The translations under genes and the position numbers were made by a program. From Gracilibacillus salinarum (GTDB lineage Bacteria; Bacillota; Bacilli; Bacillales; Amphibacillaceae): a stretch of 64,000 nt of DNA. The notes under the pieces were generated by a model. That model saw nothing but the letters and a program-made list of their open reading frames with translations, ran no database searches and was not told where the DNA came from. The stretch lies in assembly GCF_022919575.1 (NCBI RefSeq), contig NZ_CP095071.1:1922001-1986000 (forward strand), read 5' to 3'. Shown piece by piece: positions 1-64,000 of the stretch. Position 1 is the stretch's first letter, and each line of letters starts with the position of its first letter.

Positions 1-17
1 TCTTATGACGGATCTTC

Positions 18-926
18 TTAGAAAATTTCTAGTTGTTTTCTCGCTTTGGAGATCTCACTTTGAGTAGGCATCCCTTGCTGTGCTCCATTTTTTTGAACTG
101 AAATCGATGCAGCAATATTCGCCGTTTCAATAGCATCATGTATGGTGGCTCCTCTTGCAAGTTCCACGGTTAGTACACCGTTAAATGTGTCTCCTGCTCC
201 CGTTGTATCGACCGTATCTACCTTTATTCCTGCCATCTTTTGGAGTGAGTGGTTTTGCCAATACTCAATACCATTTGCTCCCTTTGTTTGAATTACTTTT
301 GAATGAAAATCTCTTATTAATGGTTCATCAGTTGAGAAGATCGTCTTGTATTCGTGCTCGTTTGGTGTTAGATAGGTTATGTTCTCAAGAAAATGTCTGG
401 TAAGCTTCCTAGCAGGAGCTGGATTGTATACTACTGGAATACAATGTAGTTGACAGATATCGACTACTTGTTCTTGAACAAGGTTGGGGATTTCATTTTG
501 CATTAATACAATATCTGCCTCTGCAATCAAATGAGAAAGTCCCACAATATCTTTAACGGTTAATCTTCCGTTTGCTCCTTCATTAATTAATATAGAGTTT
601 TCGCCATTAACAACCGTAACAATCGCTTTACCGGTAGTTGCGTTGTCTTTCACAAGGATATTCTCTGTGTTAATTTCTTGTGATTTTAAATGCTTGATAG
701 CTTCTCTACCTAAATTATCTGAACCAACAGCACCTATAAAGGTAACATTCGCGCATGCACGAGCAGATGCGACAGCTTGATTAGCCCCTTTACCTCCAGG
801 AAAAATATCAAATTTTCTTGCAACCATTGTTTCACCTGGACTTGGCCACTTTTCTGCAGTGACTACAAAATCCATGTTAATACTTCCAACGATGATTACA
901 TTAGGTTTTGTACGTGCAAGCTTCAA
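18..926 (-). CDS. rbsK: Ribokinase
   Basis: A PfkB-family sugar kinase of 302 residues, the normal ribokinase length. It phosphorylates D-ribose to ribose 5-phosphate in the cytoplasm. The N-terminal GSINMDFVV strand, the GGKGANQA substrate-binding segment near residue 45 and the C-terminal TGAGDTF motif with the catalytic Asp are all present. The start is a TTG at 926: an AAGGAGAG ribosome binding site lies about 9 bases upstream, and the nearby out-of-frame ATG runs into a stop after one codon. It follows rbsR by 13 bases on the same strand, so both are probably co-transcribed and repressed by RbsR. The transport genes (rbsD/A/C/B) would lie beyond position 1 and cannot be seen. Confidence 0.95.
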   Translation of the reverse strand: MKLARTKPNVIIVGSINMDFVVTAEKWPSPGETMVARKFDIFPGGKGANQAVASARACANVTFIGAVGSDNLGREAIKHLKSQEINTENILVKDNATTGKAIVTVVNGENSILINEGANGRLTVKDIVGLSHLIAEADIVLMQNEIPNLVQEQVVDICQLHCIPVVYNPAPARKLTRHFLENITYLTPNEHEYKTIFSTDEPLIRDFHSKVIQTKGANGIEYWQNHSLQKMAGIKVDTVDTTGAGDTFNGVLTVELARGATIHDAIETANIAASISVQKNGAQQGMPTQSEISKARKQLEIF

Positions 927-939
927 TTCATGTCTCTCC

Positions 940-1935
940 TTAAATACTATCTAAAGGTTTTGTTGAACCTCTTGCCATTAAAGTAACTGGTAATAAATAG
1001 TTACTGTCTCGGACATCATATACTCCTTCAATTTTTTCGATCAATAATTCTGCCGCTTTTTCTCCCATTAAATAGATAGGCTGTTGTATCGTAGTTAATT
1101 GAGGTGTCGTATATTTACAAAGGTCAATGTCATCATATCCAATTATTTGTAAATCATTTGGAACGTTGATTCCGATTTCTTTCGCCGCTCTCAATACACC
1201 CGCTGCTATTAAGTCATTCCCAGCAAAAACCGCATCAAATCGATTACCATCTTTAAAAATAGCCTGACTCATTTGATAAGCATAGTCTGCTTCATACTTA
1301 CACTCTTTTGTTTCAATTAATAATCCATGCTGTTTCATGGCAGTTTGGTAGCCCTCTGCTCTTTCTACAGCGGTGATAATATTACTTGGGCCAGAAAGAT
1401 GGAGAATGCTTTTACACCCTAAAGATATCAGATGCTCCGTTGCCAGCTTTCCTCCTTCTTGATTTTGAACAGCGATATAAGAAGATTTATTTTTATCTAC
1501 TCTATCTAAAAAAACAGTTGAAAAGGGGAGATTCTGATACACTGTATCCTCACAACTTTGATTCATAATTATTAATCCATCAATATATTTACTAGTCAGT
1601 TCTGTCACATATTTTTTTTCAATTTCAGGATCTGATTTCGTATTGCAAAGGACAACTACATATCCTTTCTTTTTGGCAACTTCTTCGATTGCCTTTGCTA
1701 ACTCCGGGAAAAATGGGTTGGTGATATCAGGAATCAACAGAGCGATGGTGTTAGACTTTTTTTTATATAGCATTCTTGCTACTTCATTAGGTTTATAGTT
1801 TAAATGTTTAATAGCATCTTCCACTTGTTTAAGTGTTTCTTGACTGACATACCCTTTTTTATTAATGACCCGTGAAACTGTAGCTTCTGATACATTGGCA
1901 TATTTAGCAACTTCTCGAATAGTTGTTGGACTCAC
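940..1935 (-). CDS. rbsR: LacI-family repressor of the ribose operon (RbsR)
   Basis: A 331-residue LacI/GalR regulator. The N-terminal helix-turn-helix (TIREVAKYANVSEATVSRVI) is followed by a periplasmic-binding-protein-like sugar domain containing DITNPFFPELA and IIGYDDIDL. It heads the ribose genes and has two LacI-type palindromes upstream (1947-1962 and 2023-2040), which points to autorepression relieved by a sugar ligand; that part is inference. The start is awkward. The only standard in-frame start codon is the GTG at 1935, yet it overlaps the apparent ribosome binding site AAAGAGGTG, leaving no spacer. Either initiation is inefficient or an unconventional codon a few triplets downstream is used. 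The gene call is firm; the assignment to ribose rests on the adjacent rbsK. Confidence 0.92.
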   Translation of the reverse strand: MSPTTIREVAKYANVSEATVSRVINKKGYVSQETLKQVEDAIKHLNYKPNEVARMLYKKKSNTIALLIPDITNPFFPELAKAIEEVAKKKGYVVVLCNTKSDPEIEKKYVTELTSKYIDGLIIMNQSCEDTVYQNLPFSTVFLDRVDKNKSSYIAVQNQEGGKLATEHLISLGCKSILHLSGPSNIITAVERAEGYQTAMKQHGLLIETKECKYEADYAYQMSQAIFKDGNRFDAVFAGNDLIAAGVLRAAKEIGINVPNDLQIIGYDDIDLCKYTTPQLTTIQQPIYLMGEKAAELLIEKIEGVYDVRDSNYLLPVTLMARGSTKPLDSI

Positions 1936-1946
1936 CTCTTTCTATC

Positions 1947-1962
1947 TGTAACGGGTTACACA
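1947..1962. promoter_or_regulatory. LacI-type operator O2, next to rbsR start
   Basis: TGTAACGGGTTACACA contains the palindrome TGTAAC-GG-GTTACA. It lies between the likely transcription start and the rbsR start codon, and matches the second site at 2023-2040. It is the expected kind of site for RbsR, and resembles a catabolite-responsive element (cre) except at the central dinucleotide. Confidence 0.8.
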
Positions 1963-2008
1963 TTGAAAAAAATGTTCTCACACGTAAAGGTTTGTATAGT
2001 TATATTTC

Positions 2009-2014
2009 ATTATA
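2009..2014 (-). promoter_or_regulatory. Putative -10 box of the rbsR-rbsK promoter
   Basis: The minus strand reads TATAAT here. With a 17-base spacer the -35 hexamer would fall inside the operator at 2023-2040, so repressor binding there would occlude RNA polymerase. The -35 match itself is poor, so this call rests on the -10 and on the operator placement. Confidence 0.4.
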
Positions 2015-2022
2015 ACTATTAT

Positions 2023-2040
2023 TGTGTAACCCGTTACACA
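2023..2040. promoter_or_regulatory. LacI-type operator O1
   Basis: TGTGTAACCCGTTACACA is an 18-base palindrome with only the central two bases asymmetric. It is the longer and more perfect of the two sites upstream of rbsR; their centres lie about 77 bases apart, a spacing that would allow looping between two bound dimers. Confidence 0.85.
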
Positions 2041-2425
2041 TCACTCATATCAGTAAAAAAGCATATAAAAATGTAGCAAGCTTTTATTTTTCAATCCTCC
2101 TTCTCTATGATGTCTATCATATACGTACTAAATCAACGAATCTCTCATCTTGTTATTTTTTCTTACCAACTTTTTAATATTCCTATGAATGCACAGGATC
2201 CATTTGTTTAATGGCATGGTCTTATCCAATAGCGCGAAAGTGCAACATAACACTATTGATATGTCCCTGAAATCTTGATAATTGATTCGAGTATTGATAT
2301 TACCTACAGGAACATGATCATCTTTTTCAGAGACCTGACTACATTTTACATATAATACCATAATCCGTACTATAATCGGTTTAACTCCCCTCTTGAATTT
2401 ATGAAAATAAATAAGAGGTTAAAAA
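2041..2425. other. Intergenic region, no supported gene
   Basis: About 385 bases separate the ribose operators from the divergent XRE gene. A 77-codon minus-strand open frame at 2128-2361 has no convincing ribosome binding site and matches no family I recognise. A TATAAT hexamer at 2371-2376 on the plus strand is a possible -10 for the XRE-comK pair, but no good -35 is visible. Confidence 0.4.
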
Positions 2426-2713
2426 ATGAGTAGTAAAGAGAAGGATAATTTTCTATATGCGTTAGGCAGTTATTGCCTACAGGCACGTAAATCAAAAGGC
2501 TATACACGGCAGCAGGTGGCCGAAGTGATTGATATGAGTGTGGATGGATTAGAGAAGTTTGAAAAAGGGGATAGTAATGTGACGATCTATTTCATAACAA
2601 ATTTATTTGCATTTCTAGATATTCCCAAGAGCGTACTTACTGATTTACACACGGAATACCTCAATGAAGCGATGCAGGAGCGTATTACACATATGGGAAA
2701 CAGGATCAAATAA
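2426..2713 (+). CDS. Small XRE-family DNA-binding regulator
   Basis: A 95-residue protein made almost entirely of a Cro/C1-type helix-turn-helix. Residues 10-65 read LGSYCLQARKSKGYTRQQVA, then a recognition-helix region and a conserved FEKGDSN turn. An AAGAGG ribosome binding site precedes the ATG. Its TAA stop shares a base with the ATG of the downstream comK homologue, so translation is probably coupled and the two form one transcript. By position it may regulate competence expression or its own promoter; that is inference. No sensor domain is visible beyond the short C-terminal helix. Confidence 0.85.
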   Translation: MSSKEKDNFLYALGSYCLQARKSKGYTRQQVAEVIDMSVDGLEKFEKGDSNVTIYFITNLFAFLDIPKSVLTDLHTEYLNEAMQERITHMGNRIK

Positions 2714-3174
2714 TGACAGCAGTAACGACTAGCTACCGTGTCACCGATCAGACACTTGTGATCATGCCTGCCGCTCATCCAAGATATCCGACAAAAATTA
2801 TCGAAACGACGCATGCAGTATACAGTACACAGACTCCATTAGCCATTGTGAAGGAAAATTGCTTACGACATGGCTCTACTTTTGAAGGCAGGCGGGTAGC
2901 AGTTCGTTACCACCTGCCCTTCTTAAAAAGGACCCCAATACCGATTCATCCAGTAGCATCTATCATCGCCTCCCCGACAAAACACTATAGAAATTCTGAT
3001 TGTATCTGGTTGTTTTGGTGTCATCTTCATCGTATGGAAGCTAGATCGAAGCAAGTAACGGAGATTTATTTTGATCAACATGCACCGCTTACCATTAAAG
3101 AATCGGTTCAATCATTGAAATTGCAGAAGGAACGGGCTGGGATGTGTGCTACTTTGTTTCGGCAGTGGAACTGA
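2713..3174 (+). CDS. comK: ComK-family competence transcription factor
   Basis: A 153-residue protein with the ComK layout: N-terminal strands (TLVIMPA), the conserved ENCLRHGSTFEGRR segment (compare the SCR-FGSSY-GRK region of Bacillus subtilis ComK), then IPIHPVASIIASPTKHYRNSDCIWLF. ComK activates DNA-uptake genes by binding AT boxes. At 153 residues it is shorter than the 192-residue B. subtilis protein and lacks its C-terminal tail, which in that species is needed for activation and for MecA-controlled degradation; the shortening may therefore alter activity or turnover. The start overlaps the stop of the XRE gene. Homology is clear by eye; whether the protein drives competence here is unknown. 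Confidence 0.82.
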   Translation: MTAVTTSYRVTDQTLVIMPAAHPRYPTKIIETTHAVYSTQTPLAIVKENCLRHGSTFEGRRVAVRYHLPFLKRTPIPIHPVASIIASPTKHYRNSDCIWLFWCHLHRMEARSKQVTEIYFDQHAPLTIKESVQSLKLQKERAGMCATLFRQWN

Positions 3175-3279
3175 ACTTGTAACGAAAGATCAATTGCCAG
3201 CATAAACATTATAATTAGTACTAATGAATCTTTAGTATTTTAAATCATATATGTTCACATATTCATATGTTGTTATCAA

Positions 3280-3312
3280 AAAATACTTCCCTGAATATCC
3301 AGGGAAGTATTT
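3280..3312 (-). terminator. Intrinsic terminator at the 3' end of the EPS locus
   Basis: A 13-bp perfect stem (AAATACTTCCCTG and its complement) has a six-base loop. On the minus strand it is followed by a run of T. It sits just after the stop codon of the broken galU and, being T-rich on both sides, could also end the comK transcript. Confidence 0.85.
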
Positions 3313-3320
3313 ACTTTTTA

Positions 3321-4199
3321 TTATTTCTGCAAATTGGTTTCCATCAGATCCTGTAAAATCTTTCTTACATCTGCGCCGATTTCTTCATTCTCAAGTGCAA
3401 ATTCGATCGTTGTCTTAATAAACCCTAATTTCTCCCCAACGTCATATCGCTTACCTGCGAAATCATAAGCAAATACGCTTTGATTTTCATTTAATTGCTG
3501 AATAGCATCGGTTAATTGTATCTCTCCTCCAGCACCAATTTTCTTTGCATCTAAATAGCCGAATATCTTTGGTGATAGTACATAACGCCCCATAATAGCA
3601 AAATTTGATGGTGCTGTACCTAGTGCTGGTTTTTCAACAAGATTTTTAATATTATATACATTGCCGTTCTGATTAAGGATGTCTACCATTCCATAACGAT
3701 GCGTTTCATGGTCAGGAACTTGCTGGACACCTAGAATAGATCCGCCAAATGATTCATATTGTTCGATCATCTGCTTCAAACAAGGCTTATCTGCTCTAAC
3801 AATGTCATCGCCTAATAATACAGCAAATGGTTCGTCACCTATAAATTTACGTGCACACCATACAGCATGCCCTAATCCTAGAGGTTCTTTCTGTCTGATA
3901 TAATGCAATTCAACCTGGGATGGTTCTTTGGCTTTTTCAAGGAGATCGAATTTATTCTTCTTCATTAGGTTATCTTCTAATTCGAAGTTATGATCGAAAT
4001 GATCTTCAATGGCCCGTTTTCCTTTACCAGTTACGATAATAATGTCTTCAATTCCGGATTCGATCGCTTCTTCAATTATTTACTGTATGGTCGGCTTATC
4101 AACGATCGGAAGCATTTCTTTTGGCATTGCCTTGGTTGCGGGTAAAAAACGTGTACCAAGTCCTGCAGCTGGTATAATGGCTTTTCTTACTTTTTTCAC
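3321..4199 (-). pseudogene. galU: Second galU copy (UTP-glucose-1-phosphate uridylyltransferase) with an in-frame stop
   Basis: The reading frame runs from a GTG at 4199 to 3321, 292 codons plus stop, matching the intact galU at 23998-24879 almost codon for codon. It includes the N-terminal [17 protein letters not shown] nucleotide-binding loop. Codon 40, which is Tyr (PTIQY) in the intact copy, is TAA here at 4082-4080. That is a single-base change, and no frameshift is seen elsewhere. The longest open piece downstream, from 3965, would give a 214-residue protein without the nucleotide-binding loop. It is most likely inactive, or possibly read through. The otherwise good coding sequence suggests recent loss, a sequencing error, or a backup copy made redundant by the intact gene. 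Confidence 0.9.
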
Positions 4200-4304
4200 T
4201 GTTATCCCTCCAGGAAATCATTTTACAATATAATAATTTTTTCCAATAAATTAGTACTAGTTTACGATAAAATTCATGAAAATAATATTAACATAATGTA
4301 AAAT

Positions 4305-5246
4305 CTATGATTCTGACTTGATTAACATGTTGTGTACTTTATTTACTTCTTCATCTGTCACCATTAAATAATAGATACCGCTTATTTTAGTACCGCTGCC
4401 CTGCATCATATAACTGGTGAAATGCTGTCTGGTATTACGGTAATTGGTAAAAAGATCTGTCATATCTTTAAATTCCATGTTGGTAACCACATTATTACCA
4501 AGTACGTCAATTAAGTTATTGATCTTACCAACTGAATTAAAGCTAGCCCCTTTGTCAACTACGGCCTTAATCACCTGGCGTTGACGTTCGGTTCTGCCAA
4601 AGTCACCATTAGGATCCTGATACCTCATTCGAACATAACCCATTGTTTGGGGACCATCTAATTGTATATCACCTTGCGCATAATGATACCCTTTTTTATA
4701 ATAACCTGTGTCGTTCCAGTCCAGTTTATTATTCACTGTTATACCACCTAATGCATCAACTAAATTTGATAACCCTTCCATATTCATTCGGACGTAGTAG
4801 TCTAATTCAATATCCAGGAAATTCTCAACGGTGTTTATCGACATATCGACACCGCCAAAAGCATAGGCATGATTGATTTTATCATCCGTACCTCTTCCTA
4901 CTATCTCTGTTCTTGTGTCACGGGGAATGCTTACTAATTGCATGGCATCATTATCAGGATCTAATGATAAAACCATTAAAGCATCGGATCGCCCACTGTC
5001 CGAAGATCTTTCATCGACTCCTAGTAAGAGTACATTTAGCGGTTCCTGATCTTTTATTTTTTTCTTTGTTACGGTGGTATCAATGGTTTCTACTTCTTCG
5101 TGGACTTTCTGTTCCACTGTTTGTTGAGCGTTATGATAAATGGAATAAACATAACCAGCTATTGACAATATGACTACTACTATTACGGCTAATGTAACTT
5201 TCAGCCAACGTTTTGACTTTTTATTTCGCTCTACTCTTTTAGTCAT
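4305..5246 (-). CDS. LytR-CpsA-Psr (LCP) family cell-wall polymer ligase
   Basis: LCP enzymes move undecaprenyl-linked polymers (teichoic acid, capsule) onto peptidoglycan outside the membrane. The protein has a basic N-terminus, one membrane helix at about residues 15-38, and an extracellular LCP domain. That domain shows the conserved LLLGVDER, SDALMVLSLD, SIPRDTR and KINHAYAFGG motifs with the Arg/Asp residues that bind the polyprenyl phosphate head. The start is the ATG at 5246, set 8 bases after AAGGGG; an upstream ATG at 5252 is too close to it. Lying inside the EPS locus, it probably anchors or releases the polysaccharide made there. A second LCP gene lies at 47752. About 313 residues, the usual length. 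Confidence 0.9.
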   Translation of the reverse strand: MTKRVERNKKSKRWLKVTLAVIVVVILSIAGYVYSIYHNAQQTVEQKVHEEVETIDTTVTKKKIKDQEPLNVLLLGVDERSSDSGRSDALMVLSLDPDNDAMQLVSIPRDTRTEIVGRGTDDKINHAYAFGGVDMSINTVENFLDIELDYYVRMNMEGLSNLVDALGGITVNNKLDWNDTGYYKKGYHYAQGDIQLDGPQTMGYVRMRYQDPNGDFGRTERQRQVIKAVVDKGASFNSVGKINNLIDVLGNNVVTNMEFKDMTDLFTNYRNTRQHFTSYMMQGSGTKISGIYYLMVTDEEVNKVHNMLIKSES

Positions 5247-5398
5247 TATCATTTCCCCTTATAGAGTTAAAGGAGCACAAATATATCTACTCCTCCTTAT
5301 AATACTGTGATATTAATACCTATTGATAAAGTTCATAAACGTTTTTCAAATCCTCCAGAAGTCTGATTCCCCTAGAAAAATTAGTTATTATAATAGAC

Positions 5399-6190
5399 TT
5401 AGTTTTCTACTAAAAACCAACCATTCAATAATTCTTTTCGATTATAATAAAAACGTGCCTCATCCTCATATCGTGTTACTTTGCCACCAGCTGCTTCTAC
5501 TATAGCTTGACCAGCCCCTGTATCCCATTCCATCGTCGGAGCATACCGAGGATAAAAATCTGCTTTCCCCTCAGCAACTAGACAAAACTTTAATGAACTG
5601 CCTGAAGAAACTACATTCACTTCTCCATTTAAAGTATTAATGAATTCTTCGGTTTCCTTCGACATATGTGAACGGCTTGCTACCACATTCGTAACCTTAC
5701 TTTCTTTTACTTCTGGTAAACGAATACTTAGATTCTTTAAATCTTCTACATTAGAGATAGTTGCTTGAGAAGCTTTATTTAATTTATAAGCACCATCTCC
5801 CTTTACACCGAAGTAAAACGTATCTAAAGCTGGAGCATAAATCACTCCTAAAGCAGGATATTTTCCATCGATGAGTGCAATATTGACCGTGAATTCATCA
5901 TTCTTCTTAATAAATTCTTTCGTTCCATCTAGAGGATCAACTAACCAGAATTCTTTCCAGTCTTTTCGTTCTTCGAATGCAATTTCTCTTCCTTCCTCAC
6001 TTAAAACAGGAATGGATGCATCTATTTTCATTAATCCTTCCGCTATCACTTGGTGTGCTCTTTTATCTGCGATAGTTAATGGTGAATCATCATCTTTATG
6101 TTCTACTTCAAAGTCTTGCTGATAGACATCCATAATTTCTTTCCCGGCATCTAAGCAGACGTTGAATAAATCGAATATGTACTTACTCAA
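5399..6190 (-). CDS. cysQ: 3'(2'),5'-bisphosphate nucleotidase CysQ (PAP phosphatase)
   Basis: A 263-residue member of the inositol-monophosphatase-like superfamily. It hydrolyses adenosine 3',5'-bisphosphate (PAP), the by-product of PAPS-dependent sulfotransferases, to AMP. The metal-binding motifs are visible: an EEG near residue 67, DPLDGTKEF near residue 86, and EWDTGAGQAIVEAAGG near residue 220. The start is TTG at 6190 with GGAGTG upstream. It follows the SLC13 permease by 25 bases and is probably in the same transcript. Next to PAPS synthesis and two sulfotransferases, its job is most simply to remove PAP made by sulfation. Confidence 0.93.
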   Translation of the reverse strand: MSKYIFDLFNVCLDAGKEIMDVYQQDFEVEHKDDDSPLTIADKRAHQVIAEGLMKIDASIPVLSEEGREIAFEERKDWKEFWLVDPLDGTKEFIKKNDEFTVNIALIDGKYPALGVIYAPALDTFYFGVKGDGAYKLNKASQATISNVEDLKNLSIRLPEVKESKVTNVVASRSHMSKETEEFINTLNGEVNVVSSGSSLKFCLVAEGKADFYPRYAPTMEWDTGAGQAIVEAAGGKVTRYEDEARFYYNRKELLNGWFLVEN

Positions 6191-6215
6191 TTTTAATTCA
6201 CTCCATTCATTAAAT

Positions 6216-7994
6216 TTAAAACCATATTATATTTACCACCGTTACTGTTATTACCATGACAATAATGCTTAATGGGGTTCCCACTTTCATATAGTCTTTA
6301 AATTGATATCCACCTGGACCATATACAATCAGGTTTGTCTGATAACCAATCGGTGTAATAAAACTTGCTGATGCTGCAATAGCAATGGTTACAGCGAATC
6401 CTATGTAATCTACTGCTAATGAATCAGCCATTTCTAATCCGATAGGCAGCATGAGAACAGCTGCCGCACTATTTGTTATTAATTCGGTAAATACGTTAGT
6501 TAGAATATAAACAAACGTCAGTATCGCTATGATTCCAAGCGGTTTACCGACTTCTAATAAACCATTTGCCATCCAAGATGCTAATCCCGTTTTGGTCATC
6601 GCTGTACCAACTCCGAATGCACTGGCTATTAACAGTAAGACATGAAACTGTACTTTTTTCTTTGCTTCTTCGGGACTAATGATTTTGGTAAGGATAAAAA
6701 TTAAAACAGCAAACAACATCGCCTTGAACATCGATAATAAGTTAAAAGCAACCGATAAAATCATTGTTATTAAAACGATCAGTGAGAACCAGCCTTTTGA
6801 TCTGTTTTCATTTAAATTGTCTGGTGTTTCCAGTGATGATACTACGTAAAAGTCGTTGGAATACTGATAAGTTCTTGTAAAATCTGATCCTGTCAACAGT
6901 AATAAAACATCCCCTGGTTTTAAAACGATATCTCCAATTTTACTTTTAATTCGTTCGTTATTACGATGAACAGCTAGTACACCTGCATCGAATTTTGAAC
7001 GAAACTGTGACTGTTTAATGGACTTAGATAGAAGAGATGATTGATGTGATACAACAGCTTCTACCAATTGAACATGTCCATTTTTCAAATCATCTAAATC
7101 TAAATCAGTACCTGTCTCTAAATGCAAGCCTTTCAACTGTTGTAATTCAGCAATAGTAGAGATTAATCCAGTAAAAATCAAGCGGTCACCGGCACGTATA
7201 ACCGTCGTAGATTTAACAGGCGATAACCTTTCAGCACCACGAATAATTTCGATTAAATATAACCCTTTTAACTCTCGCAATCCTGCCGCTTCTACCGTCA
7301 AATCAATAGAAGGAAAATCATCTAATACTATCATTTCCGCGATATATTCTCGACTATCTTGTTTCACTTGATCACTAAAGCCCTTATTAGAAGGCAATAA
7401 TTTAAATCCAACCGTAAAAATATAAATTAATCCTATTAGCAACACTGGTATTCCAACGATAGATAATTGAAACAATGAAAAACCGTCTAATCCATAATCT
7501 AGTAACATACCATGCACCACTAAATTAGTAGACGTACCAATTAACGTAATCGTTCCACCCAGTATCGTTACATAGGATAGTGGTATCAAAAACTTAGAAG
7601 GCGGAATTCCTCTCTCTTCACACCATTTCTTAATCATTGGCGTGAAGGTAACAACGATTGGTGTATTATTTAAAAAAGCAGATGAAATGGATACCGGTAT
7701 AAAGAAACGAAGCATACTTCCTTTGATACTCCTACTCTTGCTTAGCCAGCGTTTCATTACTTGTTCCAAGATACCATGCTTTTGCACTGCACCAGCTACA
7801 ATAAATAATAATGCGATGGTCAGCATCCCTTGATTAGAGAATCCTTTAAATGCTTCTTCCGGACTTAACAGACCAGTTAATACGAATATGACTAACACAG
7901 AAAATACGATCATATCCGGTCTAGCAATTTCGAATAGCAAAGCCAGGAACATGGTAACAATTGCAATTAATACAAATCCCATTTCGATTGTCAC
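6216..7994 (-). CDS. SLC13/DASS-family anion permease with TrkA-C domains
   Basis: A polytopic membrane protein of about 592 residues. It has two hydrophobic transport halves, with GTITLIGTSTNLVV near residue 150 and ITPIGYQTNLIV near residue 555 carrying the paired SNT-like ion-binding turns. A central soluble region at roughly residues 200-385 holds two TrkA-C (RCK C-terminal) domains. Such proteins import sulfate or dicarboxylates with sodium. Flanked by cysNC and cysQ, sulfate is the likely substrate. The start is the GTG at 7994, 9 bases after an almost perfect GGGAGGTG; the GTG at 8006 lies inside that ribosome binding site. A hairpin just upstream (8017-8051) implies read-through or regulated expression. 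Confidence 0.88.
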   Translation of the reverse strand: MTIEMGFVLIAIVTMFLALLFEIARPDMIVFSVLVIFVLTGLLSPEEAFKGFSNQGMLTIALLFIVAGAVQKHGILEQVMKRWLSKSRSIKGSMLRFFIPVSISSAFLNNTPIVVTFTPMIKKWCEERGIPPSKFLIPLSYVTILGGTITLIGTSTNLVVHGMLLDYGLDGFSLFQLSIVGIPVLLIGLIYIFTVGFKLLPSNKGFSDQVKQDSREYIAEMIVLDDFPSIDLTVEAAGLRELKGLYLIEIIRGAERLSPVKSTTVIRAGDRLIFTGLISTIAELQQLKGLHLETGTDLDLDDLKNGHVQLVEAVVSHQSSLLSKSIKQSQFRSKFDAGVLAVHRNNERIKSKIGDIVLKPGDVLLLLTGSDFTRTYQYSNDFYVVSSLETPDNLNENRSKGWFSLIVLITMILSVAFNLLSMFKAMLFAVLIFILTKIISPEEAKKKVQFHVLLLIASAFGVGTAMTKTGLASWMANGLLEVGKPLGIIAILTFVYILTNVFTELITNSAAAVLMLPIGLEMADSLAVDYIGFAVTIAIAASASFITPIGYQTNLIVYGPGGYQFKDYMKVGTPLSIIVMVITVTVVNIIWF

Positions 7995-8016
7995 TTGAGG
8001 AATCACCTCCCTATTA

Positions 8017-8051
8017 GAAAAGCTACTATTTCAAAGAGATAGTAGCTTTTC
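8017..8051 (-). terminator. Hairpin between cysNC and the permease, terminator or attenuator
   Basis: A 13-bp perfect stem, GAAAAGCTACTAT with its complement, and a short loop. The T-rich side falls at the 3' end on the minus strand, though the following U-tract is short. It lies after the cysNC stop and leaves only about 20 bases before the permease start, too little for a separate promoter. Confidence 0.65.
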
Positions 8052-8057
8052 AACTAA

Positions 8058-9884
8058 TTAAATCAAAAACTTCGTCATTTCTTTCACTACATAATCTGTA
8101 GCTTCTTCAAGTGAATATTGACTCGTATCGATTTCGATTTCTGGAGTTGTTGGCTTTTCATAAGGACTGGATATGCCAGTGAAGTTAGGAATTTCACCGC
8201 TACGAGCTTTTTTATATAGACCTTTGACATCACGTTCTTCACAGACCTCTAAAGGAGTACTTACGAATATCTCAATATAAGATTCTCCGATGATTTCACG
8301 TGCATTTTGTCGATCACTTTCATATGGCGAGATGAAAGAAGTTAATGCAATTAAGCCAGCATCATTCATTAATTTACCCACTTCTGCAATTCGACGAATA
8401 TTCTCTACACGATCCTGTTCTTTAAATCCTAAGTTCTTATTTAAGCCGTGACGAACATTATCGCCGTCTAACAGCATAGTATGATATCCTGAAGCAACCA
8501 AGCGCTTTTCCACTTCATTGGCAAGCGTTGATTTACCTGATCCCGACAAACCGGTAAACCATAATGTTACTGGTTTTTGTCCCTTCTGTTGCGCTCTTAC
8601 GTCTCTTGATACATCTGTTTCCTGCCATATAACATTCGTGGAACGACGTAACGCATGTTCAATTACACCGCAACCAGACGTCATATTGGTAACTCGGTCA
8701 ATTAAAATAAGTCCACCAAGTGCTTCATTATTATCAAATTTATCAAACACCATATTTTCCGATAGTGAAATATCACATTCCACCAATTCATTTTTGAATA
8801 TTTTATCGGCTGGTACTTCTTTACCTGTATTGATATCAATTTTATGTTTAATCGACATAACCGTACCTGGTAAAAGTTTCGTTCCGACTTTCACCAAATA
8901 GTTTCGCCCTTCGACTAATTCTGCGTCATCCATCCAAAGAATATTAGCCGTAAACATATCGGTCACCTGGATATTTTTTGACGTTGTCAATACACAGCCT
9001 CGGGAGACATCCACTTCTCGATCTAATTGAATGGTTACGGGTTGCCCTGCGTTAGCCTCTGACACTTCATAGTCTGTGACCAAAATACTTTTTACTTTCG
9101 CTTTTTCCTGACTGGGAAGTGTTATAATTTCATCGCCTTCCTTAACACTTCCCGCCTCTACTTGCCCTTGGAAGCCTCTAAAAGTATGATTTGGACGACT
9201 GACTCGTTGAACAGGCATGACAAAATCGTGATGATCTGCATCATCTTCTACGTCGATATCTTCCAAATAAGGGAGCAACGGCTTTCCATCATACCAGAGC
9301 GTATTATCAGAATTTTTTGTAATGTTGTCCCCTTCTGTAGCAGATACTGGAATGGCTTGAATACTCTCTAAATTAAAACCATATGTCATCTGCTGAAAGT
9401 CTTTGGAGATTTCTTCAAACCGCTTTTGATCATAACCGATAAGATCCATTTTGTTGACAGCTAATACAATATGCTTGATCCCCATCAATGCACAAATACG
9501 AGCATGTCGTTTTGTTTGGGAAATGACACCTTTTGTTGCATCCACCAAAATAACTGCTAAATCAGCAAAAGACGCACCAACTGCCATATTACGCGTATAT
9601 TCTTCATGACCAGGTGTATCCGCAACAATGAACGAGCGATCATCGGTTGTAAAATAACGATAAGCAACATCAATCGTAATCCCTTGCTCACGCTCTGCCA
9701 TTAAGCCATCTAATAGAAGAGAATAGTCAATTTCTCCACCACGGCTACCAACCTTTGAATCTAGTTCCAAGGCTTTCTCCTGATCAGCAAATAATAGTTT
9801 TGCATCATAGAGCATATGTCCAATTAATGTGGATTTACCATCGTCGACACTACCACAAGTAATAAATTTCAATAATCCCTTCAT
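8058..9884 (-). CDS. cysNC: Bifunctional sulfate adenylyltransferase subunit 1 / adenylylsulfate kinase
   Basis: A fusion of about 608 residues. The N-terminal CysN GTPase part carries GSVDDGKST (P-loop), DTPGHEEY and NKMD. It is followed by an EF-Tu-like beta-barrel region, then a C-terminal APS kinase with GLSGSGKST near residue 450 and LDGDNVRHGLN. With CysD it makes APS from ATP and sulfate, driven by GTP hydrolysis, and then phosphorylates APS to PAPS. The start is the ATG at 9884, one base after the cysD stop; the longer open frame to 9941 overlaps cysD. CysD/CysNC fusions resemble rhizobial NodP/NodQ, which feed sulfation. No PAPS reductase is present, so supply to sulfotransferases is the best reading. 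Confidence 0.95.
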   Translation of the reverse strand: MKGLLKFITCGSVDDGKSTLIGHMLYDAKLLFADQEKALELDSKVGSRGGEIDYSLLLDGLMAEREQGITIDVAYRYFTTDDRSFIVADTPGHEEYTRNMAVGASFADLAVILVDATKGVISQTKRHARICALMGIKHIVLAVNKMDLIGYDQKRFEEISKDFQQMTYGFNLESIQAIPVSATEGDNITKNSDNTLWYDGKPLLPYLEDIDVEDDADHHDFVMPVQRVSRPNHTFRGFQGQVEAGSVKEGDEIITLPSQEKAKVKSILVTDYEVSEANAGQPVTIQLDREVDVSRGCVLTTSKNIQVTDMFTANILWMDDAELVEGRNYLVKVGTKLLPGTVMSIKHKIDINTGKEVPADKIFKNELVECDISLSENMVFDKFDNNEALGGLILIDRVTNMTSGCGVIEHALRRSTNVIWQETDVSRDVRAQQKGQKPVTLWFTGLSGSGKSTLANEVEKRLVASGYHTMLLDGDNVRHGLNKNLGFKEQDRVENIRRIAEVGKLMNDAGLIALTSFISPYESDRQNAREIIGESYIEIFVSTPLEVCEERDVKGLYKKARSGEIPNFTGISSPYEKPTTPEIEIDTSQYSLEEATDYVVKEMTKFLI

Positions 9885-9885
9885 T

Positions 9886-10785
9886 CTAGAAATACCCCTC
9901 TCTCTTACGACGTTCCATGCTGCCAGCTGCTTCCTGGTCAATCACACGGCTGGTTCGTTCTGATGAAACTGCACCTAGCGTTTCTTCAATGATCTCGTCT
10001 AATGTAGCAGCATCAGATTCTACACCACCAGTCAGAGGATAACAGCCTAATGTACGAAAGCGGACTTTCTTCTGTTCAATCTTCTCATCAGGTTCTAGTT
10101 TTAATCGATCATCATCTACCATTACGATGTTGCCATCTCTGTAGACGACTGGACGTTCTTTAGCAAAATACAGTGGAACGATATCGATTTCTTCTTTTTT
10201 GATATACTGCCAGATATCTTTCTCTGTCCAGTTAGAAAGTGGGAAAACGCGCATGCTTTCACCTTTATTTATTTTGGTATTATACAATTTCCACATTTCA
10301 GGTTTCTGATTTTTCGGATCCCAGGCATGATTTTTATTACGGAAAGAAAATATTCTTTCTTTGGCACGTGATTTTTCTTCGTCACGACGTCCTCCACCGA
10401 ATGCTGCGTCAAATTGATACTTATCTAAAGCTTGTTTAAGCGCTTGAGTCTTCATAATATCCGTATAAGATGAACCATGATCAAACGGATTTATGCCTTG
10501 CTCTACACCCTCTTGATTTGTATGTTCCAACATTTCGATACCTAATTCTTTTGCTTTTCTATCACGGAAGTCTATCATTTCCTTGAACTTCCATGTTGTA
10601 TTTACATGGAGAAACGGAAATGGTGGTTTCTCTGGATAAAATGCTTTCATTGCTAAATGTAGCATTACAGAACTGTCTTTACCAATTGAATATAGCATTA
10701 CTGGGTTTTCACATTCTGCGGCTACTTCTCTTATTATGTAAATTGCTTCTGCCTCGAGTTGGTCGAGGTGAGAATTATTTTCCAT
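9886..10785 (-). CDS. cysD: Sulfate adenylyltransferase subunit 2
   Basis: A protein of about 299 residues in the adenine-nucleotide alpha-hydrolase superfamily. It shows the PP-loop motif [13 protein letters not shown] near residue 35, then [10 protein letters not shown] and [17 protein letters not shown]. This is the catalytic ATP sulfurylase subunit that makes APS with the CysN GTPase. The start is the ATG at 10785, which an AAAAGGAG site precedes; the GTG at 10803 is inside that leader. It is the first gene of the sulfate-activation group and is tightly coupled to cysNC. About 175 bases separate it from the upstream sulfotransferase, including a 6-bp inverted repeat CTAGTG/CACTAG at 10874-10897 that might be an operator, though that is weak. 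Confidence 0.95.
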
Positions 10786-10959
10786 ACTTTTTCTCCTTTT
10801 CACAACTATTAATTAAATTAAAATACATACAATTACTCAAAAATTATTATATTTTTATATATGATTTCTTTGTCTAGTGTTAAACATGGTCCACTAGGCT
10901 AACAATATCTTTCCTCTAAATAATAAACATTAGATAAACTTATCAATAAATTAAGGAGA

Positions 10960-11754
10960 TCAACGACCCCATTTATTTCTAAAAACCTTTATTTCTTCTT
11001 CAGTATAAAAATGGTTCATATATTTGGTATTATATAGTTTTTCAATATAATCTTCAGATGGAATAAACACTTTTTTAAAGCGTTTATACAAATCTGAATA
11101 CCATTTATTATCACCGATATTCGCTTTGTTTAACTTAAAATTAGGCATGTCGAGAAATTGTTGTATTTTTACTTCTAAATCGTTTAATTTCTCCATTTTA
11201 ATAACCATAATATCAAGATTTCTTGTATTAATTATTGTATATCCCTTTTCTTTGTCAAAAGGATAATCGTATATGTCGACACTGAAAGTACGATTAAATT
11301 CATTATCAAACCATTTAATCCCATAATTATGATGGAATTTATTCAGAAATAATTGAATGATTAATTCAAAATTAACATCTTCATCTGAACGGTTATTGTA
11401 ACTTCGATTAATTTCAAAAATAGGAAAGTGTATTCCTTGAAAATACATTGCAATATTTCTTGAAATTGGTTCTCTAGCTAAAGTAATTATTTTCAAACGT
11501 TTATTCGTTCGTAATAGCGCGTTCTTAAAGAAGACATTATTGTATACTTTGTATTTCATTATTGATTTTGTTGGGAAATAGTAATCAATAGATTTTAAGT
11601 CATGAAATTGTTCAAACATAACTGGATGGTGAAAACTATGAATATGTTCCGCTTGTCCACCATTTTCAATAATTGAGTCTGCAATACTAGTAGAGCCTAC
11701 TTTACCCATTTGGTATATCAAGATTAAGTTCTTAAAATCACTGAATTTTTTCAA
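10960..11754 (-). CDS. PAPS-type sulfotransferase, NKWYS (capsular polysaccharide) family
   Basis: A 264-residue putative sulfotransferase. The N-terminal strand-loop LIYQMGKVGSTSIADSI (residues 11-27) is the 5'-phosphosulfate-binding loop. LAREPISRNIAMYF near residue 93 is the 3'-phosphate-binding Arg/Ser segment. The sequence GDNKWYS near residue 223 is the signature that gave its name to the NKWYS family of putative capsular polysaccharide synthesis proteins. The start is TTG at 11754 after GTAGGTG. It sits between the flippase and the PAPS-synthesis genes, so it probably transfers sulfate from PAPS to a sugar of the EPS. There is no signal peptide, so it would act in the cytoplasm on lipid-linked repeat units before export. 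The acceptor sugar is unknown. Confidence 0.82.
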   Translation of the reverse strand: MKKFSDFKNLILIYQMGKVGSTSIADSIIENGGQAEHIHSFHHPVMFEQFHDLKSIDYYFPTKSIMKYKVYNNVFFKNALLRTNKRLKIITLAREPISRNIAMYFQGIHFPIFEINRSYNNRSDEDVNFELIIQLFLNKFHHNYGIKWFDNEFNRTFSVDIYDYPFDKEKGYTIINTRNLDIMVIKMEKLNDLEVKIQQFLDMPNFKLNKANIGDNKWYSDLYKRFKKVFIPSEDYIEKLYNTKYMNHFYTEEEIKVFRNKWGR

Positions 11755-11888
11755 ATTTCACCTACTCCAATCACCTTTTGCACTTTTATTATATAAGTAC
11801 AGATTAAAATTAATTATCCATCATATATACTTAGAGTTAATTCAAAATAACAAATTTTTATTATTGGAATATTTCATTAGACATATCT

Positions 11889-13184
11889 TTAACGGATTTT
11901 ACCAATTAGAGTTGGATAGATATTTATTTTTTTATAAACACCATATGCTAATAAAACATTCCAAACGATCAAACTTATTGAAGTTGCGGTAGCCGCCCCA
12001 ATAATCCCCCATTTTGGAATCAGTATTGCATTTAAAATTATGTTCGAAACAGCTGCAACAGCAACACCGAAAGCATTAAATTTTTCATATCCAGTCATTA
12101 TTAATAATTGCCCTACAGAACCAAATGCAGCATTTACTAATTGCCCAAATGCTAATATAGCTAAAGATGTTCCACCAATTGCGTATTCGTTACCATAGAA
12201 AAATGATAAAATTGTTCCGCCATAGAAAATAAATAATAATGCTATTGGAAGGGAAATAAAAAATATTAATCTGGCACTCAGAGTCACCATTTTTTGCAAT
12301 TCTAGCATTTTATTATCTACGTATAAACTTGAAAATCTTGGTGAGAACACCGAATTAAGAGCCGTCAGCGCAAATATAATTAGCTCTGCTCCTTTTGTTA
12401 CCACTTGGTAGATACCCACATCAGTTGAATTCTTCAATACTCCTAACATCAATATATCAAACCGATTGTTTAAGTACATCATTCCTCCAACTAACAAAAG
12501 TGGGATCGCACTATGTATCCAAGTTTTAATATTATATTTTTCTTTTGTATTTTTCACTTGAAAAGGTATTTTTGCTCGTAAAAATAACACTCCTACTAAA
12601 AAGGCAATCCCTACTGTGAGTACACGAATAATTATTGCAGTCGTTGCATCAAGATCGATGCCTATAATAAATCTTGTCAAGAACAATATTATTATAAATA
12701 CAGCAGGTATAATTAGATTCTCTGGCATTTGTCCTAATATAACATTATTTAATCCTTTTAAAATTCCTGTACGAACAGCGTTTAAAGCGAGTAAAGGTAA
12801 TAGTAACAATCCAACAATTATTGTTTTCTCATCAAAATTTATATCTAATGATAAAACAATACATAAAGTGACCAAGAATATCGATAGAGATATAATCAAA
12901 GCAAGTATATTACTAACTTTAAGCAATCCTTTTAACTGACTCCACTCTGACCTTGTTTTATAAGCAGATATGAAACGAATTATCATATTTGGAAATCCAT
13001 TATTAGTAGGGATACTTAATAATCCGATTAAGGCAATAATATAGGAATATTCTCCATATTCTACAACCCCTAATAATCGAGCAAGTATTATACTTGTGAC
13101 AAAGGCCAAAAAACTTCCAATTATTTTCAAAATTATACTTCCTGATATACTTCTCACCAATTTTGACTGTAATATATTTTTCAT
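11889..13184 (-). CDS. Wzx-type polysaccharide flippase (MOP superfamily)
   Basis: About 431 residues with roughly 12-14 membrane helices across the whole length, starting with a segment rich in Ile and Leu and the LARLLGVVEYGEYSYI pattern common in polysaccharide exporters of the MOP superfamily. It moves undecaprenyl-diphosphate-linked repeat units to the outer membrane face for polymerisation by Wzy. The start is the ATG at 13184 behind GGAGAG; the longer frame to 13238 has no such site. It lies between two sulfotransferase genes, consistent with units being sulfated before flipping. Confidence 0.92.
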   Translation of the reverse strand: MKNILQSKLVRSISGSIILKIIGSFLAFVTSIILARLLGVVEYGEYSYIIALIGLLSIPTNNGFPNMIIRFISAYKTRSEWSQLKGLLKVSNILALIISLSIFLVTLCIVLSLDINFDEKTIIVGLLLLPLLALNAVRTGILKGLNNVILGQMPENLIIPAVFIIILFLTRFIIGIDLDATTAIIIRVLTVGIAFLVGVLFLRAKIPFQVKNTKEKYNIKTWIHSAIPLLLVGGMMYLNNRFDILMLGVLKNSTDVGIYQVVTKGAELIIFALTALNSVFSPRFSSLYVDNKMLELQKMVTLSARLIFFISLPIALLFIFYGGTILSFFYGNEYAIGGTSLAILAFGQLVNAAFGSVGQLLIMTGYEKFNAFGVAVAAVSNIILNAILIPKWGIIGAATATSISLIVWNVLLAYGVYKKINIYPTLIGKIR

Positions 13185-13298
13185 TTTCTCTCCTACCAAA
13201 ACAAAATAATAGAAATAGTTCTTTGAGACTATAACCATAAAGTATTTAAACCGTTTTTCACCAACTACTTATGCTTTTCAATGTATTTAATATTTACA

Positions 13299-14201
13299 TC
13301 ATTTAAGCCACGAGGTTAAATCTCTACCAATTATATTTTGAGTTTTCATTATATCCTCCCTAAAAAATTCTATAAGATATCCACGTACTTCACTATCCAT
13401 CTTAGGTTTTTCAATATTCATCGATATTGCTTTATGTCTTAATTTATTTCTTATGTTTAAAGGAAGAAACTTTTTAACAGTACTTTTTACCATATTATCA
13501 TTTAGTATAATTTCTTGAATAAATTTATTCTTTGGAATTCCTGATTGATTGTACTTATTAGAAGTTTTAATGCTATGAACTTCTAACTCTAAGAACTTTT
13601 GAATTTCTACTAGTAAGTTATTAGGGTTATTTAGTAGGTCGTCATATAAAACTACCTTCACATTATTATATCCAAATACATCATAATAAGTTTTTACTTG
13701 ATTGTAATATAACCCCACATTTTTATAATGCCATATTTGGTGATAACCCGAATCTATTCTCTTGTTCTCTTCTAATAAAGCATCTTTAAAGCTTAAATTC
13801 TCACGTAAGTCTCTGCAAAGATGTGTGTAGGCTGAATATGCCCTTTCTTTTGGATCTCTTAAAATAATTATAATTTTGGAGTTTTTATTAAATTTCTTCA
13901 ATTCTTGGGCTACTTCTGAAAAATATAAGTATTCAATAGTTGCCTCTCCAATTATTTTTTCATCTCTCACGTTTTTAAATAAATCAATGTATTCTTTAAA
14001 ATTGGTAATTCTTGAATTATCCCACTTTCTATCTCCGGGACCATTCTGTAAGTTTTTGTTATATTTATAATTAAAATATCTTGGCTCTTTTTCCTTTGAA
14101 AAAAAAACTGATGGGTGTTGATTTAAATAATAATATAAAGAAGTAGAACCACTCTTTTGAGCCCCTACTATAAATAAGTTTGGTTTTATTTCGCAATCCA
14201 T
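13299..14201 (-). CDS. Sulfotransferase, heparan N-sulfotransferase-like domain
   Basis: About 300 residues with the classical Sulfotransfer_1 fold markers. FIVGAQKSGSTSLYYYLNQHP at the N-terminus is the PAPS 5'-phosphosulfate loop with its Lys. KEPRYFN follows, and ILRDPKERAYSAYTH near residue 125 is the 3'-phosphate-binding loop. This arrangement is typical of sulfotransferases acting on glycosaminoglycans and Nod factors. The start is the ATG at 14201, six bases after GGAGG. It belongs to the EPS cluster and differs strongly from the NKWYS enzyme at 10960, so the two probably sulfate different positions or sugars. Function is by family; the acceptor is not known. Confidence 0.9.
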   Translation of the reverse strand: MDCEIKPNLFIVGAQKSGSTSLYYYLNQHPSVFFSKEKEPRYFNYKYNKNLQNGPGDRKWDNSRITNFKEYIDLFKNVRDEKIIGEATIEYLYFSEVAQELKKFNKNSKIIIILRDPKERAYSAYTHLCRDLRENLSFKDALLEENKRIDSGYHQIWHYKNVGLYYNQVKTYYDVFGYNNVKVVLYDDLLNNPNNLLVEIQKFLELEVHSIKTSNKYNQSGIPKNKFIQEIILNDNMVKSTVKKFLPLNIRNKLRHKAISMNIEKPKMDSEVRGYLIEFFREDIMKTQNIIGRDLTSWLK

Positions 14202-14297
14202 AATAGACCTCCGCATTCAATATTAGCTTATTCATTATGCTTAATTTGACACATAGTGATGAAGTAGTTTTATACTTTTTCAACAGACTCTTTTTCG

Positions 14298-15410
14298 TTA
14301 CTCTAGACTTTTGATTTTAATTTGCTTCTTAATAAAAAATTCAATTTGTTTTGCAACTTCTATATATGAAAAGTTAGCAATAAGCTTCTGTGGTTCATTA
14401 ATAATATTATTATCATATATTGTATTGAAAATTGCTTTAGAAATATCATTAGAATCATATGGATTAACAACGTTCACATATTCTCTATAATCAATCAGAG
14501 TATCCATTTGACCTCCTGTCATTGGGCATATAATTTTGCAACCAGAAGTTAACGCTTCTAAATATACTATTCCATATGGTTCATGAGGATTTAATGAAAT
14601 AAATAAATTTGATTCCAAATAGAAATTTGTTATTTTCTGTGGATCAACTTTCCCATGAAATACCACCTTGGTTTCAATTCCTAAATTTCTAACTAACTCA
14701 TGTAGATTTGTTTTTTCAGGTCCGTCGCCCACAATATTCAATTTAACAACCTTATCCTTGATTTCTCTAGTAGCACTTTCAAAACCTTTAATTATAAAAT
14801 CTACATTTTTTTCTTTTACTAATCTTCCAGCATATAGAATATTAAATTCATTATTAGATGGAGTCTTTTTAACATTAGATTCTTTTAAATTCTCAATGAA
14901 ATCATAACCCAATCCAACATTTATAATACAATCAGACTTTGTATTAAAAATTTCAGAATTTATAACTGAAGTTAATCCACTATTAGATATAACAAAGTCC
15001 GATTTGCTAGAAATCATTTTACTTCCTAAAAAGAGAAAAAAAGCATCTATTAGTTTTCTCCTTATAGAAGGAAATGCATGAAGGTAATGGATAGTCGTAC
15101 AATTATCTATATTTTTTTTAATAAATGAATTAACAAAACCATATTCTAGTGATGAAATTAATATATTGGGTGAAAACTCAATAATTTTTTTCCTTAGTTT
15201 ATAATGCATAAATAGATTTTTTCTCATTGACTTTTTTCCCACTGATATAATAGAAGAGTTTTTAATAGTTTCCTTAGTTTCTGAATAATCAGTAACAATT
15301 AGTACTTCGTGTCCTAACTCTTTAAAGGCATCAGCTAGTGACTCTGTAAAAATTGCAACACCACCAAAACTTTGATTAGTGTTTACTGGCCCTGTAACAC
15401 ATATTCTCAA
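14298..15410 (-). CDS. GT4-family glycosyltransferase
   Basis: A GT-B fold glycosyltransferase of about 370 residues. The N-terminal acceptor domain has SFGGVAIFTESLADAF. The C-terminal donor domain has ILYAGRLVKEKNVD, then the HEPYGIVYLEALTSGC segment with the conserved E-x7-E of the GT4 family. It adds a sugar from a nucleotide donor to the growing lipid-linked EPS unit at the inner membrane face. A TTG at 15410 spaced from GTAGGTGG is the likely start; the ATG at 15428 precedes that site. It is separated by 35 bases from the polymerase gene. Donor and acceptor cannot be deduced. Confidence 0.9.
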   Translation of the reverse strand: MRICVTGPVNTNQSFGGVAIFTESLADAFKELGHEVLIVTDYSETKETIKNSSIISVGKKSMRKNLFMHYKLRKKIIEFSPNILISSLEYGFVNSFIKKNIDNCTTIHYLHAFPSIRRKLIDAFFLFLGSKMISSKSDFVISNSGLTSVINSEIFNTKSDCIINVGLGYDFIENLKESNVKKTPSNNEFNILYAGRLVKEKNVDFIIKGFESATREIKDKVVKLNIVGDGPEKTNLHELVRNLGIETKVVFHGKVDPQKITNFYLESNLFISLNPHEPYGIVYLEALTSGCKIICPMTGGQMDTLIDYREYVNVVNPYDSNDISKAIFNTIYDNNIINEPQKLIANFSYIEVAKQIEFFIKKQIKIKSLE

Positions 15411-15445
15411 AAAACCACCTACATTCATTCAAATTTTATAATCTT

Positions 15446-16780
15446 TTATTGCCTTCGTCTTAAGTTGTTCACTGATTCATTTTCATAACGAAAAAAAATG
15501 CTTAACGCTAATACAAAATACAAAAGCCTAAAGTTTTGCAAATCTAAAGTTATACTAGGTAAAATTAGAAGTGCTATAATAATCTCGATACGCAAATAAT
15601 ACCTAATACTCATGATACAAATAAAATAAAGTAAAAGCCCTACTATTCCAATATCTTGAAGTATAAATATAAAGGTATTATGTGGAGGCATATAATATAA
15701 CTCGTTCCATGTAAAAAAGCCGTTACCAAAAAACATATTTTGTTTTATTGATCCTAATGCTATCTTTGAAGCAATAATCCTAGAACTTTCTTCGATGGAG
15801 GATGAATAAATCAAAGAAGATTCTCTCCCCATAACGATAGTAAGGTTGTACAAAAGTTTATTCATAAATTCCATTAAAATATCTATGCTTAAAAAAAATA
15901 ATAGAGCTAGTAACCAATAAAATACTACCTTCAATTTTTGAAATTTCTGAGGTATGAATAATTTTAGTATTTCTGTAAAAACTAGCAATATAACAATAAT
16001 TATAGCAGTTCTAGAGAAAGAAGATATTATACCTACTATCAGAAAAGTTTTAATTATCTTTTCATGCTCTAGCTTTGTATTTAGAGCATTTTTATACATC
16101 TCAATTAGTAAAAAGGTCACTATAAAAAAAAGGTAATACTTATTAGGATCTGAATAAAAACCAACTAATCTTAATTCCCCTTGATTATAATGCGTTTTGA
16201 AATTCATCCAACTACTGTTGGTTGATAACTCATGTCCTTTTACATTAGATAATATGAATATTAGCACACCACTAATAAAATTTTTCACTGCTACTACAGG
16301 TGTGAATTTTATCAATTTTTTAACATACTCAACTGACAAGTTAGAATATGCAAATATAATTACAATTAAGAATGACATTATGTATCTAGTATATTCCATA
16401 AATTCTTGACTATTGCTATTTTGATATATCAGTATACATGTTAAATAAATTATAAAATAATATATCTCAATATGCTTAATGAAAATACTCTTCTTTAACT
16501 TCATTTTACTTTTTAATGTACCTAGAAGACTACTTAATACTATTATTATTAGAACTATATCATACAATTTGATGCCTAATATTGATACACCAAAGTAAAT
16601 ACTAGATAAGATAAAAATTTTCCACAAGTTAAATATTTTATTGTCTTTTTGGGTAAATAGGATAATAAACTCAAGAAAGACACTAATAATTAATAGATCT
16701 GGTTGCGCAAATGCAAGTAATGGATTAATAATAGCAGTTAATATTAAATATAAATTTACCCAACTTATTTTTTTAAACAT
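15446..16780 (-). CDS. Wzy-type polysaccharide polymerase
   Basis: A 444-residue integral membrane protein with about 11-12 hydrophobic segments and a larger extracellular loop in the second half. It contains NGFFTWNELYYMPPHNTFIFIL, the PHN segment typical of O-antigen ligase/polymerase (Wzy_C) proteins. It would join flipped repeat units outside the membrane. The start is the ATG at 16780 with GAGGAT upstream. These proteins are poorly conserved, so the call rests on topology, the PHNTF motif and the position between glycosyltransferases and Wzx. Confidence 0.85.
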   Translation of the reverse strand: MFKKISWVNLYLILTAIINPLLAFAQPDLLIISVFLEFIILFTQKDNKIFNLWKIFILSSIYFGVSILGIKLYDIVLIIIVLSSLLGTLKSKMKLKKSIFIKHIEIYYFIIYLTCILIYQNSNSQEFMEYTRYIMSFLIVIIFAYSNLSVEYVKKLIKFTPVVAVKNFISGVLIFILSNVKGHELSTNSSWMNFKTHYNQGELRLVGFYSDPNKYYLFFIVTFLLIEMYKNALNTKLEHEKIIKTFLIVGIISSFSRTAIIIVILLVFTEILKLFIPQKFQKLKVVFYWLLALLFFLSIDILMEFMNKLLYNLTIVMGRESSLIYSSSIEESSRIIASKIALGSIKQNMFFGNGFFTWNELYYMPPHNTFIFILQDIGIVGLLLYFICIMSIRYYLRIEIIIALLILPSITLDLQNFRLLYFVLALSIFFRYENESVNNLRRRQ

Positions 16781-16791
16781 TCTAAAATCCT

Positions 16792-17826
16792 CTACATCTT
16801 GAAATTTTTCAAATATTGGTTTGCCGCTTTATCCCAGTCGTATTGTGATAACTCAATTTCCGAGAAAACAAAATCGTATCCTTTTTCTTGTATTAAGTTT
16901 ATCTGGTCAAACATTGATTTTATATCATATCTAGGTATAGTAAACCCATTCTCACCATTCTTAACAATCTCATTTAGCCCACCTATATTAAATGTAATTA
17001 CAGGTAATCCAGATGCTAAAGCTTCACACATAGCAATTGACAAATTTTCACTCTTAGAAGTTGATATTAACAAATCATATTCTTGAAAATCGATATTTGG
17101 ATCAAACCCTTTTATTTTCACAAAATTGTATTGATAAATTTCATCAACCAATGAATTATCTTGTGCTGTACCATATATATCGACAGTAACTTTTCCTTTG
17201 AATTTATTTTCAAAACATTTAAACAATCGTGTAGCTAAACTATATTTTCTTTTATCAATATTACCTATCATTACTATGTTAAGTTTGCCCCCAGCGGCAA
17301 TTTCCTTTGTTTTAACATTTTTTTTTTCTGAAGATAATCCTAAACCATTCCGTATAACTACAGTGTTAGAATTTAATTTTCTAACAAAAGCATCCATATA
17401 ATACGATACGTTCACAACTTTTTTTGCATTCCTTAATGTCAAATTATATAGTGGTCTGTAATAAAATGATTTTAGATAATGCGTCAAGTTAATCCTCTTT
17501 GCATCTGGCCAATTACCATGATAAGTATGAAAGTATGGAATATTCAATAGCTTAAATATGAAGCCAAAGTGATCATCAGAATAACAAATAAAATTATTAT
17601 GGTTCTTTTTAAAAAAACTTAATGACTTTATTAATTCAAATAAATTTGTATACTTATTAATGCTGATATCTTCCATATCATAACTTCCTTCATGTTTTGT
17701 AAATACTACGACTTCACCAAAATCCCTTTCAATCCTTTTAACAATCTCATGAGTAGCAATATTCGCACCTGTGAAATTATTACCGAAATACTTTGTTAAT
17801 ATTACTAGTTTTGTACAATTATCCAA
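16792..17826 (-). CDS. GT4-family glycosyltransferase
   Basis: About 344 residues, GT-B fold. The N-terminal half contains TKYFGNNFTGANIATHEIVKRI and YFHTYHGNWPDA. The C-terminal half contains the donor-site stretch SKSENLSIAMCEALASGLPVI with the E-x7-E-like motif, then GLNEIVKNGENGF. It is the second of two GT4 enzymes in the cluster. The start is probably TTG at 17826, about 9 bases after AAGGTGG; a TTG at 17847 lies upstream of that site. It ends 12 bases before the wzy start. Sugar specificity is unknown. Confidence 0.88.
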   Translation of the reverse strand: MDNCTKLVILTKYFGNNFTGANIATHEIVKRIERDFGEVVVFTKHEGSYDMEDISINKYTNLFELIKSLSFFKKNHNNFICYSDDHFGFIFKLLNIPYFHTYHGNWPDAKRINLTHYLKSFYYRPLYNLTLRNAKKVVNVSYYMDAFVRKLNSNTVVIRNGLGLSSEKKNVKTKEIAAGGKLNIVMIGNIDKRKYSLATRLFKCFENKFKGKVTVDIYGTAQDNSLVDEIYQYNFVKIKGFDPNIDFQEYDLLISTSKSENLSIAMCEALASGLPVITFNIGGLNEIVKNGENGFTIPRYDIKSMFDQINLIQEKGYDFVFSEIELSQYDWDKAANQYLKNFKM

Positions 17827-17871
17827 AATGTAATTTCCACCTTCCAATTCTTTTAAACAAAACTTATAAAT

Positions 17872-18894
17872 CTATTTATTGAGGAGCCTTTGAAACCTTA
17901 TTATGAATACAAAAAGATGTTCGTTTAGCAAATATATTTTTATTGATTGATTCAATTTAAAATTCTTACCAACCGCTTGTGATTTCACATACCTTTTAAA
18001 TTCTTCTTTAATTGGGAACTGATCAAACAAGTGAAAATTCACTTTTTTCAACTTGACCTCTTTTAATATCAGATACAAAATTAAGATTCTTTCTTCTGGT
18101 ATACGTACACTATAAATATAATTAATTATATTTTTTTTAATATAATTTAAGCTTTTTAGATAGTGTATTAAACTGTAAAAAACTTCAACCACATTAAACC
18201 TTTCAAATGATACGTTTTCTGTAGCAGCTTTTTTTCTTTTGACATAATAAAACATTACTTCTTTTACGCAAGCAACCTTGTCTGAATGCGCTAGAAATTT
18301 AAGCGTGAATTCTTGATCCTCACCGTAAGTATTATGTATAGAAAAATTTAAATTGTGTTTATCTATTATTTCTTTCTTATAAATTGCATTTCCAACATAA
18401 ATCCATATGTCTTTCTTTAACATCCAAAATAATGCATCTTCACCTGTGATTAGATTATCAAAATACCTGTATGACTTTTGATAAGGAAGTATATTACCAT
18501 CTTCTTCATCTACTATATTACCACCACACATAACACAATCCACTTCATTCTTTACCATTGTAGAATACATTTTTTCTAAAAAGGAATTAGAAACATAATC
18601 ATCCCCATCTATAAAAAAAACATATTCACCGCATGCTTTTGATAAACCTTTATTTCTGGCAGAACTAACCCCATTATTTTTTTGATTTAAAATCATATAA
18701 TTGATCATTGATTGTGAAAGTATAGATTCTACTATATCTATGGTTCTATCACTAGAACCGTCATTGACTATTATTATTTCAAAATCCTTAAATGTTTGAT
18801 TTATTATTGAACATAATGTTTTCTTTATATATCCCTCGACATTATAAACTGGAATTATTATACTGACTTTCAAATGCTGCTGTCGTTCTACCAT
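17872..18894 (-). CDS. GT2-family glycosyltransferase
   Basis: About 340 residues, GT-A fold. The N-terminal catalytic domain begins KVSIIIPVYNVEGYIKKTL and holds IIIVNDGSSDRT and the metal-binding FIDGDDY (DxD-like) near residue 90. NTYGEDQEFTLKFL carries the likely catalytic acid (ED). The C-terminal region is Lys- and Tyr-rich, probably membrane-associated. The start is the ATG at 18894 after AAAGGGTGG; the longer frame to 18933 has no site. It adds one sugar to the EPS unit. The specific linkage is unknown. Confidence 0.9.
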   Translation of the reverse strand: MVERQQHLKVSIIIPVYNVEGYIKKTLCSIINQTFKDFEIIIVNDGSSDRTIDIVESILSQSMINYMILNQKNNGVSSARNKGLSKACGEYVFFIDGDDYVSNSFLEKMYSTMVKNEVDCVMCGGNIVDEEDGNILPYQKSYRYFDNLITGEDALFWMLKKDIWIYVGNAIYKKEIIDKHNLNFSIHNTYGEDQEFTLKFLAHSDKVACVKEVMFYYVKRKKAATENVSFERFNVVEVFYSLIHYLKSLNYIKKNIINYIYSVRIPEERILILYLILKEVKLKKVNFHLFDQFPIKEEFKRYVKSQAVGKNFKLNQSIKIYLLNEHLFVFIIRFQRLLNK

Positions 18895-18985
18895 ATTTTT
18901 TCCACCCTTTATAAAAGGAATTTGCCGTGTCAAAGACCATTCTAATTTTCAATTTACAAAGTATCCATCGAAAAGTCATCTCTTT

Positions 18986-19861
18986 TTACATAATATAATA
19001 CTCTGTCCTCTTTATTGATTCCTTAAATGAGACAACCTCATAATCTAATATATTTCCATTCATAAAAACACCTTGACTCCCAGGCATTTGTTGTTCATAA
19101 ATAAAAGAACCAAAGACCTTCTTAAAAGTCCCTGATTGTTTTAGCCCCATTGAAACTGCCCAGTTAATTACATTTGAGGTCTTAATTTTTTTACCATGAT
19201 ATGCTGCTATAAGCTTTACCAATTCAGTTGTATTCACAAATTCTTTATTTTGGGGAAAGAATACCCCTCTACCCTTAAAATCAATTAATAACCTTATAAA
19301 TTCTGTTAAGTTATCGATATATATCATACTCCGCTTATTATCTATATCAGGAAAAAGTGGCAATTTTATTGCCATATTTGCTAGTCTGGAATAGTTACCA
19401 GGACATCCTCTTCCATATACAATCGGTGGCCGTAGAGTTGCTATACAAAAATTTTTAGAATTCATCTCAAAAAGGAGTTTTTCAGCTTCATATTTTGACT
19501 TAGCATAAAAGGTCTTTGGAGTTGGCGTAGTTTCTTCAGTAATATAGCCACTTTCTTTACCATAAACACCCATAGTACTCATAAATATAAATTGCCTTAC
19601 ACCTTCTTCTTTAGCTTTTTTAGCAAGTTTAACTGTTAAATCTCTATTTACTTTAAAATACTTATCCGTATCGTTTTCTTTAACATGTACAATTGCTGCT
19701 GTATGAAAAATGACATCATACCCAGAGAAAGAATTTTCTTTCCATTGATCATCTCTAATATTAATAAAATCTACAGAATACATATCAGGATATTGTGAAA
19801 CCCATCCTTGAAATGATGTACCTATATAACTATTAACTCCTGTTATAAGTATCTTTTTCAT
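18986..19861 (-). CDS. NAD-dependent epimerase/dehydratase (extended SDR)
   Basis: A 291-residue nucleotide-sugar-modifying enzyme. The N-terminal KILITGVNSYIGTSF is the Rossmann nucleotide-binding loop. FMSTMGVYG carries the catalytic Ser/Thr, and YAKSKYEAEK near residue 145 is the YxxxK pair. The sequence resembles the UDP-sugar reductase/epimerase genes that commonly sit beside the initiating sugar transferase in Gram-positive capsule clusters. Its ATG overlaps the stop of the sugar transferase by four bases (ATGA), so they are translationally coupled. Whether it epimerises, reduces or dehydrates its substrate cannot be read from the sequence. Confidence 0.85.
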   Translation of the reverse strand: MKKILITGVNSYIGTSFQGWVSQYPDMYSVDFINIRDDQWKENSFSGYDVIFHTAAIVHVKENDTDKYFKVNRDLTVKLAKKAKEEGVRQFIFMSTMGVYGKESGYITEETTPTPKTFYAKSKYEAEKLLFEMNSKNFCIATLRPPIVYGRGCPGNYSRLANMAIKLPLFPDIDNKRSMIYIDNLTEFIRLLIDFKGRGVFFPQNKEFVNTTELVKLIAAYHGKKIKTSNVINWAVSMGLKQSGTFKKVFGSFIYEQQMPGSQGVFMNGNILDYEVVSFKESIKRTEYYIM

Positions 19862-20517
19862 TTTGAAACATACTCCTTATTTGTAGGAGTTTTCTTTTCA
19901 GGACCTAGATTGATATCAACTATGTACTTATCGAAATATTTATCTTCACCAAATAACACAACACCAACAGTTCTAATGATTATCTTCAGATCAAGTAATA
20001 AACTATAATGCTCTACATAATAAACATCAAACTTATACCGGTCTTCTAAAGAAAGATATATATTACCACTTACCTGTGCTAACCCTGTCATACCTGGGCT
20101 CATATTAAGTCTTTTAGAAATTTCATTCGTATACTCAGCAAGAGATTCCACTCTTTCAGGTCTAGGACCAACGAGGCTCATTTCTCCCTTTAACACATTT
20201 AATACTTGGGGAATTTCATCTAATTTGCTTCTTCTAAGGAATTTTCCAATAGCTGTGATACGGTCATCATCTTTCATTACTTCTTGACCTTTCACCATCT
20301 TTTCTGAACCTGGTTTCATAGTCCTGAATTTATATACCTTAAAGATTTCCTTATTTAACCCTGGTCTATCTTGCAAGAAAAAAACGGGACCAGAAGAAGT
20401 AGCCTTAATTATGATTGCAATAAAAAACCATATTGGTAGAAATGGAATAAGAACTATTAAAGATACAACAATATCACAAAAACGCTTAATCAATTTTTGA
20501 AATGTCTTATCTATCAT
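19858..20517 (-). CDS. Initiating sugar phosphate transferase (undecaprenyl-phosphate glycosyl-1-phosphate transferase)
   Basis: A 219-residue bacterial sugar transferase of the small, single-membrane-helix type (PglC/WbaP C-terminal class). It has a hydrophobic helix at about residues 14-36, then PVFFLQDRPGLN, FKVYKFRTM, and the catalytic DEIPQVLNVLKGEMSLVGPRPE block. It transfers a sugar-1-phosphate from a UDP-sugar to undecaprenyl phosphate, starting the EPS repeat unit. The CapD-type 4,6-dehydratase upstream suggests that the first sugar may be a modified N-acetyl-hexosamine. It is coupled to the epimerase gene by an ATGA overlap. Confidence 0.94.
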   Translation of the reverse strand: MIDKTFQKLIKRFCDIVVSLIVLIPFLPIWFFIAIIIKATSSGPVFFLQDRPGLNKEIFKVYKFRTMKPGSEKMVKGQEVMKDDDRITAIGKFLRRSKLDEIPQVLNVLKGEMSLVGPRPERVESLAEYTNEISKRLNMSPGMTGLAQVSGNIYLSLEDRYKFDVYYVEHYSLLLDLKIIIRTVGVVLFGEDKYFDKYIVDINLGPEKKTPTNKEYVSK

Positions 20518-20520
20518 AGA

Positions 20521-21342
20521 CTATACCTCTATCTCATAATCGATAGGAATTAAATACCCATCAACAAGTTTTATAGATCCTTCGTCTTTATTTGTTTTAG
20601 CAGACCAAATTCGGTATACTTTATCTTCAACTTTATGGAAAGCACCTGGATAAGGATGTGTAACTGCTCTTACTAACTTATCTGCATCGTCCATAGTCAT
20701 ACTGCTTAAAATTTCCCCATCTTCAGGCTTTCTACCAGGCCATTCTGAAGCTTCTATTTCATTTTGTTTCTTAAGTGTTATATTGTTAGTGACGATGTCT
20801 TTCCAATACTTTTCAATTAATTTAATATGCATATCATCAACAATTTGATAAAGTTGGGTTGCAGTTGTGTTCTGATCTAATTTGATAACCCCTTGACCAA
20901 TAATATCACCAGTATCGACACCTTCATCTAGCTTAAACATAGTTACGCCTGTTTCATCTAAACCCTTGATAATTGTCCATGGTATTGCTGCCCGTCCTCT
21001 ACCAATTGGTAATAGAGTCGGATGCATACCGATACAACCATGCGAAGGAGTTTCAAGGACTTCTTTTTTTGCAATTTGCGACCAGCCAATAATAAACAGC
21101 CAATCAATCTGGTTTTTCTTTAATGCGGAAAGAACCTCCTGATCGTTGATATTATCAATCTTTAATAGAGGTATATAATGTTCACTTGCAAAATCATCTA
21201 AATAAACTCTTCCAGACTTATCTTTTGCTTTTTCATCTTTAAGGGTAATAATTAAATCTACTTTGCCGCTAATACGATAGATCTCTTCAATACAACTAAG
21301 CCCTAATTGAACGCAAGTTGCAAATGCAATTTTCTTCTTCAA
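20521..21342 (-). CDS. Formyltransferase-family protein (sugar N-formyltransferase candidate)
   Basis: A 273-residue protein of the formyl_transferase fold, using 10-formyl-tetrahydrofolate. The central block has CIGMHPTLLPIGRGRAAIPW followed by LDEGVDTGDIIGQG, holding the catalytic His and Asp. The usual catalytic Asn two residues before the His (N-x-H) is Gly here (G-M-H), a departure from methionyl-tRNA formyltransferase that I believe also occurs in related capsule-locus proteins. It is followed by a PIG-L-type deacetylase gene, so the pair could convert an N-acetyl sugar into an N-formyl sugar. The start is TTG at 21342 after GAGAGG. It is too short and too divergent to be the housekeeping tRNA enzyme. 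Confidence 0.8.
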   Translation of the reverse strand: MKKKIAFATCVQLGLSCIEEIYRISGKVDLIITLKDEKAKDKSGRVYLDDFASEHYIPLLKIDNINDQEVLSALKKNQIDWLFIIGWSQIAKKEVLETPSHGCIGMHPTLLPIGRGRAAIPWTIIKGLDETGVTMFKLDEGVDTGDIIGQGVIKLDQNTTATQLYQIVDDMHIKLIEKYWKDIVTNNITLKKQNEIEASEWPGRKPEDGEILSSMTMDDADKLVRAVTHPYPGAFHKVEDKVYRIWSAKTNKDEGSIKLVDGYLIPIDYEIEV

Positions 21343-21364
21343 AATATACCATCCTCTCTACTTT

Positions 21365-22045
21365 CTAGAATCCACGTCTAAATACACTCTCAAAAGCTTC
21401 AGCATAAACCATTCCAGATTGTCCACCACGGTATGCAGCTAGTCCTTTGATTGCTTCCTCACTTCTAGGGTGAGGATAAGCTCTCATAACACCACGATAT
21501 TGGGCGAGAGCTTCTATTTTTTTTTCCACACTTAATTCACCAACTTCAATAAACATGTTTGGTGAAAACTGATTCATTGCTTTATTTAAGCCCCATTCCG
21601 TAGAAGATGGTACCTCCATAAAAAGTAGTTCTTTAAGAGGAGCTACATCATTTCTTCTTTGGAATAACCTCACTGCTGCTTGACATGCCATAGAAGTGTG
21701 AAGATGGTCATTATTAAGGTCTGCAGGATGGTGAGTAAATACTATATCAGCATTTGTTTCAAGTATAGCTGCTTCAATAAACTGAACAAGTTTTAAATGA
21801 CCTGCATTGTTAAACTCTATATTCGGAAAATTACCAGATATAACTCTATCAACACCTAATTTATTCATAGAGTTATTCACATCTTCATTAAGCTCATCTG
21901 TAGTAGGGCGAAAATTCCTGGCATTTACTTCTCCAGATAATATACAGACATTTACAGAATGTCCTTCTTGAGCAAGCTTATAAATTGAGGCGCCCGCCCC
22001 TAGAACCTCATCATCTGGATGTGCAACAACAACTAAATATGACAT
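21365..22045 (-). CDS. PIG-L/LmbE-family N-acetylglucosamine deacetylase
   Basis: About 226 residues. The zinc motif VVVAHPDDEVLGAG at residues 4-17 and HHPADLNNDHLHT near residue 103 carry the three metal-binding residues and the catalytic Asp of PIG-L enzymes, which remove the N-acetyl group from GlcNAc-type sugars. The start is the ATG at 22045 behind GTGAGG; the frame to 22060 begins inside that site. In the transcript it lies 22 bases upstream of the formyltransferase gene, suggesting sequential action: deacetylation frees the amine and formylation caps it. It may work on a nucleotide sugar or on the lipid-linked unit. Confidence 0.88.
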   Translation of the reverse strand: MSYLVVVAHPDDEVLGAGASIYKLAQEGHSVNVCILSGEVNARNFRPTTDELNEDVNNSMNKLGVDRVISGNFPNIEFNNAGHLKLVQFIEAAILETNADIVFTHHPADLNNDHLHTSMACQAAVRLFQRRNDVAPLKELLFMEVPSSTEWGLNKAMNQFSPNMFIEVGELSVEKKIEALAQYRGVMRAYPHPRSEEAIKGLAAYRGGQSGMVYAEAFESVFRRGF

Positions 22046-22143
22046 ATGATTTGACCTCACTTTTTTATTCTCTCTTTTGGATTATAATGTAATCAAATAA
22101 TCACCTATTTTATATAGTCGACAAAGAAAGTAACATCCTGCCT

Positions 22144-23973
22144 TTATTTCGCTACTCCTACCCTCTTGATTCGCTCCGCATATACGATCCTCATTAAATG
22201 ATCCTTCAATTGCTCTTTATCGTGTTCTGTAAAATGACTAATTAAATCCCACAATTGATTTTCTTCAACATTGACTGTTTTGCCAACATAAATTTTTTCA
22301 TATATCGCTTCCGGATGAACTTCATTTTCTCCAAGTAATTCTTCATACATTTTCTCGCCTGGTCGGATTCCGGAATAGCTTATTATAATTTCGTTTTCTG
22401 TATAACCTGAAAGCTTAATCAAATTCTTAGCCAAATCAACAATCTTAACAGGCTCACCCATGTCCAGCACAAAAATCTCTCCACCATGAGCTAAAGTCCC
22501 CGCCTGAATCACAAGCCTAGAAGCTTCCGGTATCGTCATAAAATACCTAGTCATCTCAGGATGGGTCACTGTAACCGGCCCACCCTGTTCAATCTGTTTC
22601 TTAAACAAGGGAATAACACTGCCACGACTTCCAAGCACATTACCGAATCGTACAGCAACAAATTTCGTTTTACTTGTCTTAGCAAGAGTTTGTACGATCA
22701 TCTCTGCCACACGCTTCGTTGCGCCCATCACATTGGTCGGATTAACAGATTTATCTGTAGAAACTAAAACAAAAGTATGAATGCCGAAAGCATCTGCCGC
22801 ATCCGCTACGTTCTTCGTACCAATGATATTGTTCTTGACTGCTTCGTGTGGGTTGTATTCCATTAACGGAACATGTTTGTGTGCTGCTGCATGATAGATA
22901 ATTCTCGGATTATGCTCCTGGACAATTTCGAATATTCGTTCACGGTCTTGTACATCTGCAATAATAGGTATAATTTCAATAGCTGTATCTTTGTATTTAT
23001 TTCGCAGTTCCATGTCAATCGAATAAATACTAAACTCACCGTGTCCGACTAATAGAATTTTTCTCGGAGTAAATCGCATTAACTGCCTGCAAATTTCAGA
23101 GCCGATTGAACCTCCGGCCCCTGTTACCATCACGGTATTATCAGTGACATATTCTGAAATCGAATTGATATCTAATTCGACAGGCTCTCTACCAAGCACA
23201 TCTTCCACATCAACATTCTTCAAAGAACTAACTGAAATTTTGCCGGAGACAATATCCTCTATCTTCGGTACCATTTGTACTCGTTTATTCGTACTGTTAC
23301 AAATAGTAACCAGTTCAGATAAAGCACCATTCGTTAATGACGGAATCGCGATGACAATGTGATCAATTTCTAGTTCACTTACGATATCAGGAATTTCTTT
23401 CGTGTGTCCTGCAACCGGAATATCGTATAATTGCATTTTATGCTTGGCCATATCGTCGTCGACAAAGGCTACTGGTAATAGATCGTTATGATGCTGTTCA
23501 TTCTTTAATTGCCTTGCAATCATCGCACCTGCTGACCCTGCACCGACAATTAATGTTCGTTGTTTATTCTTCTTATCATGCATGAAACGGTCCCGGTAGA
23601 CTCTCCAGACAAACCGCGAGCCGCCGATAAGCATTATATGTAATAACCATGTGACAATAAGTGCTCGTTTATAAATCGTAAAATCATTAAATAAGAACTG
23701 AACAATTCCTGTTGCTACAATCGTAAATGTGATCGCTTTTACAATAGCAATTAATTCTCCCACACTCGCATATGCCCATACCTTGTGATACAGCTTGTAG
23801 ATAAAGGCGAACAAGTGATGGAAGAGAAGCAGCGCGATTGATGATACTGCCACTACTTCTGCCTTCTGCAAGGAATAATTCGGATAAACAACCCAGGAAG
23901 CGATAAAAATGGCAGTACTTACGATGATTGAATCTAATAAAACTAATAATAATATCCGTTGCTTATAACCCAT
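22144..23973 (-). CDS. CapD/PglF-type nucleotide-sugar 4,6-dehydratase
   Basis: A 609-residue membrane-bound SDR protein. Four N-terminal membrane helices (residues 8-115) are followed by a first Rossmann-like domain (VGAGSAGAMIARQL). The catalytic dehydratase domain has MVTGAGGSIGSEICRQ near residue 285 and STDKSVNPTNVMGATKR. As usual in this subfamily, Met replaces Tyr in the YxxxK motif. The product would be a UDP-4-keto-6-deoxy-N-acetylhexosamine, the parent of sugars such as bacillosamine or FucNAc. It sits between galU and the deacetylase and so probably supplies the first, modified sugar of the EPS. Confidence 0.93.
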   Translation of the reverse strand: MGYKQRILLLVLLDSIIVSTAIFIASWVVYPNYSLQKAEVVAVSSIALLLFHHLFAFIYKLYHKVWAYASVGELIAIVKAITFTIVATGIVQFLFNDFTIYKRALIVTWLLHIMLIGGSRFVWRVYRDRFMHDKKNKQRTLIVGAGSAGAMIARQLKNEQHHNDLLPVAFVDDDMAKHKMQLYDIPVAGHTKEIPDIVSELEIDHIVIAIPSLTNGALSELVTICNSTNKRVQMVPKIEDIVSGKISVSSLKNVDVEDVLGREPVELDINSISEYVTDNTVMVTGAGGSIGSEICRQLMRFTPRKILLVGHGEFSIYSIDMELRNKYKDTAIEIIPIIADVQDRERIFEIVQEHNPRIIYHAAAHKHVPLMEYNPHEAVKNNIIGTKNVADAADAFGIHTFVLVSTDKSVNPTNVMGATKRVAEMIVQTLAKTSKTKFVAVRFGNVLGSRGSVIPLFKKQIEQGGPVTVTHPEMTRYFMTIPEASRLVIQAGTLAHGGEIFVLDMGEPVKIVDLAKNLIKLSGYTENEIIISYSGIRPGEKMYEELLGENEVHPEAIYEKIYVGKTVNVEENQLWDLISHFTEHDKEQLKDHLMRIVYAERIKRVGVAK

Positions 23974-23997
23974 CAGTAGATCCCTTCCATCTCATTA

Positions 23998-24879
23998 TTA
24001 TTGTCTTACTTCGAATTCACTTGCCAGCTGATCAACAAACTTCCGTACATCAGGACCGATTTCCTCATTCTGAATGGCAAATTCAATCGTCGTTTTGATA
24101 AAACCTAGCTTTTCACCAACATCAAAGCGTTTTCCTTCAAAATCATAAGCAAATACACTTTGAGTCTGATTTAACTGCTGAATCGCATCGGTTAATTGTA
24201 TTTCACCGCCAGCACCGATCTCTTTTTGCTCTAAATAGTTAAAGATTTTTGGTGAAAGTACATATCGTCCCATAATTGCTAGGTTCGATGGTGCCGTTCC
24301 TTTATCTGGCTTTTCAACAAATTGTCTTACCGAATAGCTGTTACCATCCTGTTGATCAGGATCTACTATGCCATATCTGTGTGTCTCGTTCTCGGGTACT
24401 TGCTGGACCCCAATAATCGAACCGCCCGTGCGTTCATATTCATCGATCAATTGTTCCAGGCAAGGTTTATCTGATTGGACAATATCGTCACCAAGTAATA
24501 CCGCAAATGGCTCATTTCCAATAAATTTGCGTGCACACCATACGGCATGTCCAAGTCCCAGCGGTTCTTTTTGTCGAATATAGTGAATATCCACACTGGC
24601 AGGTTGTTTTGCTTTTTCCAGCAGTTCTAACTTACCTTTTTTCAATAAGTTATCTTCTAATTCAAAGTTATTATCAAAATGATCCTCAATGGCCCGTTTT
24701 CCTTTTCCCGTCACGATAATAATATCTTCTATTCCTGATGCAATCGCTTCTTCAATTATGTATTGGATCGTTGGTTTATCTACGATTGGCAACATTTCCT
24801 TTGGCATTGCCTTCGTTGCCGGTAAGAATCTTGTTCCTAATCCCGCTGCAGGAATAATTGCTTTTCTTACTTTTTCCAC
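23998..24879 (-). CDS. galU: UTP-glucose-1-phosphate uridylyltransferase
   Basis: A full-length GalU of 293 residues that makes UDP-glucose from UTP and glucose 1-phosphate. The N-terminal loop [19 protein letters not shown] binds the nucleotide. [25 protein letters not shown] and [13 protein letters not shown] are all present. The start is GTG at 24879, preceded by GGAGGATGATCC. UDP-glucose feeds the EPS and, through the dehydrogenase at 46354, UDP-glucuronate. It is the intact counterpart of the interrupted copy at 3321-4199; the two differ throughout, so the duplication is not very recent. Confidence 0.95.
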
Positions 24880-24962
24880 GGATCATCATCCTCCATTGTC
24901 TTTTCAAACATATATTTGAAATACACGATAAACATTATATCGAAAAGGTTAGGACTTAACAA

Positions 24963-25739
24963 CTAGAAAATTCCTAAAATTTTTCTTTTTTTAATTCTTT
25001 CGGGAACATCACCAATAACGTTTTCTCCATTGACTAAATATTGCGAATTTTCCATTAGCCAAAAAAGCGTCTCTGTACCGAATTCATCCTTAATCACACT
25101 ATGCGCTTCCTGCATCACAAATCCTCTGGTTGTGACATTATGAGCATCTGTTGCGATGAAATGTGTGAGATTTGCCTCGACTAATTGCAGGCTTAATTTC
25201 TTAATTTTCTTACCGAATTTTCCAGCGATGCTTGCAGCGGTAAGCTGCGTTAACGTGCCATTACTCACTAAATCGTATAAAATATTAGGGTTTTCCATTA
25301 TTTCTTTATTGCGTTCGGGATGGACAATGATTGGCTTGATTCCTTGCAGTTGCAGATCAAACATCAATTGCGTTGTATAACGCGGAACATGGTTGGATGG
25401 TAGTTCCACGAATAAATAGCCACTTGATTCATTAAGTGGTAACAGATGTCCTGCTTCTAAATCGGTTAACATTTCTCCATTTATCCGTGTTTCCTGGCCG
25501 GGTAGAATTGTTAGAGGTACTGCTTCGTCTTGTAATCTATTGTTCAATTGATCTACTGCTGTAATAATATCATCTTTGTAGTTATCATAGCTGCCATTTA
25601 AGTGATGAGGCGTCGCAATTATCGTGGTAATTCCTTGCGATACGGCACTTTTCGCCATTTGCACACTTTCTTCGGTATGTTTCGCACCATCATCAATTCC
25701 AGGCAAGATATGACAATGAATGTCGATCATTCGATTCAT
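24963..25739 (-). CDS. Tyrosine-protein phosphatase, CpsB/YwqE family
   Basis: A 258-residue PHP-superfamily manganese-dependent phosphatase that removes phosphate from the bacterial tyrosine kinase (YwqD) controlling polysaccharide synthesis. The metal ligands are in place: IDIHCHILPGIDDGAKH at the N-terminus, PGQETRI near residue 90, VHPERN near residue 140 and ATDAHN near residue 197. The start is ATG at 25739 after GGAAGG. A degenerate paralogue lies just upstream. Between that paralogue and YwqD is a terminator-like hairpin, so kinase and phosphatase need not be expressed together. Confidence 0.93.
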   Translation of the reverse strand: MNRMIDIHCHILPGIDDGAKHTEESVQMAKSAVSQGITTIIATPHHLNGSYDNYKDDIITAVDQLNNRLQDEAVPLTILPGQETRINGEMLTDLEAGHLLPLNESSGYLFVELPSNHVPRYTTQLMFDLQLQGIKPIIVHPERNKEIMENPNILYDLVSNGTLTQLTAASIAGKFGKKIKKLSLQLVEANLTHFIATDAHNVTTRGFVMQEAHSVIKDEFGTETLFWLMENSQYLVNGENVIGDVPERIKKRKILGIF

Positions 25740-25898
25740 CGCATCCTTCCTTATCTAAATTCATATTTCTTATGCCACACTGTCATATTAGGATAAGTAT
25801 AGCAGTATTGGAAAGAAATTAAAATAGGAGAAATTAGACGAGTTTTGTCGAACATCATTAATTTATGTAAAATGTTTGCTAATTCCTCCATTTTTATG

Positions 25899-26660
25899 CT
25901 AAATAATGCCAAAAATTTTCTTTTTCTTAATGCGTACAGGCTCCTCACCTTGTACTATTTTACCTTCCATTAATAGAGTCATATTCTCTTGAAGCAGGTA
26001 AAGCTGTTCTAACGATACCGTCTTCTTTAATGTATTCCAGGCAGATTGTAAATAGAATTGTTTCGGATCTGCGGTATCCGAGCTGATAAAATGAGCAAGA
26101 TTATGTTTTACTAATTGTTGCGCTGTTTTTTGTATTTTTTTGCCTTTCTTACCGACAATACTTCTGGCGCTCACTTGAACCAGCGCACCATTCTTCACCA
26201 GGCTGTACAGCATATTAATATCCTCTTGAATGTCCAGATTTTTCTCAGGGTGGACAAGCACTGGTTTATACCCTTTTAATTGAAGTTCATAACAGAGCTG
26301 TTTCGTATATTGTGGTATATGATCAAACATGAACTCTATGAAAATATATGCTGGATCATTCCCATAGGTGATCAGTTTGCCTTTCTCTAAATCTTCTTCC
26401 AGATTACCGTAAATGCGAATGGTTTGGCCAGGGAGAATCTCTACGTTTATTCGTTCCTGACTTAGTTGTTGATTTAACGTATTGATGTAGCTTATGATGG
26501 ATTCTTTATTAATTTCCTGTTTTCCTTGTATATATCTCGGTGCAGCAATAATATATTTCACGCCAGCCTTCTCTGCTTCCTTTGCCATTTGAAGAGCAGA
26601 CAGCTTATCCTTTACGCTATCTTGATTGATTGGAAGAATATACGGATTAATATCCAACAT
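25899..26660 (-). CDS. CpsB/YwqE-like protein lacking catalytic metal ligands (predicted pseudo-phosphatase)
   Basis: A 253-residue paralogue of the phosphatase at 24963, full length and intact as a frame. Key residues are replaced: the N-terminal HCH motif is NPY, the GIDDGAKH stretch is INQDSVKD, PGQETRI is PGQTIRI, VHPERN is VHPEKN, and ATDAHN is SSDTAD. Both N-terminal His, the Glu and the last His are lost, so metal-dependent catalysis is unlikely. Yet the core fold signature (VLVHPE, GKKIKK-like, IKKKKIFGII tail) is kept and the reading frame is open, which argues that the protein is used, perhaps to hold phospho-YwqD or to compete with the active enzyme. The start is ATG at 26660 after AAAGGATGG. 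Confidence 0.8.
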   Translation of the reverse strand: MLDINPYILPINQDSVKDKLSALQMAKEAEKAGVKYIIAAPRYIQGKQEINKESIISYINTLNQQLSQERINVEILPGQTIRIYGNLEEDLEKGKLITYGNDPAYIFIEFMFDHIPQYTKQLCYELQLKGYKPVLVHPEKNLDIQEDINMLYSLVKNGALVQVSARSIVGKKGKKIQKTAQQLVKHNLAHFISSDTADPKQFYLQSAWNTLKKTVSLEQLYLLQENMTLLMEGKIVQGEEPVRIKKKKIFGII

Positions 26661-26819
26661 TAATACCATCCTTTCTCATTACCCCTTATATTATATGAGA
26701 CTTTCGTCCTGTTCTATATAAAGAATATCATATTCGTTATAAATTGAAAAGATGAATTTCGAGATATGTATATTTTTTTACAATTCGTTCATTCATAAAG
26801 GTGATTTTGAATACTAAAA

Positions 26820-26858
26820 AAAGCCATTTAACTCTAGGATGACTAGTCAAATGGCTTT
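26820..26858 (-). terminator. Intrinsic terminator downstream of the tyrosine kinase gene
   Basis: AAAGCCATTT and AAATGGCTTT pair across a loop that itself holds a short ACT/AGT extension. On the minus strand a run of T follows (26814-26822). It lies ten bases after the kinase stop, so most ywqCD transcripts probably end here and the remainder read through into the EPS genes. Confidence 0.8.
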
Positions 26859-26868
26859 CATTCTGCTA

Positions 26869-27561
26869 TTAATTTCCGTAATAATAATAATGACCTTTTT
26901 TCTGTTCACGGTCGTTGAGGACCACTCCTAACAATTTCGCATTACCGACTTCCAGCAACTCTTTTGCCTTAATTGCTGCATCATTCTCCGTCTGGTTACT
27001 CCGTACGACCATCACCGCACCATCACATATGTTGGCAAGAATTTGGGCATCTGTAACGGCAAGAACAGGCGGGGTATCAAATAAAATCACATCATATTCT
27101 TCTTTAGCAGCCACGATCATCTTCTCCATTGCTTTCGAACCTAGTAATTCTGATGGGTTAGGCGGAATCGGGCCACAGCTCAATAGATCCAGTCCGGCGA
27201 CATCACAATTAGAAATCGATTCTAATAAGGTTGACTCTCCCACCAATACACTGCTCAATCCTCTTCTGTTATCCATTCTAAACGTGTAATGCAAGGTTGG
27301 CTTCCGCATATCCGCATCAATTAGAAGCACTTTCTTTCCTTGCTGAGCAAACACAATCGCTAAATTCGCTGTGGTAGATGACTTACCTTCCGATGGTCCT
27401 GATGAAGTAACCAGCATTGTTTGTAGATCACCGTCAACGGAAGAGAACTGTAAATTAGTCCGAATCGTTTTGTATTGCTCAGATATCGGAGAGCGTGGGT
27501 TCATTTTCGTAATTAAGTGACGAATGTTCGATACTTTAGACTGTTTTTTTCTTCTGGCCAT
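26869..27561 (-). CDS. CpsD/CapB-family tyrosine autokinase (YwqD-like)
   Basis: About 230 residues, the separate cytoplasmic kinase of the BY-kinase class. The Walker A motif SSGPSEGKSST (near residue 55) and the Walker A' VLLIDADMRKP are present, with Walker B VILFDTPPVL. The C-terminal tail ends in a KKGHYYYYGN cluster, the usual site of multiple tyrosine autophosphorylation. It is activated by the membrane partner YwqC and controls chain length or assembly of the EPS. The start is the ATG at 27561 after GAGGGGGA, giving an overlap of 26 bases with ywqC. Target proteins are not evident, but the CapD or GalU enzymes are common substrates in related systems. Confidence 0.94.
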   Translation of the reverse strand: MARRKKQSKVSNIRHLITKMNPRSPISEQYKTIRTNLQFSSVDGDLQTMLVTSSGPSEGKSSTTANLAIVFAQQGKKVLLIDADMRKPTLHYTFRMDNRRGLSSVLVGESTLLESISNCDVAGLDLLSCGPIPPNPSELLGSKAMEKMIVAAKEEYDVILFDTPPVLAVTDAQILANICDGAVMVVRSNQTENDAAIKAKELLEVGNAKLLGVVLNDREQKKGHYYYYGN

Positions 27562-28300
27562 TGAAGTTCCCCCTCTCACGCTTCTGACTGATGGATACGG
27601 ACTTCCCCATCGTCATCATATCTTTCTCGTCAATATGAGAAATGACACCAAGTACAGGTAATTCCAAAGTTTTTTCCACATCTTGCTCTGTTTTCACCGT
27701 ATTATCGAGGTATTCAAATAAGAACGCTAAGCCTACCCCGATCATAGCACCGATAACAAGTGCGATAGCTGTATTCAGCATTGGCTTCGGATTAACAGGC
27801 GTTGGATTGGCTGGGACAACCGCTTCTGATAAGACACTCACATTGTTGACATTCATTAATTCAGGTAAGTCTTCCTGAAAGATCGCGACAGTAGTATTGG
27901 CAATCTCTGCTGCCAGTTCAGGATCGGAATCGGTTGCGGATAGCTTCACTACCTGAGAACTCTCCGAATTCGCTACCGATATTTTCTCACTTAATGCGCC
28001 AGGTGAAATCGCCAAATTCAATTCTTCTATAACTTGATCCAAAATTCGATTACTCGTGATGATATCATTATATGTATTAATTATTTCCAAGTTAGATCTA
28101 ATTTGATTTATATCGACACTTTGTGCTTCACTTGTATCCTGGTTAACAATAAATTGCGTACTAGATTGATAGGTTGGCGTTAAGACAAAATAACTAATAA
28201 TTGCTGCTGCACCTGCCGCTCCAATCATTAACAATAGAATCAGCAAAAGGCGTTTCTTCAATACTTCAAAAATCTCTTTCAGTGATATCGTTTCCTCCAT
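27536..28300 (-). CDS. Wzz/CpsC-family chain-length determinant and kinase activator (YwqC-like)
   Basis: A 254-residue membrane protein with the topology of Wzz proteins: a cytoplasmic start (EETISLKEIFEVLKKRL), a membrane helix at residues 17-38, a long extracellular coil, and a second helix at about residues 180-203. PANPTPVNPKPMLN before the second helix is the conserved proline-rich Wzz signature. The cytoplasmic C-terminal tail activates the YwqD-type kinase. The start is the ATG at 28300 after CGGAGG. It is the first gene of the EPS locus. Confidence 0.94.
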   Translation of the reverse strand: MEETISLKEIFEVLKKRLLLILLLMIGAAGAAAIISYFVLTPTYQSSTQFIVNQDTSEAQSVDINQIRSNLEIINTYNDIITSNRILDQVIEELNLAISPGALSEKISVANSESSQVVKLSATDSDPELAAEIANTTVAIFQEDLPELMNVNNVSVLSEAVVPANPTPVNPKPMLNTAIALVIGAMIGVGLAFLFEYLDNTVKTEQDVEKTLELPVLGVISHIDEKDMMTMGKSVSISQKRERGNFNGQKKKTV

Positions 28301-28563
28301 AGTTTAGTAACCTCCGAATGAAATGTATTTCTGTCAAATAGCATACTTAGCACATTATATTCGAAATTATAACACAATACATTTTGATATGACATAGCAA
28401 TATACCTTTTATTATGTAAAATTCATACAATTATTCTTGAATATCTTAAAAAATTCGACATTCAGCTCGTCTTTCAGCGTGTACTGTAGTTTCTTTTATT
28501 CTAACTTTTCACTACAACGAGCTTACTCATAACTAAGAGGTTATATCATCCTGCCTTGCAAAA
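28301..28563. promoter_or_regulatory. Leader and promoter region of the EPS locus
   Basis: This 263-base AT-rich stretch lies between the terminator at 28564 and the first EPS gene and must hold the locus promoter. TATAAT hexamers on the minus strand occur at 28366-28371 and 28354-28359, but neither has a good -35 at 17 bases. That would fit a promoter needing an activator such as the adjacent LuxR-type protein. A 7-bp inverted repeat (AGCTCGT at 28464 and its complement at 28517) flanks the upstream part. Site assignment is uncertain. Confidence 0.35.
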
Positions 28564-28601
28564 AAAGAAAGCCTGTGTCCCTCCTGACACAGGCTTTCTT
28601 T
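28564..28601 (-). terminator. Strong intrinsic terminator after the LuxR-type gene
   Basis: A perfect 16-bp stem, AAAGAAAGCCTGTGTC with its complement, has a six-base loop. A and T tracts lie on both sides, so it can act in either direction. It ends two bases before the regulator stop codon region, separating that gene from the EPS transcript. Confidence 0.95.
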
Positions 28602-28603
28602 TT

Positions 28604-29233
28604 TTAAGAAACGTAAAACCATTCATTCCGAAAGGCTGTAATGACTGCATTCGTCCGGTCTGGTACTTCTAATTTACGCAAGATGGAGCTAATATGATTC
28701 TTTACCGTTTTGTCTGTGATATAAAGCTTTTGACTAATACGTTGATTACTATAACCTTTTGTCAAGAGCTCCATCACTTCCCACTCGCGGTTGGTAAACA
28801 CACCAACGGGTCTTGACTCTTTACGATTATAAATCTGGCGGTAATCGCCTAGCAGAACTGGTGCAAGATCCTGGTGGATATAATGGTTACCCGCAACGAT
28901 TTTTTCAATGGCTCCAATTAATTCTTCCTTTTCCATTCCGTTAAAGAAGTAACCGTGTAAGTTCATTTTGAACAGTTCGGTTAGATTCTCATGGTGTTGA
29001 TTCTCCGTCCAGATAATAATTTTCTTGTTGTTCTCCATATATTTCTCTACAAGCGACATGGTGTCAGTCTTAGTATCAATATCAATGATTAACAAATCAA
29101 TGATATAGTCTCGTAATTTCTCTTGTTGTTTCGGTTCCACTGCGATTACATCATAATCCTTGAATTCCGTAGAAAGCACCCCTACCAAACCCTCGCGATA
29201 AATAGAAGCTTCTTTCACAATTGCAATTCGCAT
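28604..29233 (-). CDS. Orphan LuxR/NarL-type regulator with degenerate receiver domain
   Basis: A 209-residue protein. The C-terminal LuxR helix-turn-helix is intact: FTNREWEVMELLTKGYSNQRISQ, then ITDKTVKNHISSILRKLEV. The N-terminal receiver (residues 1-120) keeps the likely phospho-acceptor in LLIIDID and the Thr in IIIWTEN, but the acidic pair after strand 1 is Lys-Glu (IVKEAS) and the Lys of strand 5 is replaced (GYFFNG), so normal phosphorelay is doubtful. No histidine kinase is adjacent. The gene lies directly upstream of the EPS locus and behind a cyclic di-GMP riboswitch, so control by its amount rather than its phosphorylation is plausible. The start is ATG at 29233 after GAGGAGG. Confidence 0.9.
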   Translation of the reverse strand: MRIAIVKEASIYREGLVGVLSTEFKDYDVIAVEPKQQEKLRDYIIDLLIIDIDTKTDTMSLVEKYMENNKKIIIWTENQHHENLTELFKMNLHGYFFNGMEKEELIGAIEKIVAGNHYIHQDLAPVLLGDYRQIYNRKESRPVGVFTNREWEVMELLTKGYSNQRISQKLYITDKTVKNHISSILRKLEVPDRTNAVITAFRNEWFYVS

Positions 29234-29260
29234 GTTTTTACCTCCTCATTTTTATTCCCA

Positions 29261-29298
29261 AAAAAAATGGCTATTCCTGAAAAGAACAGAAATAGCCT
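29261..29298 (-). terminator. Riboswitch-controlled intrinsic terminator (expression platform)
   Basis: On the minus strand, GGCTATTTCTG and CAGGAATAGCC pair around a short loop and are followed by eight T residues. It lies between the c-di-GMP aptamer and the regulator start codon. A GACAAAG/CTTTTGTC hairpin between aptamer and terminator may be part of the switch. Confidence 0.88.
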
Positions 29299-29347
29299 AA
29301 AATGACAAAAGAAACTTTGTCATACACACACGTATCCGATTAGTGTT

Positions 29348-29446
29348 ATTTAGGTAACCAGGCGATCATAGGTATAAGATATGAAGATAAATACCCTTAG
29401 ACCCTAGGCTTTGCGTCCTACTCTTTCAAATAGTTTGCCTTTATCA
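29348..29446 (-). ncRNA. Cyclic di-GMP-I (GEMM) riboswitch aptamer
   Basis: The minus strand holds the class I signature in order: AAAGGCAAAC, a GAAA-type tetraloop stem (ACTATTTGAAAGAGTAGG), GACGCAAAGCCT, then GGGTCTAAGG, and after a variable stem GATCGCCTGGTTACC. The spacing and the conserved A-rich and GACGCAAAGCC blocks match the known GEMM consensus closely. It binds cyclic di-GMP, the second messenger of biofilm formation. It lies in the leader of the LuxR-type gene, 50 bases before an intrinsic terminator, so it probably acts by transcription termination. Whether the ligand turns the gene on or off cannot be read without structure calculations. Confidence 0.93.
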
Positions 29447-29468
29447 AATACTTCAATTATCTATGTCT

Positions 29469-29497
29469 ATCATACCGTTTTCCTATATTAATTGCAA
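29469..29497 (-). promoter_or_regulatory. Sigma-A-type promoter of the riboswitch and LuxR gene
   Basis: The minus strand has TTGCAA (29497-29492), a 17-base spacer, and TATGAT (29474-29469). Transcription would begin near 29462, about 15 bases before the aptamer core, the usual layout for riboswitch leaders. Confidence 0.7.
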
Positions 29498-29870
29498 TAA
29501 CCATCAAGGTATTATAGCAAAGATAAATCAAAAGACTTAAATAATTGAAGAAAAAAACCATTTTTATGAGTTTTAATACCTAACATTTTCTGTTTAAATC
29601 TGTCGAAAATAGCGGAATTTTGACATTGATAGAATAAGAGAGCTTGAGATGTTTACTTTTTTCGGCAGGTTATATAGGAAAGATAGAAGGAGGCAGATAA
29701 TAAAAATATAATTAGAAGCGATTGTAACACCATGCTCGATCACCCTTTTTGTTAGATTATTTATCTTGAATTCAATGTATTTTATTATATCGAATGATAT
29801 AGTGACATTTCAATAGCGAAACCCCTGTATTATTGTTATATTTTGGCGAATTGGATAAAATTATTCAGCT
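29498..29870. other. Intergenic region, nothing recognised
   Basis: A 373-base AT-rich stretch with no open frame having a ribosome binding site and no repeat shared with the rest of the window. An AGGAGG at about 29690 is not followed by a start codon. Confidence 0.5.
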
Positions 29871-29904
29871 GGCTACACATGGACCGTGGCGATCCATGGT
29901 AGCC
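29871..29904 (-). terminator. Hairpin downstream of catalase
   Basis: GGCTACACATGGA and TCCATGGTAGCC pair with one bulged base. It lies 40 bases beyond the catalase stop. The T-run on the minus strand is weak, so it may stabilise the transcript end rather than terminate alone. Confidence 0.5.
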
Positions 29905-29944
29905 TTACATTTTCGTGCTCAAATCGAGAAAAAATGGCTATGGT

Positions 29945-31351
29945 CTATTGCTCTTTTTTCTCTGTGACCGCTTGGTTCAGTTTTCTCGCTAAATCATCAG
30001 ATGCTTGCTCCATATATTGATTCACCACATCGAATACATCTGACGAAACAGCAGACAATCCCGCTGCCATATTATCAATTAAATCTGCTTGGTCTTGCTC
30101 GGACAATGATTCATAAAAGAGTCCTGCTTGTGTAAAATCATCGTGTTTTTCAATGTCAGATCGTTGCAATGTTCCTTCCACCAATCGCCCATTACCGCTA
30201 GTAACTAAATCACCCGGCCACCAATTTGCCTCCTTGTTCACAGGAACATTACGGAAATCCGGTCCTATACGGTAACGTTGAGAATCCCAATATATATTTG
30301 CTCGACCTTGCAGCATCTTATCATCGGATAGTTCTGCACCATCCAATAAATTCGTTGGGGAGAAGGCCGCCTTTTCTACTTGCTCCATGTAGTTATCTGG
30401 ATTTTTGTTTAACACCATACGACCGACAGGAAGGAATGGAAACTGTTGCTGATCCCAAATTTTCGTATCATCTAATGGATCATAGGGTAAGTTCAATGAC
30501 TGTTCAGGGTCCATCACCTGAACATACAATCCATATTCGACTGGTTCACCTTTTTCAATCGAGTCATATAAATCCTGCCCCGCAATATCCGGGTTTTCGC
30601 CCGCTAATCTCACAGCTTCCTCATTACGGATATACTGTTGACCTGCCATTGGTGACCAAACATATTTCACATAGTATCGCTTACCTTCTGTGTTTTTCCA
30701 GACATATGTATTAACACTATAGCCTGGTATATGACGCAGACTTTTTACTGTGCCTAGATTGGAGTACACAAGTAATGTGAATAGCAATGACTCCGGTGCT
30801 CTTGCGACGAAGTTCCAGTAACGGGTCGGATCGATTAAGTTGTTTTTCGATGATGGAAGAAATGCCTTAATCGCTTCAGGGAAACGAATCGTGTCCCGCA
30901 CTGAAAAGACTGGAATATGATTAAACACAAGATCAAAAATACCTTCTTCCGTATAAAATTTAGTGGAAAAACCCCGCACATTTCTGGATGTATCTGGTGT
31001 TCCTTTTGTACTAACCGCTAATGAGAATCGCACAAATACCGGCACCTGTGTTCCTGGCTCTTGCAGAAAAGAAAGCGACGTGTAATCGGACATCGAATAA
31101 ATGGTTTCAAAGTAGCCGAAAGCGCCCCATCCCTTCACATGCACAGGCCGTTCTGTAATCTTTTCATGGATAAATGTCTGTAGTGTTTCATGTTCAACGC
31201 TATCTTGTTTTAAAATGGGCCCTCGTTTTCCTACTGTTTGAGAGTGAAGTTTAGCTGGCAAGTCTATATTCCATTTATAGGGCCTTGCGAATGAAGGGGA
31301 ATGATTCTCTGACGTATGGTTATGTTGGGAATTTGTATTCTTCTTATTCAT
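29945..31351 (-). CDS. Heme catalase
   Basis: About 468 residues, the small-subunit monofunctional catalase class, which breaks down hydrogen peroxide. The distal His is in PVHVKGWGAFGYFE near residue 55, with RFSLAVSTKGTPDTSRNVRG after it. The distal Asn lies in DLVFNHIPVFSVRD, and the proximal heme-ligand Tyr in RANIYWDSQRYRIGP. Several positions differ from typical Bacillus catalases (for example SLAVSTKG in place of STVAGERG), so it is a divergent branch. The start is the ATG at 31351 after GGTGGAG; the frame to 31426 is only an extension. No PerR box could be recognised upstream. Confidence 0.93.
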   Translation of the reverse strand: MNKKNTNSQHNHTSENHSPSFARPYKWNIDLPAKLHSQTVGKRGPILKQDSVEHETLQTFIHEKITERPVHVKGWGAFGYFETIYSMSDYTSLSFLQEPGTQVPVFVRFSLAVSTKGTPDTSRNVRGFSTKFYTEEGIFDLVFNHIPVFSVRDTIRFPEAIKAFLPSSKNNLIDPTRYWNFVARAPESLLFTLLVYSNLGTVKSLRHIPGYSVNTYVWKNTEGKRYYVKYVWSPMAGQQYIRNEEAVRLAGENPDIAGQDLYDSIEKGEPVEYGLYVQVMDPEQSLNLPYDPLDDTKIWDQQQFPFLPVGRMVLNKNPDNYMEQVEKAAFSPTNLLDGAELSDDKMLQGRANIYWDSQRYRIGPDFRNVPVNKEANWWPGDLVTSGNGRLVEGTLQRSDIEKHDDFTQAGLFYESLSEQDQADLIDNMAAGLSAVSSDVFDVVNQYMEQASDDLARKLNQAVTEKKEQ

Positions 31352-31695
31352 AAATTCTCCACCAATCTTTTTATAGTCTATAGAGTGTATGATAAGAAGT
31401 TGGTGCATATAACATAAAGAGTTCATTATGAAGCATGATAGAAGGAATTTGAAAGCGTTAATCCAAGGACTATTAATTTTCCCAATATCTTATAGACAGA
31501 GGAATCAATTGGGCATCGTCTATATTGACATAGGACTAGAGCTTTGGCAACTGGATGCTGTTATGAAGCCTTTACAGAACTGGAAACGTTGAAATCGAAC
31601 AGATTAATTAGGGCGATACCTTAATTGATTCGATGAATAATGAAGAAGAAAACTGAAATAATAAGCAGATAAATGATTGAAATGAGGTGAATATC
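31352..31695. other. Intergenic region with one doubtful small open frame
   Basis: This 344-base stretch between catalase and the small lipoprotein must hold promoters for both. A plus-strand frame from ATG 31428 to TGA 31592 would encode 54 residues, with only a weak AAAGAG upstream and no family I recognise, so it is not called as a gene. Confidence 0.4.
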
Positions 31696-31833
31696 ATGAA
31701 ATATAAGAAATTAGCATATGGTCTGTTTACTGCCATTCTTTCCACTTCCTTATTAGTCGGGTGCGGGAATGGTAATGATGAGCAAGAACCGGATCCAACC
31801 GAAGAACCTTCTGAAGAACAAAATCAGGAGTAA
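31696..31833 (+). CDS. Tiny secreted lipoprotein
   Basis: A 45-residue protein with a complete lipoprotein signal: basic MKYKK, a hydrophobic stretch, then LLVGC, so Cys23 would become lipid-modified. The mature part is only about 23 residues, acidic and rich in Glu, Pro and Asp. A good ribosome binding site (TGAGGTG) stands 6 bases before the ATG. Such very short acidic lipoproteins are known in Bacillaceae but have no assigned function. It stands alone on the plus strand. Confidence 0.8.
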   Translation: MKYKKLAYGLFTAILSTSLLVGCGNGNDEQEPDPTEEPSEEQNQE

Positions 31834-31860
31834 AAGGCATCATATGTATAATGGTGTAGT

Positions 31861-31918
31861 GTGGTATCGTCAGGGAGAAGCTTTACATTATAATACAAAA
31901 ACTCGCTGACGACACCAC
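31861..31918 (+). terminator. Inverted repeat after the lipoprotein gene
   Basis: GTGGTATCGTCAG and CTGACGACACCAC pair with one mismatch across a 32-base loop, with a seven-T run at about 31934. It may terminate the lipoprotein transcript. The long loop makes it less certain. Confidence 0.45.
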
Positions 31919-32043
31919 GAAATAGTTACTGCATTTTTTTAACTTTCTGTTGAACGGGCATCAATTGCAGCTACTTGAATACTGAAAGAAAAACATATGT
32001 GTTTGTTTTTTATGATATTTCCGACTAAACGGAACTACTTATT

Positions 32044-32340
32044 CTAGTTATTACTGATAATCTGTTTTTGTCGTGCCATCATAAAATAAATGATAACAAC
32101 CTTGCCATCGTCGTTACGATACGCATTAGTAAATCTATCAAGTCTTCCATTATTCCAGCCTATATAAAGTACCATTTCGATTTCTTCATTCCGAATTCCC
32201 CCTACATCAATAGCTCCAATCGCACCATCTAAGAAAGACTGATTGAATTTATAGCCTGCTTTAGTACCGACATTGAAGAGCCAGATTGTTTTGCCCTCAT
32301 AATCACCTGGTGCTTTGAAATTCGTTTTTCCAAACAACAA
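32044..32340 (-). CDS. Unrecognised 98-residue protein, probably a gene fragment
   Basis: I do not recognise this protein. It is an open frame from a TTG at 32340 without an evident ribosome binding site. The frame stays open further upstream into the IS remnant, to a stop near 32394, which suggests a truncated 3' part of a gene cut by the insertion. The composition looks protein-like, with Gly/aromatic patterns (YEGKTIWLFNVG, GAIGAIDVGG, MVLYIGWNNGRLDRF) and a basic end. It may be the tail of a secreted or phage-like protein, or a chance frame. Confidence 0.35.
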   Translation of the reverse strand: MLFGKTNFKAPGDYEGKTIWLFNVGTKAGYKFNQSFLDGAIGAIDVGGIRNEEIEMVLYIGWNNGRLDRFTNAYRNDDGKVVIIYFMMARQKQIISNN

Positions 32341-32348
32341 AATCTCTT

Positions 32349-32686
32349 TTGAAACTCCAAAACGAGTTCCAAAGTCGTTCGTATGACGGCTTCATTAGTC
32401 ATACAACCATCGTATTCGCACGATATATTATTCTCTCGTGGGAAAACCGATGTAGTACAGACGAGAGAACACTTGGCCGCATGTTTTATGAATTATGTGA
32501 TGAAGTTCATGGTCTCGATTGGGGTGTGGCACTTCAGCACTTGATCGAGCTTCTTGAAGATGCCTTGAAAAACAGAGCAACAAGAAAGTACAAAAATTAA
32601 TCAAAAGTCAAGTCCAACAATGGATTACAGGCTTATCCAACTATATCAATGATTACCTTCCTATTTCAGTCTGCGAAAGTTGAGTC
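32349..32686 (+). mobile_element. IS4-family transposase remnant, 3' end only
   Basis: The plus strand encodes the C-terminal part of an IS4-type transposase: QSRSYDGFISHTTIVFARYI, then CSTDERTLGRMFYELCDE and LIELLEDALK. After a frame disruption comes the end of the protein (YLPISVCES-like). The terminal sequence CTGCGAAAGTTGAGTCA at 32671-32686 matches the end of the element at 40654. The 5' two thirds are missing, so it is immobile. The copy beyond the adhesin gene lies in the opposite orientation. Confidence 0.82.
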
Positions 32687-32800
32687 AATTATTATAGGCG
32701 CTAATTTTCTCTTACCGACATTCTCTACCCATAGAATACAATATATTTTTTCAATGTGACTAGATTTACAAATTCTTCTTAACTCTAGATTTTTTATATC

Positions 32801-33294
32801 GTAAGCGACCAATACTCAAGTATATAGGAAAATACCCAACACTGAGCTAAACCAAGACTTGAGATAGATTAGCGAATGTGTGGGATACGCATCTTTTATC
32901 GGTGGATCTATAGTGAAGCCACGCAGTAGTCAATCCACTTGTTGGACCATTAATGTTCTCACTTCTCTTATGGTTCGAGACCATTTTAATTGGTCGCTCT
33001 CAAACCGCTTATACAGTAACCACCCCCATTCCAATATAGTGCATTAAAGCGGTCTTTTTTGTTCCCACAAAAGAAAAAAAGCATCCTGGAATGGGATCTA
33101 AGTCAAACTGTGGTTGGACGGTATAAGCTAATGAATCAATGCCATAGCGCATATCCGTTTTACCACATACGATATAACATCTTTTCGCATCCTCTACATT
33201 TACAATCAAATCAAAACCTCCTATGCTTTTGTCTTAGGATAAGTGGATAGGAGAATGATCGGTTCATATAGATACTTCGTTATTGGGCGCTTAC
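32801..33294 (-). mobile_element. 494-bp IS66-family derivative with 8-bp target duplication
   Basis: The ends are GTAAGCG at 32801 and the complementary CGCTTAC at 33294, the terminal sequence of IS66-type elements. The flanks are TTTATATC at 32793-32800 and again at 33295-33302, a perfect 8-bp target duplication, the size made by IS66. Only tnpB remains between them (minus strand); tnpA and tnpC are absent. About 95 bases at the 32801 end also occur at 51764-51860. It is thus a short non-autonomous derivative that inserted as a unit, or shrank after insertion. Confidence 0.85.
32816..33209 (-). pseudogene. tnpB: IS66 tnpB pseudogene
   Basis: The frame starts with MIVNVEDAKRCYIVCGKTDMR, the N-terminus of IS66 TnpB (Orf2), followed by GIDSLAY and QFDLDPIPG. 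The continuation is recoverable only by changing frame near 33060 and 33010 (DRFNALYWNGGGY, then LYKRFESDQLKWSRT). A TGA replaces a Trp codon in QQVDWLLRG. So there are at least two frameshifts and one nonsense change. TnpB is an accessory protein needed for IS66 transposition. Confidence 0.85.
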
Positions 33295-33334
33295 TTTATA
33301 TCTAGCTTATTTCAATTCTATAAATTTCCATTAA

Positions 33335-33378
33335 AAAAGCATCACTTCCGTCTTTCAATCAACAGAAGTGATGCTTTT
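33335..33378 (-). terminator. Intrinsic terminator after the adhesin gene
   Basis: AAAAGCATCACTTC and its exact complement form a 14-bp stem with a 16-base loop and T-rich flanks. It lies 29 bases after the adhesin stop, outside the IS66 derivative. Confidence 0.9.
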
Positions 33379-33406
33379 ATATGTTTATACTATATACATT
33401 ATATAC

Positions 33407-36400
33407 TTATTGTCTTCTACGACGATAGAACATGAAAGTAACGGTACCACCAATCACAAAAAGAGCTCCCCATAACGTATAATTAAAAATATTTGTTGCT
33501 GTTGTAGGAAGACTAGATTGAGTCTTTTCTTCACCATTTACTTCCAATTGATTCAGCACTTCGACTTTCGTTCGTTCAGATTGTCCTAATTCTATTGTAA
33601 ATCGAATAGGTGATGGATCAAGCGTATAACCTTTAGGAGCTTTTGTTTCTGTAAAGTAATACTCTCCAGGCTTTAAATAATCAACAATAATCATACCATT
33701 TTCATCGGTGGTAAGATCTTGCGCAATAAGTTCGCCATCCTTATTTTTTAAACTGAATTCTGCCCCATGTAGGGTCTTTTCCTTATTCTTACTGTCTAAC
33801 TTTACTAATTCTACGCCTGAACGAATTTGCTTATTAGTTAATGCTATTTTTTTAGGTGCTAATTGTCCTTTATCAATTGTGAAGGATATCGGTCGATGGG
33901 AGTGATAACCTTCTAACGGCTCCGTTTCTTTTAGCAGATATTTTCCAGGACGTAAATCTTCAATTAAAAGCTTGCCATCTTCTCCTGTTACAAGATCCTC
34001 TCTTAATATGTTTCCTTCTGCATCTTGCACTTCAAACTTCACACCTGCTAAAGGTAACGATGGATTATCAAAATCTACCTTGGTTAATGCAAAATCACCT
34101 TTTACAATGGTATTATCGGTAGAGATTAATAACGTTTCACTTTGACCTAAATCAATCGTAAAGGTGAGAGGTGCTGAATCTAGCTGATAGCCATCAGGAG
34201 CTCGCGTTTCGACAAATTGATAAGTACCTGGCGTTAAGTCCTCCACTAAAAGTTTCCCATTTTCATCTGTTTTCAAATTCTCTTGTAAAACCTTTCCTTC
34301 TTGTTGAAGTTCAAAGGTCGCACCTGCTAATGTTCCACCAGTTTCTTCATCTACTTTTGTTAATTCAACTGAGCCGCTAGTCATACTGTTCTTCATTGCT
34401 AGATTCAATGTTTCTGCTTGGTTAAAATCAATTTCAAATGGTATTGGAGTGCTATCTAACTCATAACCGAAAGGCGCTTCCGTTTCTACTAGTTGATAAG
34501 AACCTGGTTTCAAATCTTCAATGATTAACTTTCCATTTTGATCAGTAGCAAGACCCATTTGCAGTGTTTCCCCTTGCTCATTTAACAATTCAAATATCGC
34601 TCCAGATAAGCCATTATCTGCTTTTCCTAACTTGGTTAGTTCAACTGATCCAGTAGATAGTGGATTCACCGCATTAACTTTTGTAACTTCTGTCTGACCA
34701 AGTGTAATAATAAATTCAATAGGATCCGCAATTAGGTCATACCCAGGTAAACCTTCTGTTTCCACAAATTGATAACTACCAGGTTTTAAATCACTAATCA
34801 ATAACTTACCACCCGCATTAGTTTCCAATCCTGTTTGCAAGGTATTCCCTTCCGCATCTTGCAGCTCAAATTCTACGCCTTCTAAATCGTTCCCGTCTTC
34901 CCCTGTCTTCGTTAATTCCACAGCTCCGGTTGATTGTTCATTTTCCATCGTTAGTTGTAACGTTTCCTGTTGATCAAACACGATTTCAAAAGGTATAGGT
35001 GTTTCATCTAATTCATGACCAAATGGTGCCTTCGTCTCTACCAGTTCGTAATGACCGGGTTTCAAATCTTCAATAAGCAGTTGACCAGTCTCATTCGTTA
35101 TTAAACCTGTTTGAAGCTCGTCCCCTGCCTCATTGCGTAACGTAAATTCAGCGCCTTCTAACCCCTCTCCTTCTTCTCCTACCTTCGTTAAGGTAACAGC
35201 TCCCGGTGTTAATGGATTTTCAAAGGAAACTTCGGTTGGTTCCGTTTGTCCTAAACCAATATCAAACTCAATTGGCGTCGCATCCAAGTCATAGCCTGCA
35301 ATGGTCTCTGTTTCGACTAATTGATAGCTACCAGGATCAAGATCAGCTATCGTTAGCTTTCCTTGCTCATCTGTCGTAAAACCTTCTTCTAGCGTTTCGC
35401 CGTCGCTATCCTGCAATTCGAAGACGACACCTTCTAATAAGCGTCCATCTTCCCCTTGTTTGGTTAACTCGAAGGTACTTGGAATATAGCTGTTTTCCAT
35501 CGTCAATTGTAATGTTTCCTGTTGATCAAACACGATTTCAAAAGGTATAGGCGTTTTATCTAATTGGTAGCCGAAGGGTGCCTTCGTCTCTACCAGTTCG
35601 TAATGACCGGGTTTCAAGTCTTCGATAAGCAGTTGACCAGTCTCATCCGTTGTTAAGTCTGTTTGAAGCTCGTCCCCTGCCTCATTGCGTAACGTAAATT
35701 CAGCGCCTTCTAACCCCTCTCCTTCTTCTCCTACCTTCGTTAAGGTAACAGCTCCCGGTGTTAATGGATTTTCAAAGGAAACTTCGGTTGGTTCTGTTTG
35801 CCCCAGTACAATGTCAAAGGAGATAGGCGTGTTATCAATGTCGTATCCTTGGATCGTGCTGGTTTCGACGAATTGATAGTTTCCTGGTTTCAACTCTTGC
35901 ACGAGTAACTTGCCATCTGCATCTGTGGTCAAATTCTCTTGAAGGGTATTCCCTTCCGCATCTTGCAGCTCAAATTCTACGCCTTCTAAAATGTTCCCGT
36001 CTTCCCCGGTCTTCGTTAATTCCACAGCTCCGGTTGATTGTTCGTTTTCCATCGTTAGTTGTAACGTTTCCTGTTGATCAAACACGATTTCAAAAGGTAT
36101 AGGTGTTTCATCTAATTCATGACCAAATGGTGCCTTCGTCTCTACCAGTTCGTAATGACCGGGTTTCAAATCTTCAATGAGCAGTTGACCAATCTCATCC
36201 GTTGTTAAACCTGTTTGAAGCTCGTCCCCTGCCTCATTGCGTAACGTAAATTCAGCGCCTTCTAACCCCTCTCCTTCTTCTCCTATTTTAAATAATTCTA
36301 CAGAACCTGTACTTAATAAATTCTCTACCTCTAATTCAACCGGAGTGTTTTGCGCAAATCCAATTTCAAATGAAATAGGATTTGTGTCTAGCTTATATCC

Positions 36401-39400
36401 ATCAAGTGTAGCCTTTTCCACAAATTGATAACTACCTGGCTTTAAACCATTTACTTTTATAACTCCGTTTTCATCTGTAAATAATCCATCCTGAAGCATT
36501 TTCCCCTCAGCATCCTGAAGTTCAAACTCTACACCTACCAGTAATAGTCCGTCTTCCCCCACTTTTTTCAGCTCCACAGAGCCTGTGGCTAGTTCGTTAA
36601 CTTTACTAATCTCAACTGGCTCTTGTTGAGCAAACTCAATGTCAAAGGGTATTGGCGTATCATCTAATTGATATCCTTCCGGTGCGCTTGTTTCTACAAA
36701 TTCATAACTTCCCGGCAATAAGTCTTCTACAACTATTATTCCTTGTTCATTAGTGGTTAGTCCAGAATCTATCTCTTGATTATCTTCATTATAAAGAGAG
36801 AATATCGCACCTTGAAGAACCTCATCATCTTCGCCTTTCTTTAATAATTGTACAGAATTATCTAAATTCATATAAACACCGACTCTAGTCGGTTCCACAG
36901 GTTGTCCTTGATCAGTCGCAATCGCAAACGAATTCCATGCTGCTCTTTCACTTGGATTAATATTTTTATCTAACACCTTAGGATCTACATCAGAAGCAGC
37001 CGGAGCTACCATGGAGAAAGAAATTGTTATGTCTTCGCCTTCTATCCATTCAACACCATCTTTTAATTCAATTTTAAAGGCATGGATAGAAGACCAATCT
37101 TCAATTTCACTAGCTAATGTCCAATCTGGTGCTTCCGCGCTATCAGGATTAGAAAGTTTCTCTGTCGTTTCTGGATAATTTGTATTCCTCGTTAAATCAT
37201 CACGTTCAGGTGTAGCAACGGAGCTGTAGTATATATCTACTCTATCCTCCCAAGATGTAGGTATTTGAATTGTCTTTACCAACGAAGGGGTAAACTGACT
37301 TCCTCGATCAATATTATCAGTGATACCTAAATCTCCAACAGATGGTAAGACATCCATTAAAGTCATACTAGAAATATCATCTCCAGTTGTATTCGTTAAC
37401 GTTAATTGATAATCAATTTCCCCACCAGGCACAGTACTCCCGAATTTGGTAAATGTATCATCTAATGCACCTCTTACTAACTTCTCTGTTTGAATATTAT
37501 ATTGACCACTCATATAATATTCATTACCAGATTTCAGTCGTGGTTGGTCATCATTTCCGTCTCCATTTAGGTCCCCTACGTCTGTTTGAAGAATGGTATC
37601 TGTTAACCCTGGATTATCTACAGTGGGAACTGTTAGTTCCTCATCTCCGGAAAAGCCATATACATCAAATTTTAAAATATTCGGAGCCCCTTCACTAATG
37701 TCCACATTGATTTCTGTGTTTATATTCTTCCCCGGACGTAAGAGTCTATCTTCCCAATGAAAGGTTATCAATTGCCGCCCTGTATCATTAAAATTATCAC
37801 TAACTATTTCATACTCACCATTTGATTCTCTTCCGTCTGAACCATAAAATAACGAATCTGGATTATCTGAGATTACAACCCCTGATGGTAACAATACTGT
37901 TGCTTCTAACGGCTCGTTCATAGCTAAGGTAGAACTATTTGATGTAGTTAAATTAACACTCATTCGATTATCTCCAAAGTCAACATAGGAACCTTGATGA
38001 TTGGTTAGCGATACATCGACTGTTGCTATTGGTGGTTGATCCGTGGGCTTGGGCACAATTTGCGCAGATCTAGGGCCTGCAATGGGATCCGTATTGTATG
38101 GCCTCCCATTTGTATTACTTCCGAAGGCTGTCCCCTCACCACCTATACCATTAATATTAAATATGTTTGTAACATCTCCAGTATATCCCTTTTCAACTCC
38201 AAAATAATAATTTGGTCTGCCATTATTAAGCATACCGCTGGGTGCGTAAGTAAAATCTAAGAATATAGCACTTACTCTGGCATTCTCGCTTATTCCTAGT
38301 TCTGATCTGGTATAAGTTGTATCAATATCTGCTTCTTGTACTAACACTTCTCTACTTCCGTCGACTATTGCTTCTATGTTGAAGACAGGATCATTAGTTA
38401 AAGGTACCCCTCCGGGATAATCAGGTCCAGGTCTATATACAAACCCTCCTGGAGTCTTCATTTCTTCAAATATTAAATGAGGATCAATATCATAACGCGT
38501 AGTATACTTGCGAAAATCTCCTTCTTTACTTTCTTGCAATGGTGCAATACCATGTGAAAATCCTAGTAAAGCGTCATCATATACGACGGGATTAGGGTTT
38601 TTATTATCAAATGGACCAATATCCCCTTTACCATTTAAAGGTCCGTGATGCCCCGGCACATAAACATTTCCCTCAATGTCGCCAGTTGCTTTCTCCGAAT
38701 CCACGATTGTTACACTGTCACTTGCACTAACACTATTTTCATTTCCCCCAATAAAAGAAGTAGTAACATCAACATTGTTTGTTAACGTTTGATCCACGGT
38801 ATTATCTTCAGCCGTTAATACCACTTCAAGATCTTTTGTGAATAATGTATCTTCCGAATTTTCTTGCTCCTCTATACTTGGAGCGTCAAATGTCCACGTT
38901 AATTGATTTCCACTCTGATCTGGTTCAGGCCCTTTAGAGGTCGAATCATAATTTAGCCCATTCGGTATAGTATCTACTACCGTAATTTTTGAGCCTTCTT
39001 CAATGTAGCTTTGCCCAATACTTTTTTTAGGGATATCAACACTAATTTTCCAAACTGTGTCCGAATTTGGAATAGGTAGATTTCGATCATTTCCTATTGC
39101 TTTGGTAAAATTTTTTGATACAGAAATCGTTGTGGAGGAATCCACTATTACTTGTGCCGAATCGTCCACTATCGCTTGTTGATCTGCTTCAAATGATGCC
39201 GTCATATTTAACTTCGTTGCATTCGGTGTTATGCCATTTGCAGTCTGCACTTTGATAATATTTTCATACGTTTGTCCAGTACTTATGCTATCAAACTCAT
39301 ATATCAACTGATTCATTTCTTCATCAAAATGAGGCTCGACGCCTGCTATTTTCAATTCAGAAAGAGCCTGATTAAATGATACTGTATCTAGTTCTGGTAA

Positions 39401-40147
39401 ATCTACTCGAATCACAGCATTCGTATATTTTGCGATTGACCCTGTCGTTTTAAATACAAATTTATAAGCAGCGTCATTTCCAGCATAAATATTAGTATTT
39501 AATGGCGATACATCAATATCCACATTTAAATTACCCGATAGAGGAGTAATAAAATTATTTGAAAGAACGTCTTGGGTTGCTTCTTCTTTGGTGGTTTCTT
39601 TGGGGTTAGCAACAGTATCATCATACTTATTGTTGATATTTTCCGAGGAATCATTGTTTGTGCTCTCTATAGTAGATGAGTCATTAGAAACGTTTTTGTC
39701 GTCAGCAGCGTTTTTGTCTAGAGAAAACGTTAAGCTTTCTTTAGCTACTAATTCATTATTTGTATATCCTTCAACTTTTATTTCGTTCTGTTCTGATAAA
39801 TTGTTCAGTACTATTTTAATAGATAAAGGTGGTGAATCGGGTACGTTATCTACTACTAACGTATGAGTATCAGGTTGATAGGTTAAAGAAAAGTCTGCTT
39901 TTGTTAATTCTTTTGTTTTTTCTTCATCCCAATCCGCATCATTAGGTAAAGTGATTTTTAAGTTGTCATATATAGTTTCTGAACCTATATCTATGATACT
40001 TTCTTTTAACGACGCACCACTCTCTAGGGTGATGGTAAACTCTTCTGTGTGATTGTTGTTACTTTCTGCAAGAATGATCGAACTAGAGTACGATAATTGA
40101 GAGAACATTATGAAAGCAATCAACAATATTGACAAGTATTTTTTCAT
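33407..40147 (-). CDS. Giant repetitive Cna-B-domain surface adhesin with sortase signal
   Basis: A 2246-residue wall-anchored protein. It has a signal peptide (residues 1-28), a Ser/Asn/Thr-rich stretch to about residue 190, and a large N-terminal region of beta-sandwich domains to about residue 1120. Then come 12 Cna-B (SpaA-like) domains of about 92 residues each, to about residue 2200. Each begins with a VELTKxGEDG-type strand carrying the Lys and contains a YxxxETxxxxGY strand carrying the Glu of an intramolecular isopeptide bond. Domains 3, 5 and 7 are nearly identical. The C-terminus is LPTTATN, a hydrophobic helix and RRRRQ: a sorting signal with Ala in place of the usual Gly, like class D sortase substrates. 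No sortase is in the window. The start is ATG at 40147 after AAAGGAGG. Confidence 0.93.
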   Translation of the reverse strand: MKKYLSILLIAFIMFSQLSYSSSIILAESNNNHTEEFTITLESGASLKESIIDIGSETIYDNLKITLPNDADWDEEKTKELTKADFSLTYQPDTHTLVVDNVPDSPPLSIKIVLNNLSEQNEIKVEGYTNNELVAKESLTFSLDKNAADDKNVSNDSSTIESTNNDSSENINNKYDDTVANPKETTKEEATQDVLSNNFITPLSGNLNVDIDVSPLNTNIYAGNDAAYKFVFKTTGSIAKYTNAVIRVDLPELDTVSFNQALSELKIAGVEPHFDEEMNQLIYEFDSISTGQTYENIIKVQTANGITPNATKLNMTASFEADQQAIVDDSAQVIVDSSTTISVSKNFTKAIGNDRNLPIPNSDTVWKISVDIPKKSIGQSYIEEGSKITVVDTIPNGLNYDSTSKGPEPDQSGNQLTWTFDAPSIEEQENSEDTLFTKDLEVVLTAEDNTVDQTLTNNVDVTTSFIGGNENSVSASDSVTIVDSEKATGDIEGNVYVPGHHGPLNGKGDIGPFDNKNPNPVVYDDALLGFSHGIAPLQESKEGDFRKYTTRYDIDPHLIFEEMKTPGGFVYRPGPDYPGGVPLTNDPVFNIEAIVDGSREVLVQEADIDTTYTRSELGISENARVSAIFLDFTYAPSGMLNNGRPNYYFGVEKGYTGDVTNIFNINGIGGEGTAFGSNTNGRPYNTDPIAGPRSAQIVPKPTDQPPIATVDVSLTNHQGSYVDFGDNRMSVNLTTSNSSTLAMNEPLEATVLLPSGVVISDNPDSLFYGSDGRESNGEYEIVSDNFNDTGRQLITFHWEDRLLRPGKNINTEINVDISEGAPNILKFDVYGFSGDEELTVPTVDNPGLTDTILQTDVGDLNGDGNDDQPRLKSGNEYYMSGQYNIQTEKLVRGALDDTFTKFGSTVPGGEIDYQLTLTNTTGDDISSMTLMDVLPSVGDLGITDNIDRGSQFTPSLVKTIQIPTSWEDRVDIYYSSVATPERDDLTRNTNYPETTEKLSNPDSAEAPDWTLASEIEDWSSIHAFKIELKDGVEWIEGEDITISFSMVAPAASDVDPKVLDKNINPSERAAWNSFAIATDQGQPVEPTRVGVYMNLDNSVQLLKKGEDDEVLQGAIFSLYNEDNQEIDSGLTTNEQGIIVVEDLLPGSYEFVETSAPEGYQLDDTPIPFDIEFAQQEPVEISKVNELATGSVELKKVGEDGLLLVGVEFELQDAEGKMLQDGLFTDENGVIKVNGLKPGSYQFVEKATLDGYKLDTNPISFEIGFAQNTPVELEVENLLSTGSVELFKIGEEGEGLEGAEFTLRNEAGDELQTGLTTDEIGQLLIEDLKPGHYELVETKAPFGHELDETPIPFEIVFDQQETLQLTMENEQSTGAVELTKTGEDGNILEGVEFELQDAEGNTLQENLTTDADGKLLVQELKPGNYQFVETSTIQGYDIDNTPISFDIVLGQTEPTEVSFENPLTPGAVTLTKVGEEGEGLEGAEFTLRNEAGDELQTDLTTDETGQLLIEDLKPGHYELVETKAPFGYQLDKTPIPFEIVFDQQETLQLTMENSYIPSTFELTKQGEDGRLLEGVVFELQDSDGETLEEGFTTDEQGKLTIADLDPGSYQLVETETIAGYDLDATPIEFDIGLGQTEPTEVSFENPLTPGAVTLTKVGEEGEGLEGAEFTLRNEAGDELQTGLITNETGQLLIEDLKPGHYELVETKAPFGHELDETPIPFEIVFDQQETLQLTMENEQSTGAVELTKTGEDGNDLEGVEFELQDAEGNTLQTGLETNAGGKLLISDLKPGSYQFVETEGLPGYDLIADPIEFIITLGQTEVTKVNAVNPLSTGSVELTKLGKADNGLSGAIFELLNEQGETLQMGLATDQNGKLIIEDLKPGSYQLVETEAPFGYELDSTPIPFEIDFNQAETLNLAMKNSMTSGSVELTKVDEETGGTLAGATFELQQEGKVLQENLKTDENGKLLVEDLTPGTYQFVETRAPDGYQLDSAPLTFTIDLGQSETLLISTDNTIVKGDFALTKVDFDNPSLPLAGVKFEVQDAEGNILREDLVTGEDGKLLIEDLRPGKYLLKETEPLEGYHSHRPISFTIDKGQLAPKKIALTNKQIRSGVELVKLDSKNKEKTLHGAEFSLKNKDGELIAQDLTTDENGMIIVDYLKPGEYYFTETKAPKGYTLDPSPIRFTIELGQSERTKVEVLNQLEVNGEEKTQSSLPTTATNIFNYTLWGALFVIGGTVTFMFYRRRRQ
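34840..36300 (-). repeat. 552-bp higher-order tandem repeat inside the adhesin gene
   Basis: The motif GCGTAACG occurs at 35135, 35687 and 36239, exactly 552 bases apart, embedded in long near-identical blocks. 552 bases is two 92-residue Cna-B domains, so the gene has grown by duplication of a two-domain unit. The intervening domains (4, 6, 8) diverge more than domains 3, 5 and 7; a block near 34850 recurs near 35958, 1104 bases away. Copy number probably varies between strains. Confidence 0.9.
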
Positions 40148-40279
40148 AAAATTTACCTCCTTTAGTATAAATAGCTAAAATAACACCTTCATTTTACCAC
40201 CTTATAAGCAGAAATGATACCAAATTTCTACGATTACAGACAAATTTCTTATAATAGAAATTATAGTTTTAGGTTAAAT

Positions 40280-40312
40280 GTATCATTATTTTAAATAATA
40301 AACGAATGATAC
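40280..40312. promoter_or_regulatory. Inverted repeat upstream of the adhesin gene
   Basis: GTATCATT (40280-40287) and AATGATAC (40305-40312) form an 8-bp inverted repeat. A third copy, AATGATAC at about 40213, stands closer to the gene. Three copies within 100 bases suggest a regulator site, but the region is AT-rich and no family can be named. Confidence 0.3.
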
Positions 40313-40653
40313 CAGACTATTTTACTATATTAGAATAAATAGCATAATTTTTTTCATTTATTCGTATCTAACTATAGGTAGCGTCAGGAGTTTTAACAAG
40401 ATACCATGGTAAAAACGTATATTTCGCCAAATGCTTTTACGTTGTATGACTGATTTATGCTCCCAAAACGGTATGATTTGACAAGACATACAGACTATAG
40501 GGACCCAACGAAACTTTCATTAATAAAAACCTAATACGATCGTATGGTGATGCCTTATTAGAATATCACGGAATTACCTTTAGTAATTTGGGATTAAATG
40601 ATTCTATTTTTTTTACTATTATTCTCGTACACAATACTTCGAATTTTATTAGT
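40313..40653. other. Gene-free stretch between adhesin and IS4-type relic
   Basis: About 340 bases. From ATG 40407 the plus strand could read a short frame (KTYISPNAFTLYD, stop, then RYDLTRHTDYRDPTKLSL), which looks like a decayed coding remnant, perhaps from a transposon, but I cannot assign it. Confidence 0.3.
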
Positions 40654-41645
40654 TACTCAATTTTCGCAGACTGAAATAGGCAGGTAAGCACTGTTATAGT
40701 TGGGTAAGCCTGCAATCCAGTGTTGGACTTGACTTTTGATTAATTTTTGTACTTTCTTGTTGCTCTTATTCAGAGCATCTTCAATAAGCTCGATCAACTG
40801 TTGAAATGCCACAGCCCAATCAAGATCATGTATCTCATCACATAGTTCATAAAACATACCACCTAAAGTCCGTTCATCGGTGCTACATCTATTTTGCCAA
40901 GAAGTACAATAAATCGAGCGAAAACAATCGTGGTATGATAATTAAGCTGTCATACGAGCGACCTCGGAACTCAAAAGAGACTATGTTGGTTTAAAAGAGA
41001 CTTCAAAGTCCCAGCATATTCCATAAATACGAAGATTTCCTGATCTTCAAGGGTACAGTCGGTGCGTAATCCAGCCAAGCGTAAGCATACGAAACCCTTT
41101 ATAGAAGCGCATTTTTGGGATACATGGTCAAAACAGCGAGCTAATAATTCAACTGATTTAATACGGTTACGATTATACGAAGAATCATCTATAATCAAAA
41201 CTTTTGGGCGATCATGATTCGAAAAGTTGGTTACCTTTCCAATGGTATGAGCACTTAGAAATAGTAAAAAATCTTCTTCACGCAAAGGTAGACTTGTTTA
41301 AAAAGCGATAGACGGCATTTTTTCTAGACAATCATTCGCTTTGTTACTTTGAAGTAGTTGATACCAGTTCTTATTTTCAAAGATCACAAAAAAACATTTG
41401 AAAAAGATAGGCACAAGTAAAGTTGACAGACTTTTTAATACCATCATTTCTAAGATGTATAAACAATGCTAATTCTTCAAATGTAGATTTTAATTTATTT
41501 GGTAGTGTTTTCTAGACAATTATACTATTCCAAAAATTGAGTTTTTATTTATACCTATTTCTAATATCAATGACCATATTTGAACAGTGACACACATTAC
41601 AGCTAGTTATCCTAAACGCATTTTTCTCACTGCGAAAATTGAGTA
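40654..41645 (-). mobile_element. Decayed IS4-type insertion sequence with terminal inverted repeats
   Basis: The ends are 16-bp perfect inverted repeats: TACTCAATTTTCGCAG at 40654-40669 and its complement at 41630-41645. Inside, on the minus strand, is an IS4-family transposase in pieces: an N-terminal part near 41520-41390 (FIHLRNDGIKKSVNF), a middle part at 40971-41285 (FLLFLSAHTIGKVTNF, LIIDDSSYNRNR, LLARCFDHVSQK), and the C-terminal part at 40657-40857 (MFYELCDEIHDLDW, WIAGLPNY). At 992 bp it is shorter than a complete element and has frame breaks and deletions, so it is inactive. Confidence 0.85.
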
Positions 41646-41926
41646 TATTTTTGTTATAATCAATTTCTTATTAAACCGGGAAAACACTAGTGGGATCCCC
41701 GCATTCGCCATGTCCAATGGGCTTGTCATGAAAGTCTGTAAGGTAGATAAGGGCTGAAGTTGATCGAAGATTTGTGATGGTTATTGAACCGGGAAATAAG
41801 TCGCGCTATGTTCGCATGATGCTTACTTTCGTTCACTACGACTCGATTTTTCTTCTCTCTTATGGTCGAATACCATCCGCTTTTGATCACAAGAGAGAAA
41901 CCGATAAGATTCTGAACATATAAGAA
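41646..41926. other. Gene-free stretch next to the IS4-type relic
   Basis: A 71-codon minus-strand frame at 41726-41941 (REKKNRVVVNESKHHAN and similar) resembles junk frames of dispersed intergenic repeats in Bacillaceae that I half remember; no ribosome binding site is seen. Not called as a gene. Confidence 0.35.
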
Positions 41927-41950
41927 AAAGCCTGAAATCATTCAGGCTTT
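41927..41950 (-). terminator. Intrinsic terminator overlapping the end of the nitroreductase gene
   Basis: AAAGCCTGAA-ATCA-TTCAGGCTTT is a 10-bp perfect stem with a four-base loop. On the minus strand T residues follow. The stop codon of the nitroreductase lies inside the stem. Confidence 0.88.
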
Positions 41951-42517
41951 AAACTTCCCTTCCATTACCGTTTCACTTAACGGACGACGCGGTGATGGTA
42001 CTTCGCGTTCCTGGAATGCTTCTTCCAGCTTTTCTTTCTCATCCTGGTAACCAATGGCGATAACTGCGTGCAGCTGGTATCGTTCCGGAATGTTCAGAGC
42101 TTCACGTGCCTGGTCTTTATAGAAACCGCCCATTGCGTGTGTAATCAGTCCTTGTTTCATCGCTTGTAAGGATAGGAATCCCCAAGCTGTACCCGCATCA
42201 AAAGCATGTGCAGCGCCTGCTTCGGTATCCGATATAATTAACACATATGCAGGTGCTTTGGTACACCATGCTAAATTCCCATCCATAATAAAGGAATGAA
42301 ATTGCTTGCGATCCTCTTCTGAACGGGCAACGATAAAGCGCCATGGCTGTTTGTTGCTCCCGGATGGTGACCAGCGAGCTGCTTCGAGTACGGTCATTAA
42401 TGTATCTTCTTCTAGTTCTTTTTCCGCGAAGGAACGAGGTGACCAGCGATTTACAAACATGTCATCGATCGGATAGTCGGCCTTGCGGTAATCTTGCATA
42501 TTTATGTTCTTCATCAT
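41942..42517 (-). CDS. Nitroreductase-family FMN oxidoreductase
   Basis: A 191-residue flavoprotein. FVNRWSPRSFAEKEL at residues 22-36 is the FMN-binding Arg/Ser segment, ARWSPSGSNKQPWRFIVA near residue 47 the second FMN contact, and GGFYKDQAREALNIPERY with AVIAIGY the C-terminal part. Enzymes of this family reduce nitro compounds or quinones with NAD(P)H; the natural substrate is usually unknown. The tandem ATGs at 42517 and 42514 follow GGGGGAAT; either could start. It stands as a single-gene unit. Confidence 0.9.
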   Translation of the reverse strand: MMKNINMQDYRKADYPIDDMFVNRWSPRSFAEKELEEDTLMTVLEAARWSPSGSNKQPWRFIVARSEEDRKQFHSFIMDGNLAWCTKAPAYVLIISDTEAGAAHAFDAGTAWGFLSLQAMKQGLITHAMGGFYKDQAREALNIPERYQLHAVIAIGYQDEKEKLEEAFQEREVPSPRRPLSETVMEGKFKA

Positions 42518-42629
42518 TATTCCCCCTTCGCCAATTATTATATGCTATATCGTTTGCAATCTCAAAAATCACGATTCTGGGCAATTGTCATACTTTATAG
42601 TATCACTATGTTGAAGGAGAAGGCAGACG

Positions 42630-42794
42630 ATGAAAGGATTTGTATTCTTTTGCTTTGTTATGCTAATTGGCTTTCTTGTATTCGTCCCCTGGTTACTAAT
42701 CGTCATTCCAATGATCGGCATCAAAACCTTTGTCATCGTTTTTATACTGCTGATTATTGGCTTTTTTGTCGAGTGGCAAATCAAAAAAAAATAA
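42630..42794 (+). CDS. Small two-helix membrane protein
   Basis: A 54-residue protein almost entirely hydrophobic: two helices (residues 3-22 and 28-47) divided by a short turn with Pro and Gly, ending in EWQIKKKK-type basic residues. A ribosome binding site GAAGGAGA lies 9 bases before the ATG. It is in the same orientation as the TPR regulator that follows 88 bases later. Function unknown; such proteins can be anchors or signalling peptides. Confidence 0.7.
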   Translation: MKGFVFFCFVMLIGFLVFVPWLLIVIPMIGIKTFVIVFILLIIGFFVEWQIKKK

Positions 42795-42882
42795 AAAACT
42801 TTACTTTTTATAGTTACATTTTACCAATACTATAGTATGATATATCCATGCAATAAAAGTAAATAATTAGGAGATGATCAAA

Positions 42883-44136
42883 GTGAGGTATGATCGAGGT
42901 AAAATTGTACGAAAATATCGAAAGATGCTTGGCTGGTCGCAAACCAAATTAGGCAATCATGTAAATACCAGCGCATCGATCATTAGCAGATTTGAAGCTG
43001 GCAAATACACCCTTACGGAGGAAAAGATAACCCAGATCCAGCAGGCCCTTAATATTAAAGAAATTACCTATCCAGCCTATCATCCGCTGCTTGACAAATT
43101 AAATGCCTGGCAAAAAAGCATCTCCATGGGGAATCACCAAAAGGCAGATGACTATTATAAGCAATTCAAAGACGTATCGATCCGCTCTTTGAACGATGAA
43201 ACTGGCTTGTATTCCCTTTGTCATTTCCGTTACGGATTGATGAAATTCAACCTTGATTATGCCGAAGCTTTCCTGGAGGACGTCAAGAAACATGCTGATG
43301 TTATTCCCACACCTTATGGTTACCTTTATTATAAGTCGATCGGTTGTTATTATTTACTTCGTTCCCAAATGGGAGATGCCTGGACTTATTTGCATGTTGC
43401 CAAGAAATTGGACAAGGAACAATTTACGCATGACGGCGAAATCCACTTATACTATGCACTTGCCTATTATTTACGAGAAAATTTTGCAGATTCGCACGAG
43501 CACGCTGTCAAAGCAATGATGTTATTTCAGGACAAAATGAACCAGCCTAATATTCTATATTCCCGCTTTCTCGTCATCAAGAACCAAATCCGCAGAGAAT
43601 CTACGCCAACGATCATTGAACAATTACACACTATCCTTGAAAACTATCCAAGCACACACCGTTTCTACATCTACTACTTAATCAGCTACGCCTACCTGCA
43701 GCAAGACGAATATGAACAGGCACTGAAGTATATTCGCAAAGCACTCCATCATGAAACGAATCCTTTTTTTAAAGAAAGATACCTGTACCTGTATGCCTAC
43801 ATATACGCATTAATGGGCGATGTTGAAATGACGATTACGATGATCAATGGCGGTCTAAAGATGGCCACCTCAGAAAAATACCAGTACCGCTTCTACATTT
43901 TGAAAGAAATCGTGCAGTGTACGTACGGATCAGAATCATTCCGCAGGCGAGTAAGCGAGGAGATTATTCCTTTTTACCAATCAAATGGCGATGTCGTCGA
44001 AGCTAACTACTGTCATGCAATTCTTGGGGATGTCTATTACCGGCTGAAATCCTACAAACAGGCTTGTAAGCATTATTACGTATTTCCTGGCAACCGATTT
44101 ATTTCGCACTTGCTGCAGAAGTATCCCGTCAAGTAA
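42883..44136 (+). CDS. XRE regulator with C-terminal TPR repeats (RRNPP-like)
   Basis: About 417 residues. The N-terminal helix-turn-helix (KIVRKYRKMLGWSQTKLGNHV, then SASIISRFEAGKYTL) is followed by helical repeats from residue 65 to the end. These have TPR-like patterns such as YYLISYAYLQQDEYEQALKYI and YLYAYIYALMGDVEM. The architecture is that of Rgg/PlcR/NprR peptide-sensing regulators. The GTG at 42883 is the better start: AGGAG abuts the ATG at 42874 but lies 9 bases before the GTG. No peptide gene with an export signal was found just downstream, so the ligand is unknown. Confidence 0.82.
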   Translation: MRYDRGKIVRKYRKMLGWSQTKLGNHVNTSASIISRFEAGKYTLTEEKITQIQQALNIKEITYPAYHPLLDKLNAWQKSISMGNHQKADDYYKQFKDVSIRSLNDETGLYSLCHFRYGLMKFNLDYAEAFLEDVKKHADVIPTPYGYLYYKSIGCYYLLRSQMGDAWTYLHVAKKLDKEQFTHDGEIHLYYALAYYLRENFADSHEHAVKAMMLFQDKMNQPNILYSRFLVIKNQIRRESTPTIIEQLHTILENYPSTHRFYIYYLISYAYLQQDEYEQALKYIRKALHHETNPFFKERYLYLYAYIYALMGDVEMTITMINGGLKMATSEKYQYRFYILKEIVQCTYGSESFRRRVSEEIIPFYQSNGDVVEANYCHAILGDVYYRLKSYKQACKHYYVFPGNRFISHLLQKYPVK

Positions 44137-44198
44137 AAATTACCATACATCTTTTGACTCTGAGGGCATGATACTAAGGCTTGTAGGAGGTGTACATG

Positions 44199-44354
44199 AT
44201 GGCTAAAGATGTAAAATGTGAGGTTAACAACTGTAAGTTCTGGGCTGAAGGGAATCGATGTCATGCAGATATCATTTATGTAGTCAGTCATACAGGACAC
44301 AGTGCTGCCACTGAAGAAGAAACAGATTGCCAAACATTCGAGCCGTCCGTCTAA
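44199..44354 (+). CDS. DUF1540 small cysteine protein
   Basis: A 51-residue protein with the DUF1540 pattern: KCEVNNCKFWAEGNRCHADIIYV and a later Cys near DCQTFEP, giving four conserved Cys that may bind metal. AGGAGG stands 8 bases before the ATG at 44199; an ATG at 44196 is also possible. It follows the TPR regulator by 60 bases on the same strand and is closed by a terminator. Function unknown; some relatives are sporulation-associated, but nothing here shows that. Confidence 0.85.
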   Translation: MAKDVKCEVNNCKFWAEGNRCHADIIYVVSHTGHSAATEEETDCQTFEPSV

Positions 44355-44371
44355 CCATCCTTCCTTTAATG

Positions 44372-44411
44372 ACCTCAGCTAACGATGGGTGTTAGCTGAG
44401 GTTAACCTTTT
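44372..44411 (+). terminator. Intrinsic terminator after the DUF1540 gene
   Basis: ACCTCAGCTAAC and GTTAGCTGAGGT form a 12-bp perfect stem with a seven-base loop, followed by CCTTTTTC on the plus strand. Confidence 0.9.
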
Positions 44412-44423
44412 TCACATGCAAGG

Positions 44424-44561
44424 CTAGCGCATTTTATCCGGCAAGGCGACGATGGACTCGATTAATGTATTGAGCTTCGTTTCGATACGGTGCAGCAGGT
44501 AAAAGGTGACTGCAACCGGGAAGCCAAGATCGGTGATTAATGTGGTCCAGGTTTCTTCCAT
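44424..44561 (-). CDS. YvrJ-family small membrane protein
   Basis: A 45-residue protein beginning MEETWTTLITDLGFPVAVTF, with a hydrophobic middle and an amphipathic tail (LHRIETKLNTLIESI). This matches the YvrJ family of tiny Bacillus proteins. AAAGGAGGAG lies 7 bases before the ATG. It follows the DUF1659 and DUF2922 genes on the same strand, the usual arrangement for this set, and has its own hairpin upstream. Function unknown. Confidence 0.85.
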   Translation of the reverse strand: MEETWTTLITDLGFPVAVTFYLLHRIETKLNTLIESIVALPDKMR

Positions 44562-44582
44562 AATGATTGCTCCTCCTTTCTG

Positions 44583-44620
44583 AAAAAAGGAGAGCCTCAC
44601 TTGAAGGAAGCTCCCCTTTT
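44583..44620 (-). terminator. Hairpin between DUF2922 and YvrJ genes
   Basis: On the minus strand GGGGAGC pairs with GCTCTCC (one G-U pair) around a loop, followed by six T residues. Expression of yvrJ would need read-through. Confidence 0.6.
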
Positions 44621-44630
44621 TTTACTTAGA

Positions 44631-44843
44631 TTATAATTCAATATCCGTTACATTTCGTTCAACGATGCGTGCGCTTTTCTTCGCGACTAAATCACCGCCG
44701 GATGAAAAGAACGCATTCTGGCTCATGACCGCATCCATGGCAGCATTGACAGCTTCCTGATCAACTGGCTCGACTGGATTATCCAGTGAGATCGTGACGG
44801 TTTTGCCTAGCTCGTTCTCAAATTTGAGTTCGATCTTCTTCAT
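44631..44843 (-). CDS. DUF2922 protein
   Basis: A 70-residue protein with the DUF2922 layout: KIELKFENELGKTVTISLDNP, then VNAAMDAVMSQNAFFSSGGDL and ARIVERNVTDIEL. Proteins of this family are small and occur beside DUF1659 proteins in Bacillaceae, as here (36 bases apart). A strong ribosome binding site GAAAGGAGG precedes the ATG. Function not known. Confidence 0.9.
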   Translation of the reverse strand: MKKIELKFENELGKTVTISLDNPVEPVDQEAVNAAMDAVMSQNAFFSSGGDLVAKKSARIVERNVTDIEL

Positions 44844-44879
44844 GTCTTATTCCTCCTTTCTATCGTGTGATGCGTAAGA

Positions 44880-45101
44880 TTATTCCGTGATTAACTCAGT
44901 GTCATTACGTTTCACCGAATACAACGTTAATTGCTGCAATGGGACAAGTGCTTTCGTAATCTCTAGCAGCTGATCAGCTGTTGCATCGATTTTCACATTG
45001 TTGAAGGAACGTTTCTTGTAGATCGGATCACCTGAGACAGGATCTGTTCCGTTCTCGAATGTTAATTGTAATCTGGAATCAATTCGATTTGCTGTGGCCA
45101 T
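44880..45101 (-). CDS. DUF1659 protein
   Basis: A 73-residue protein with the DUF1659 pattern (SRLQLTFENGTDPVSGDPIYKKRSFNNVK and a hydrophobic end). The start is the ATG at 45101, 7 bases after GGGAGGTG; the frame to 45110 begins inside that site. It heads the DUF1659-DUF2922-YvrJ group. Function unknown. Confidence 0.9.
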   Translation of the reverse strand: MATANRIDSRLQLTFENGTDPVSGDPIYKKRSFNNVKIDATADQLLEITKALVPLQQLTLYSVKRNDTELITE

Positions 45102-45164
45102 AACGGTCACCTCCCTTCACTACTATAATCAATTGGGAAGGGTGGGAGGTGTCGTAAAATACAA

Positions 45165-45201
45165 AAAAAGTCAGTACAAGTTAAACTTGTACTGACTTTT
45201 T
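45165..45201 (-). terminator. Intrinsic terminator after tagO
   Basis: AAAAAGTCAGTACAAG and its complement form a 16-bp stem with a five-base loop and T-rich flanks. The stem reaches the tagO stop codon. Confidence 0.92.
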
Positions 45202-46267
45202 AGTTTTTCCTTGCAATTAATTTTCGAATACCACTAAGTAATGGTCTTTGACCATTTAATACTACACCAGTCAATTCTGCAATAATTTGTATTCCAAATA
45301 AAGTGATAGCAAATATTATCAAGGAAGTGAGCATTGTTACACTGCTAAATATAATAGCCATAATTCCAAAGAAGGCGCTAAAGGCATATATAATTAATAC
45401 AGAAGTACGATGACTAAAACCCATTTCCATTAACTGATAATGAATATGTTTCCTATCTGGTGCACCGATGCTCTGTTTATTAATTACTCTTCTTAATATC
45501 GCAAATAATGTATCAAATATAGGTACTGCAATAACTATAATAGGAATAATGAAGCTGAATAATGCTACACTCTTGAACAAACCAAGCATCGAAATAATTG
45601 CAATGGCATAACCCAAAAAGAGTGCTCCAGTATCTCCCATAAAAATCTTAGCAGGGTAGAAGTTATGGTATAGGAACCCTAGACAGCTCCCAACCAAAAC
45701 AATACTTAGATATACCACAATAATTTGATAATCCATTATCGCAATGATTAGTATGCTTGTTAAGGCTATTGCTGAAACCCCTGCAGCGAGACCATCCAGG
45801 CCGTCGATAAGGTTGATTGCATTTGTTACCCCGACAATCCATATCATGGTTAGAATAAAGGCAAAACCATCTAATTGAACGGTACCTATAAACGGGATAG
45901 TCAAAGCATCAATTAATAAACCAGATGATGCAACGATCCCTGCTGCAATTAGTTGACCTAGCAGTTTTTGATATGCCTTTAAAGTAAGCAAATCATCTAA
46001 TATACCTGTAATGATGATAATAATACCACCAATAATAACAGTAAGCATGTGTGGATGTTGTGGCTGGATATATAACAATCCAACCATTACCCCAATAATT
46101 ATAGCTATACCACCAAGACGTGCTTTTATACCTTCGTGTTTCTTTCTTTCGTCCGGAACATCAATAGCATTAATCTTTATCGCAAATTTCTTTATCAAAG
46201 GTGTTACTGAAAAAGCAGAAATTGATGAGATTAAAAATGCGATAACTAACTCTAAAATGTTATACAT
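45200..46267 (-). CDS. tagO: Undecaprenyl-phosphate N-acetylglucosaminyl-1-phosphate transferase
   Basis: A 355-residue MraY/WecA-family membrane enzyme with about 11 helices. It transfers GlcNAc-1-phosphate to undecaprenyl phosphate, the first step of wall teichoic acid and other wall polymers. The conserved loops are present: DVPDERKKHEG, INLIDGLDGLAAG, FMGDTGALFLG with its Asp, and the C-terminal HIHYQLMEMGFSHR. It lies next to the UDP-glucose dehydrogenase gene, 86 bases away on the same strand. Confidence 0.92.
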   Translation of the reverse strand: MYNILELVIAFLISSISAFSVTPLIKKFAIKINAIDVPDERKKHEGIKARLGGIAIIIGVMVGLLYIQPQHPHMLTVIIGGIIIIITGILDDLLTLKAYQKLLGQLIAAGIVASSGLLIDALTIPFIGTVQLDGFAFILTMIWIVGVTNAINLIDGLDGLAAGVSAIALTSILIIAIMDYQIIVVYLSIVLVGSCLGFLYHNFYPAKIFMGDTGALFLGYAIAIISMLGLFKSVALFSFIIPIIVIAVPIFDTLFAILRRVINKQSIGAPDRKHIHYQLMEMGFSHRTSVLIIYAFSAFFGIMAIIFSSVTMLTSLIIFAITLFGIQIIAELTGVVLNGQRPLLSGIRKLIARKN

Positions 46268-46353
46268 TTATACACCCACTAACGATTATTGTCTTTTATA
46301 TAATTAAATAATACGACTATTTTTATACCTTTTTGCCTGCAGAATATAGAAAT

Positions 46354-47520
46354 TTAATCGCGTGTGAATAAATCTCGTGTATATACTTTTTCTTTTACTG
46401 CTTGTAATTCATCGGTTAGTCTATTGGCAACAATTACATCTGACATTTGAACAAACTCATTATAGTCTTTAATCACTCTCGAATTAAAGAACTTTTCTTC
46501 TTCAAGTACCGGTTCATAAATGACAACTTCAATTCCCTTTGCTTTTAAACGCTTCATTACACCTTGAATAGCTGACTGTCTAAAGTTATCCGAATCTGTT
46601 TTCATTGTTAATCGATAAATACCTACTACTTTAGGATTTTTACTTAAGATACTTTCTGCAATAAAATCTTTTCTTGTTCGATTAGCATCCACTATTGCTG
46701 CCATTATGTTATTTGGCACATCCTGATAGTTAGCCAATAGCTGCTTGGTGTCCTTTGGTAAGCAATATCCACCATATCCGAATGAAGGGTTATTATAATG
46801 ATTACCTATTCTAGGATCTAAACCAACACCTTCTATTATTTGCTTTGTATTTAAGCCTCTTACTTCCGCATAAGTATCCAATTCATTAAAGAATGCCACT
46901 CTCATCGCTAAATAAGTGTTTGCAAATAATTTAATGGCCTCCGCTTCGGTTGAATTGGTAAACAATATATCAATGTCTTTCTTTTTTGCTCCTTCAGCCA
47001 ACAATGAAGCAAACTGTTCCGCACGATCAGACTGCTCTCCTACAATTATGCGGGAAGGATAGAGGTTATCGTATAATGCGTTACCTTCTCTTAAAAACTC
47101 TGGAGAGAAAATAATATTTTCCGTATTAAATTTCTCTCTAAGCTCTAAAGTATAACCAACAGGAATGGTTGACTTAATAACAATTACAGCATTGGGATTA
47201 GTAGCTACTACTTGCTTAATTACCTGTTCTACACTGGATGTATCAAAATAATTTTTTTCCGGGTCATAGTTAGTTGGTGTTGAAATAATAACAAAATTAG
47301 CATCATCATATGCTTCTTCCTGGTTAGTAGATGCTATCAAGTTTAAATTTTCATTCAATAAAAACTCTTGAATTTCTTCATCTATTATAGGTGATTTTTT
47401 ATTATTAATTAAATTAACTTTATTTTCATCAATGTCTAACGCAATTACTTGGTTGTGTTGGGCTAATAATACGGCATTTGACAGACCTACGTATCCTGTC
47501 CCAGCAACAGCTATTTTCAT
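46354..47520 (-). CDS. ugd: UDP-glucose 6-dehydrogenase
   Basis: A 388-residue member of the short (HasB/CapL-like) nucleotide-sugar dehydrogenases, which oxidise UDP-glucose to UDP-glucuronate with two NAD. The Rossmann loop [33 protein letters not shown] and the catalytic Cys in [12 protein letters not shown] are all seen. UDP-glucuronate would provide an acidic sugar for the EPS or a teichuronic-type polymer. The start is ATG at 47520 after AAGGAAG. Divergent from the LCP gene at 47752. Confidence 0.93.
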
Positions 47521-47751
47521 GTATATTCTTCCTTCCTAAAATTATTAGCATTAAATTTAAGTTAACATGTAAATTATATCATATCACAAACAACTTTATT
47601 GTAAAATATGATAAAATATTGTAACTAGCATACGATATTTGTCACATACTAAACTTTTCGAAATAAGGATAAATTTTATTTACGTTCCGTTCGTTTCATA
47701 GTAGAATTAGCTTTAGATTGTTTGAACAAACAGTAATGTGGAGGATAAGTA

Positions 47752-48747
47752 ATGACTGAAAATAAGAGGCATTCTAGAATTGTAAACAAAAAATTGGATA
47801 AGAAAAAGAAAAAAAAGAAAATATTACTATATCTACTAGTGTTTTCTATTCTGCTTGTCGGGGCGATAACTACTTATGCAGTCAATCTCCTTAACAAAGC
47901 TGAAAAAGTTGTTTCAGAATCATATGAAGATAATGGAAGAGACAAATCTGATCTGCGAGATCAAGAGGTTGATCCAACAGAAGATCATATCTCAATCTTA
48001 TTTATTGGAATCGATAACAGTGAACACAGAAATAATACAAATGCACTATCAGATGCATTAATCTTTGCAACTCTGAATAAGACCGATAAAAGCGTAAAAA
48101 TGCTGAGTATTCCTAGAGACTCATACGTTTATATACCTAAAGTTGGATATAAGGATAAGATAACACATGCCCATTCTTTTGGAGGCATAAATGCCACAAT
48201 TGATACAGTGGAAGAGTTGTTAGAAGTACCGGTAGATTATAATGTACGATTGAATTTTGATGCATTTGTCGATGTTGTAGATGCCCTTGGCGGTATCACA
48301 GTAGATGTTCCGTATGAATTTACAGAACAGAACTCAAAGGATCAAAAGAATGCGATCCACTTATACGAAGGTGAACAAACACTGAACGGAGAAGAAGCTT
48401 TAGCTCTAGCTAGAACAAGAAAATTAGATAATGACTTAGAACGAGGAAAACGTCAGCAGCAAATAATGAAAGCAATTCTAGATAAAACAATTTCAGTAAA
48501 TTCAGTATTTAAATTAGATGATGCCATTGAAGCAGTCGGTGACAATATGACAACGAATTTTACTTTTGGTGAAATGAGGAGCTTGCTTACATATGGTACA
48601 TCTGGCTCTTTAGATATAGAAACCCTAAACTTAACTGGAAGTGATTTGTGGGCTGATCGTTATTATTTTGAATTAAATCAGCAAGATTTGGAAGAAGTTA
48701 AAGCCAAATTCCAACAACACTTAGAGTTTGAAAATGATGTTGAATAA
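47752..48747 (+). CDS. LytR-CpsA-Psr (LCP) family protein
   Basis: A 331-residue LCP enzyme. A very basic start (KKLDKKKKKKK) is followed by a membrane helix at residues 24-46 and an extracellular domain with ILFIGIDNSE, SDALIFATLN, SIPRDSYVYI, DKITHAHSFGG and ALARTRK. It attaches undecaprenyl-linked polymers to the wall. The start has GTGGAGG 7 bases upstream. It is followed by a terminator-like hairpin and the MBOAT gene, and diverges from ugd and tagO, so a role with the teichoic or teichuronic polymer is plausible. Confidence 0.92.
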   Translation: MTENKRHSRIVNKKLDKKKKKKKILLYLLVFSILLVGAITTYAVNLLNKAEKVVSESYEDNGRDKSDLRDQEVDPTEDHISILFIGIDNSEHRNNTNALSDALIFATLNKTDKSVKMLSIPRDSYVYIPKVGYKDKITHAHSFGGINATIDTVEELLEVPVDYNVRLNFDAFVDVVDALGGITVDVPYEFTEQNSKDQKNAIHLYEGEQTLNGEEALALARTRKLDNDLERGKRQQQIMKAILDKTISVNSVFKLDDAIEAVGDNMTTNFTFGEMRSLLTYGTSGSLDIETLNLTGSDLWADRYYFELNQQDLEEVKAKFQQHLEFENDVE

Positions 48748-48789
48748 TACTTATATAGGCTGCTCCTAAGCACCTGTAATCCTAAAGAA

Positions 48790-48840
48790 AAGCTAAGAGA
48801 ATTACATGAAATAGTATTTCTCTTAGCTTATTTCTCTTTA
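48790..48840 (+). terminator. Intrinsic terminator after the LCP gene
   Basis: AAGCTAAGAGAA and TTCTCTTAGCTT pair exactly across a 16-base loop, followed by ATTTCTCTTT. Confidence 0.8.
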
Positions 48841-48870
48841 TAAATAAATTTAAATCTGTAGGTGAATGTG

Positions 48871-50301
48871 ATGGTATTTAGCAATTTAGTTTTTCTTTTT
48901 GGTTTTTTACCCATGGTTTTATTCTGTTATTACATGATGCGCATTGAACTGAAAAATTATATTTTATTAATTGCAAGTCTTGTTTTTTATGCCTGGGGTG
49001 AACCAAAATATATTTTCCTCATGATTGTCTCTATTCTGATAAATTATGTATTCGGATTGTTAATAGATACAAACAGAACGAAGCTAATCAGGAAAAAAAC
49101 TTTTCTTATCTGCGCCATTATCAGTAATTTATTGATACTTGGCTTCTTTAAATATGCACAATTTTTAGTTGATAATATTAATCAACTATTTAATCTGCAT
49201 ATTACTATTGAGGAATTCCCTCTGCCAATCGGAATTTCCTTTTTTACGTTTCAAGCACTTAGTTACATTATAGACGTGTATAGACATGACACCAAAGTAC
49301 AAAGAAATTTAACTTCGTTAGCACTCTATATCGCTTTGTTCCCGCAATTAATAGCCGGACCAATTGTCAGATATAACTCAATTAATGAGCAATTAGAGAA
49401 GCGGCAGATTACACTAGACAAGTTTACAGACGGTATTCAACGATTCATTATTGGTTTATCCAAAAAGGTCTTGCTTGCTAATGCATTTGGAGAGATTGCA
49501 GATACGGTATTCGCTACAAATACAACTGAACTGAGTGTTGCTACTGCTTGGATTGGGGTACTAGCCTATTCATTGCAAATCTATTTTGATTTTTCCGGCT
49601 ATAGTGATATGGCAATTGGATTAGGTAAAATGTTTGGTTTTGATTTCCCAGAAAACTTCAACTATCCATACATTGCCCGATCTGTTTCAGAATTCTGGAG
49701 AAGATGGCACATCTCACTTAGTACCTGGTTTAGAGATTACGTATATATACCTCTGGGAGGAAATAGAAAAGGTGCTGTCAGGACTATAGTAAACCTATTA
49801 ATTGTCTGGACTTTAACAGGTTTTTGGCATGGTGCCAGTTGGACATTTATGGCTTGGGGTTTTTATTTTGGGTTATTAATCGTTGTCGAAAGATTAGGAT
49901 TTTCCAAAGTATTAGCAAAAGCATACAGACCCCTTCAGCATATTTATTTGCTATTGGTAGTTATGATTGGTTGGGTTTTCTTCAGGGCTGATAACTTTGC
50001 CTATTCTTTTGATTATATCCAAGTCTTATTTGGATTAGGTGGAGACCAGTTAATGAATGGTACGACCATTATTTTTCTTAATGATTATTGGATCATTTTC
50101 GTACTTGGTATTATTTTCTCCATGCCAATTGCTAAGTATTTGAAAGTAAGCTTGTCCAGTACTCTTAGTGAAACGAACAAAAACAGAATACGACCAATCT
50201 ATTCCATTGTGATGCCTTTTGTTTACATGTCTTTATTAGGCATTGTAATGATTTCATTAGTAAACTCAACTTATAATCCATTCATATATTTCAGATTTTA
50301 G
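48871..50301 (+). CDS. MBOAT-family O-acyltransferase (AlgI/DltB-like)
   Basis: A protein of about 476 residues with about 11 membrane helices. YAWGEPKYIFLMI and the conserved WHGASWTFMAWG with its catalytic His are present, as is LSTWFRDYVYIPLGG. It moves acyl groups, usually acetyl, across the membrane for transfer to an extracellular polysaccharide or teichoic acid. The start is ATG at 48871 with TAGGTG upstream; an earlier GTG at 48862 overlaps that. The gene ends 2 bases before the DHHW frame, so the pair is an operon. Confidence 0.92.
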   Translation: MVFSNLVFLFGFLPMVLFCYYMMRIELKNYILLIASLVFYAWGEPKYIFLMIVSILINYVFGLLIDTNRTKLIRKKTFLICAIISNLLILGFFKYAQFLVDNINQLFNLHITIEEFPLPIGISFFTFQALSYIIDVYRHDTKVQRNLTSLALYIALFPQLIAGPIVRYNSINEQLEKRQITLDKFTDGIQRFIIGLSKKVLLANAFGEIADTVFATNTTELSVATAWIGVLAYSLQIYFDFSGYSDMAIGLGKMFGFDFPENFNYPYIARSVSEFWRRWHISLSTWFRDYVYIPLGGNRKGAVRTIVNLLIVWTLTGFWHGASWTFMAWGFYFGLLIVVERLGFSKVLAKAYRPLQHIYLLLVVMIGWVFFRADNFAYSFDYIQVLFGLGGDQLMNGTTIIFLNDYWIIFVLGIIFSMPIAKYLKVSLSSTLSETNKNRIRPIYSIVMPFVYMSLLGIVMISLVNSTYNPFIYFRF

Positions 50302-50318
50302 TATTGGAGGTGTCATCT

Positions 50319-51527
50319 ATGAATAAAACAGGTAAAAAAATCTTACTTATTTTATTTATTACTTACATTTTTATTATTGGTGTCTATTTAGTCATTGCGC
50401 CGAAAAATAAAGATTCAGATGTAGAAAATCGAACGTTAGCCCAGAGACCACCTATTTCATTGGAGCAAATGTCGACGGGAGAATTTATGAAGAATTTTGA
50501 AGCCTTTTTTACCGATCAGTTTCCGGGGAGAAACGTATGGCTTAACATGTATATCAATTGGCAACGTTTGAGTAATAAAACCTATATCTTTGATTATTAT
50601 ATAACAGATGATAACTGGATCATGCCGAAACCTTCTAAGAGCTTTCCACAGGAAAAAATGGATGCAGCTACTGAGAATACCAATGCATTCGCAAAGTATT
50701 TAAAGAAACAGAATATAAACACTTACTATATTTCTTTACCACATAAAGCAGCTACTCTAGAGTTCTTGTATCCAGGTTATCTGGGAGAACCGACTTATGA
50801 TAAAAAGAATGAGTACTTCTTGTCACAATTGAATAAAGATGATATGAATGTAATTAATGTCGGAGAAGCATTTAATGAAAAATCAGAATCAGAACTCCGT
50901 AATTTCTACTTTAAGACGGATCACCATTGGAATGCAAACGGAGCATTTGCCGCGTATACTGCAACGGTGAATCAGTTAAAGGCGGATAATTTCCTAAAGA
51001 TGAGTGTGGCGAATAATGATCTTAAGAAAGACGCATATGAAAAACAATGCATTCCTGATCATAAGTTTTTTATGGGAACCTATAATAAGCAAATTTATGC
51101 TAGCGTAAAATCAAATGACTCTCAGAATGAGTGTGTCTATCTTGATGATAAAACATTTTCTAGTTATGAAGTTGCGCTAAATGGGGAGTCTATAGATCCA
51201 TATCTGGTATATGCCTCAGGTCTAGAAGATTATGACACCAAAAATAATATATATTATGGGAATATCTTTTCTAATGATGAGAGTAAAATTAAAATTACAA
51301 ATAATGCAAATGCTCAATCAGACAATGTTTTAATAATTAAAGATTCGTACACAAATGCCTTAATCTATCATATCGCTCAACATTTTCATGAAACTACGAT
51401 CTATGATTTAAGACATAATCCTGATCAATCCTTAAAGGATTATATTGCAAATAACAATTTCGACGCAGTTTTCATCATGTACAATAATACACAGCTAACT
51501 GCTGAAGATATGTTCAATTTTGATTAA
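50319..51527 (+). CDS. DHHW-family SGNH-like protein (AlgJ/DltD-like partner)
   Basis: About 402 residues. A single N-terminal membrane helix (residues 5-25) is followed by an extracellular SGNH-like hydrolase domain containing FKTDHHWNANGAFAAY, the signature that names the DHHW family, and VLIIKDSYTNALI with the likely Ser. Such proteins work with MBOAT partners in O-acetylation of exopolysaccharides. The start is ATG at 50319 after GGAGGTG. The spacing to the MBOAT gene indicates one transcript. Confidence 0.88.
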   Translation: MNKTGKKILLILFITYIFIIGVYLVIAPKNKDSDVENRTLAQRPPISLEQMSTGEFMKNFEAFFTDQFPGRNVWLNMYINWQRLSNKTYIFDYYITDDNWIMPKPSKSFPQEKMDAATENTNAFAKYLKKQNINTYYISLPHKAATLEFLYPGYLGEPTYDKKNEYFLSQLNKDDMNVINVGEAFNEKSESELRNFYFKTDHHWNANGAFAAYTATVNQLKADNFLKMSVANNDLKKDAYEKQCIPDHKFFMGTYNKQIYASVKSNDSQNECVYLDDKTFSSYEVALNGESIDPYLVYASGLEDYDTKNNIYYGNIFSNDESKIKITNNANAQSDNVLIIKDSYTNALIYHIAQHFHETTIYDLRHNPDQSLKDYIANNNFDAVFIMYNNTQLTAEDMFNFD

Positions 51528-51679
51528 TATTAAATTTTATAATGTTTTAATTCAAAAAATTTCCATATTTTAGAATTATTACGTTATAGTCAAGAAATGT
51601 CTTTACTCTTTTCCCAACCATCCTTACAAAATGATGCTTAGTAGAAATACAACAAATATAAATTTTATACTAAATATAA

Positions 51680-51720
51680 ATGAGGGAGAGAGGATTAGTC
51701 CTCTCTCCCTCATTCTTGTT
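51680..51720 (+). terminator. Intrinsic terminator after the DHHW gene
   Basis: AATGAGGGAGAGAGGA and its complement form a 16-bp perfect stem with a four-base loop, followed by a short T-rich stretch. Confidence 0.85.
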
Positions 51721-51763
51721 CGGTCAAATATTTGAAATTTGTCTATGCGCTGTCAATTTGTTG

Positions 51764-51860
51764 GTAAGCGCCAAATACTCAAGTATATAGAAAAATACCC
51801 AACACTAAGCTAAACTTATTCTTGAGATAGGTTAGCGAATGTGTTGGGTATGCTCCTGTT
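51764..51860. repeat. Copy of the IS66 terminal region
   Basis: GTAAGCG at 51764 begins about 95 bases largely shared with 32801-32895 (CAAATACTCAAGTATATAG, AAATACCCAACACT, GAATGTGT blocks). It marks the 3' end of the IS66 element that carries the tnpC remnant. The other end of that element could not be found. Confidence 0.75.
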
Positions 51861-51927
51861 CATTTCGTTTCTGTTTCCTATTTTTTTGCAGCGAGCTTGT
51901 ACCATCGGACGCCATGTAAAAATATCC

Positions 51928-53400
51928 CTATTTAGCAGAATCGGCAAGGATCTCTAGGTTTAGTAGTGCTTCAAGTAAATATGTAATATAAGTTTCCAGA
52001 ATCATGTTGTTTTTTTTTCGCTGTTTCGATGAGACTCATAATAATGGTTGCTGCCTTTGCTCCATCGAAACAACCAATTTTTCTGACCTGTCACGAAAGC
52101 TTTCATCGCACGTTCTGCTCGATTGTTATCAAGCACTAACTGATCATCTAATACAGTGCGGAAAGTAGCTTCATATTTCAGTGCATACTTAATAGCCGTT
52201 CCTAATTTACTGCCAAAGAGCACGGGTTGTGCACGCAACCAATCGAAGAAGTTATCCATTTCTGGTTGAAAAAGTTTCTCTCGCTTCTTCAGCCGGTCAT
52301 TCGGTAATAGCGATTTCCATGATCGTTCATATCGAAAGAACCGATCACAAGCTCCTGCCCCTTGTCGACTTACCGCATCGGCCGGACAATCTTTCGGCAT
52401 CGCTTCCCAGAATTTATGGCGTACATGCGCCCAACAGCCAGCTAATTCTGCCTTCTCTAAGGCTTGATAAGTTGACCACATATCACAATGAACATCCCCC
52501 TTATAACTGGAAAGGAAGTCTTTAACGACATGCGATCCCCGACTTGCATCATGATGATAAAGTGTGATGGGGTGCTCGCTATGTTTACCACTTAAAAAGG
52601 TACAGTAATACGTCTTTTTAGTATCACTTTCCAATACGCGATAAGAGGTTTCATTCGCATGTAAGATATCTTGTTCCACCAGCTTTTCTTTCAATACCTG
52701 ATAAAACGGTTCTAAATAACATTGAGAGACTTTGATATGCCAGTTGGTAATATGTTGTTGCGTAATCAGTAATCTCATCCGATGCCAATCCTCTTCCTGG
52801 CGGTACGCGGGTACTTTTAACGAAAATTTCTGGTGAATCGTTTAGACAATAATAGAGGCGGAACCCAAGCTATTATCCATCGGTACTTTCGGAACAGGTG
52901 TTTTGTCAATCTTATCTGTCAATCCTTTTTGGAGAACAACCCTCACACTTATAGGCGTGTTGGTAGTGGACATGCCGGTTGAGTTGAGCTGGAATATAGA
53001 CCAGTTCTTCTCGCGCGGGATAGCTTCCTATCTCTTTCATGGTTGGCTCACAAGTTGGGCATGCACAAGTATCCCCAACCAGTTCATGATGAACAGAATG
53101 TTCTGAAAATTGATGTAAAATAGTTTATTTTCTGCCTTTAGACTTTTTTCGATGATATGTAATGGTTTCCTTTTCCTCTTCCAAGGGTATCGGTGCTTCC
53201 GGTGCGTCAAATAACGAAAGCTGGTTATCATCTGTGGGAATAGATTCTTTTGACTTTCCAAATAGTTTTTGCGTTAAGTACTCTGCTTGTTCACGCAACA
53301 ATTTCATCTCATTCGCTTGATGAGCGAGTTGAGCCGTAAATTGGTCTATTTGTTTCGCTTGCGCTTAGATGACTTGCGTTAAAGCATCGACGGAACTCAT
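51928..53400 (-). pseudogene. tnpC: IS66 transposase TnpC, disrupted
   Basis: The minus strand encodes an IS66 TnpC in pieces. The N-terminus from ATG 53400 meets a TAA at codon 12. The next stretch (LREQAEYLTQKLFGKSKES) stops near 53125. The largest piece, 52002-52778, contains LHANETSYRVLE, VHCDMWSTYQALEKAELAGCWAHVRHKF and LDNNRAERAMKAFV, the catalytic core. The true C-terminus (MSLIETAKKNN, ending at 51928) is in another frame. At least two frameshifts and two nonsense changes make it inactive. It separates the acetylation genes from the Gtr set. Confidence 0.88.
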
Positions 53401-53608
53401 ACACGTTTCTCCCTCTTTCAATTGATACGTATAGTATATCAAAGTAAAGGAAGCAAGGCGACCCAAACGTTAATAAAAGACACGGTGAGACGCCCCTTTT
53501 ATCAGTGATTTTGGACTCATTACCAACTATTCACAAAACATCATTTCAATCATCCCTATACCTTCCGCTATGTTTAACAGGACCTCTTTATAAAATGAAA
53601 TACTGAGT

Positions 53609-55162
53609 CTATTCTAAATAATAGACTACACAGTATCCATAACTATTAAGTTTTGTATAGTTATCAATGTTAGGAAGTCGATCTACGATAGAATTAACAA
53701 TGGACTCATCTTCAGAGTGAATATAAAGAACAAATTCTTCATAATTTGTATTCTGATAAAAAGGAGCTAAATCATTACGATCATAGAAAGTAACGCTTTT
53801 ATAATTTGCCAATTCCATATAATTCGTTGGTATCTTCCAATTTCGATCATATAAATAAACGACATTTTTTTCTTGATATTGCTCAGCTACATTTAGTGCT
53901 TCTTCACTGTTTTTTATTAAATATTCAAATGAAGTGGTGTGCCAATAACCATTTATACAAATAATTATCAGAAAGGCACTTAAGATGTACAAGGAGTTTG
54001 TTCTATTTAGATAATACATCACAGCGTGATACAAGAGACAAACAAACATAAGAACTAAAATTGGAAAAATAGGCTGTATATACCTTTCAACAGTATAAAC
54101 AGCTATATTAGAGATTAGTAAGAAATACAGGCAACACGCACTGAATAAATAGATAATCTTGCTTAAAGAGGTAGTAATTTCTACTGACTGACTTCTTTTA
54201 AACAGAATCGCAACTAAGAACATTAATACTATTGCAACTATTGAGATAAATAAGTAGCCACCAAATAAACTGTTACTTATAATCTGCCAAAAAGTTTTCA
54301 CAGATATGAGATAGTCATTTATATTCATGAAATTTTCCATCGACTCTGCCCCACGTTGTCCACCACCAAATATATGACGATAAATATAAGGAAACACGCC
54401 GATGGCAGATATCAGGATACCAACATATGTACCAATATAAATAAGTAAGTCCATCCACCGCTTTCGAACAAGCAAATAAAAGACAAATAATGCACAAATA
54501 AAAAATGTGAAAATTAGAAAGTAATAATGAGTTAAAATCCCTGTCAAGGATACAAAAAACAAAGCTAAATAAAATTTGTAACTATAAGTGTTCACTGTTT
54601 GAACATGCTTTAAGTGAATATATGAAATCAACAAGCAAAAAAACATCGTCATGATGTACATACGGATAAACATCATGTCTGAAATAACACCAGGGTTAAC
54701 AGCCCAGAACAAGCTCGTTATATAAGCAATATTTCTATTATTAGTTAACAGCATGGAGAATTTGAATAACAATAGAATGATAAGACCATTAAAAAACATG
54801 TTAACAGCTATTCCTATATATTTACTGAATTCTCCCGGCATAAAGGAACTAATAGTGTGAATCAGAACATAATAGAACGGAGGATGTACGTCGTTAGCCT
54901 GGTTTTGCCAAACCTGTTCGTAATCAAAATTTGATTCCTCTGTTGTAGTTAGAAATTGCTCTTGATACATACCATAAGATTTATATGTTTCACCTGGTGT
55001 GATATCGATATAACTCGTACTGTTTGAAAGACTGTATGTCATTAGCTCATCAATATGATAATTAATTTTCTGAGTGGAAAAGATAAAAGTAAGTATGATT
55101 GAAAGCAGGATAATAGACAAAATAAAAATATTGTCTTTTGAAATTTTTGTGCTAATCCCCAT
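53609..55162 (-). CDS. GT-C (GT39/ArnT-like) membrane glycosyltransferase
   Basis: About 517 residues with 11-13 membrane helices and an extracellular C-terminal part. The first loop has YHIDELMTYSLSNS with the Asp/Glu typical of GT39-type enzymes, and VHPPFYYVLIHTISSF. Such enzymes use polyprenyl-phosphate sugars at the outer membrane face. It is the third gene after GtrB and GtrA, so it is probably the transferase that moves the flipped sugar onto an acceptor such as teichoic acid or EPS. The start is ATG at 55162 behind GAGGT; the frame to 55195 is an extension. Confidence 0.88.
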   Translation of the reverse strand: MGISTKISKDNIFILSIILLSIILTFIFSTQKINYHIDELMTYSLSNSTSYIDITPGETYKSYGMYQEQFLTTTEESNFDYEQVWQNQANDVHPPFYYVLIHTISSFMPGEFSKYIGIAVNMFFNGLIILLLFKFSMLLTNNRNIAYITSLFWAVNPGVISDMMFIRMYIMTMFFCLLISYIHLKHVQTVNTYSYKFYLALFFVSLTGILTHYYFLIFTFFICALFVFYLLVRKRWMDLLIYIGTYVGILISAIGVFPYIYRHIFGGGQRGAESMENFMNINDYLISVKTFWQIISNSLFGGYLFISIVAIVLMFLVAILFKRSQSVEITTSLSKIIYLFSACCLYFLLISNIAVYTVERYIQPIFPILVLMFVCLLYHAVMYYLNRTNSLYILSAFLIIICINGYWHTTSFEYLIKNSEEALNVAEQYQEKNVVYLYDRNWKIPTNYMELANYKSVTFYDRNDLAPFYQNTNYEEFVLYIHSEDESIVNSIVDRLPNIDNYTKLNSYGYCVVYYLE

Positions 55163-55196
55163 TTTTATAACCTCATTTCTCTCTGTTTCTGGCAAA

Positions 55197-55595
55197 CTAG
55201 TATGTTTCTTTTTTAAAAACGAACAATTTACTTGTAATATAATTGAAAATAATGACTACAATGTTTGCAATAACTTTCGTGACCATGTCATCTACGGATA
55301 ATATTTCTATTAGAAGATACATCACTAATAAGTCAATGACAAGGGATAGAACACGATAATATACAAATAAAAGAAAGCTTTTAACTAGTTGTTTAAGGTT
55401 TCTATCTTTAGCTTTAAAAACGTATTTTTTATTGGTGTAGTAAGCAAACAAAACAGCTGCAATCCATGCATTTACTGTGGCTACTTGATAATTCAAACTA
55501 AATACCTTGGTAAATAAAGCATACACTGCAATATTGACTAAGGTAGTAAGGACCCCAAAGACTATATAGTTGAATATCTCCCTATTTATTTTCAT
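55197..55595 (-). CDS. GtrA-family membrane protein
   Basis: A 132-residue protein with four membrane helices. Its N-terminus FNYIVFGVLTTLVNIAVYALF and the later NYITSKLFVFK are the GtrA/GtcA signature. It is thought to flip undecaprenyl-phosphate sugars. It overlaps the GtrB-like gene by 14 bases and is followed at 34 bases by the GT-C gene, giving the usual three-component glycosylation set. Confidence 0.92.
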   Translation of the reverse strand: MKINREIFNYIVFGVLTTLVNIAVYALFTKVFSLNYQVATVNAWIAAVLFAYYTNKKYVFKAKDRNLKQLVKSFLLFVYYRVLSLVIDLLVMYLLIEILSVDDMVTKVIANIVVIIFNYITSKLFVFKKETY

Positions 55596-56541
55596 GTATC
55601 ACTAAATCTTTCTTATCATTATATTCCTGAACAAGATAGACCGGTCTTTTCTTCGTTTCGTTGAAAATTCTACCTAAGTATTCACCTATTACACCAAGAG
55701 ATAACAGCTGAATTCCGCCTAAAAATAAAATGACACTCATTAAAGAGGGGTAACCAGTTACTGATTCACCAAATACTATCGTCTTAAAAATGACGAATAA
55801 CATATAGATAAAAGCTCCGAGTGAGATGATAACTCCTAGATAAGAAGAAAGCTTTAATGGATATGTAGTAAAAGAAGTGATCCCTTCAATCGCAAGGTTT
55901 ATTAATTTGGGATAATTCCATTTGGTTTCACCACCAGCACGTGGATCTCTATTAAATAATATTTCCTTCTTCTTAAAGCCTAACCAACTGAAAAGTCCTT
56001 TGGTATAACGTTGTGACTCCCTTAGTTTACGCAGTGCATTCACACACCGTTGATCTAATAATCGGAAGTCACCTGTGTCTTCTTGGATAGGTATACTTGA
56101 GGTTTTCTTAAGAACCTTATAAAAATTTTTAGAAGTCCACTTTTTTAACCACGTTTCACCTTGACGATCGCTACGTTTTGCGTAGACATCATCATACCCC
56201 TGTTCCCAATAGTGAATCATATCTGTAATAAGTTCTGGGGGGTCTTGTAAATCAGCATCAATAATAATGACTGCCTCCCCTTTCGCATAATCAAAGCCTG
56301 CCAGCATCGCTATTTCTTTTCCAAAATTACGAGATAAATCAACATATGATACCCTATTATCTGTATTTCTCAGTTTTTTTATGATCGAAAGTGTACTGTC
56401 TTCACTTCCATCATTTACAAAAAGGAGTTCAAATTCATAGTTATTTATCCCGTTTGTTACATCATTAATTCTATCATAGAACTGTTCTATAACTTGGTCT
56501 TCGTTATAAGTTGGTACCATAATAGTTATTAGTTTGTGCAT
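55582..56541 (-). CDS. GtrB-like polyprenyl-phosphate glycosyltransferase
   Basis: A 319-residue GT2 enzyme. Its N-terminal catalytic domain has TIMVPTYNEDQVIEQFYDR, LFVNDGSEDST, IIDADLQDPPELI and DRQGETWLKKW. The C-terminus holds two membrane helices (about residues 230-295). It makes undecaprenyl-phosphate glucose or a related sugar. It is the first gene of the Gtr set. The start is ATG at 56541 after AGGAGG. Confidence 0.93.
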   Translation of the reverse strand: MHKLITIMVPTYNEDQVIEQFYDRINDVTNGINNYEFELLFVNDGSEDSTLSIIKKLRNTDNRVSYVDLSRNFGKEIAMLAGFDYAKGEAVIIIDADLQDPPELITDMIHYWEQGYDDVYAKRSDRQGETWLKKWTSKNFYKVLKKTSSIPIQEDTGDFRLLDQRCVNALRKLRESQRYTKGLFSWLGFKKKEILFNRDPRAGGETKWNYPKLINLAIEGITSFTTYPLKLSSYLGVIISLGAFIYMLFVIFKTIVFGESVTGYPSLMSVILFLGGIQLLSLGVIGEYLGRIFNETKKRPVYLVQEYNDKKDLVIHENK

Positions 56542-57207
56542 GATTGCCCTCCTGTTTCTTTTTACTTGTTAGTTAAAATTAAATTTTGCAACGTAAAAAG
56601 TAGTGTATTGTGGATTCTCTTCATCGTTGAATTATAACATATTAGTTTTATGAAATTCTTGTTAAATAGACAAAAATCATACAAAAATATAGGTCTATTA
56701 GATATTCAAGAGCATTTAAAGTACTTATTGCTATAGTATTTTAACTAAAAACATGCCTTACAAAAACTGTTACTCGTTTATCTTTACATACAAATTAGTA
56801 GAGTTTATTTTAATAAAGAATATGTTTAGTTTCCATTCTCTAGAGGATGCTTATATTCTATTTAACGTCCTTTTCGCTTGCCTCTGTTTTGTGACCATAT
56901 GATTACCTTTTTGACAGAGGGGGAAAATTAAAACATTTTTTGTCAATACTCATCACCCTTAGGATATGGACTAATCTCTATATCTTTTATGATCTTACTT
57001 GTCGAATAGACGCACAAATAACGAAAAAAATGAGCGAAAAAATATCATTTAACTAAAGATTTCTAGTCTGATGCTTCTTAACTACTCTCGCTTCCAATTA
57101 AAAGGATATATCAAGAAAATAGTGCAAAAGCAATGAACATGAAAAAGGAAGCCCTATGATAGAATGCTACTCACAAGAGCAACACCCTATTAAAGCCTCC
57201 CTGTTTA
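56542..57207. other. Long intergenic region, nothing recognised
   Basis: A 666-base AT-rich stretch between the Gtr set and the acyltransferase. It has no gene-sized open frame with a ribosome binding site. CCTCTGT at about 56880 and ACAGAGG at about 56914 can pair as a weak hairpin. It must hold the promoter of the gtr genes. A decayed insertion is possible but not demonstrable. Confidence 0.5.
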
Positions 57208-58221
57208 TCAATATTGAGTTCTTTTCTCCGGATTAAGTATATGATTAAACGGTACAAGAAACACTTTATCCAAGGATTTCATAACTCCACTAAAGATTAC
57301 TACAGAAACTATTACACAAACAATACTTGAAATTAAATAGAATGAGAAATGCTCATAATATGTCAACCCGGCATAAATATACACTTTTTTCATTATGGCT
57401 AATATAAGCACATGTAGAATGTAAATTGCTAAAGAGTATTTCTTTCCTAATTTAGATATCAATGATTCATTACCAGGATTATTCTTACAAAAGATTAGCA
57501 AGTAATAAACAGATATAAAAAGGAATATTATACTAATACTTGTTTTTAAGAAATCCCCTACAATAAAGTAAATGACCAGGAAAACAATGGACCACAATAA
57601 TGGTGATCGTATCTTCAAGTCCTTTGAACCTACGTAAAATCCTAGTGATACATATAGAAAGCCTTGTACTACTCCCCCATGCAGAAACAGTTCTCCGAAA
57701 TTAAATATCCCTGTAGCATTTACTGTAAATGCTAGAAATGAAACCAATAAAATAACTTCTGGCCTTCTTTTATAAAGCATATAAACCAAAAGAGTACTAA
57801 ATAGTAAGGCTGTTAAAAACCACAAATGAAAGGACCCAATTGTGCCATTTAAAAAATTCACATAATTCCATTGGTCAGATAGATCTCTTGCCCGTGGCCA
57901 GAACGCTCTCTGAAGTACTAACCGATCGATTACCAGCAATACCGCATTACAGAATATATAAAAGGCGGAAAACATAATATAGTAATATAGTATTTTTTTT
58001 GTATATCCAATTAAATATTCTCGATTTTTATAAGCTAAAAAAAATCCAGAAGCCGCAAAGAAAAAAGGTACCGCTATATCAAAAAAAGATCTATAACTGT
58101 CATAATTTAGAAAAGTGGCCATACCTTTTTGATCTATTGGAGCTGTTACATGGATTAACACTACTAAAATTGCACAAATAAACTTGACTGCATCTATCGT
58201 GTGATTATATTTCAAATTCAT
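57208..58221 (-). CDS. Acyltransferase-3 family membrane protein
   Basis: A 337-residue protein with about 10 membrane helices. IDAVKFICAILVVLIHVTAP carries the conserved His, and FFDIAVPFFFAASGFFLAYK the second motif. GSFHLWFLTALLFSTLLV follows. Enzymes of this family transfer acetyl or other acyl groups to sugars of surface polymers. The start is ATG at 58221 after GAGGGTG. It stands alone; with the MBOAT system it makes two acylation routes in this window. Confidence 0.9.
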   Translation of the reverse strand: MNLKYNHTIDAVKFICAILVVLIHVTAPIDQKGMATFLNYDSYRSFFDIAVPFFFAASGFFLAYKNREYLIGYTKKILYYYIMFSAFYIFCNAVLLVIDRLVLQRAFWPRARDLSDQWNYVNFLNGTIGSFHLWFLTALLFSTLLVYMLYKRRPEVILLVSFLAFTVNATGIFNFGELFLHGGVVQGFLYVSLGFYVGSKDLKIRSPLLWSIVFLVIYFIVGDFLKTSISIIFLFISVYYLLIFCKNNPGNESLISKLGKKYSLAIYILHVLILAIMKKVYIYAGLTYYEHFSFYLISSIVCVIVSVVIFSGVMKSLDKVFLVPFNHILNPEKRTQY

Positions 58222-58541
58222 TCACCCTCTATTTTCATCATTCTATTCATATATTCGTGTTATTTACATGCTTTATAGGGTATCTTTTTTGTAAGAATTT
58301 TTAAAGTGAGACTTCAACAAGTGATGGGCCCACACTTATTGTGGTGAACCTTATCAGGAAGTTATCGTCTTTATCCACCACTTAGCTTCTTATTTATCTC
58401 TCTAATCTTGAACCTGAGTATTACGGACGCTTAGCGCTGTGATAAATATTCTTTAGATATCATCCAAAGAAAAAGCATGATGTACCGAAATGTTCCTCAC
58501 TCCTTTACAACATGCTATTCTTTTCATCTTATTTTAGTTTA
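58222..58541. other. Intergenic region, nothing recognised
   Basis: A 320-base stretch between the M14 peptidase stop and the acyltransferase start. AAAGCATG and CATGCTATTCTTT at 58470-58515 may pair weakly as a peptidase terminator. No open frame was found. Confidence 0.4.
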
Positions 58542-61500
58542 CTATAGATTTTCATCTGCATAATCTAAAAGGTATAATCCGATGCTTCTTTGTTTAGACC
58601 AAATACTGTCCCAATTACCTAATGGTACTGGTCGTTCACCGACATATTGTGAAATTTCAATGGTAATCGCTGGTTTTCTTTTATCAGCTAAAAACCAGTC
58701 CGTATATCCACCGCCGCTGACACTATTTTGCAAGTCAATTGGTGTATAGCCTGTAATTCTCTGAACGCCTTTGGTTATATTTCTTGTATGTGGCGTGAAC
58801 CCATATCTAGTATAAATTAATTGACCTGATGAATGATAGGCAACTGCCGCTAAAAAGTTATGGTCGTTTGTAAAGTCATAAACTGCTTGTACTTCAGGTT
58901 CTGTTAATGGTGCACGTCCTTTATAGAATGCATATCCTGGACTACTTAAATTATCTGTAATAGTATTCCAAAGGTAAGGATATTGCCTGTTTAGATCAAC
59001 TCCACGAATATTAGCCTTCCAAGCACTAAAATCTCTGCTACCATTATTTATAGAGATTACTCTTTGAGGGCTTTTAGCGGAATATGCTCCATCTTGGACT
59101 AGCATAACACCATCTGGATTTACCATTGGTACAAACCAAATTGAGAACTCATTAAGCAGCTTTCGAACATTGTAACCACTAAATCTTTTGTTTCCTACAT
59201 AGGCTTTCGCATATTCATCTATCATTTTCATAATGATATTCGTTGTCATATGTTCTCTAGCATGATGTGAACCATTAATGAAAATCTCTTTATTACCATT
59301 CCCTAATTTCATTGCATAAATGTTTCTGCCGTCTACAGACCTTCCTATGTTTACCGTCTTAACAAGATTAGGATAATAAAAGTTGAAATCATTAATATCT
59401 CCCTGAAGATCTTGATAACTATAAGTTTGAGCTCCATTCACTAATAGCGGAACATTTCTAGTTAACTCATTGTTGACCACTCGTTCTAATGTAATTAGTG
59501 TAACATCATCTAGTAATCCATTCACACGTAATCCATAATATTCTTGGAATGCTTTTACTTCTTCCTCTGTTTTTGGTCCAAAATCACTGTTGGGATGATT
59601 AGATATTTTGAAACCGGCTCTAGCTAGATCATTTTTAATGTTAATTAAATTTTTGTGACTATCTCCAACTTGCAAAGAATTCTTAAGAATTTCATCTAAT
59701 CTTTGGAGAGTTACAGGATCTCCAATACCATTTACTCTCAAATTATAATATTGTTGGAATGCTTTCACTACTTGTTCTGTTTTAGAACCAAAGTCTTGGT
59801 TTGGTTGATTAGAAACTTTAAACCCTAATTTTTCAAGCTTTATTTTAAACTGTAGAATTTTATCATTAGAATTCCATATCATGATATCACTCGATAAAAT
59901 CGAATGGATCTTATTTAATGTTACGTCATCAACAATTCCATTTACTTTCAGCCCGTAATACTGCTGAAATTCTTCTACCAAATTCTCTGTTTTGGGACCA
60001 AAATAAGTAGATGGATTGCTAGTTATTTTAAACCCTAATTTCGCCAAATCTTGCTTCATATCAAGCACTTGATTATGGCTGTTACCGTATTGTAATATTG
60101 TACCATAATTATCATTTATTTTATTTAATGTCTTATCATCCATAATACCAGTTGCACTTAAACCATAATAACGCTGAAATTGTTTTACTACTATTTCTGT
60201 TTTTGCACCAAATTGAGGCGTTGGATTATTGGATACAACAAAACCTAATTTGGCAATTTTAATTTTCATTTCCTTTACATCTTGCCGATATAAACCATAT
60301 TGCATAGGCATTTCTAATACTTCTTGAACCTTTGTTCGTGTTACCTCATCGCCAATTCCATTAACCACTAGTCCATACTTTTGCTGGAACTCTTTCACTA
60401 TTTCGGCTGTCTTCCGCCCATAATCATTATTCGGTTGATCAGATACCACAAATCCTATTTTAGCTAAATCTTTTTTGAATGCCAAAATCTGGTTACTGCT
60501 ATTCCACGGTTGATATTGACTGTTATTCATTTCATTTATTTTGTCTAATGTTTCTTTTCCGACAACACCATCAGCATCTAACCCATAATATTGTTGAAAT
60601 TCTTTTACAGTATCTTCTGTTTTAGGTCCAAATTGTGGTGTTGGGTTATTGGAAACTTCAAAGCCAAATTTGGCTAATTGTAACTTCATTTCTAACACAT
60701 CTTGACGGTATAAACCGTACTGCATTGGCATCTCTAATACTTCTTGGATCTTTGCTAGTGTTACTTCATCAGCAATACCATTAACGGTCAGACCGTACTT
60801 TGCCTGAAATGCTTCTACTGTAATTGCAGTTTTTCTGCCGAAGTCTTCGTTTGGGCTATCGGATACAATGAACCCTAGTTTCTCTAAATCTTGCTTTAAA
60901 TGTAAAGTCTCTGGATTACTGTTTCCCAATTGTAAGGGGCTTGCAAGTATTTTATCAACCTTTAATAACGTGGCTTCACCTACTACCCCTGTAACATTTA
61001 ATCCATAATAGGATTGAAATTGTTTTACAGTTGCTTCCGTTTTGGGGCCAAATTGTGGAGTTGGATTTTCTGATACTTCAAATCCTAATTTAGCAAGCTT
61101 AACTTTCAATTCAAGCACATCTTGACGATACAAGCCATTTTGCATAGGCATTTCTAATACTTCCTGAATTTTATTTAATGTTATTTCATCGCCTATACCA
61201 TTAACTGTAAGACCATATTTTTTTTGAAAGGCTTCTACAGTCCTTGCTGTTTTGGGACCGTAATCTTGATTAGGTGTATCTGATACTGTAAATCCTATTT
61301 TCTCTAAGTCTGTTTTTAACTCTAGTGTTGCCTGATTACTTTTACCTACCTGTAAGGGGCTTGATAATATTGTATCAATTTTTTTGAAAGTATCTTCTGA
61401 CGCAACTCCCGTTTCTTCTAATCCATAATACTTTTGAAAGCTTCTTACCATTGAAGCGGTTTTTGGACCATAATCTTGATTGGGATGATTTGATACTTTG

Positions 61501-61697
61501 AAACCGATAATAGCTAATTGTTTTTTTAATTCCAAAACTAACTCACTTGAATCACCTATTGATAATTCTACTGATTCTGTTGATACTGCATATGTATGAT
61601 TGCTAGATTCATTTGCATCGGCTGCAAATACTGAAATAGGAATAGTAACAACCAGTAAAACAATAAAACACGGTATTTTACCCGACATTTTTATCAT
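58542..61697 (-). CDS. Secreted M14 zinc peptidase with ten peptidoglycan-binding repeats
   Basis: About 1051 residues. A signal peptide (residues 1-26, ending VFAADA) is followed by ten tandem PG_binding_1 domains of 70 residues (to about residue 740), each with an FGPKT-x-x-x-V-x-x-FQ-x-YYGL core. The C-terminal M14 carboxypeptidase domain has zinc ligands in NGSHHAREHM (HxxE) and AVAYHSSGQ, the Arg segment RGVDLNRQYP, and the catalytic Glu in TIEISQYVGE. Relatives cleave gamma-D-Glu-diamino acid bonds of peptidoglycan. The start is ATG at 61697 after GAGGAGAG. A terminator separates it from the upstream glucosaminidase. Confidence 0.93.
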   Translation of the reverse strand: MIKMSGKIPCFIVLLVVTIPISVFAADANESSNHTYAVSTESVELSIGDSSELVLELKKQLAIIGFKVSNHPNQDYGPKTASMVRSFQKYYGLEETGVASEDTFKKIDTILSSPLQVGKSNQATLELKTDLEKIGFTVSDTPNQDYGPKTARTVEAFQKKYGLTVNGIGDEITLNKIQEVLEMPMQNGLYRQDVLELKVKLAKLGFEVSENPTPQFGPKTEATVKQFQSYYGLNVTGVVGEATLLKVDKILASPLQLGNSNPETLHLKQDLEKLGFIVSDSPNEDFGRKTAITVEAFQAKYGLTVNGIADEVTLAKIQEVLEMPMQYGLYRQDVLEMKLQLAKFGFEVSNNPTPQFGPKTEDTVKEFQQYYGLDADGVVGKETLDKINEMNNSQYQPWNSSNQILAFKKDLAKIGFVVSDQPNNDYGRKTAEIVKEFQQKYGLVVNGIGDEVTRTKVQEVLEMPMQYGLYRQDVKEMKIKIAKLGFVVSNNPTPQFGAKTEIVVKQFQRYYGLSATGIMDDKTLNKINDNYGTILQYGNSHNQVLDMKQDLAKLGFKITSNPSTYFGPKTENLVEEFQQYYGLKVNGIVDDVTLNKIHSILSSDIMIWNSNDKILQFKIKLEKLGFKVSNQPNQDFGSKTEQVVKAFQQYYNLRVNGIGDPVTLQRLDEILKNSLQVGDSHKNLINIKNDLARAGFKISNHPNSDFGPKTEEEVKAFQEYYGLRVNGLLDDVTLITLERVVNNELTRNVPLLVNGAQTYSYQDLQGDINDFNFYYPNLVKTVNIGRSVDGRNIYAMKLGNGNKEIFINGSHHAREHMTTNIIMKMIDEYAKAYVGNKRFSGYNVRKLLNEFSIWFVPMVNPDGVMLVQDGAYSAKSPQRVISINNGSRDFSAWKANIRGVDLNRQYPYLWNTITDNLSSPGYAFYKGRAPLTEPEVQAVYDFTNDHNFLAAVAYHSSGQLIYTRYGFTPHTRNITKGVQRITGYTPIDLQNSVSGGGYTDWFLADKRKPAITIEISQYVGERPVPLGNWDSIWSKQRSIGLYLLDYADENL

Positions 61698-61737
61698 CAC
61701 ATACTCTCCTCTATATTAGATTTTTAATTTTAAAAGA

Positions 61738-61765
61738 AAAGGCTGTTGAATAATCAACAGCCTTT
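61738..61765 (-). terminator. Intrinsic terminator after the glucosaminidase gene
   Basis: AAAGGCTGTTGA and its complement pair around a four-base loop, with T residues on the minus strand. It lies 6 bases after the stop codon, so the M14 gene needs its own promoter in the 40 bases that follow or read-through. Confidence 0.9.
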
Positions 61766-61771
61766 ATTTGT

Positions 61772-64000
61772 TTATTTTATTTCCCTGACATATGAACCAT
61801 TTCCACCACTTACCCATCTTTTACTACCTTGATAATAAACCTGATACCAACCATTTCTCGTTACTAAATGGTTATCATCTTGTAAAACACCAGCTAGCAG
61901 GTCTCCATTATATACTTTCCCTACAGCTGAATGGTTCGTTGTCGGATCAACCCTTACATTTAAATTGCTTGCTACTATTTTTAGTAAATTTTGAAGGTCA
62001 ACATAAGGATCGGATACCCATCCTTGGCGATCGTTATATTGTACTTTAAGCCAGCCGTTTCCATTAGATCCTAGTACTTTAATAGTTGTGCCTTTATGAA
62101 GAGTTTGATAAATAGTTGTACTACTATTTGTGTTAGGTTGAGATCTGAAATTAACATTTGCATTTGTTTGTCCACTTATATTGCTAGGATATTCTATTAA
62201 GTTCTGTGGTGGATGATCACCGGATGAGCCTGGTTGATTCTTGTAACTGGGAACATCAAAGGAATGCACATAATTATTTAGTGACTGATATATTTCATGC
62301 ATTTCAGAAGTCTGAATTACTGCCCAGGCCACATGTGTTGCATATTGATGATCACCTGGATCATCCGGATCCCAACGCATTTTATATAATGTGTCCTGAC
62401 CTTTTGAAATATAGCCTCTCACAATATCACTTGCACCACCGATGATAGCCTCACTCGGTGAAAACCAGCCATTTTCATAGGCATACCTTACCCCGCCTCT
62501 AGTAGGGTTGGCATCTACAGCGCCATAACCATACATATTATAAACTACTTTATCTACCCGCGGATCGTTCTTATCAGTGATAATAATTAAATTTCCTTCA
62601 CTATCAGTCGGGATATTTCCATTCTTATCAACCCCGACACCTCTTGCTAAAGTTGATCTCCCGTTACCGGTTTCATGTAAGGCATGAGCCATTAAGTAGA
62701 TTTCATTTACACCATATTCTTCACCAGCTTCAATAAATGCCGCTGCCTCATTAGTTAAGCTTCCAACTCCTGTAAGTACTTTGTCGTTTATTTCATTCAC
62801 ATTTGTATTCGCGCTTTTATTTAATATTAAGAATTGTAAATAGGATTTTGACGACATAGAAAAATTGGAAGGATTAGCATAGTACTCTACTAAGTTTCTT
62901 CCTGCCGAGATACTTCCGGAACCATTTGCCTTTGGTGTTTTGGTCATTTGAATATCGATAAAGCTGTCAAAAGTATAATCATAATTACTATAGTTAATTG
63001 ACGAATGTGTTTCTAGCAATTCACTAATCTTTCTAAGTGTTACTTCATCGCCAATTCCATTAACGCGAAGCCCAAAAAACTTTTGAAAATCTTTAACAAC
63101 TTCTACCGTTTTGGGACCGAAATCATTGTTTGGATTGTTCGATATCACAAATCCTAACTTTGCTAAATCAATCTTTAATTGTTTAATTTGAGCATTACTC
63201 TCACCATATCTTAATGGTGAAGACAGAATTTCGTTAATTTTAGATAAGGTAGCGGTATCACCAATACCATTAACTCTTAAATTAAAATATTGCTGAAATT
63301 CTTTTACTGTAGATGCTGTCTTAGGTCCATAATCCATATTCGGATTATCGCTTACACTAAAACCTAGCTTCTTTAAGTTTTCTTTCAGTGTTTTCGTATC
63401 TTGGTTACTGTGCCCTGGACTTAATGGACTGCTTAATATGTTTTGAATTTCCTTGAGTGTCCGTTCTTCCGCAATACCACTTACCACTAATCCGTAGTAG
63501 CTTTGAAAGTCTTCTACAGTAGCTTCTGTCTTAGGTCCATAATATTCAGAAGGATTATTAGTAATCTTAAAACCTAGTCTTGCTAAGTTTCTTTTTAAAG
63601 TGATAGATTCCGGATGAGTGATTCCATATTTTAACGGAGTATTAAGTAAACTATCTAATTTATTTAACGTTATATCTCCAGCTACCCCAGTAACTTCTAA
63701 TCCGTAATAGCGTTGAAATTCTTTTACAGTTGCTTCTGTCTTCGGACCAAATTGTGTATTAAGGTTATCAGATACTTTAAAGCCTAATTCTGCTAATTTT
63801 TCTTTCATAATAAGAACATCTTCATGATCAACGCCTATTTGAAGTGGAGCATCTTTTAATTCTTCTAGCTTCGCTAATGTCACTTCGTCTCCAATACCAT
63901 TAGGAACTAATTCATATTCCGATTGAAATGCTTGAACAGTGTTTTTCGTCTTAGCACCAAAGTATTCATTCGGGTTGCTAGAGACACCAAATCCTAGCTC
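61772..64000 (-). CDS. Glucosaminidase with peptidoglycan-binding repeats and SH3 domains (5' end outside window)
   Basis: At least 742 residues; the frame is open to the window edge, so the N-terminus and signal peptide are missing. From the edge it has one partial and four complete 70-residue PG_binding_1 repeats. Next is a GH73-like glucosaminidase domain with HALHETGNGRSTLARG (the likely catalytic Glu) and VYNMYGYGAVDANP. Two SH3-type wall-binding domains at the end have NFRSQPNT and NVRVDPTT. It would cut glycan strands of the wall, like LytD/LytG autolysins. The repeats match those of the M14 peptidase next door, so the two probably work on the same wall region. Confidence 0.9.
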   Translation of the reverse strand, partial: ELGFGVSSNPNEYFGAKTKNTVQAFQSEYELVPNGIGDEVTLAKLEELKDAPLQIGVDHEDVLIMKEKLAELGFKVSDNLNTQFGPKTEATVKEFQRYYGLEVTGVAGDITLNKLDSLLNTPLKYGITHPESITLKRNLARLGFKITNNPSEYYGPKTEATVEDFQSYYGLVVSGIAEERTLKEIQNILSSPLSPGHSNQDTKTLKENLKKLGFSVSDNPNMDYGPKTASTVKEFQQYFNLRVNGIGDTATLSKINEILSSPLRYGESNAQIKQLKIDLAKLGFVISNNPNNDFGPKTVEVVKDFQKFFGLRVNGIGDEVTLRKISELLETHSSINYSNYDYTFDSFIDIQMTKTPKANGSGSISAGRNLVEYYANPSNFSMSSKSYLQFLILNKSANTNVNEINDKVLTGVGSLTNEAAAFIEAGEEYGVNEIYLMAHALHETGNGRSTLARGVGVDKNGNIPTDSEGNLIIITDKNDPRVDKVVYNMYGYGAVDANPTRGGVRYAYENGWFSPSEAIIGGASDIVRGYISKGQDTLYKMRWDPDDPGDHQYATHVAWAVIQTSEMHEIYQSLNNYVHSFDVPSYKNQPGSSGDHPPQNLIEYPSNISGQTNANVNFRSQPNTNSSTTIYQTLHKGTTIKVLGSNGNGWLKVQYNDRQGWVSDPYVDLQNLLKIVASNLNVRVDPTTNHSAVGKVYNGDLLAGVLQDDNHLVTRNGWYQVYYQGSKRWVSGGNGSYVREIK

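What the first reader, a model, noticed from the sequence alone, without database searches (positions are those of the whole stretch)
29261..29497. Cyclic di-GMP-I riboswitch with terminator in front of the EPS-adjacent regulator
The minus strand carries the full class I consensus (AAAGGCAAAC, GACGCAAAGCC, GGGTCTAA, GATCGCCTGGTTACC), a well-spaced promoter (TTGCAA, 17 bases, TATGAT) and an intrinsic terminator before a LuxR-type gene next to a 25-kb EPS locus. This would link the biofilm second messenger to matrix synthesis through a transcription factor rather than through the EPS genes themselves.
Basis: seen in the sequence. Interest (0 to 1): 0.88.

Follow-up and report, generated by a model that had tools for sequence, protein, structure and literature searches.

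The report
c-di-GMP riboswitch before EPS-neighbour regulator
A messenger-sensing RNA switch, probably turned off by the biofilm signal c-di-GMP, sits in front of a regulator gene beside a slime-polysaccharide gene cluster in a probably salt-loving soil bacterium and its relatives; the switch type is well known, but this wiring looks new.

Summary
Window 29350-29449 (-) is a c-di-GMP-I aptamer (RF01051, 80.2 bits, E 3.7e-14) between a conserved promoter and a terminator, before a 209-aa LuxR/GerE regulator (REG) adjoining a wzz/tyrosine-kinase EPS operon. Genus inferred: Gracilibacillus. Comparison adds three things. (1) Sign: the strand starting at the ligand-contacting C (C92 of Vc2) is complementary to the base of the terminator's 5' arm. 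In 22 leaders, four pairs not fixed by the anchoring form in 68/88 cells, at most 50/88 when slid (permuted mean 51.5), with T-A to A-T exchange. Ligand and antiterminator would compete for one strand, so I predict an OFF switch; in the window the antiterminator is thermodynamically weak. (2) REG's receiver is degenerate; its level may be its main input. (3) The pairing is old: aptamer before REG in 21 of 38 homologues examined, 13 of 14 in the EPS-adjacent clade; half of the rest have chemotaxis/motility relatives nearby. Not shown: ligand response, or REG acting on EPS. The EPS operon has its own promoter, and four congeners have wzz without REG. New member of a known class; new wiring.

The parts
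29469..29497 (-). sigma-A-type promoter TTGCAA-17-TATGAT of the riboswitch-REG transcript
   Evidence: 17-bp spacing with >=9/12 matches in 11 of 23 leaders
29350..29449 (-). c-di-GMP-I riboswitch aptamer
   Evidence: RF01051 80.2 bits, E 3.7e-14, full model
29354..29354 (-). C equivalent to ligand-contacting C92 of Vc2 (model position 83), also first base of the antiterminator strand
   Evidence: alignment; Vc2 contacts G20/A47/C92 from passages of PMC4744006; assignment of position 83 to C92 is mine
29349..29354 (-). antiterminator 5' strand CCTAAA
   Evidence: pairs with 29296-29301
29296..29301 (-). antiterminator 3' strand TTTAGG, overlapping the GG at the base of the terminator 5' arm
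29302..29323 (-). spacer hairpin ATGACAAA...TTTGTCAT between the two antiterminator strands
   Evidence: seen in sequence; part of the fold
29260..29297 (-). intrinsic terminator: 11-bp stem GGCTATTTCTG/CAGGAATAGCC, then A and T8
   Evidence: hairpin with T-rich tail in 23 of 23 leaders
29241..29246 (-). ribosome binding site AGGAGG
   Evidence: seen in sequence
28604..29233 (-). REG: 209-aa LuxR/GerE regulator with degenerate (pseudo-)receiver
   Evidence: PF00196 68.9 bits, no receiver hit at E<=1e-3; alignment A1
28566..28600 (-). terminator after REG (AAAGCCTGTGTC/GACACAGGCTTT + T-run)
   Evidence: seen in sequence; by eye the same GCCTGTG/GTCTGTG-type hairpin in 8 of the 12 REG-wzz intergenic regions printed
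28366..28395 (-). EPS operon promoter ATGTCA-18-TATAAT with TG extension
   Evidence: TGNTATAMT upstream of wzz in 16 of 16 genomes aligned
22144..28300 (-). first genes of the EPS operon: wzz, tyrosine autokinase, two CpsB/CapC phosphatases, galU, PglF-like dehydratase

Best explanation
It is a c-di-GMP-I riboswitch acting by transcription attenuation as an OFF switch on REG. At low c-di-GMP the nascent strand CCTAAA (starting at the C92 equivalent) pairs with TTTAGG, which overlaps the base of the terminator 5' arm; this delays the terminator and REG is made. At high c-di-GMP the ligand holds C92, the antiterminator cannot start, the 11-bp terminator forms and REG falls. REG is a LuxR-type DNA-binding protein with a degenerate receiver, so its amount, set by the riboswitch, may be its main input. 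Because of its conserved position before the separately promoted EPS operon, and because many family members elsewhere lie near motility/chemosensory genes, the most likely (inferred) role is a low-c-di-GMP regulator that restrains EPS and/or favours motility, so that c-di-GMP relieves the EPS genes by silencing REG. Shown by computation: aptamer, terminator, antiterminator complementarity with covariation, conserved linkage. Inferred: ligand response, direction, REG's targets and sign.
For: Aptamer 80.2 bits. Hairpin plus T-rich tail after the aptamer in 23 of 23 distinct leaders. Pairing of N94-N97 (after C92-C93) with the bases before the terminator GG: 68/88 in 22 leaders; 49/88 and 50/88 at slides -1 and +1, 43/88 or less beyond; in 12 one-per-lineage leaders 38/48 against at most 27/48. 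Permuted partners: mean 51.5, maximum 65 of 88 in 20000 trials. (With C92-C93 included it is 112/132 against 72/132, but those 44 pairs are fixed by anchoring on CC and GGC.) Position 94 is T-A in 12 leaders and A-T in 7. RNAduplex energies of 12 leaders native against species-swapped: -99.2 against mean -69.6, 1 swap in 20000 as good. Window antiterminator probability 0.63 (0.83 with P2/P3 imposed) when the transcript ends after the terminator 5' arm. Ligand contacts G20/A47/C92 (PMC4744006 passages); seven functional C. difficile class I switches are OFF by termination (PMC6366702 passages). Own genome has 11 GGDEF and 6 EAL matches. Aptamer upstream of REG in 21 of 38 rows, 13 of 14 in the EPS clade. 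G008, the EPS-clade member without aptamer, keeps promoter and hairpin but not the U-run.
Against: The window antiterminator is weak: the full-length RNA is terminator with probability 1.00 in each of the three states modelled; without imposed aptamer its probability falls from 0.63 to 0.31 and 0.11 as the terminator loop and first 3'-arm bases are added; its advantage before the terminator completes is 0.3-1.4 kcal/mol. So the switch must be kinetic. In truncated folds the antiterminator exceeds 0.5 in 15 of 23 leaders, is 0.33-0.37 in L006 and L008 and 0.04 or less in L009, L069, L068, L129, L015, L017 (anchors of L015 and L017 are poor). In L069 and L070 the full-length fold does not favour the terminator (0.01, 0.30). 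A ligand-stabilised P1 was not supported (native -35.9 against swapped mean -39.5, p 0.75). Leaders are related (five of the seven A-T rows are one genus), so the permutation figures are optimistic and exchanges may be only one or two events. Bc2 is an ON class I switch (PMC4933901); Bc1 binds ligand without regulating (PMC11218506 abstract). No REG binding site was identified; wzz exists without REG in G005, G014, G010, G007.
Confidence: 0.6

Rival explanations
1. Same riboswitch, but ON: c-di-GMP promotes read-through, so REG rises with c-di-GMP and activates EPS, as in the textbook order c-di-GMP -> matrix activator (VpsT-like output).
For: Bc2 of B. thuringiensis is an ON class I switch using termination (PMC4933901 passages). 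REG has sub-cut-off similarity to CsgD (76 bits, cut-off 250) and similarity to VpsT (54 bits), both matrix regulators. An ON switch would match high c-di-GMP = more EPS directly.
Against: The terminator stem (29269-29297) shares no base with the aptamer; the covarying alternative helix uses the ligand-contacting C and competes with the terminator base, which gives OFF. I saw no further helix that would invert this in the folds, but made no exhaustive search for one.
Confidence: 0.17
2. Correct riboswitch and OFF, but REG does not act on EPS; its targets are motility/chemosensory or other genes, and adjacency to EPS is passenger linkage.
For: Of 24 homologues outside the EPS clade 12 have a MotAB, Che or MCP relative within the 20-kb stretch fetched. 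EPS operon has its own promoter, conserved also without REG.
Against: REG-wzz adjacency is kept in 13 of 14 rows of the EPS clade over three genera while genes further downstream in the EPS locus differ; the 14th is cut by a contig end.
Confidence: 0.3
3. Aptamer binds c-di-GMP but gives little or no regulation, like Bc1.
For: Window terminator far outweighs the antiterminator thermodynamically; Bc1 is a precedent (PMC11218506 abstract).
Against: Antiterminator complementarity is maintained with compensatory change in many lineages, which a dead switch would not keep; G008, which lost the aptamer, also lacks the terminator U-run.
Confidence: 0.12
4. Chance resemblance, not a riboswitch.
For: None found.
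Against: E 3.7e-14, full model, ligand-contact positions present, conserved in the same place in other species.
Confidence: 0.01

Closest known systems
Cd1 class I riboswitch before the flgB operon, Clostridioides difficile
   Same: c-di-GMP-I riboswitch; OFF, with c-di-GMP raising the terminated product (PMC4744006, PMC6366702 passages)
   Different: Controls flagellar genes directly; here a transcription regulator beside EPS genes
Bc1 and Bc2 riboswitches, Bacillus thuringiensis
   Same: Class I aptamer plus terminator(s) in Bacilli
   Different: Bc2 is ON and controls an adhesin; Bc1 has two terminators and does not regulate. Here the covarying antiterminator predicts OFF
c-di-GMP riboswitch before sinI, Bacillus methanolicus (annotation)
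   Same: Putative c-di-GMP riboswitch on a biofilm regulator instead of a structural gene (PMC4342826 passages)
   Different: SinI is an antirepressor, not a LuxR protein. The present genome has a SinI version as well
VpsT / CsgD (LuxR-type matrix regulators)
   Same: LuxR output domain, matrix-linked; weak sequence similarity
   Different: VpsT binds c-di-GMP as a protein (PMC3359988 passages); [WY][FLM][TS]R, the VpsT/CsgD motif as I recall it, is absent from all 38 REG rows, two of them partial; here the sensor is in the mRNA

Membership tests
c-di-GMP-I riboswitch (RF01051) | Covariance-model match above the gathering score over the full model | tested here: met
   80.2 bits against 35, model 1-87
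c-di-GMP-I riboswitch (RF01051) | Ligand contacts equivalent to G20, A47, C92 | tested here: met
   GGCAAAC, GACGCAAAG and GGTTACC aligned without gaps to the model; contact numbers from PMC4744006 passages; mapping is mine
c-di-GMP-I riboswitch (RF01051) | GNRA tetraloop and tetraloop receptor (type I) | tested here: met
   GAAA loop; CTAAGG...CCTATG matches the model; that this is the receptor is recalled
c-di-GMP-I riboswitch (RF01051) | Binds c-di-GMP | not testable with these tools
   needs in-line probing or ITC
Terminator-type expression platform, OFF logic | Intrinsic terminator downstream, not overlapping the aptamer | tested here: met
   29269-29297; hairpin and T-rich tail in 23 of 23 leaders
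Terminator-type expression platform, OFF logic | Antiterminator mutually exclusive with both ligand-bound aptamer and terminator | tested here: inconclusive
   Comparative complementarity, register control and covariation for it; weak in the window fold and absent from several leaders' folds
Terminator-type expression platform, OFF logic | Ligand-dependent termination | not testable with these tools
   needs in vitro transcription
NarL/FixJ-type phosphorylated response regulator | GerE/LuxR HTH | tested here: met
   PF00196 68.9 bits
NarL/FixJ-type phosphorylated response regulator | Functional receiver (acidic pair, Asp, Thr/Ser, Lys; recalled) | tested here: not met
   No Pfam receiver hit; K7-E8 in place of the acidic pair and N in place of Lys, Asp51 and Thr76 kept. 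G044 has K at the lysine position
VpsT-type c-di-GMP-binding LuxR regulator | [WY][FLM][TS]R c-di-GMP motif (motif recalled) | tested here: not met
   absent in 38 of 38 rows, G001 and G006 being partial pieces

The most novel reading that the evidence does not exclude
A Bacillaceae family of kinase-independent LuxR regulators takes its signal from c-di-GMP through its own mRNA: the riboswitch replaces the phospho-receiver, or the c-di-GMP-binding receiver of VpsT. Associated elsewhere with motility/chemosensory (MotAB-Che-MCP-EAL) clusters, it was captured next to a sulfated-EPS operon in the Gracilibacillus lineage, so that one OFF switch converts high c-di-GMP into loss of a matrix repressor.
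Probability: 0.33. Interest if true: 0.68.

Novelty: new member of a known kind. Interest (0 to 1): 0.5.

Why it matters
[quoted passage not shown] If right, this is a route in which the second messenger is read by RNA and passed on by a response-regulator-like protein with no apparent kinase input, and it may link the motility and matrix ends of the c-di-GMP switch through one regulator family. The same genome carries its two other detected c-di-GMP-I aptamers before a SinI-like antirepressor and a diguanylate cyclase, so all three found sit on biofilm or c-di-GMP control genes. The antiterminator gives a definite testable sign (OFF).

Tried and rejected
ON switch: considered and ranked second; no inverting helix seen (not an exhaustive search). 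Conserved P1 helix: tested by swapping strands between species, not supported (p 0.75). REG-specific operator at the wzz promoter: aligned 16 genomes and read by eye; conserved blocks are the extended -10 and a TTATGGTGTG-like start region, the latter also in REG-less G005, so no operator is claimed; no motif-finding program was run. REG and EPS as one operon: rejected, own terminator and own promoter. REG as a VpsT-like c-di-GMP-binding protein: motif absent. Global MFE folds of whole leaders were uninformative because terminator and flanking pairings dominate.

Rows dropped before counts: L128 (identical to L068 over the stretch compared) from the leaders, 24 to 23; L015 from the ungapped test (its terminator has no GGC), 23 to 22; L131 and L139, whose aptamers lie about 800 nt upstream or downstream of REG, were not used as leaders. 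The 12 one-per-lineage leaders were my choice. The tree used one REG per fetched stretch, though G067, G068, G071, G095 and G096 have more than one match. The 37 stretches come from 34 genomes: 33 of the 60 with a homologue at E<=1e-38, plus G044 of another family of the order; with the window's genome 34 of 60. The aptamer regex recovered 13 of 13 Rfam hits tried but missed 2 of 3 Rfam hits in L117, so its counts are lower bounds; 20 of the 21 positive rows are also Rfam hits, G127 is regex only. c-di-GMP-I aptamers are common in these genomes: 55 of 61 have one.

Full report
WHAT IS THERE. A scan of the whole window against Rfam at gathering threshold returns one match: a c-di-GMP-I aptamer (RF01051) at 29449-29350 on the minus strand, 80.2 bits, E 3.7e-14, full model. 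A promoter TTGCAA-17-TATGAT lies at 29497-29469 and an 11-bp terminator followed by A and eight T at 29297-29260. Consensus scans alone give no clear excess over shuffles. But a promoter with 17-bp spacing and at least 9 of 12 matches lies in the 60 nt before the aptamer in 11 of 23 orthologous or homologous leaders, and a hairpin with a T-rich tail follows it in 23 of 23 (best-scoring hairpin taken, no shuffle control, weak in L070, L017 and L069).

ORGANISM AND NEIGHBOURHOOD. The window lies in a 4.8-Mb single-contig genome. The genus is therefore inferred, not given; 'Bacillaceae' for the wider group is my label. Downstream of the riboswitch: REG (28604-29233; GerE domain only), a terminator, then wzz, a tyrosine autokinase, two CpsB/CapC phosphatases, galU and a PglF-like dehydratase, followed by glycosyltransferases, a Wzy-like protein, a flippase, a sulfotransferase and sulfate-activation genes, i.e. 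a probably sulfated exopolysaccharide.

THE EXPRESSION PLATFORM. I collected 24 leaders in which Rfam finds a c-di-GMP-I or c-di-GMP-I-GGC aptamer directly before a REG homologue; one pair is identical, leaving 23. In the window CCTAAA (29354-29349) begins with the residue aligned to C92 of Vc2, one of the three ligand contacts (G20, A47, C92; PMC4744006, passages read). It is complementary to TTTAGG (29301-29296), whose GG is the base of the terminator 5' arm. For a test I anchored 22 leaders on CC and on the GGC of the terminator arm (L015 has no GGC and was dropped). The two C-G pairs are then fixed by construction; the next four positions, N94-N97, pair in 68 of 88 cells. Sliding the partner by one base gives 49 and 50, and 43 or fewer beyond; in 12 one-per-lineage leaders it is 38 of 48 against at most 27. 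Dealing the partner strands among species gives a mean of 51.5 and a maximum of 65 in 20000 trials. Position 94 is T-A in 12 leaders (the EPS clade) and A-T in 7, five of them one genus. These tests ignore relatedness, so they are optimistic; the exchange may represent only one or two events.

WHAT THIS MEANS MECHANISTICALLY. The ligand needs C92; the antiterminator starts at C92; the antiterminator and the terminator share GG. Hence ligand bound -> no antiterminator -> terminator -> REG off. Folding the window RNA supports competition only kinetically. With the transcript ended at the terminator 5' arm the antiterminator has probability 0.63 (0.83 with P2/P3 imposed); without imposed aptamer it falls to 0.31 and 0.11 as the loop and the first 3'-arm bases are added; in the full-length RNA the terminator is certain in each state modelled. 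Across leaders the truncated-fold probability exceeds 0.5 in 15 of 23, the window being 0.72 with a longer 5' flank; L006 and L008 have 0.33-0.37, and L009, L069, L068, L129, L015 and L017 0.04 or less. In L069 and L070 the full-length fold does not favour the terminator. A species-specific P1 helix was not supported. OFF is also the behaviour of the seven functional class I switches of C. difficile, while B. thuringiensis Bc2 is ON and Bc1 binds without regulating (passages or abstract of PMC6366702, PMC4933901, PMC11218506).

THE REGULATOR. In the window protein the receiver part keeps Asp51 and Thr76 but has K7-E8 where response regulators have an acidic pair, and N at the conserved lysine; K7 and D51 are 90% or more conserved among 24 aligned homologues, and G044 is an exception in having K at the lysine position. 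The canonical receiver residues are recalled. Pfam finds no receiver at E<=1e-3. NCBIfam matches (NarL, MadR, CsgD) are far below the families' cut-offs, and PDB matches are to NarL, VraR, VpsT and others. The c-di-GMP motif of VpsT as I recall it, [WY][FLM][TS]R, is absent in 38 of 38 rows, two of them partial. A regulator that probably cannot be phosphorylated in the usual way would be set mainly by its level, which fits riboswitch control; this is inference.

HISTORY. Of 159 genomes of the family searched, 60 have a REG homologue at E<=1e-38. I fetched stretches for 34 of these 60 (the window's included) plus G044 from another family. In a tree of 38 rows the EPS-adjacent rows (12 Gracilibacillus, plus G148 and G026 from two other genera) group together (support 83/84; deeper forks partly open). 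An aptamer lies within 500 nt upstream in 13 of these 14 and in 8 of the other 24, 21 of 38 in all (regex, a lower bound; 20 of the 21 also by Rfam). REG is adjacent to wzz in 13 of the 14; in G001 the contig ends. G031, outside the clade, has wzz 8.7 kb away. Of the 24 rows outside the clade 12 have an MCP, MotA/MotB or Che relative within the stretch (a loose label; G070 has only an MCP 8.8 kb away), 2 more a GGDEF-EAL relative, and the remaining 9 besides G031 none of these; 11 of the 24 have further aptamers nearby. The fullest case is aptamer-REG-MotA-MotB-aptamer-CheX-CheA-CheW-CheY-MCP in G132 and G127. In G008 (83% complete) no aptamer is found; promoter and hairpin remain but the U-run is gone.

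DOES REG ACT ON EPS? For: conserved adjacency. Against or open: REG ends in its own terminator, and wzz has its own extended -10 promoter, conserved in 16 of 16 genomes aligned including G005, G014, G010 and G007, which lack REG at E<=1e-38. So REG is not needed for the locus to exist, and no operator was identified. My preferred sign (REG as EPS restrainer, pro-motility) follows from OFF logic plus the usual c-di-GMP order and the motility context of some relatives; it is the least certain step.

PRIOR WORK. Nine searches of the held library (listings seen, two of them cut short: 12 of 16 and 10 of 37 papers; passages or abstracts of six papers read) turned up no description of this REG family or of a Gracilibacillus riboswitch; most subscription papers are not held. 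A putative c-di-GMP riboswitch before sinI is annotated in B. methanolicus (PMC4342826, passages), so riboswitch control of biofilm regulators in Bacilli is not new as an idea.

VERDICT. A real, conserved c-di-GMP-I riboswitch with a comparative case for OFF control of a pseudo-receiver LuxR regulator next to EPS genes. Riboswitch: known kind. Wiring and regulator family: apparently undescribed, moderately surprising, readily testable.

Noticed in passing
L003 1500-1586 (-), G000:C1:902215-902301: A c-di-GMP-I-GGC aptamer (RF03167, 65.8 bits) lies directly before a 44-aa ORF matching Pfam SinI (39.9 bits, cut-off 31.4), with an RBS close behind the aptamer and, by eye, no intrinsic terminator in between: probable translational control of a SinR antirepressor. 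A sinI riboswitch is annotated in B. methanolicus.
   Followed up: partly
L001 1501-1587 (-), G000:C1:1156937-1157023: c-di-GMP-I aptamer plus terminator before a GGDEF protein; by eye GGTT and CC of the aptamer end can pair with AACC and GG at the terminator arm, suggesting negative feedback on a diguanylate cyclase.
   Followed up: partly
window 5399-14216 (-): Sulfation genes inside the EPS locus: sulfotransferase, GTPase/APS kinase (CysN-like), PAPS-reductase-domain protein (CysD-like), anion transporter, inositol-phosphatase-family protein: probably a sulfated exopolysaccharide.
   Followed up: no
window 33407-40147 (-): 2246-aa surface protein with a pAdhesive domain and 12 SpaA-type stretches, upstream of the catalase and riboswitch.
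   Followed up: no
L172 1600-13400, L164 9000-19900, L176 8900-19900: Clusters with c-di-GMP aptamers (regex) before MotAB and before CheX-CheA-CheW-CheY-MCP-EAL genes, REG homologue included; looks like a c-di-GMP-riboswitch-controlled chemosensory/stator system (CheY and the small EAL protein not seen in L172).
   Followed up: partly
L013 / L115 (G008): REG leader without aptamer and without terminator U-run that keeps promoter and hairpin: apparently a natural loss of the switch.
   Followed up: yes
L069 3501-4131 and L070 3501-4131: REG is split over two reading frames in the G. halotolerans and G. boraciitolerans assemblies; real decay or draft error not resolved.
   Followed up: no
window 29653-29733 (-): 26-aa hydrophobic ORF behind a promoter-like site (29813-29784, 11 of 12 matches) between catalase and riboswitch (read by eye).
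   Followed up: no
L007 upstream of REG: In G. massiliensis about 200 nt of extra sequence lies between the riboswitch terminator and REG.
   Followed up: no
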